This document shows, piece after piece, positions 1 to 21,756 of a stretch of DNA of 21,756 nt. Location: the IMG/VR virus record IMGVR_UViG_3300035700_000063, positions 1-21,756 of that record. The stretch is one strand, 5' to 3'. The notes beneath the pieces are model-generated. The model made no database searches, had not been told where the DNA came from, and saw only the letters and a list, made by a program, of their open reading frames with translations. Numbering within the stretch: position 1 is the first letter of the stretch; every line of letters starts with the position of its first letter. This stretch comes from a virus. The position numbers and the translations under genes were made by a program.

Positions 1-2
1 AG

Positions 3-737
3 CTAGTGTTGGATATGACTCTTGGCTCTTTCTACACCAGCACTTTGCGTCCCTTACCAAACTCTCCATTCCCTAGGGCAGCGTCTCCGATAGAGATACC
101 CCCTTTCCGATTGAACACAGAATCAGGGGATGTAACATTCGGGGGAGAGCAAGTAACCAATTCAGGAACTCCTGTTACAACTTCTATTAAGACAAGGGGA
201 AGTGGTTCAAGAGAAACTGCATACGTTACTATAACGTCTATGAACCCTCTGAAGTATACCTTCTCGACTTATCGAGATCGGTCTTTCACAGACTGGATTA
301 GCAGTAACTCAGTTGGGGTGGATGCACCTGCTTTCCTAGTAACAGGTTACTTGTCAGGAGGAGACTTCCTTCGTAAGAAACAAGCTCCGTACATTAAGTT
401 CTTCTTCACACGTACAGAGGATGGTTTCACAGACGATGGGACAGGCAACCTCTTCCCTAACAACGAGTCTTCTTGCTTAGTACAGGCTCAGTGGAATTGG
501 GCTAATTCTGCTAACTCTAATCGTTGGGGTAGAACCTTTCAAGCGTATAGATACAAACGGCTATACATGCCTGGGAACTCTAGTGATGAGTTTGACAATG
601 GTTTTGAGGTTATTGAGACCAAGAGTAAGCTGAGAGGACAAGGGACAGTTCTTTCCCTCAAGATGACTACCGAGCCTAAGAAGGATTGTAGGTTACTAGG
701 TTGGTCGATGATAGTGAGTTCAAATGGTAACATCTAA
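3..737 (+). CDS. Tail/virion structural protein, C-terminal part (partial at 5' end)
   Basis: The reading frame is open to the left edge of the window, so only the C-terminal ~245 residues are present. A GTG at 6-8 is in frame, but nothing upstream supports it as a start. The visible part is rich in aromatic, Gly, Ser, Thr and Asn residues and looks mostly beta-structured, with no membrane segment and no catalytic motif. It ends in a Leu-Leu-Gly-Trp patch close to the C-terminus. The stop overlaps the next gene by 14 nt, and the genes that follow are gp13/gp14-like internal virion genes. By position it corresponds to the tail proteins that precede the internal core genes in T7-like podoviruses. 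A tail tube, nozzle or other large tail component is inferred; the exact role is not recognised. Confidence is high that it is coding and moderate that it is a tail protein. Confidence 0.75.
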   Translation, partial: LVLDMTLGSFYTSTLRPLPNSPFPRAASPIEIPPFRLNTESGDVTFGGEQVTNSGTPVTTSIKTRGSGSRETAYVTITSMNPLKYTFSTYRDRSFTDWISSNSVGVDAPAFLVTGYLSGGDFLRKKQAPYIKFFFTRTEDGFTDDGTGNLFPNNESSCLVQAQWNWANSANSNRWGRTFQAYRYKRLYMPGNSSDEFDNGFEVIETKSKLRGQGTVLSLKMTTEPKKDCRLLGWSMIVSSNGNI

Positions 738-1206
738 CTTTTATGTAGAAGAAGACAACTCCTATCCCGTCCTTGTGGAGGCCCTCTCTTTAGCAGAGGC
801 CCACTACTACGAGGTAGAGAGTAAGTCTGATAAAGTACCTTTCCGGCTTGATGTAAACCTACTGGGTGAGTATGTCAAGCTGGGCCTTCTTTATGTCATA
901 GTTGCCAGAGACGAAGAAGGGGCTATGATCGGATACTTCGCTAACCTGATAAGCGCTGATCCAATAACATCTAAGCCAGTGGGAAAGGAATTAGGGATTT
1001 ATGTTAAACCCGAGTGGCGTAACAGTAATGTTATGAGAGAGATGTTGCGGATCGTAGAAGAAGGGGCTAGAGACAGGAAGGCTTACTGTCAGCTCCTAGC
1101 TTTTAAAGAGGGGCATGATGAGGGGATTGCCTTTAAGTTTGGGTATGAACCGACGGAGATTACCTACCAGAAAGTATTTGAGGTGAGTGATGGCAGTAGC
1201 AACTAG
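724..1206 (+). CDS. GNAT-fold protein, T7 gp13-like (probable virion assembly protein)
   Basis: A 160-residue protein with the outline of a GNAT acetyltransferase. A beta strand with Ile-Val-Ala-Arg (about residues 58-62) leads to Gly-Tyr-Phe, then to a Leu-Gly-Ile-Tyr-Val strand near residues 90-95. A Pro-Glu-Trp-Arg turn and an amphipathic helix follow, and a Phe-Gly-Tyr-Glu-Pro segment lies near residues 138-143. The usual acetyl-CoA pyrophosphate loop (R/QxxGxG/A) is not intact: the loop reads Arg-Asn-Ser-Asn. It may therefore have kept the fold without catalysis. T7 gp13, which helps build the internal core, is also a small GNAT-like protein encoded directly before gp14. The same position here supports a gp13-like role by inference. 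The ATG start overlaps the end of the tail gene by 14 nt. Alternative: an active acetyltransferase acting on a phage or host protein. Confidence 0.7.
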   Translation: MVTSNFYVEEDNSYPVLVEALSLAEAHYYEVESKSDKVPFRLDVNLLGEYVKLGLLYVIVARDEEGAMIGYFANLISADPITSKPVGKELGIYVKPEWRNSNVMREMLRIVEEGARDRKAYCQLLAFKEGHDEGIAFKFGYEPTEITYQKVFEVSDGSSN

Positions 1207-1696
1207 TACAATTATTGCAGCAGCGGCCTTAACTGCGACAGCGGTCGCTGGCTATCAGCAGTACGAAGCAGCAGGGGATGCAGCAGACGCTCAAAGAGAG
1301 GGTCAAGCTATCTCCCAAGCTGGTCAGCAGAATCGAGACAGGCAGCAGCGTAGGCAGCAAATAAGAGAACAGCGAGTCCGTAGGGCTCGAATTATGCAGT
1401 CAGCAGAGAACACAGGTGTAGGTGGTGGGTCAGGTGCCCTAGGTTCAACAGGAGCCCTTGGCACCCTTACAGGCAGTAATGTAGCCAACCTCTCAGCAAC
1501 ATCTAAAATTTCTGCTGGCATAGGTGCAACACAGCAATCGGCTGCAGATGCACAACAGACTGGAGCAATGTGGGGGGCTATTGGTCAAACCAGTGGCTCA
1601 ATCTTCTCAGCAGCAGGTGGCTTTGAGGACGCATTCGATACGGGCACCGGAACCCCTGTGAAAGGGGGTTGGCAGAGTGAAGTGTTCACAACCTAA
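1190..1696 (+). CDS. Internal virion protein B-like (T7 gp14-like)
   Basis: A 168-residue protein. It has an N-terminal Ala/Thr-rich hydrophobic helix (about residues 5-22) ending in Gly-Tyr-Gln-Gln-Tyr. A long Gln/Arg-rich helical stretch (about 30-68) follows, then a Gly/Ser/Ala-rich C-terminal half. This composition and the Gly-Tyr-Gln-Gln-Tyr helix are typical of the small internal core protein gp14 of T7-like phages, which is ejected and embeds in the outer membrane. ATG at 1190 is preferred over the GTG at 1187 because GAGG at about 1180-1183 is better spaced for it. The gene overlaps the gp13-like gene by 17 nt and sits 10 nt before the very large virion gene, so the three are probably translated together. 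The function is inferred from composition and position. Confidence 0.75.
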   Translation: MAVATSTIIAAAALTATAVAGYQQYEAAGDAADAQREGQAISQAGQQNRDRQQRRQQIREQRVRRARIMQSAENTGVGGGSGALGSTGALGTLTGSNVANLSATSKISAGIGATQQSAADAQQTGAMWGAIGQTSGSIFSAAGGFEDAFDTGTGTPVKGGWQSEVFTT

Positions 1697-1706
1697 AGGA
1701 AAGTAA

Positions 1707-4700
1707 ATGGCAAACCTTACTGATTTTGCACCACAGAGCACAGCTACCCTTGACGACTTCCAGATTGAGGGGGAGCTTACGCCTGTAAGTAACCGTCCTT
1801 CTAATGTAAACCTAGCGGCGTACACGGCGTCTCTGTCTGAAAACCCAGAATCAGTAGAGGCGAACTATTTAAAGATGTCTCAAGAGGGGGCATCTGGGTC
1901 AGGTGCCTCTAAACAGATTCGAGACAGAGCACAGCAGATGACCGCCCCGAAGAATCGGGAAGCCTTGGTCTCCATCCTTACAGACCCAGAGGTACCAGAC
2001 GAACAGAAGCAGGCTGCCTCTGATGCCTTCTTAGATAAGCAAGGCTCCTTATACGGAATCCGTAACACTGTCTCCTCTGAAGCCTTGGTGGCAGACTCTG
2101 GGGACGATGAAACAGAAGAGTCCTCTAATGCCCGTATTGACTTTGCAGGATCTATTGAAGAAGTAAACGCCTACCATCGAGAGAAGGAGATCTTTCTTAA
2201 CAGAGAGCTTGCTTCGCAAGATGCAAGTATGCTTGAGATGGGGGCAGGTCTTCTAGAACTGTTCATCCCTTTTGCAGAGCAAGGTATTACAGAGAAGACC
2301 ATCTCAGCTATTCGTGGGGGCGACAGTACAGCCTACTTTGAATCACTGACAATGATGGGCAGCACTAAACAGAAGTTCGGTGAAGTCCTAAGCTCAGTCC
2401 CCCCTAGCGAGCGTGGCCCCATTCTTCGTCAACTACGTGACGCTGTCAACAGCAACTCAACTATTGTATTCCCTGACGAGAACGACTTTGTTAAGATGGA
2501 CTACCTACGTACAGCTCTTGAAGAAGACTACTACGGAGATGGTTGGGCTTTTGTAGACAACACTATTAGTATTATTGAACTCCTTGGCTTAGCCCCAATT
2601 AGTTGGACAGTTAGTGCAGGCTCACGGGCTGTGAGAACAGCAAGAGCAGCAGGACGCACTTCCCGTAGCCTAAGCACACCGGCCCCTGCCTCTGGTACTC
2701 GTGCCTTCCGTAGACAGGCAGACGCTGATGGAGCCCTGCCTGATGATGTACTACGTGCAGAGGAAGATGCTTCTGAGTTACGCATAGCTGAACGACAGGC
2801 AGGAACCGACACACTTAGGGCTGAGGAAGATGCCTCGGAAGCGCGTATTGCTGAGCGTCAGCTAGCCACAGATACCGTCAGGGTAGCGGAGGATGCACAG
2901 GAAGCCCGTACAGCCTCTAAGAGAGCTGTTAAGTCTGAAGGTGATGACTTACTCAGGTTAGAGGACGAAGCCACTCAGAGGGCCTCTACGAGAGCTACAG
3001 GTGGTAACGCAGCTCGTATGTCAAGTGCAGAGCTACGTACCGCTGAAAACGCTTATGAAGCAGAGGTAAGAGCTAAGCGGTATATTGAGTCAGATGTTAA
3101 ACCTGTCTCCCTAGCTAATAACTACCGTAACACTAACCCAGGCAAAGCTCGTGCTGCTAACCAGATGGCTTCCGAAGACGTAAGCGGGAAAGCTGCTGAA
3201 GCACTCTATGGCTCTACCCGTACAGAAGCTATAGCGCATGACTCCCTCTCGGGTATTCCCAGGACTGATGGCTCTATCCAGAACAAGGTCACTCTGCCCG
3301 ACTCTTACCCGAAAGCAAGACCTCTACCACCCAGTCCTCGTATCATGGACTTTGTTGCAGACAACGGTGCCATCCACCTTACTGACCCTGAGAAGATTGC
3401 TACAGCTACTCGTGTAGTCAATGACTTCAATAACGCAGTTGGCATGGTAACACGTACTGAGATGTCTATCCCTGCTGTAAGAGATATTGGTGGTTCTTTC
3501 CGAGTCAATGTAACCTACGGCCCTAAAGATAATGGTTGGGCAGACGGTGCTGATGCTTTGGAGAAGGCAGCTATTTCTCTCAGAGACCATGGTGTATCCC
3601 CAGACGACCTAACCCTGTTGAAGCGAGAAGGGGATGACTACGTTCCTGTAGATAAGACTACTGCCTCTGAACCTGGGGACTACCTAGTTAAGGCTGACTT
3701 CCCCTACACCCTCTCTAAGGTTGATCCTAAAGACTGGAACGACCTAGATGTGTTACATAACTTCTTCGACCGTATGCCCCATCGTCTAGCGGCATTACGT
3801 ATGGGTAGTTTCTCTCGTCACCTACTAGATGCTCACTCAATGCTACACCCTAACATTACACTAGGGGCTAACGTAGCTGTTGACCAATCTGCTCAACTAG
3901 AGAAGCTTCTAACAGAGTTGACTAAGGAATACTCTAACAAGGCCAAGAAGCTCTCTAAGCGGTCACAAGCTGCGTTAGAGAATGAGATTAAGAGAGCTAA
4001 CAAAGAAGGGCGTAACAGCACAGACACCCACCTACGAGCGAGTGGTTGGGGAGATGCTGAGATCTCTGCCCTGAAGAGTTGGAGACAAGCTTGGGACTCG
4101 CACTACTGGTTAGAGAACCAAGACCTTGTCAAAACCCTTAGACATAAAAACTATCAAGTTCTTGAGGAACCTGTCTCCAACAGTCGTATGTTTGTTAGAC
4201 CCTTGAGCCGTAACAAGGCAGGCTCTCACCAAAGGGTGTATGACCCAGAGACGGGTAACATGCAGAACTTAGAGGCCGCTGATCTCTCCGATCTCTACCA
4301 GAAAGGCGGTTCAGTGTCAGAACTTCGTTCACCATTCGTTAATGGGGATGAATCTGTCAAGCTAGTAATCTCACGTAATCAGGCTGGTGGTAGTTATACC
4401 CGAGTCTTACGGGATAGCGATCAAGTTCTGAACTATCGGGAAGGCTACTACACGGTGTACTATGATGCACCTAAGATGGTGGAAAGAACTATTAAGAACA
4501 GCAGGGGGGAGGTAATCAAGAAGGGGGCTGTGGCTACAGTCGGAGACACCTCTGCTGGTACTCGCCTTATTAAGCGCCTACAGCAAGAGGCAGATGAGGG
4601 CGTAGAGTTCTCCCTTAGGGATTCAAGAGAGCGCCTACGATTAGATGGGGATGATAATTGGGACTTGCAGGAAGCAGCAGGCAGGACAGCTCAGCGTATC

Positions 4701-6743
4701 CGTGGGGAACGCCTAGAAGATGCAACCTCACCTATCCTGAGTGAGGCTCATAACCACGTACTAGGGCCAGTAGACTCCTTGATTAGGTCATCTCGTAGCG
4801 TAGCAACTCGTGTATCCATGAGGGACTACTTGGAGACAACTAAATCACGGGCTATGAATCAATACAAGGACGTGTTCCCGAAAGATCAGTATGGACGGAC
4901 TACGTTCCCAGCAGACTCCTCTAAGATTGTAGCTAAAGAAGGTTTCTCTAAGGAAGCAGCAGATGCCCGTACCGCTGTTGAGTACATCCACTCTCTAGAG
5001 AATGGGTATATCAACTCCCTGGATGATGGCATTAAATACATGCTTAGATCGTTTGCTGACGCTGCTGGTAGGAAGGAGTTCACTGCGGCAGAACGGCTTT
5101 CAAATGCTTTATCTGATGTAGCTGGCCCCACCCGATTAGGTCGAGGGGTGGCCTTCACGTTGTACTTAGCCTTAAACCCTCTCAGACAGATAATCGTACA
5201 GGGACACCAGACTGTACAGCTCTTGGCGTTGGCCCCTAAGTATACTAGCACACGCCTAGCTGGGGATATGGCCGCTGTCCTGGAATACAAGACCCTAGGT
5301 AATACCTTCACAGGTTCAGCCGTGACAGGGCGTAGCAAGGCAGAGATAAAGGCTATGGCAGAGGCTTATGATAAAAGCGGATTGTCTGCTTCTATTGATA
5401 AGAGCAACATGGTTAGGGGCAGTATCTCAGAGATGGCAGACGCTACCTCTGCGGGTGGTCACAGGAAGACCTCTTTAGGCAGAGCCATGGGTTTAGGCTC
5501 TCAGGCTATTGCTCTGTCTCGTAAGGCTGGTTTTGATGTGGGTGAGGAGATTAATATGCTTAGCTCCTGGCTAACCCACTACGACATGGAGGTTGCAAGA
5601 GCTGGTAAGAACTTGACTGCTTCGGAGTTCGCCCAAGTAGGGGCTAAGGCACGATCCTACACATACAACATGAACCGTGCTGGGGAAATGCCATACAATG
5701 AGAACTTCCTTGGGATGATATTTCAGTTTATGCAAGTTCCTCACAAGTCTTTCCTACAGATGACAACCAACCGTAACCTGAGTACAATGCAGAAGGCTAG
5801 ATTAGCTACCTTCAACCTAGTCATGTATGGCGGGGTTCCGGGTACAGGGATGTCCCTCTATCTTCAGCCTTGGCTGCCGGAAGAAGGGGAGCTGCGGGAA
5901 GCTCTCCTCCAAGGTATGGAAGGGTATGTGTTCAATAAGATGGCTTCACTGATGTATGGCGAAGATGTTTCTATTGACTTCTCCTCTCTAGCGGCTGTAG
6001 ATAATAGAGGTGTCATGGAATTCTTGGGGTCTTTATGGACTACTGATGCAGGCAAGATCCTAGCTGAGTCTCCCTCTGGTTCATTAGTTGCGGGGAGTAA
6101 TCCTCGGATAACTAACTTTGCAAAGGGAGCAGCAGAATACTTCCACTTTACTGAGCCTGCCGATGGTAGTATTATTGAGGCGGGAGAGTTGGCTGTAGAG
6201 TTTGGTAAGCTGTCTTCTGGTTTCTCTAACGCAATGAAAGCGAGTGTTGCTCTCGAGTACGGTAAGAAGTATAACTCTGGAGGCGGGATAAGTGACCCAA
6301 ATGTCAATAGCCCTGAAGCTGTTGCAGCCGCTCTTGGTTTCCAAACCTTACATGAAGCCCGATCTTTCTGGGCTAGCAATGAGGTTTACCAAGCTAGGGA
6401 CTCTCATGACGAGGATGCTAAAGAGTGGTATCGTACAGTCAAGAAGAGCCTCTCTCGTGAAGGTATCACTAACGAGGAGCGTGCTTTCTCTTTACGAGTC
6501 CTGAACGTAGCAGCGGAACACTTCAAAGACGACCCCCGTGCCCTTGAGATTGTACAGCAGCAGTTGCAGTATGACGTACAGGACGGGGACTTGTCCTTGT
6601 TTAACTCGGTTCTTAAAGCTACTCCTTGGATGGACAGTAAGACTACCAGGGAGATTATCAACACTATGCCTATTACGGATGAACAGAGAGACATGGGTCG
6701 TCGTACCCTAGACTCCATAGACAGCTATAGAGAGGAAGATTAA
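1707..6743 (+). CDS. Very large internal virion protein (ejection/DNA-injection candidate)
   Basis: A 1678-residue protein, the largest in the window, started by ATG after an AAGGAAAG ribosome site. It is mostly helical and charged. Residues about 347-409 carry a tandem 21-residue repeat in an Arg/Glu/Ala-rich coiled-coil-like region. Two hydrophobic stretches stand out in the C-terminal third, near residues 1147-1175 and 1366-1388. A segment around residue 1340 (Gln-Phe-Met-Gln-Val-Pro-His-Lys) resembles the conserved C-terminal part of large podoviral internal proteins. Size, position after a gp14-like gene, and helical composition fit a T7 gp16-like protein that is ejected to form the DNA conduit. 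I could not find the lytic transglycosylase signature that T7 gp16 carries at its N-terminus. Identification rests on context and general features, not on a recognised domain. Confidence 0.75.
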   Translation: MANLTDFAPQSTATLDDFQIEGELTPVSNRPSNVNLAAYTASLSENPESVEANYLKMSQEGASGSGASKQIRDRAQQMTAPKNREALVSILTDPEVPDEQKQAASDAFLDKQGSLYGIRNTVSSEALVADSGDDETEESSNARIDFAGSIEEVNAYHREKEIFLNRELASQDASMLEMGAGLLELFIPFAEQGITEKTISAIRGGDSTAYFESLTMMGSTKQKFGEVLSSVPPSERGPILRQLRDAVNSNSTIVFPDENDFVKMDYLRTALEEDYYGDGWAFVDNTISIIELLGLAPISWTVSAGSRAVRTARAAGRTSRSLSTPAPASGTRAFRRQADADGALPDDVLRAEEDASELRIAERQAGTDTLRAEEDASEARIAERQLATDTVRVAEDAQEARTASKRAVKSEGDDLLRLEDEATQRASTRATGGNAARMSSAELRTAENAYEAEVRAKRYIESDVKPVSLANNYRNTNPGKARAANQMASEDVSGKAAEALYGSTRTEAIAHDSLSGIPRTDGSIQNKVTLPDSYPKARPLPPSPRIMDFVADNGAIHLTDPEKIATATRVVNDFNNAVGMVTRTEMSIPAVRDIGGSFRVNVTYGPKDNGWADGADALEKAAISLRDHGVSPDDLTLLKREGDDYVPVDKTTASEPGDYLVKADFPYTLSKVDPKDWNDLDVLHNFFDRMPHRLAALRMGSFSRHLLDAHSMLHPNITLGANVAVDQSAQLEKLLTELTKEYSNKAKKLSKRSQAALENEIKRANKEGRNSTDTHLRASGWGDAEISALKSWRQAWDSHYWLENQDLVKTLRHKNYQVLEEPVSNSRMFVRPLSRNKAGSHQRVYDPETGNMQNLEAADLSDLYQKGGSVSELRSPFVNGDESVKLVISRNQAGGSYTRVLRDSDQVLNYREGYYTVYYDAPKMVERTIKNSRGEVIKKGAVATVGDTSAGTRLIKRLQQEADEGVEFSLRDSRERLRLDGDDNWDLQEAAGRTAQRIRGERLEDATSPILSEAHNHVLGPVDSLIRSSRSVATRVSMRDYLETTKSRAMNQYKDVFPKDQYGRTTFPADSSKIVAKEGFSKEAADARTAVEYIHSLENGYINSLDDGIKYMLRSFADAAGRKEFTAAERLSNALSDVAGPTRLGRGVAFTLYLALNPLRQIIVQGHQTVQLLALAPKYTSTRLAGDMAAVLEYKTLGNTFTGSAVTGRSKAEIKAMAEAYDKSGLSASIDKSNMVRGSISEMADATSAGGHRKTSLGRAMGLGSQAIALSRKAGFDVGEEINMLSSWLTHYDMEVARAGKNLTASEFAQVGAKARSYTYNMNRAGEMPYNENFLGMIFQFMQVPHKSFLQMTTNRNLSTMQKARLATFNLVMYGGVPGTGMSLYLQPWLPEEGELREALLQGMEGYVFNKMASLMYGEDVSIDFSSLAAVDNRGVMEFLGSLWTTDAGKILAESPSGSLVAGSNPRITNFAKGAAEYFHFTEPADGSIIEAGELAVEFGKLSSGFSNAMKASVALEYGKKYNSGGGISDPNVNSPEAVAAALGFQTLHEARSFWASNEVYQARDSHDEDAKEWYRTVKKSLSREGITNEERAFSLRVLNVAAEHFKDDPRALEIVQQQLQYDVQDGDLSLFNSVLKATPWMDSKTTREIINTMPITDEQRDMGRRTLDSIDSYREED
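2745..2933 (+). repeat. 63-nt in-frame tandem repeat (three copies of a 21-residue unit)
   Basis: Inside the 1678-residue virion protein, units start exactly at 2745, 2808 and 2871. Each begins Asp-x-[Val/Leu]-Arg/Leu and contains Ala-Glu-[Glu/-]-Asp-Ala-x-Glu. Copies 1 and 2 agree at most of their 21 residues (both have Leu-Arg-Ala-Glu-Glu-Asp-Ala-Ser-Glu and Arg-Ile-Ala-Glu-Arg-Gln), and copy 3 is more divergent. Weaker related sequence continues to about 3080. Synonymous positions differ widely between copies, so the duplication is old and the protein sequence has been kept. Twenty-one residues is three heptads, which suits a coiled coil. Confidence 0.85.
6732..6738 (+). promoter_or_regulatory. 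Ribosome binding site setting a TTG start
   Basis: GAGGAAG lies 6 nt before the TTG at 6745 and inside the end of the 1678-residue gene. The stop codon of that gene (6741-6743) is one base before the TTG. No in-frame ATG lies close downstream, so the TTG is the probable start of the 596-residue protein. Confidence 0.7.
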
Positions 6744-6744
6744 A

Positions 6745-8535
6745 TTGGCCGACTTCACACTAGCACAAATCGGGGGAGCACCTACAAGCGCTGTAACCCC
6801 ACAACAAGGTGTAGCACAGCCCTCCGGGGCTGCTGCTGCTCTAAACTTCGCAGAAGGAGTAGGCTCTAGTCTCTTTGAATCCTTCTCTGAGAATAAGGAG
6901 AAAGAGAGATTATCCGCAGTAAATAAAGAGGTTTCTAGGTTTAGTCAACAGCAGTTGGAACTTGCTGACGCTGTAGACAGGGGAGACTTAACCTCCCAGC
7001 AAGCACGTATGCGTATGCGTGCTAACTACTCCTCAGCTATCTCTAACAACCCTGACCTAGCCACTGGCTACGCTGAGGCTCACTCAACAATCCTTAGCAC
7101 TTCTGGTATGGGTAAGGTGGCTGCTGAAGGTACAGCCCAAGAGCAGCAGTTCATGCAGGCTCAGAGTGCAGCAACACTAAAAGGTTGGGTTACTTCGGCT
7201 ATGTCCGCTGAGGATGCACAAGATGCTACCTACGCATATCTTGAGTCAGAACGTGCTCAGCAGAGTATTGATAATGAACAGAACCAACTAGGCTTACTCC
7301 GTGCCCGTATTGGGTTGGAGGCAGACCGTGTAGGGCTAGCGTCTAGCAGGGTGGGCTTGGGTACCGCTCGTCTGAACCAAGAGCGTACAGCCATTAGCTT
7401 GCAGGAAGACAAGGCACGTACCAAAGCACAGCAAGGTGCGGGTGAGTTGGCTAATGCGACAGGTACTCGGCTACGTACTAAGTTCAACACCATTCAGAGA
7501 CAAGTAGAGGCAGGTACTCTTGACCCCGTAGAAGCTGCGCAGATGATGGATGAAGAGTGGCTTATGATTAAAGGGGAGATCAGTGCGGTAGGACAAGGGT
7601 CAGGAGGGGATTATATTAATAATCTAGTAGCCCCTTTGAAGGACTTCTATGAGGTGAAGCGGGGGTTTGTTACGGGGGAGACCGACAGGGAAGTTATGGA
7701 GAGTGTGTCAGGTAGGGCTTTGGCTTTCCAGTCTATGAACATTACAGGCAACCCTGAGACAGCTCGTATCCTAGCCACTTCCAAGATAGTTGGGGCAGGG
7801 GGTAACTTAACCCTGGGCGGGCCTTTGAACGAGATTGCTTTAAATCAACTGGATAAGAATGGCAGGGAAGGGAGCCGACCTGCTGATCTAACAGATAGCG
7901 ACAATGACAGAGGGACGGAGCAGTACCTTACACTTCTAAATGGATCACTAGAGTCTGTAGAAAGAGATCCTAATCAAGAGGAACTGAGGGAAGACGTCCG
8001 AGTCAACCTAAACCAAGTCCTGAAAGGGGTTGCTAGTTACGGCAACCTAGTAGAGAACCCGAAGGATATGAATAGGGTTATGGACTTCATGGGGGGAGAT
8101 AGGTACGGGGCCTATGTTGAGACTAACGGAACAGGCATTGACTCAGCTAACCGGCAAGCCGTAAACGAATTGGTGATGCGTCAGTTTGACGAAGTAGTGC
8201 GTCCTTTGGTTGCAGAAGAGTGGCGTAATGCTAGTGAGCTTACTTATGCTGTACCTGACCCCACTCGTCCTGAGACGGCTGGACAAACGGAGTCTACAAC
8301 CTCTAGCATACGTCCCTTCTTCTCAGGGAACGGTCTTCGGTTTGTAGCAACAAATAGCGCAGAGATGAATCCAAGACTGCGATCTAAAATTAATGACCTT
8401 AACCGCACGGTAGCACCTGTAGTAAGTCGCTTTATAAGAGTTGGTGCCCATACGGAAGGGCATAGAGACTATCAGAGGATTTATGAGAGTAACTACGCAG
8501 GCATGTTCGGAGATGCGGGTACCGGAGCAGAATAA
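6745..8535 (+). CDS. Internal virion protein, T7 gp15-like by position
   Basis: A 596-residue protein starting at TTG after GAGGAAG. The N-terminus is Ala/Gly/Pro-rich and flexible. Helical segments rich in Gln, Glu, Ala and Arg follow. Residues about 183-224 form a striking 7-residue repeat (Gly-Leu-x-x-x-Arg-Ile/Val). The rest is soluble, with no membrane segment or catalytic motif that I recognise. It is packed against the giant virion gene with 1 nt between them and is followed after 10 nt by a small membrane protein gene. In T7 the order is gp13, gp14, gp15, gp16; here the medium-size protein follows the giant one. A core/ejection role like gp15 is inferred from length, helical composition and context only. 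Confidence 0.65.
   Translation: MADFTLAQIGGAPTSAVTPQQGVAQPSGAAAALNFAEGVGSSLFESFSENKEKERLSAVNKEVSRFSQQQLELADAVDRGDLTSQQARMRMRANYSSAISNNPDLATGYAEAHSTILSTSGMGKVAAEGTAQEQQFMQAQSAATLKGWVTSAMSAEDAQDATYAYLESERAQQSIDNEQNQLGLLRARIGLEADRVGLASSRVGLGTARLNQERTAISLQEDKARTKAQQGAGELANATGTRLRTKFNTIQRQVEAGTLDPVEAAQMMDEEWLMIKGEISAVGQGSGGDYINNLVAPLKDFYEVKRGFVTGETDREVMESVSGRALAFQSMNITGNPETARILATSKIVGAGGNLTLGGPLNEIALNQLDKNGREGSRPADLTDSDNDRGTEQYLTLLNGSLESVERDPNQEELREDVRVNLNQVLKGVASYGNLVENPKDMNRVMDFMGGDRYGAYVETNGTGIDSANRQAVNELVMRQFDEVVRPLVAEEWRNASELTYAVPDPTRPETAGQTESTTSSIRPFFSGNGLRFVATNSAEMNPRLRSKINDLNRTVAPVVSRFIRVGAHTEGHRDYQRIYESNYAGMFGDAGTGAE
7291..7416 (+). repeat. 21-nt in-frame repeat encoding heptads (Gly-Leu-x-x-x-Arg-Val)
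   Basis: Within the 596-residue virion protein, consecutive 7-residue units begin at 7291, 7312, 7333 and 7354. They read GLLRARI, GLEADRV, GLASSRV and GLGTARL, with two weaker units to 7416 (NQERTAI, SLQEDKA). Gly, Leu, Arg and an aliphatic residue recur at fixed positions. Codons vary between units, so the pattern is kept at the protein level. Confidence 0.85.
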
Positions 8536-8545
8536 GGGAGCCAGT

Positions 8546-8782
8546 ATGAAAGAGAAGGTAGCGGCGGGGATCAGCATCCTAACCCTGTTCCTCTCTCTAA
8601 CTGTGGGGTATGCTACCATGAAGTCCAACCTCGCACGTATGGAGGAGCGTATCAACAACATTTCTAGCACTAATGTTCAGACGCTCCAAGTTCTTAATAG
8701 ACTAGCTGAAAGTGTGGATAAGCTATCCAGGAGCGTAGCACGGCTAGACGAGAGGACAAAGGTTCTAGAGAGAACTGATTGA
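8546..8782 (+). CDS. Small membrane protein with C-terminal coiled coil (possible lysis/i-spanin-like)
   Basis: A 78-residue protein. ATG at 8546 is chosen because AAGGGAG at about 8534-8540 precedes it; an in-frame start further upstream would lie deep inside the previous gene. Residues about 5-22 form one membrane segment. The rest, about 25-78, is a charged amphipathic helix with hydrophobic residues at heptad spacing (Leu-Ala-Arg-Met-Glu-Glu-Arg-Ile and similar). One N-terminal membrane helix followed by a coiled coil is the plan of inner-membrane spanins such as T7 gp18.5, but this protein is shorter and I saw no lipoprotein partner. It is the last gene of the + strand module, next to the terminator. 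Other possibilities are a holin-related protein or a small structural membrane protein. Confidence 0.7.
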   Translation: MKEKVAAGISILTLFLSLTVGYATMKSNLARMEERINNISSTNVQTLQVLNRLAESVDKLSRSVARLDERTKVLERTD

Positions 8783-8790
8783 TAGAAACG

Positions 8791-8832
8791 AAAAAAGGGC
8801 GGCCCTCGTAATGAGAGTCGCCCTTTCTTTTT
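8791..8832. terminator. Bidirectional rho-independent terminator between convergent modules
   Basis: An 8-bp stem pairs AAAGGGCG (8794-8801) with CGCCCTTT (8819-8826); a short inner CTC/GAG pairing narrows the loop. The + strand continues CTTTTT, and the - strand reads a run of six T after its copy of the stem. The hairpin lies in the 59-nt gap between the last + gene and NrdA on the - strand. It is well placed to stop transcription arriving from both sides. Confidence 0.88.
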
Positions 8833-8841
8833 GCCTAAATG

Positions 8842-10530
8842 TTACGCTTCACAAGCAGCGCATTCCCCTCCCTTGACACGGGCAAAGGCTTGAGCAGCAT
8901 TCACCGAATGTTGGTAATACAGAGTTGGGATGCCGAGCCTCCAAGCGTACAAGGTTAGCTCATTCAGTTCCTTAGCTGTCCAACTCTCATCAATCATTAA
9001 GTTCAAAGACTGTGACTGATCTAAGTGAGTCTGTCGTACCGCTGCAAGATGCAAGATGGTGTAAGGATCAATCTCCTTGAAGGTAAGGAAGACCTCCTTC
9101 TCTTCGTCTGTCAAGAAAGGAAGATGCTGTACGCTACCATCTGCTTCACCAATACTCTTCCACACCTCTGGTGTGTTCTGCCCTGCCTCCTCAAGAAGCT
9201 TCTCTAACTCTGGGTTCTTAATCTCCTCTTTAGCCTTGGCTAGGTTCTTGATGTAGTAGTTACTCATCAAAGGCTCTATCGACTGACTCACCTGACCAAG
9301 GATGAAGGCAGAAGAGGTAGTAGGGGCAATAGCATTAAGTGTTGTATTACGTCTGCCATACCCCTCTAGCACAGGGGGCTCTCCGAATACCTCTGCAAGC
9401 TCCTCTGAGGCTTTGTAAGAGCGTTCCTTGATTAAGCTGAACACTTCATCGTTTAACTGGGCAGCCCCCTTAGAGGACATGGATAGGCGCTTACTCTGTA
9501 ACAGGGAGTGCCAACCTAGAACCCCCAGTCCAAGTGCCCGATGGTTCTTAGCGAACTGGTAGGCCCTAGACATGAAAGAAGCAGAGAGAACGGAGGAGGA
9601 GCCCGGCTCCCCTTTAGCAGACTCCTCGATCTTCTGTAGGAAGTCTGTTACCACTGCGTCAAGGAGCTTAACCATTGTCTCAATAAGGTCAGTGTCCTTC
9701 CACTCATCGTAATGGAGAAGATTGACAGAACTTAGTACACATACAAAGCTCTCTTCCTGAGAGGAAGGTAGCATGATCTCGGAGCAGAGGTTGCTCCCCA
9801 GGATGGGCATACCTTTATCTTTGTAAACCTGGGGCTTGTTCTTATTAGCGTTGTCCGTGAAGAACACATAAGGGTAGCCGATAGAGGAACGAGCCTGGAG
9901 GACATTAGCCCAGGTCTTACGTTTAGCACTGTCCCCTGCAATCATAGACTCAAGCCACTCATCTGTAGCAGTGACCCCAGTGGTGAGGTTGTGAATGGCA
10001 TGCCCATCTGTTCCAATCTTTAGGAACTCTTCAATATCTCCATGGGACAGGGGAAGGTAGGGAGCAAACCTACCCCGCCTAGTAGCCCCTTGAGAGACAA
10101 CATCTGTTACGCTCTCGAACAACTCCATGAAGTGGACAGCACCCGAGGACTTACCATTACCCTTGATAGGGGCCCCTCTCGGTCGTACATCCCCAAAGTA
10201 ACCAGAGGTACCTCCACCATACTTAGTCATCATCCCTACCTCAGCTTGAGCGTAGAGAATCTCTGGTGCAGAGTCACCAATGTAGCTATTGAAACATGAC
10301 ACAGGCAGACCTCGGGGGTTGCCGAAGTTAGCCCAGACAGGGGAAGACAGGCTGACCCAGCCTTTGTCCATGTAAGAGTAGAGCTTGTCAGCGTACCCTT
10401 CCTCGTCCCCTAGTAGCTCTTGAGCCTTCTCAGCCACCTCTCGAAGGCGTTCCTCGGGTTCAACACCCTCTGACAAATAGCCCTGCTTCAGGAAGTTCCG
10501 AGACGCAGGTGTTAACCATTCAAATGACAT
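8842..10530 (-). CDS. nrdA: Ribonucleoside-diphosphate reductase, class I alpha subunit
   Basis: A 562-residue catalytic subunit that reduces ribonucleotides to deoxyribonucleotides for phage DNA synthesis. Class I hallmarks are visible. Cys79 (Val-Ser-Cys-Phe-Asn) and Cys264 (Cys-Val-Leu-Ser-Ser-Val-Asn) are the reducing pair. Asn247, Cys249 and Glu251 lie in Asn-Leu-Cys-Ser-Glu-Ile, the thiyl radical site. Tyr538-Tyr539 is the radical-transfer pair, and C-terminal Cys557/Cys560 (CxxC) is the re-reduction motif. It is much shorter than E. coli NrdA (761 residues) and starts directly in the N-terminal helical region, with no ATP-cone; that domain is on the partner NrdB. The ATG follows a strong TAGGAGA site and lies 8 nt after the nrdB stop. 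It is the last gene of the - strand operon. Identification is very secure. Confidence 0.97.
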   Translation of the reverse strand: MSFEWLTPASRNFLKQGYLSEGVEPEERLREVAEKAQELLGDEEGYADKLYSYMDKGWVSLSSPVWANFGNPRGLPVSCFNSYIGDSAPEILYAQAEVGMMTKYGGGTSGYFGDVRPRGAPIKGNGKSSGAVHFMELFESVTDVVSQGATRRGRFAPYLPLSHGDIEEFLKIGTDGHAIHNLTTGVTATDEWLESMIAGDSAKRKTWANVLQARSSIGYPYVFFTDNANKNKPQVYKDKGMPILGSNLCSEIMLPSSQEESFVCVLSSVNLLHYDEWKDTDLIETMVKLLDAVVTDFLQKIEESAKGEPGSSSVLSASFMSRAYQFAKNHRALGLGVLGWHSLLQSKRLSMSSKGAAQLNDEVFSLIKERSYKASEELAEVFGEPPVLEGYGRRNTTLNAIAPTTSSAFILGQVSQSIEPLMSNYYIKNLAKAKEEIKNPELEKLLEEAGQNTPEVWKSIGEADGSVQHLPFLTDEEKEVFLTFKEIDPYTILHLAAVRQTHLDQSQSLNLMIDESWTAKELNELTLYAWRLGIPTLYYQHSVNAAQAFARVKGGECAACEA

Positions 10531-10538
10531 TCTATCTC

Positions 10539-11783
10539 CTAAAATAATGATTCGGCTGAGAAGCCTTGTTTAAATTTGGTGTAGCCTACCGGATGCTTAG
10601 CGAAGAAGTCGGTGTGCATACCTGACATAATTTGTAAGTTGAACCACTGAGTCTTCTCTAGGATGGTTTGATCTACCTGGAAGGGTGGCATGAAGCCACA
10701 AGCCTCTAGGCCAGTGTTGAAACGATCCTTAATGAACTCTTCTACATCAGCTACGGTAAGGTAAGGGAAGTCCCCCTGTTCAAAGATCCATCGTACAATG
10801 CTGCACTCAGCTTCGTAAGCTTCTTGGACAAGCTCTTGTACATGCTCTTCCATTTCCTCAGTGAACATGTGAGGGTTTTCTTTACGTATGACATTAATCA
10901 ACTCCGCTCCGAACAGAAAGTGGACAGTCTCCTCAAGAGAGGTTGCTTCCACTGCGTTAGTAATGCCCTTGAGCATAGAGGTTTCTTTATTGAACGCAGA
11001 GATGATTAAGAACTGAGAGAACAGGGATACGTTCTCAATGAATAAGGAGAACAGTAGGATGGTCTTAACATACTCCTCTCGGCTACCTGTCTTAGCCCCT
11101 GCCATTGCCTTGCTCATGTACCGTACACGGTCACGAATGGCAGGAACCTCCAGCACCTTACCGAACTCCTCTTGTAACTGTAGAAGCTCAATCAGGTGAG
11201 CGTAAGCGTTAGCATGTCTGGCCTCTGACTCTCCAAATGTTACACCTACCTCTTGAATCTCTGGCTTCTGGAAGGTGTCCCCTATCTTAGGCCAAAAGTC
11301 CTTAACCTTAACCTCCACTTGACTGATGGCCAACATAGCCCTAAGGATAGCGGACTTCTGGGGCTCAGTCATTAGAGCGGAGTAGTCTTGTACATCCCCC
11401 TCGTAAGGGTAAGAGGTATGCACCCAGTAGGAGTGACGAATGGCTTCCACATATTTATGAAGGTTAGGATACTCACGAGGCAGGTAAGCCTCACGAGGTC
11501 GGAAGATGTCAGGCTTGTTACGCTCTCGGTATTGAATGTAAGAGCGGGCTGCTGAGCAAGCGCCAATACGCATTAAGGACTCTTCCACAGCCTCATGGAT
11601 AGAGTCCACTAGAATTTCATCTGTATACTTCCCCTGGAGCATACCTTGGGCCATGAAAGAGGCTGCTCTAGCTAGACTGGAATCCACCCCCTCAGGGGTG
11701 TCTCCCATAGCTTTCTCTACAGCCTGGATTGCTTTCTCTACATCAAACTCTTCAGTGCTTCCATCTCGCTTATTAACTAGCAT
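10539..11783 (-). CDS. nrdB: Ribonucleotide reductase class I beta subunit with N-terminal ATP-cone
   Basis: A 414-residue radical-generating subunit. Residues about 1-92 form an ATP-cone: Val-Asn-Lys-Arg-Asp-Gly-Ser-Thr at the start, and a conserved Tyr-Ile-Gln-Tyr-Arg end near 82-86. The ferritin-like R2 domain follows with a full set of metal ligands: Glu157, Glu187, His190, Glu250, Glu285 and His288. Tyr194 sits at the position of the E. coli radical Tyr122 (ExxHxxxY). The C-terminus ends in Ser-Ala-Glu-Ser-Leu-Phe, a plausible alpha-binding tail. ATP-cones are usually on NrdA; a few NrdB proteins, such as that of Leeuwenhoekiella blandensis, carry them and control activity through beta oligomerisation. 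The ATG directly follows the phoH stop codon (TAGATG). NrdA is immediately downstream. The assignment is secure; allosteric control through beta is inferred. Confidence 0.96.
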   Translation of the reverse strand: MLVNKRDGSTEEFDVEKAIQAVEKAMGDTPEGVDSSLARAASFMAQGMLQGKYTDEILVDSIHEAVEESLMRIGACSAARSYIQYRERNKPDIFRPREAYLPREYPNLHKYVEAIRHSYWVHTSYPYEGDVQDYSALMTEPQKSAILRAMLAISQVEVKVKDFWPKIGDTFQKPEIQEVGVTFGESEARHANAYAHLIELLQLQEEFGKVLEVPAIRDRVRYMSKAMAGAKTGSREEYVKTILLFSLFIENVSLFSQFLIISAFNKETSMLKGITNAVEATSLEETVHFLFGAELINVIRKENPHMFTEEMEEHVQELVQEAYEAECSIVRWIFEQGDFPYLTVADVEEFIKDRFNTGLEACGFMPPFQVDQTILEKTQWFNLQIMSGMHTDFFAKHPVGYTKFKQGFSAESLF

Positions 11784-12416
11784 CTAGCTTGCTCCTCCTT
11801 CCCAACTGTCAAACGCCATGATCCATTTCTTGCATTGTTCAGATCGGATAATATCTTCGTAGTTAAAATCAATTAAGTGGCAGTCTACACTAAGCCCCCT
11901 AACCATCCGCACTAGCTCAGCTAGACCACTCTGCTTAAACTTAGGGGAAGTCTGTGCTACATCACCACAGAGAACAACCTTACTGTAAGTACCCTGCCTA
12001 GTAAGGAGAACCTTGAGCTGTTCATAGCTCATGTTCTGCACTTCATCCACGATGATTAGTGTATCATCCCAGGTAAGCCCCTGGATGAACTCCAAGGGCA
12101 TATACATCAAGCGACCCTGCTTCTCAAGCATAGTTAACTCACCAGCCTTAACACCTAGCTTAGTGAAGTTCTGCTCAATAGGGCGAACCCAGGGAGCCAT
12201 CTTCTCCCTCTCTGTCCCTGGGAGGAAACCGTTCTCTTTAGCAAAGGATACGTTAGGACGAGTAACCACTACACTCTTACGTCTATCCTGAAGCCACTCT
12301 GTAGCTAACTCAATTGCTCCGTAAGTTTTCCCTGTTCCGGCAGGCCCAGTACAAATCACTGGTAAGAGATCCCGATCTCGTAAGGACAGCTCATACATTT
12401 TACGGTTATCGCTCAT
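11784..12416 (-). CDS. phoH: PhoH-like P-loop ATPase
   Basis: A 210-residue protein made essentially of the PhoH ATPase domain. Walker A is Gly24-Pro-Ala-Gly-Thr-Gly-Lys-Thr31, and Walker B is Leu-Ile-Ile-Val-Asp-Glu (about 120-125). A Leu-Cys-Gly-Asp-Val-Ala-Gln motif near 149-155 follows. PhoH homologues are very common in marine phages. Bacterial PhoH is linked to phosphate starvation and probably to RNA handling, but the phage role is not established. The gene starts at ATG after AAGGAA, 9 nt beyond the stop of the DEDDy exonuclease gene, and its stop touches the nrdB start. This packing suggests co-expression with nucleotide supply genes. The family call is secure; the function is open. 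Confidence 0.93.
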   Translation of the reverse strand: MSDNRKMYELSLRDRDLLPVICTGPAGTGKTYGAIELATEWLQDRRKSVVVTRPNVSFAKENGFLPGTEREKMAPWVRPIEQNFTKLGVKAGELTMLEKQGRLMYMPLEFIQGLTWDDTLIIVDEVQNMSYEQLKVLLTRQGTYSKVVLCGDVAQTSPKFKQSGLAELVRMVRGLSVDCHLIDFNYEDIIRSEQCKKWIMAFDSWEGGAS

Positions 12417-12425
12417 ATAGGTTCC

Positions 12426-13193
12426 TTATACAGCGTTAGTAACGAGGTCGTGACGTACATCCTTCGGGTACTCTGTATACCGAGTACGTGCCCAACCGTT
12501 ACAATCTTGGCACTGGTACTTCTGATACTTACCCACCCCAGTGTAGCAATAACCTCTCATCTGTACATGACTAGAGCCGCACTTAGGACACAAGGGACGG
12601 GCCTCCTCTGCAAAGACACCTAAGTTGGGATGGTTAGTCATCCAAGGGCGGAGCTTCAAGTACACCTGCTCTAGTGTGTCTACGTCTTGGATGTTATAGA
12701 CCCGCATCTCTTTCCAGGCAGCAGGGTTCCCCTTAATACACTCAGACCAGAGGGAGAACCCAGGGAACTCCTTATGCTCGTCTTTCTCTTCTACACCTAG
12801 GTAGTCAGCTAGGTAGGCAAGGCTGTTACGGTCAAACCTGAACTCCTTCTTAGCTACCTTCAGCGTATCAATCTCCTTAATAGGAGACCAGGGAGGGATA
12901 CCATGCAGGATGCAGCGTGCTCTTACAATGGGAATGTCGAATCGACTTCCGTTATGGGCAATGACAATATCTGCCTCTTCGAAGTAGGCTGCTAGCTCGT
13001 GGCATAGGCGGCTATCGTCCTCGTCACGAGTCTCGGAGTAGGCAACCCCCTTGTCCCCTAGCCACTTAGCAGCATAGCTCATTATGTAGGTGGAGGAGAG
13101 GGTTTGATTTAAGCCTACGTTAGTGTTCCAAAAGCTCCAAACATACGCAAGCTTGGGGGCCGTTTCTAAATCAACAATTAAGATCTTAGTCAT
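12426..13193 (-). CDS. DnaQ-like 3'-5' exonuclease (DEDDy) with C-terminal zinc ribbon
   Basis: A 255-residue protein with an RNase H-like 3'-5' exonuclease domain. Exo I is Val-Asp8-Leu-Glu10. Exo II is His80-Asn-Gly-Ser-Arg-Phe-Asp86. Exo III is Tyr166-Asn-Ile-Gln-Asp170, the YxxxD form of the DEDDy group. A C-terminal zinc ribbon follows with Cys202/Cys205 and Cys228/Cys231, probably a nucleic-acid binding element. It could trim DNA or RNA ends during replication or recombination, or degrade host DNA; the substrate cannot be read from sequence. It is separate from the proofreading domain inside the phage DNA polymerase. Its ATG overlaps the thyX stop by 8 nt (ATGACTAA), so translation is probably coupled. 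The fold is certain; the biological role is inferred. Confidence 0.9.
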   Translation of the reverse strand: MTKILIVDLETAPKLAYVWSFWNTNVGLNQTLSSTYIMSYAAKWLGDKGVAYSETRDEDDSRLCHELAAYFEEADIVIAHNGSRFDIPIVRARCILHGIPPWSPIKEIDTLKVAKKEFRFDRNSLAYLADYLGVEEKDEHKEFPGFSLWSECIKGNPAAWKEMRVYNIQDVDTLEQVYLKLRPWMTNHPNLGVFAEEARPLCPKCGSSHVQMRGYCYTGVGKYQKYQCQDCNGWARTRYTEYPKDVRHDLVTNAV

Positions 13194-13821
13194 CAGTCAA
13201 TGCACTCCATGATACAGGAAAGAGAGGCTTAATAATATTACCTACCATGTGGGCTAGGTCTTGTATCTCCTGTTGAGCGTGGCTATCGGTACGCTGTCTG
13301 TAGAACCTAGCAAAGGCAGCCAGTGAGCCAGTGACATAGTAGGAAGTGTACATAGACTGTGGAAGAACCGTACGTGCCTGCTCCGGTGCAACCTCATCCT
13401 TAATCAACATGTTGTAGAGGTTAAGGGCCCTCTGTGCGTCCTCTTTAATGTAGCCTATATACGCATCAGAGGAGGGATGCTCACCGCCACTACCTTGTTT
13501 CACACTGCCATCTGGGCGTTTTCGTAAGGAGTCCGGCACGTAGAAGGTGGGCTCATCGTCTACATACCGCCTACTCACTTCGTTACGAGTAAAGCCTACA
13601 ATGTGTTTAAACTCCTGTCTTGCTACGAAGATAGGGACAGTGTAACGTAGTGTGATTTGGGGGTGGGAGAAAGGAGACCAATGGCCGTTCCTAGCTAGGT
13701 AGGAGAGCAGCTTCCCGTTCTGCTCTTCAGTAAACATTGAAGCTTCTTTCTCAAAAGAAACACGGGCAGCGTCAGCCACCCGATTATCTGAACCCATGTG
13801 GTCAATGTATTCTGCTCTCAA
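13186..13821 (-). CDS. thyX: Flavin-dependent thymidylate synthase, divergent
   Basis: A 211-residue ThyX, which makes dTMP from dUMP with FAD, NADPH and methylene-tetrahydrofolate. Conserved parts are the N-terminal Asp-His-Met-Gly-Ser-Asp, Ala-Ala-Arg-Val-Ser-Phe near 18-23, Ser83-Arg-Arg-Tyr86, Ala-Pro-Glu-Gln-Ala-Arg150, and Arg177 with Ala-Gln-Gln-Glu-Ile. The signature RHRx7S is altered: the region reads Lys72-His73-Ile-Val before Asn-Glu-Val-Ser, and it appears one residue longer than the usual spacing. The start is TTG at 13821, because the family N-terminus begins there and the next Met (residue 9) would cut the conserved start. The TTG shares bases with the stop of the DUF3310 gene (TTGA). 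It works with NrdA/NrdB and the DUF3310 protein to raise dTTP. The family is secure. Confidence 0.94.
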   Translation of the reverse strand: MRAEYIDHMGSDNRVADAARVSFEKEASMFTEEQNGKLLSYLARNGHWSPFSHPQITLRYTVPIFVARQEFKHIVGFTRNEVSRRYVDDEPTFYVPDSLRKRPDGSVKQGSGGEHPSSDAYIGYIKEDAQRALNLYNMLIKDEVAPEQARTVLPQSMYTSYYVTGSLAAFARFYRQRTDSHAQQEIQDLAHMVGNIIKPLFPVSWSALTDD

Positions 13822-14051
13822 AGAACTTCTCCGTATTCCAAGTGGGCCAGCAGTTCAAGGAAGTGCTTGGCCTTACGTAAGTCTTCCATACCTGCCTTGC
13901 TAGCATGTCGTGAGACATACTTAACTACATTACTCTCACAGCAAGGTAGTTTGTTTCTCTGACAGAACTCTACAGGCTGGATGGGTAAGGTCTTGTAATG
14001 TCCTCCCCCAACCTGCACATCTAGGGCAGACTTATCGGTCTCAAGCTCCAC
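13818..14051 (-). CDS. DUF3310 domain protein (T7 gp1.7-like nucleotide kinase candidate)
   Basis: A 77-residue protein that is almost only a DUF3310 domain. It shows Val-Gly-Gly-Gly-His-Tyr-Lys, Pro-Ile-Gln-Pro-Val-Glu-Phe, Val-Val-Lys-Tyr-Val-Ser-Arg-His, and Lys-Ala-Gly-Met-Glu-Asp-Leu with Lys-Ala-Lys-His-Phe-Leu. T7 gp1.7 has the same domain and is a dTMP/dGMP kinase, but it is more than twice as long. Next to thyX, a role in turning dTMP into dTDP is attractive but inferred. The start is GTG with GGGAGG at 14058-14063, 6 nt upstream; no better start fits. It overlaps the preceding 73-aa gene by 11 nt and thyX by 4 nt. The domain call is confident; kinase activity is not shown by the sequence. 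Confidence 0.88.
   Translation of the reverse strand: MELETDKSALDVQVGGGHYKTLPIQPVEFCQRNKLPCCESNVVKYVSRHASKAGMEDLRKAKHFLELLAHLEYGEVL
13826..13832 (-). promoter_or_regulatory. Ribosome binding site setting the thyX TTG start
   Basis: GGAGAAG on the - strand lies 4 nt before the TTG of thyX, inside the last codons of the DUF3310 gene. It supports the TTG as the real start and coupling of the two genes. Confidence 0.65.
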
Positions 14052-14262
14052 GATGAACCTCCCGCTTTACGGCGTCATATCCCTTAGCCTTAATATAATT
14101 AAACATTATTAACATTTGTCGCTTACTCCTTTTATCAAATTGCTCCATATATGACTCACTAGCAATCTCCCCTTTATCCTCCGCTAAGTTAAAGGCTAAA
14201 GCACATCGGTTCCATGTACGTAGTGTAGCGTTATCAATGTCATTGAAGTTACGATTGCTCAT
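14041..14262 (-). CDS. Small phage protein of unknown function (73 aa)
   Basis: I do not recognise this family. ATG at 14262 is chosen over an earlier in-frame start at 14301 because AAGAGAG lies just upstream and the longer form would overlap the HNH gene by more than 50 nt. The product is hydrophilic and probably helical, with Asn-rich ends, a central Trp-Asn-Arg, a Lys-Arg-Ser-Lys-Arg-Gln basic patch near residue 45, and a basic C-terminus. There is no membrane segment and no cysteine cluster. It overlaps the HNH gene by 14 nt and the DUF3310 gene by 11 nt, so it is clearly part of the coupled operon. Nucleic-acid binding would fit the basic patch but is only a guess. Confidence 0.75.
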   Translation of the reverse strand: MSNRNFNDIDNATLRTWNRCALAFNLAEDKGEIASESYMEQFDKRSKRQMLIMFNYIKAKGYDAVKREVHRGA

Positions 14263-14668
14263 TACTGCTCTCTTTTTGGCGTCTAAGTTTAGCAATTCCA
14301 CGCTCCTCTGCTGTTACCCTGTCGTGGCAAGTCTTGCATAAGAGTTGCAGATTATCCATCTCGCAGTACATAGCCTCGATTACGTCACCCCATGTAGTAA
14401 ACCCTACTGAAGGATCTATAATGGGGGAGATGTGATCGACTGCTACGTTCTTTACTCTCTTACCATCCTTTACTATTGTGGCAGGAACTTCCTCTTTGCA
14501 CTCTGCACATAAGTAGAAACCTCTTCGGGTTCGTGCATCCTTGTTAGTCTGCTGGATGGGTGCCCACTTACGAGTCCCCTGTCGTAGTAGGTTTTTGATG
14601 AAAGAGTTGAACCGTGCCTCAGTCCACAACCCGTTACATCTAGTCTTCTCTCCGCTTGGCCTTGCCAT
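14249..14668 (-). CDS. HNH endonuclease
   Basis: A 139-residue nuclease of the HNH type. A zinc knuckle Cys54-x-x-Cys57 pairs with Cys111-x-x-Cys114. The core is Val-Asp78-His79-Ile-Ser-Pro, with Asn106 in Asp-Asn-Leu-Gln and His115 in Cys-His-Asp. The N-terminal region (Arg-Phe-Asn-Ser-Phe-Ile, Arg-Lys-Trp-Ala-Pro) is typical of stand-alone phage HNH proteins. ATG at 14668 is preferred over a GTG two codons upstream, because GAGGAG lies 5 nt before it. It overlaps the exonuclease stop by one base (TAATG). The flanking genes are intact and overlap it, so it is not inside an intron. It may process replication intermediates (the place taken by gp3 in T7), degrade host DNA, or be a domesticated homing enzyme. 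Confidence 0.92.
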   Translation of the reverse strand: MARPSGEKTRCNGLWTEARFNSFIKNLLRQGTRKWAPIQQTNKDARTRRGFYLCAECKEEVPATIVKDGKRVKNVAVDHISPIIDPSVGFTTWGDVIEAMYCEMDNLQLLCKTCHDRVTAEERGIAKLRRQKESSNEQS

Positions 14669-15525
14669 TACCACTCCTCTGGTAGTTGGTACATCATAGG
14701 ATTACCTTCGTCATCTACATCCCTCACCATCCACAGTAGATAGGCTTGTTCGAGGAAGTAGTCTACACCGTACCCCTTAGCCTCATAGAGGGCCTTTACA
14801 GCCCGATACATAGCTACCTCCGTCTCGCACTCCGAGAGGGCCTTGTACGCCATCACAGGCCCACCTCGGGGCAGACCTGGGATGGTGTCAACCTTATCTC
14901 CTGTAATCATCTGTGAGTAGAAGAACTTTAACCCTGTCCCTGTAATCTTGCCCTTCTCCGAGTGGCTCAAGGTTCCGAGGGAGTCTACTAGCAAGGGGCC
15001 AAACCCTGGTTGGCTCCCGCACTCCCATCCATACTGCCATCCTGGCATAATCCTCAAGTCCTTATCTCTGCTGCAAATGATGGTTGACTCTTCTTTAAGG
15101 AACCTTTGTTGGTGGATGCAGAGTAGGTCATCAGCCTCTATGCCCCAAGCTATCAAGGGGCTGTAGTGGTGATGTATGTACGCTAAGAGATTGTAGTAGT
15201 GGTAAGGTCTTTCAGAACGCTTATCCTTGTAAGGAGTTGCCTTGGCTACTTGGAAGCGGAAGTTAGGGACGAGGGGAAGGGCCTCAAGCCCCTCCCGTTT
15301 ACGCTTCCTGTTCTCTAGCCTTAATAGAAACGCGTTACCAGTTAGGAAAAGATCTGAGTCTTCATCTGCCCAGCAGGCGTCTTCAATCTCTTTAATCTTC
15401 TGATCGAATAGGCTAGCTACCGGCTCAAAGTCTCTTACAATCTTCTCCCCTGTATCCTCGTCCCTATACTCACCACCAAAGCAAGCCTCATACAGAACCA
15501 CGTCTGTATCTATAAGGCATTTCAA
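14668..15525 (-). CDS. 5'-3' exonuclease, T7 gp6/FEN-like
   Basis: A 285-residue flap-type nuclease that removes RNA primers and resects DNA ends in phage replication. Metal-binding acidic residues are in the expected order: Asp6 and Asp8 (Ile-Asp-Thr-Asp), Glu130-Ala-Asp132-Asp133, Asp154 and Asp156 (Ser-Arg-Asp-Lys-Asp), and Asp210 and Asp213 (Thr-Gly-Asp-Lys-Val-Asp). The last of these leads into the helix-3-turn-helix Ile-Pro-Gly-Leu-Pro-Arg-Gly-Gly. The start is TTG at 15525, four bases overlapping the previous stop (TTGA). The catalytic Asp6 is so close to the N-terminus that no later start is possible, and the next in-frame Met is about residue 160. The downstream HNH gene starts in its stop codon. 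Identification is secure. Confidence 0.95.
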   Translation of the reverse strand: MKCLIDTDVVLYEACFGGEYRDEDTGEKIVRDFEPVASLFDQKIKEIEDACWADEDSDLFLTGNAFLLRLENRKRKREGLEALPLVPNFRFQVAKATPYKDKRSERPYHYYNLLAYIHHHYSPLIAWGIEADDLLCIHQQRFLKEESTIICSRDKDLRIMPGWQYGWECGSQPGFGPLLVDSLGTLSHSEKGKITGTGLKFFYSQMITGDKVDTIPGLPRGGPVMAYKALSECETEVAMYRAVKALYEAKGYGVDYFLEQAYLLWMVRDVDDEGNPMMYQLPEEW

Positions 15526-15719
15526 GCAGGCTCCTCCACTCGGTTAGCTGCAATGGCGTAGTTAGTGAGGCCCCCTTTAGGTCGGAAGAACACATACTTC
15601 TTACCTTCAAGCGTAACACGGCCTGTCACCTCTCCCACCATGCCAGAGTACAGGCCCTCCTTCTCAAGGCCCTCTCCGTCTACCAGAATATCTTTCTCTT
15701 CATAGCCCGTCTTTTTCAT
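15522..15719 (-). CDS. Small protein of unknown function (65 aa), beta-rich
   Basis: I do not recognise this family. ATG at 15719 is chosen because AGGGG lies about 6 nt upstream. A longer form from TTG at 15746 or ATG at 15740 has no ribosome site and would lie mostly inside the 41-aa gene. The product starts with a charged segment, then Gly-Met-Val-Gly-Glu-Val-Thr-Gly and Lys-Lys-Tyr-Val-Phe-Phe-Arg-Pro-Lys-Gly-Gly, alternating strands and turns like a small barrel (SH3-like), and ends in an acidic tail. It overlaps the 41-aa gene by 20 nt and the exonuclease by 4 nt. It may be a nuclease or replication accessory protein, but nothing in the sequence proves this. Confidence 0.75.
   Translation of the reverse strand: MKKTGYEEKDILVDGEGLEKEGLYSGMVGEVTGRVTLEGKKYVFFRPKGGLTNYAIAANRVEEPA
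15531..15537 (-). promoter_or_regulatory. Ribosome binding site setting the exonuclease TTG start
   Basis: GGAGGAG on the - strand lies 5 nt before the TTG at 15525, within the last codons of the 65-aa gene. It is one of the strongest such sites in the window and compensates for the weak start codon. Confidence 0.7.
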
Positions 15720-15825
15720 CAATGTACCCCTGCCATTCATAATCAAAGATAATTTTATTGCTTACCATCTGAGCAAGCTCCAACTGTTCTAGGGAGTCAA
15801 ACTCGGGGGATGCGTATGTTACCAT
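15700..15825 (-). CDS. Very small protein of unknown function (41 aa)
   Basis: A short open frame, easy to miss, bridges the SSB-like gene and the 65-aa gene. ATG at 15825 overlaps the end of the SSB-like gene by 7 nt, with GAGGA about 9 nt upstream inside its acidic tail. The stop (TGA at 15700-15702) falls 20 nt into the next gene. The product runs from Met-Val-Thr-Tyr-Ala-Ser-Pro-Glu to Glu-Lys-Asp-Gly-Leu. It is acidic and contains a Leu-Glu-Gln-Leu-Glu-Leu helix and a Phe-Asp-Tyr-Glu-Trp-Gln-Gly-Tyr aromatic patch. Without it there would be a gap of about 100 nt in an otherwise gapless operon. The function is unknown. Confidence 0.6.
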   Translation of the reverse strand: MVTYASPEFDSLEQLELAQMVSNKIIFDYEWQGYIDEKDGL

Positions 15826-16562
15826 GGCTTGTCGTCCTCATCATCGGTGTCATCTTCTTCCTCTGTGTCTTCAGGCTCTTCCTTAGGCTCTACAGGGGGC
15901 TTCTCCTTCTTACCCTTGGCCTTCCCCTTGCCTCCTGTTAGAAGCTCTTCTAGGGGGCTTCCTGCGTACTCTAGGTTGCCCTTAATCTTCTCTTGCAACC
16001 AATCAGGTAGGGCCATGAATACTTCTAAGTCAGGTTCCTCTAAGCTAAACATCTTAGTTGGGTTGACTAGCTCAGGCGTCTTGGTAGCATCACGAGGACG
16101 CATGGCTGATAGGTCTTGAATACCATTGCGCTCCTTACCAGCATTGGGGCCATTCTTCAGCGTGAAAGTCTTCAGCAGCACATTGGCAGGAGCACCCAGT
16201 AACATACTGAAGTCGCCCTCATGTACCTGCTTAGGGTCTAAGGCTAGGTAGCGCTTAGTAGACTTAGCTCGTTCGCTGGAAAGGTTATACAAAGGGAACT
16301 CTTCCGACAACCAACGTGGCTTGTCTTCGATCTCCTCCCCTTCTTCATCCTTCAAGAACTCGTCAACAAACTCATAGGTTAGTTGAATCTGGTGAGCAGG
16401 TGGCTTCTCTTCGCCTTGGAAAGGACGCTGTGGTTGCACCCCTAGGTCAATGATTTGGACAACACGGACAGGGTATGTACCTGCATCCAACACCTCTTGC
16501 TCTACGAAATCCTTACCACCTGCTGAACCATTTGCTGCTTTCTTAGCGTTTAAACCGGCCAT
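15819..16562 (-). CDS. Probable single-stranded DNA-binding protein with acidic tail
   Basis: A 247-residue soluble protein. The N-terminal ~190 residues have a mixed beta/alpha pattern with many Val, Tyr, Phe and Lys. A Lys-rich linker (Gly-Lys-Ala-Lys-Gly-Lys-Lys, about 213-219) follows, then a highly acidic tail ending Asp-Glu-Asp-Asp-Lys-Pro-Trp. An acidic C-terminus closed by an aromatic residue is what T7 gp2.5 and bacterial SSB use to contact polymerase and helicase. It is encoded in the replisome operon, two genes after DNA polymerase, where an SSB is expected and no other candidate is seen. I do not recognise a family signature in the core, so the SSB role is inferred. ATG at 16562 has GGCGAGGAA upstream, inside the end of the membrane protein gene. 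Confidence 0.7.
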   Translation of the reverse strand: MAGLNAKKAANGSAGGKDFVEQEVLDAGTYPVRVVQIIDLGVQPQRPFQGEEKPPAHQIQLTYEFVDEFLKDEEGEEIEDKPRWLSEEFPLYNLSSERAKSTKRYLALDPKQVHEGDFSMLLGAPANVLLKTFTLKNGPNAGKERNGIQDLSAMRPRDATKTPELVNPTKMFSLEEPDLEVFMALPDWLQEKIKGNLEYAGSPLEELLTGGKGKAKGKKEKPPVEPKEEPEDTEEEDDTDDEDDKPW

Positions 16563-16565
16563 GTA

Positions 16566-16787
16566 TTATTCCTCGCCTTTAATATAATTATGAATTAAAA
16601 CTGGGATTGTGAAGAGCGTCATGGATATTACTAGGTAGACAGTCGTCCAGAAGTCGCTCATAGGCATATCGCTGTATACCTCTTCCAACCAAGCCTTTAC
16701 CTCCTCAGGATCTTCCTTGTAATTCCATGCTATGATTGTCGCAGAGACAATGCTATTAGTTGTTAAGTAAATTAATAGCCAAGTCAT
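16566..16787 (-). CDS. Small two-helix membrane protein of unknown function (73 aa)
   Basis: ATG at 16787 follows a perfect AGGAGGT, the best ribosome site in the window, just after the DNA polymerase stop. The protein has two hydrophobic segments, about residues 2-21 and 47-68. They are joined by an acidic loop (Glu-Asp-Pro-Glu-Glu-Val-Lys-Ala-Trp-Leu-Glu-Glu-Val), and the protein ends Lys-Gly-Glu-Glu. I recognise no family. It sits between DNA polymerase and the SSB-like gene with 3-9 nt gaps, so it is made together with the replisome. It might anchor replication to the membrane, block superinfection or act in host takeover; none is shown by the sequence. Confidence 0.78.
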   Translation of the reverse strand: MTWLLIYLTTNSIVSATIIAWNYKEDPEEVKAWLEEVYSDMPMSDFWTTVYLVISMTLFTIPVLIHNYIKGEE

Positions 16788-16796
16788 ACTTACCTC

Positions 16797-18731
16797 CTAG
16801 TGGATATCCCACCATGTTTTTCCTATCTTAGCTTCCCCCTCATGTGGGCAAGCGATGTTGTAGAATTTACCTGCATCAACTATGCACCTCTCAGCTATAG
16901 AAGCTACATCTTTTGCAATCTCCTCACGGCATTCAACCGTAAACTCATCATGAACAAAGGCTACTACACCATAGTCCACACCATGCTTGTACTTCTTACT
17001 CAGCCTCTTACAGAGTAAGTTGTAAGCAGCGCTCATCATTATCCCCTCGTCTGATTGAAGCATGTACACTAATATCTGATGTTCGCTGTCAATCACAATA
17101 GGTCTACCATCAAGCCCTGCTATACACCCCCTGTGATATTCAAGCTTACCCCAGTCGTTTATACGTTGCTTAGCATTGCTCCTCCACTCTTTAGTTAGGT
17201 TAGTAACAAGCGCTTCGAAACCTGCTGCCACAGAGAGAAGGGCTTCCCTAATCTTAGCACCTACATTAAGGTCGGTAGACCCGAAAGAAGAGGCAAGCTT
17301 CTTATCGGAAGCACCAAAGGTCATGGCGTAGTTTAGTGTCTTTGCCATGTGGTAGGAAACCTCTAGGCCAGCAACCTCCTTGATAGCTCTCTGGTTTACG
17401 TGGTGAATGGATGTACCATCTTCCTTACTGCCATTGATAAGGGTATCAGTGAAGAAGTCATCACCAACCCTGGCTGCAAGCATCCGGTTCTGACACCCAG
17501 CAGAGTCACACCCCACTAGGGTATACCCAGGCTTAGCTATGAACACCTTACGCATCTGCTTACCAAAGAAGGCATCGCCTCCCGGTACGTTCACTATTCC
17601 AGCGTGCTTCATCCTCCCTGTAGTAGCTACGCCACTAACCCTTGCTGCTATCCTCCCATCTGGTCGTATAAGCTTCTTCCAGCCTTCAAGGTTGCTACGC
17701 CTATGCCTACACTGAACACGCTTAGCAATCATCCTGCCGACCTTACCGGACACACCTAGGAATGGATCATCTCCGTGAAGTTTAGGGGAGGTCTTCGTTA
17801 AGTTACCCCTCTCGTCTTTCTCAGGTCTACCTTTCTTATCTTTCTTGTAGTTCCAAGTCTCGGGTATCCAGCCCTCTGAGAGAAGGAAGTCTTTAGTTTC
17901 CTCATTACTGTCTAGATTAACAAGACGAAAGCTAATACGGCTAAAAGCACCCACCACATTTTGATTACGATGTAAAGGGTCAAGACCATCCATCCAGTTA
18001 AGAACTTGAGAAGTGTACTCCCTATTTTTCTTGAAGGGCTTGCTAACGAATTTGTATTCACCTTTAACCTTCTGCTCTTCAACAATGAGCTTTAAAGGCA
18101 ACATAGGGACAATGGATTTATCAATCTTTCTTATCCAATGTGTTAGAAGATTGATTGATTTATCAATGTAAACTTCGTCAACTAACCACCCATATTGCTC
18201 TTGTTTATGTAAGTTCTTGAACAGCTCGAAGGATAGAAGGTGTGCCTTACGCCAACTCTGACCTTTAATCTCCTTCATTAGTTCAAAGAACGTGAGCTTA
18301 TTTATCTCAACATCTTCGGAACAGCGGTGTAGCATACCCTCATCGAAGCTATCCCACTCATGGTAGTCAGGTTTGTCCACCCCTACCCTTACACCCCAGG
18401 CATACAGGCTGTGTGGGCCTGCTGTACGGTCTCTAGCCTGAATAGGTAGGGTACGTTTAGGTTTATGTAAACGGCTCATGACAAGCGTGTCTACCACCTT
18501 CCCCTTGAAAACTCTGCCTGTCATCTTCTCCAAGAGAGGGAGGTCGTATGAGATGATGTTGTGACCAATCAAGACCTCTGCCTTCATGAGTCTGTCAGCA
18601 AGATCCCCTATCTGGTGTGGGCGGTACTTCCACACATCATCACTGTTTAGATCAGCAACAACTCCGCAATGTATTGTTGTTGCCTTGTCAAGGAGGTTGT
18701 CCGCTTCCAGATCGAATACATATACACTCAT
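16797..18731 (-). CDS. DNA polymerase, family A, T7 gp5-like with proofreading domain
   Basis: A 644-residue replicative polymerase that aligns with T7 gp5 (about 704 residues) from end to end; even the C-terminal Lys-Ile-Gly-Lys-Thr-Trp-Trp-Asp-Ile-His matches. Exonuclease: Asp7 and Glu9 (Exo I), Asp63 (Exo II), Asp140 (Exo III). Polymerase: Thr-Gly-Arg373, motif A Asp409, motif B Lys464 and Tyr468, motif C His594-Asp595-Glu596. Three conserved positions are unusual. Exo III reads His135-x4-Asp140 and lacks the Tyr four residues before the Asp. The Glu after motif A Asp (T7 Glu480) is Gln414. The O-helix Arg (T7 Arg518) is Tyr460. Tyr468 corresponds to T7 Tyr526, which favours fast synthesis and dideoxynucleotide use. 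It lies 5 nt after the sigma-like gene. T7 uses thioredoxin as clamp; whether this enzyme does is unknown. The identity is secure. Confidence 0.97.
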   Translation of the reverse strand: MSVYVFDLEADNLLDKATTIHCGVVADLNSDDVWKYRPHQIGDLADRLMKAEVLIGHNIISYDLPLLEKMTGRVFKGKVVDTLVMSRLHKPKRTLPIQARDRTAGPHSLYAWGVRVGVDKPDYHEWDSFDEGMLHRCSEDVEINKLTFFELMKEIKGQSWRKAHLLSFELFKNLHKQEQYGWLVDEVYIDKSINLLTHWIRKIDKSIVPMLPLKLIVEEQKVKGEYKFVSKPFKKNREYTSQVLNWMDGLDPLHRNQNVVGAFSRISFRLVNLDSNEETKDFLLSEGWIPETWNYKKDKKGRPEKDERGNLTKTSPKLHGDDPFLGVSGKVGRMIAKRVQCRHRRSNLEGWKKLIRPDGRIAARVSGVATTGRMKHAGIVNVPGGDAFFGKQMRKVFIAKPGYTLVGCDSAGCQNRMLAARVGDDFFTDTLINGSKEDGTSIHHVNQRAIKEVAGLEVSYHMAKTLNYAMTFGASDKKLASSFGSTDLNVGAKIREALLSVAAGFEALVTNLTKEWRSNAKQRINDWGKLEYHRGCIAGLDGRPIVIDSEHQILVYMLQSDEGIMMSAAYNLLCKRLSKKYKHGVDYGVVAFVHDEFTVECREEIAKDVASIAERCIVDAGKFYNIACPHEGEAKIGKTWWDIH

Positions 18732-18736
18732 TGCCT

Positions 18737-19222
18737 TTAACCTGTCGAGTATTTAGCAAGCATATCCAGCTTGAATCTACGTAGGATATGCTCAATACCC
18801 CGAGAACCTTCCTCTACAATCTCTGCAATCTCTCGGGGACGGTATCCCTTGATGAAGGTTAAGCGTAAGACTTGCTGGTGGGCCTCCGGCCTGCCGTCAA
18901 TCTCGCCTACTACCTCTTTCATAGTGGAGATACCTAACCCTCGGAAGTCTTCGAAGGGTTCGTCTTTCTCCATCTCATCCCGGACTAAGCCTTGCTGAAG
19001 TTCTTGGCGTTTAAAGTCGTAGGTACAGCGCTTAATGATACGCTGTAGCCATACCTCCAACGATGCCTTACCTCCATCAAAGCTTTCACAATGCTTCAAG
19101 GCCCGGCAGTACGCCTCTTGCACAATGTCTTCAGCGTTATACAAACCACCTACCCGTCCTGCCAAAGCCTTGGCTTGCTTAGAAGACTTCTCTCTATAGA
19201 GTGCTTCGATTTCTTCATACAT
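18737..19222 (-). CDS. ECF-like RNA polymerase sigma factor
   Basis: A 161-residue protein with the two-domain plan of ECF sigma factors. Region 2 (about 28-75) contains Asn-Ala-Glu-Asp-Ile-Val-Gln-Glu-Ala, a conserved Trp-Leu in Leu-Glu-Val-Trp-Leu-Gln-Arg-Ile, and a terminal Asp-Phe-Lys-Arg. These correspond to core-binding and -10 recognition elements. A linker of about 40 residues leads to region 4 (about 112-155). There Val-Leu-Arg-Leu-Thr-Phe-Ile-Lys-Gly-Tyr is followed by Arg-Glu-Ile-Ala-Glu-Ile, the -35 reading helix-turn-helix. It would direct host RNA polymerase to phage promoters, probably of a later gene class. It lies between the 53-aa gene (8-nt overlap) and DNA polymerase, with GAGGAAG before its ATG. 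No phage RNA polymerase is seen here, which makes a sigma factor plausible. The class is fairly secure; the regulon is unknown. Confidence 0.85.
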   Translation of the reverse strand: MYEEIEALYREKSSKQAKALAGRVGGLYNAEDIVQEAYCRALKHCESFDGGKASLEVWLQRIIKRCTYDFKRQELQQGLVRDEMEKDEPFEDFRGLGISTMKEVVGEIDGRPEAHQQVLRLTFIKGYRPREIAEIVEEGSRGIEHILRRFKLDMLAKYSTG

Positions 19223-19376
19223 ATACTTCTTCCTCAGTTATTCGTACAATCCTTCCATCTAGGGTATCTAGAAGACGTCGAGAGGCTTCATCTAAGTTAT
19301 TGAAAGTCATTCCTTGCAGGAAGTGCTGCTCTGCCTCACTCCAGAACTCTACACGCCAACTCATCTTAATAATCAT
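19215..19376 (-). CDS. Small protein of unknown function (53 aa)
   Basis: A short coding frame between primase-helicase and the sigma-like gene. ATG at 19376 is chosen because GGAG lies about 7 nt upstream, spanning the primase stop. A longer form from 19454 would overlap the primase by 77 nt. The product has Met-Ser-Trp-Arg-Val-Glu-Phe-Trp near the start, a central Asn-Asn-Leu-Asp-Glu-Ala-Ser-Arg-Arg-Leu-Leu helix and an acidic Thr-Glu-Glu-Glu-Val-Tyr-Val end. Its last 8 nt are shared with the sigma start, so the two are probably coupled. It could be a partner of the sigma factor, but I recognise no family. Confidence 0.7.
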   Translation of the reverse strand: MIIKMSWRVEFWSEAEQHFLQGMTFNNLDEASRRLLDTLDGRIVRITEEEVYV

Positions 19377-19377
19377 A

Positions 19378-21030
19378 TCACATCTCCGCAAACAACCCTG
19401 TCTTTCTGTTCCAGAAAAGAGGTATTGAACCCACCTCACCAAACTCCCTATCATCCAGCAGAACTAAGTGCCTTACGTTACGCTTTCCATCACTTAGGTC
19501 TGGGTCTTTATTACCTTCCAGTCCAAACATGTAGTTGCAAGAACGTCCCATAGCACGAGACCCAGCAAACTGAGAGGTAAGAACATGTCCCCCTCGATCA
19601 TGAGATACACCGCTGTCAGGGTTACGCAAGTGACAGAAGATGAAGATAGCCACATCCAAGTCTTTAGCCATTGCTGCTAGCTCTTGTGCTATCTCTTGCA
19701 GCTTTGTGTTGGCATCAGCCGAGTCCATACCGTTGGTTAGATTAGTGATGGGGTCTATGAATACAGCCTTACACCCCTCACTTGCGGCTGATCTAATGTC
19801 AGTCTTCAACGTATCCCAGCCTAGGTGCTGGTAGAGGTTTACCATGCACAACTTGTCTTGTATAACTTCACCTGCTGCATCGTAGGCCCCTTCATCGAAC
19901 TCTACCTTCGGATCATGGAACACCTTGCCTGCAATCTTACCAGCAACTAGCTTGTATGTCTTAGCGTTAGCTTCTTCCGGCTTAGCCATCATCACTGACC
20001 AACCCACTTTCTCTATTAACCATGCCCCTAGTGTGTTCACAACCTCGCTCTTACCCATTTTCTGTGCTGCACCTAGGTAGTAGGTCTCTCCTGGTCTAAT
20101 CCCCCTTGTGAGGTCTGTAAGGCGCTTCCAGGGCCACGGTACACCCCACTGTGCTGGAACCTTAGCTGACTCGTGAACCTCCCTTCCCCAAACTAACCTT
20201 GTGTTCTTAGCTTTGACAGCGTTGAACGTAACAGCTTTATGGGCTGCCTTTGTCTTCCCCTGAAGTATACATTCGTTAGCATCCTTGCAAGGTAGCTCAA
20301 TAGAGGTAGCATCCGGGAACACCTTCATCGCTGCTTCTAAGGCTTCTTGCCCTGCCTTATCGTTATCAAAGCAGAAGCTAACTTCTTTAAAGCTTCTCTT
20401 AATCTTGGAAGCTAGCCTAGCTAGGTCTTTACTAGCACTGGCAGCACCATGGGGTAAGGAAGCTATAGCAGGTATATTATCCTTCCACTTATCCTGTGTG
20501 TGCATCTCCAGGATACGATCAAGGGCGGGTACGTCCATTTCTCCTTCTACAATTATTAACCGCTTTGCCCCTGTTGTTACTGCCTGCTCCCAACCGAATA
20601 GATCTACATCAGTCTGGTCTCCCAGCGCCCAGAACTTCTTAGGCTCAATCAGCTTAACTTTGTAGGAAGTTTGCTCACCGTTCTTAGTGTAAGGGAAGTA
20701 GATGAACTTAACGGTCTTACCATCTTCCTCACTAAATCCTAGCTTAATGCCGTACTTCTCTAGGGAAGATTTACGCAGTCGTCTGTCTTTTAAATCCTCT
20801 ACAGGGTAAGTGTTAATCTCCCTAATCTCTGCCTCAACCTCCTCCTTACTTTTCCTCAGTCTTTTCTTAATAGGGAAGTCTTGAACTTCCCTACCGTCTA
20901 GTGGATCAGGGACATACTTCTTACACGAAAAGCAAAATCCGTCTGTTAGGCCACCCTCCTTCTCGAAAACCTGTAGCCCATCTGTCGAGCCACAGGAGTG
21001 AGGGAGTTTCATTATACATTGTCCTGACAT
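19378..21030 (-). CDS. Primase-helicase, T7 gp4-like
   Basis: A 550-residue fusion that makes RNA primers and unwinds DNA at the fork. Its N-terminal zinc-binding region has Cys13, Cys33 and Cys36. The first Cys of the T7 set is missing, and His11 or Cys5 may replace it. The TOPRIM primase has Glu163 (Val-Glu-Gly-Glu-Met-Asp) and Asp222-x-Asp224. The helicase has Walker A Gly320 to Ser328 (with Gly326-Lys327-Ser328), Walker B Ile-Asp426, and His467 in Phe-Cys-His-Leu. The length is near T7 gp4A (566). ATG at 21030 sits in TAATG with the stop of the 70-aa gene, after a G-rich ribosome site. The 53-aa gene starts 1 nt after its stop. It works with the T7-like polymerase encoded two genes downstream. 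The identity is secure. Confidence 0.96.
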   Translation of the reverse strand: MSGQCIMKLPHSCGSTDGLQVFEKEGGLTDGFCFSCKKYVPDPLDGREVQDFPIKKRLRKSKEEVEAEIREINTYPVEDLKDRRLRKSSLEKYGIKLGFSEEDGKTVKFIYFPYTKNGEQTSYKVKLIEPKKFWALGDQTDVDLFGWEQAVTTGAKRLIIVEGEMDVPALDRILEMHTQDKWKDNIPAIASLPHGAASASKDLARLASKIKRSFKEVSFCFDNDKAGQEALEAAMKVFPDATSIELPCKDANECILQGKTKAAHKAVTFNAVKAKNTRLVWGREVHESAKVPAQWGVPWPWKRLTDLTRGIRPGETYYLGAAQKMGKSEVVNTLGAWLIEKVGWSVMMAKPEEANAKTYKLVAGKIAGKVFHDPKVEFDEGAYDAAGEVIQDKLCMVNLYQHLGWDTLKTDIRSAASEGCKAVFIDPITNLTNGMDSADANTKLQEIAQELAAMAKDLDVAIFIFCHLRNPDSGVSHDRGGHVLTSQFAGSRAMGRSCNYMFGLEGNKDPDLSDGKRNVRHLVLLDDREFGEVGSIPLFWNRKTGLFAEM

Positions 21031-21242
21031 TACACCCCCCAGCTCACAGTTCCAAACCAGTCAATGAACCCTGTCTCTTCTCCCTTCTTAAACCTAATAC
21101 CAGAACTTGACTCCTCCAAATCATGTAGGTCAAACTCTAACAAGTATAGATATTTCTTAGCACATTGCCTGCCCTCGAAGGGGAACAGGTCTAGAATTCT
21201 ATCTACTTCAGCTTCAAAAGCTGAAACTTTTTTACTGTTCAT
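21030..21242 (-). CDS. Small acidic protein of unknown function (70 aa)
   Basis: ATG at 21242 is chosen because GGAG lies about 9 nt upstream. Longer in-frame versions starting up to 21329 would overlap the methyltransferase and lack a ribosome site. The product is acidic and soluble. It has a helix with Phe-Glu-Ala-Glu-Val-Asp-Arg-Ile-Leu, a Leu-Tyr-Leu-Leu-Glu-Phe-Asp-Leu segment and a C-terminal Phe-Ile-Asp-Trp-Phe-Gly. I recognise no family. It shares one base with the primase-helicase start (TAATG), so it probably helps couple translation into that gene. The 31-nt gap to the methyltransferase is the largest inside the - strand operon. Confidence 0.72.
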   Translation of the reverse strand: MNSKKVSAFEAEVDRILDLFPFEGRQCAKKYLYLLEFDLHDLEESSSGIRFKKGEETGFIDWFGTVSWGV

Positions 21243-21273
21243 TGCTTTGACTCCATGTCTGTGAGAATCGAGA

Positions 21274-21756
21274 TTAAGCAGCGTTAATGCGTTCATTAGC
21301 AATGTTGAAATACTCTTCATCAAGTTCAATACCGATGAATTTACGGTTTAGATTCTTAGCAGCTACCCCGGTTGTACCACTGCCCATAGTAAAGTCCAGG
21401 ACTGTCTCACCTTCGTTTGTATAAGTGCGGATTAGGTACTCCATTAGCGCCACGGGCTTTTGCGTGGGGTGTACGGTCTTCCCCTCGCTCTTAATCTCGA
21501 GCACATCACGCGGCCAGTTTGTGAACTCTTGAACATACTCGGCGGCATTTCTTTCACCGTAGTTATCTGAGTTTCCACCCTGCCTAGTCACCGTGCCTTT
21601 CGCCTTGAGCCCTTGGGCGTTGTACGTTCCTGTGGACTTCCGTTGGCAGAAAACAAGCACCTGCTCGTGCTTGCGTACCGGCATACGCTTAGCGTTTAGA
21701 ACCCCAGTGATGCGCGACTTCACCCACGTCCACTGATACGCGAACATTTCAGGATT
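21274..21756 (-). CDS. DNA methyltransferase (N4/N6 type), C-terminal part (partial at 5' end)
   Basis: The frame is open to the right edge of the window, so the N-terminus, including any DPPY motif, is not seen. The 161 visible residues contain Trp-Thr-Trp-Val-Lys and Met-Pro-Val-Arg-Lys-His-Glu near the start and a variable basic stretch that could read the target. His-Pro-Thr-Gln-Lys-Pro (motif X) follows. Asp-Phe-Thr-Met-Gly-Ser-Gly-Thr-Thr-Gly is motif I, which binds S-adenosylmethionine, and Phe-Ile-Gly-Ile-Glu-Leu-Asp is the next strand. A SAM site at the C-terminal end is the order of beta-class amino-methyltransferases (PF01555-like). No restriction endonuclease is visible, so it probably protects phage DNA from host restriction. 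The class is secure; the target base and site are unknown. Confidence 0.93.
   Translation of the reverse strand, partial: NPEMFAYQWTWVKSRITGVLNAKRMPVRKHEQVLVFCQRKSTGTYNAQGLKAKGTVTRQGGNSDNYGERNAAEYVQEFTNWPRDVLEIKSEGKTVHPTQKPVALMEYLIRTYTNEGETVLDFTMGSGTTGVAAKNLNRKFIGIELDEEYFNIANERINAA

Follow-up and report, generated by a model that had tools for sequence, protein, structure and literature searches.

Among the systems described so far, the sigma factor gp47 of phage 7-11 (SaPh711_gp47) drives transcription in vitro from bipartite late promoters of the form GTAAtg-(16)-aCTA, which sigma70 does not (PMC8948821), and phage phiEco32 features single-element promoters (tAATGTAtA) and a sigma factor without a recognised region 4 (PMC8948821). 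The Zobellviridae are a widespread family with a virion and replisome resembling those of T7, and without the T7 RNA polymerase. In the paper on Klyazma, the family was described as having no RNA polymerase of its own and was compared with phiEco32 (PMC9960094), a mere pointer which leaves the timing of late genes in the Zobellviridae open. A sigma gene of this family and the candidate late promoters reported here would provide a concrete answer to this question, together with a number of new sigma-promoter pairs.

The stretch of DNA analysed (the window) is an entire virus record of 21,756 bases, representing a 21.8 kb genome fragment. Its main features, with the basis of each assignment, are as follows.

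1-8782, plus strand: distal part of the virion module (ORF list, PHROG matches, gene order of relatives)
8842-21756, minus strand: replication and nucleotide-metabolism module, which houses the sigma gene (ORF list, family matches)
16797-18731, minus strand: family A DNA polymerase (Pfam DNA_pol_A, E 6.8e-16)
18737-19222, minus strand: gene for an ECF-like sigma factor of 161 aa, ATG start (Pfam, PHROG, profile and fold matches)
18740-18934, minus strand: region 4 domain of the sigma factor (residues 97-161), predicted to recognise the -35 element (structure match; Pfam in relatives)
18989-19222, minus strand: region 2 domain of the sigma factor (residues 1-78), predicted to recognise the -10 element and to bind the core enzyme (Pfam residues 18-74; structure match)
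19215-19375, minus strand: small ORF between primase-helicase and sigma, about 53 aa long if started at the ATG at 19375 (sequence)
19378-21030, minus strand: primase-helicase (Pfam Toprim and DnaB_C)

The gene order of the replication module is that of phage PA11 and relatives, and the scaffold-capsid part of the virion module, where the late element is found in relatives, lies outside the fragment. A preliminary description of this DNA had placed the sigma gene between primase-helicase and DNA polymerase and coupled it to both. The position holds, as does the coupling to the polymerase, whose ATG lies 5 nt past the sigma stop codon; on the primase side, however, the small ORF intervenes. Its 3' end overlaps the start of the sigma gene by 8 nt, its longest-start form extends over 19215-19454 (79 aa from the first start at 19454), and no family match was obtained for it in Pfam or PHROG. 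Read on the plus strand, the coordinates of the sigma gene contain stops in frame 1. No anti-sigma gene was recognised near the sigma gene. The virion module of the window also contains a GNAT-type acetyltransferase (724-1206, PHROG 1249), and VpV262, SIO1, KZY1 and Vibrio 1.235.O have acetyltransferases annotated in a comparable position.

The profile searches that the preliminary description had proposed confirmed its reading of a 161-residue protein with sigma regions 2 and 4 in this order. Residues 18-74 match Pfam Sigma70_r2 (PF04542) with an E value of 7.5e-12 and 45.3 bits (cut-off 24), PHROG 1740, labelled "RNA polymerase sigma factor", is matched with an E value of 4.8e-17, and most of the protein is covered by several NCBIfam ECF models, with scores below every listed cut-off. 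Region 4 is sub-threshold by Pfam in the single window sequence (E 0.11). A profile built from 8 relatives matches SigW of B. subtilis across regions 2 to 4 (E 4.1e-15), as does a profile of 51 sequences (E 1.4e-19). All 51 aligned relatives match Sigma70_r2, and 12 of the 51 match Pfam Sigma70_r4_2 at E<0.01. From the single sequence, AlphaFold yielded a poor region 4 (pLDDT <50), and the 51-sequence alignment was used instead, giving a model with two helical domains (pLDDT 87.9). In this model, residues 1-80 match sigma-E region 2 on a -10 element (4lup; Z 10.0, rmsd 2.4 over 78), with further matches of the region 2 domain to 7qh5 and 6in7 (Z about 10), and for residues 97-161 the matches are to structures of region 4 (5fgm, Z 7.6; 3vfz, Z 7.5), including sigma-E region 4 on -35 DNA (2h27, Z 6.9); fold Z values below about 13 are not decisive alone for helical folds, such that the sequence profiles carry the assignment and the structure agrees with it. 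The helix-turn-helix of region 4 directly follows region 2, without a region 3. By its profiles and predicted fold, the window protein is a compact two-domain sigma factor (regions 2 and 4) of ECF type, with core RNA polymerase binding and promoter-specific initiation as its predicted functions. A chance ORF, as another reading of 18737-19222, was rejected.

As a gene, this type of sigma factor is not new, since it is already annotated in Zobellviridae. Sigma genes are annotated at the same locus in Pseudomonas phage PA11 (gp12), Salinivibrio phage CW02 (gp21), Citrobacter phage CVT22 (gp45), Pseudoalteromonas phage RIO-1 (gp19) and Klyazma, and the RIO-1 record itself states that "there is a clear sigma factor in this position in related phages". 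A tblastn search with the window sigma in 50,697 phage records gave 27 records with a relative (E down to 1e-16), many of them labelled "RNA polymerase sigma factor". The sigma-bearing records examined were Zobellviridae (PA11, CW02, GP100, Vibrio 1.235.O and oyster-virome phages), and a search with the DNA polymerase added CVT22, Klyazma, RIO-1 and other sigma-bearing members of the family. In every one of these examined Zobellviridae records, the sigma gene lies between primase-helicase and polymerase on the replication strand. The window sigma is 23-30% identical to the aligned members of the phage collection, and its closest match found is the virus contig G001 (sigma 76-79%, polymerase 87% identical). 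Sigma loci in relatives were found through polymerase and capsid alignments: among the 69 IMG/VR polymerase loci that extend 500 nt or more upstream, 58 show a clear sigma match ahead of the polymerase, and all 20 further contigs picked by polymerase or capsid, 46-52 kb in length, contain a sigma gene. No sigma was detected in VpV262, SIO1 and P12053L. Three viral contigs (L119, L128, L129) with a polymerase 43-46% identical show no detectable sigma in the 4 kb upstream; there it was either lost, moved or too diverged, which makes these contigs a ready group for comparison. According to its record, RIO-1 has a group I intron (L018:1171-1403) that interrupts the primase-helicase gene beside the sigma gene.

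The preliminary description had also seen a T7-like replisome operon here; the replisome is indeed of that kind, but the lineage is not. The window DNA polymerase is up to 54% identical to Zobellviridae polymerases, and the 21.8-kb fragment displays the opposite-strand replication and virion modules, the T7-like replisome and the RNR/ThyX/PhoH order of PA11. Judged by these features, the window phage is a short-tailed virus of the Zobellviridae and not of the Autographiviridae. The lack of an RNA polymerase gene that had been noticed in the window was already in print for the family (PMC9960094). The single-subunit RNA polymerase family PF00940 gave no match in the window, which, being a fragment, provides weaker evidence than the relatives, nor did it match in 40 relatives (19 Zobellviridae records, G001 and 20 further contigs), although some of these records may be incomplete. 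In the searches of relatives, T7 served as positive control and was matched at 1e-109. A single-subunit RNA polymerase, which the preliminary description had named as evidence against its reading, was not encountered in any of these records. Control by a T7-type polymerase was rejected on the records searched.

In sigma-bearing relatives, the scaffold and capsid genes are preceded by a gap usually about 95-160 nt long, reaching more than 300 nt, with an AT fraction of up to 0.88. In the sigma-less VpV262, SIO1 and P12053L, the corresponding gap measures 2-12 nt. When 49 non-redundant gaps from upstream of scaffold were searched by expectation-maximization (EM), with no motif supplied, the motif discovered was TGTNACAA-N14-(A/G)GTATATA(T/C), i.e. 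a -35-like and a -10-like block, with a single spacer length holding in 63%. The log-likelihood ratio of this motif was 146, compared to 47-62 in 12 dinucleotide shuffles, which leave in place the kinship of gap sequences that are partly related by descent. In Melvirus phages (RIO-1, T4S1_470236 and KZY1_1263260), the locus holds a sigma that is annotated or putative, and there is no scaffold gap. A tRNA-Asn gene is located within the scaffold-upstream gap of GP100 (L006, 42905-42976), and tRNA-like sequence is visible in the scaffold gaps of L185, L194, L212 and L214, suggesting that this gap tolerates tRNA insertions.

Elements of this kind recur within genomes. A second copy of a 36-base gap segment at 28/36 identities or more was found in 14 of 30 genomes, versus 1 of 116 AT-rich control windows drawn from the same 30 genomes. 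Of the 21 copies found at 26/36 or more, a threshold that is not decisive alone since 20 of 116 controls reach it too, 19 are on the virion strand, upstream of terminase. Conservation of the element takes the form of two blocks and a variable middle; the letters of the element agree within a genome and differ between lineages. Owing to these differences, scanning whole genomes with the pooled motif yielded few strong matches per genome, and the search for repeats within each genome worked better. For example, Vibrio 1.235.O has an element TGACACAAAA...GGTATATATAATATAACTA in two virion-strand copies, with a shorter form ahead of primase-helicase; contig G018 has TGTCACGTTTT...GTTAT..GGTATATATAAATATAAC, likewise in two virion-strand copies plus a shorter one ahead of primase-helicase; CVT22 has three copies; and G001 has exactly two, both on the virion strand, the G001-like form being CTGGGTTTT-N5-AA-N-TTC-N-AGTATATAATA. 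In four genomes (Vibrio 1.235.O, Vibrio 1.264.O, G018 and contig G009), an early-strand copy precedes primase-helicase by 50-130 nt, and VPMCC5 has a copy between primase-helicase and sigma. Roughly one sigma-bearing genome in three, PA11, KZY1 and contig G005 among them, yielded no convincing second copy.

The preliminary description had pointed to a repeated pair of -35/-10-like sequences to be sought ahead of the virion genes. Such pairs exist in relatives; they do not in the window, which lacks the virion-promoter regions, i.e. the scaffold gap and the divergent region. When the window was scanned for the G001 element, the best match was at background level (20/36). By analogy with its relatives, the window phage probably has late elements outside the sequenced fragment. 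No target promoters for a Zobellviridae sigma are annotated in the records examined, and none are described in the literature searched, the RIO-1 and CW02 papers (RIO-1: 10.1128/JVI.01521-13) lying outside this scope. The repeated promoter-like elements ahead of Zobellviridae virion genes, for which we found no published description, are put forward as candidates.

In some genomes, a far copy of the element is found within the early region, oriented along the virion strand: at 46089-46124 (minus) in CW02 (L003), at 5469-5504 (minus) in GP100 (L006), at 3652 (minus) in the T2S2 record PQ867839 and at 9931 (minus) in G001. The virion operon begins several kb downstream of these four copies, opposite-strand early genes lying in between, and transcription from them would oppose the early genes head-on. 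In the Vibrio phages, the corresponding copy adjoins divergent early promoters instead.

The elements might be ordinary host sigma70 promoters, the phage sigma doing something else or serving only some of the virion genes. The TATATA-rich -10-like block and the spacer of about 17 nt are as in sigma70 promoters, and the link between sigma and element consists of position and co-occurrence; co-variation of element and sigma similarity, with polymerase and capsid controlled for in a partial Mantel test, was weak (partial r 0.15, p 0.06). Nevertheless, the best sigma70 scores in the scaffold gaps (mean 3.5) were no better than those of shuffles, and the near-consensus TTGACA-TATAAT sites identified in 30 genomes were on the early strand in 11 of 11 cases, most of them close to the beginning of the virion operon, the expected starting point of early transcription. 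Moreover, agreement within a genome combined with difference between lineages speaks against a host promoter. By sequence, then, the candidate late elements are unlike sigma70 promoters. Sigma70 promoters as the whole story were rejected, and the identification of the elements as such promoters appears unlikely.

Replication origins, or sites of another phage protein, to which the promoter look would be secondary, represent another reading of these AT-rich repeats. The length of the scaffold gap, its high AT content and the long AT tracts that follow some elements would be in line with this, and a T7 origin combines promoters with an AT-rich stretch. However, short blocks at fixed spacing, a bias to the virion strand and copies upstream of primase-helicase fit promoters better, making an origin in place of a promoter very unlikely; a promoter could also double as an origin.

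In a clade of Vibrio phages, the sigma factor itself is split. Region-4 sequence like that of 1.264.O, where it forms a separate gene, was found in 24 phage records, which include Vibrio phages 1.264.O, PS32B.x, 464E53-1 and others, VPMCC5, and the oyster phage PQ867854. In the five loci that were read directly, two ORFs with an ATGA overlap encode one region each, 85 aa long for region 2 and 101-103 aa long for region 4.

L016:1937-2496, split sigma locus (ORF reading)
L014:1636-2201, split sigma locus (ORF reading)
L282 and L283:1937-2496, split sigma loci (ORF reading)
L114:3437-3996, split sigma locus in an IMG/VR contig (ORF reading)

Sequencing error is an unlikely cause of the split because it is kept at about 50% identity. 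The late elements of split-sigma phages are still bipartite. A split sigma is known from B. subtilis, in the form of SigO with RsoA, and a literature search on split phage sigma factors found nothing on point. The split sigma of Vibrio phages would allow each DNA-recognition domain to be studied as a separate protein. That the protein is a PhyR-like sigma mimic, tying up either the core enzyme of the host or an anti-sigma factor, and not an active specificity factor, a reading to which the PhyR sigma-like domains among the fold matches and the weakness of region 4 by single-sequence profile lend some colour, is highly improbable given that regions 2 and 4 are both kept across the family, even when split into two genes, that matching promoter-like repeats exist, and that the searches found no RNA polymerase gene by which the late genes could otherwise be transcribed.

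The best explanation, and in our view a probable one, is that an ECF-type sigma factor made with the replisome redirects host polymerase to bipartite late promoters, while sigma70 reads the early genes. Host sigma70 holoenzyme would first read the early genes from the near-consensus promoters on the early strand, and the phage sigma would be expressed together with the replisome. It would then bind host core RNA polymerase and direct it to the phage-specific bipartite promoters, from which the virion operon and, separately from it, the genes for scaffold and capsid would be turned on. The sigma factor of some relatives may also drive its own primase-helicase-sigma-polymerase operon, thereby forming a positive loop. 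The preliminary description had proposed that a compact sigma lent to host polymerase controls the gene classes and could switch on the virion genes. The elements of relatives support this proposal, and we infer recognition of the elements by the sigma factor, their action as late promoters and the timing of the switch. A more far-reaching possibility, which we regard as rather doubtful, is that a fast-diverging sigma-promoter pair runs the early-late switch across most Zobellviridae, that the far copy in CW02, GP100, T2S2 and G001 could silence early genes by convergent transcription, and that the sigma of the Vibrio clade consists of two proteins.

In comparison with known systems, the annotated sigma factors of PA11, CW02, CVT22 and RIO-1 share with that of the window its locus, the two-domain sigma and the two-strand layout. 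Bacterial ECF sigma factors (SigW, sigma-E, SigR) likewise have two domains without regions 1 and 3, with likeness extending to a full-length profile match and a match of folds at the domain level. ECF promoters carry an AAC motif at -35, and judged against this motif the phage elements are dissimilar from them. The hallmark of the Autographiviridae (T7), a gene for a single-subunit RNA polymerase, is unmatched in the window and in the 40 relatives. Escherichia phage phiEco32 offers a likeness to the proposed scheme in that its middle and late genes are read by host core enzyme with the phage sigma gp36; it also uses the helper gp79. Salmonella phage 7-11, which is phiEco32-like, resembles the scheme proposed here in that a sigma factor with region 4 lends specificity to host polymerase, in its bipartite late promoters, in the dependence of early genes on sigma70 and in its opposite-strand modules (PMC8948821). 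Phage 7-11 nonetheless belongs to another phage group, has another promoter consensus, and carries its sigma gene inside the late cluster, unlike the Zobellviridae, in which it is part of the replisome operon.
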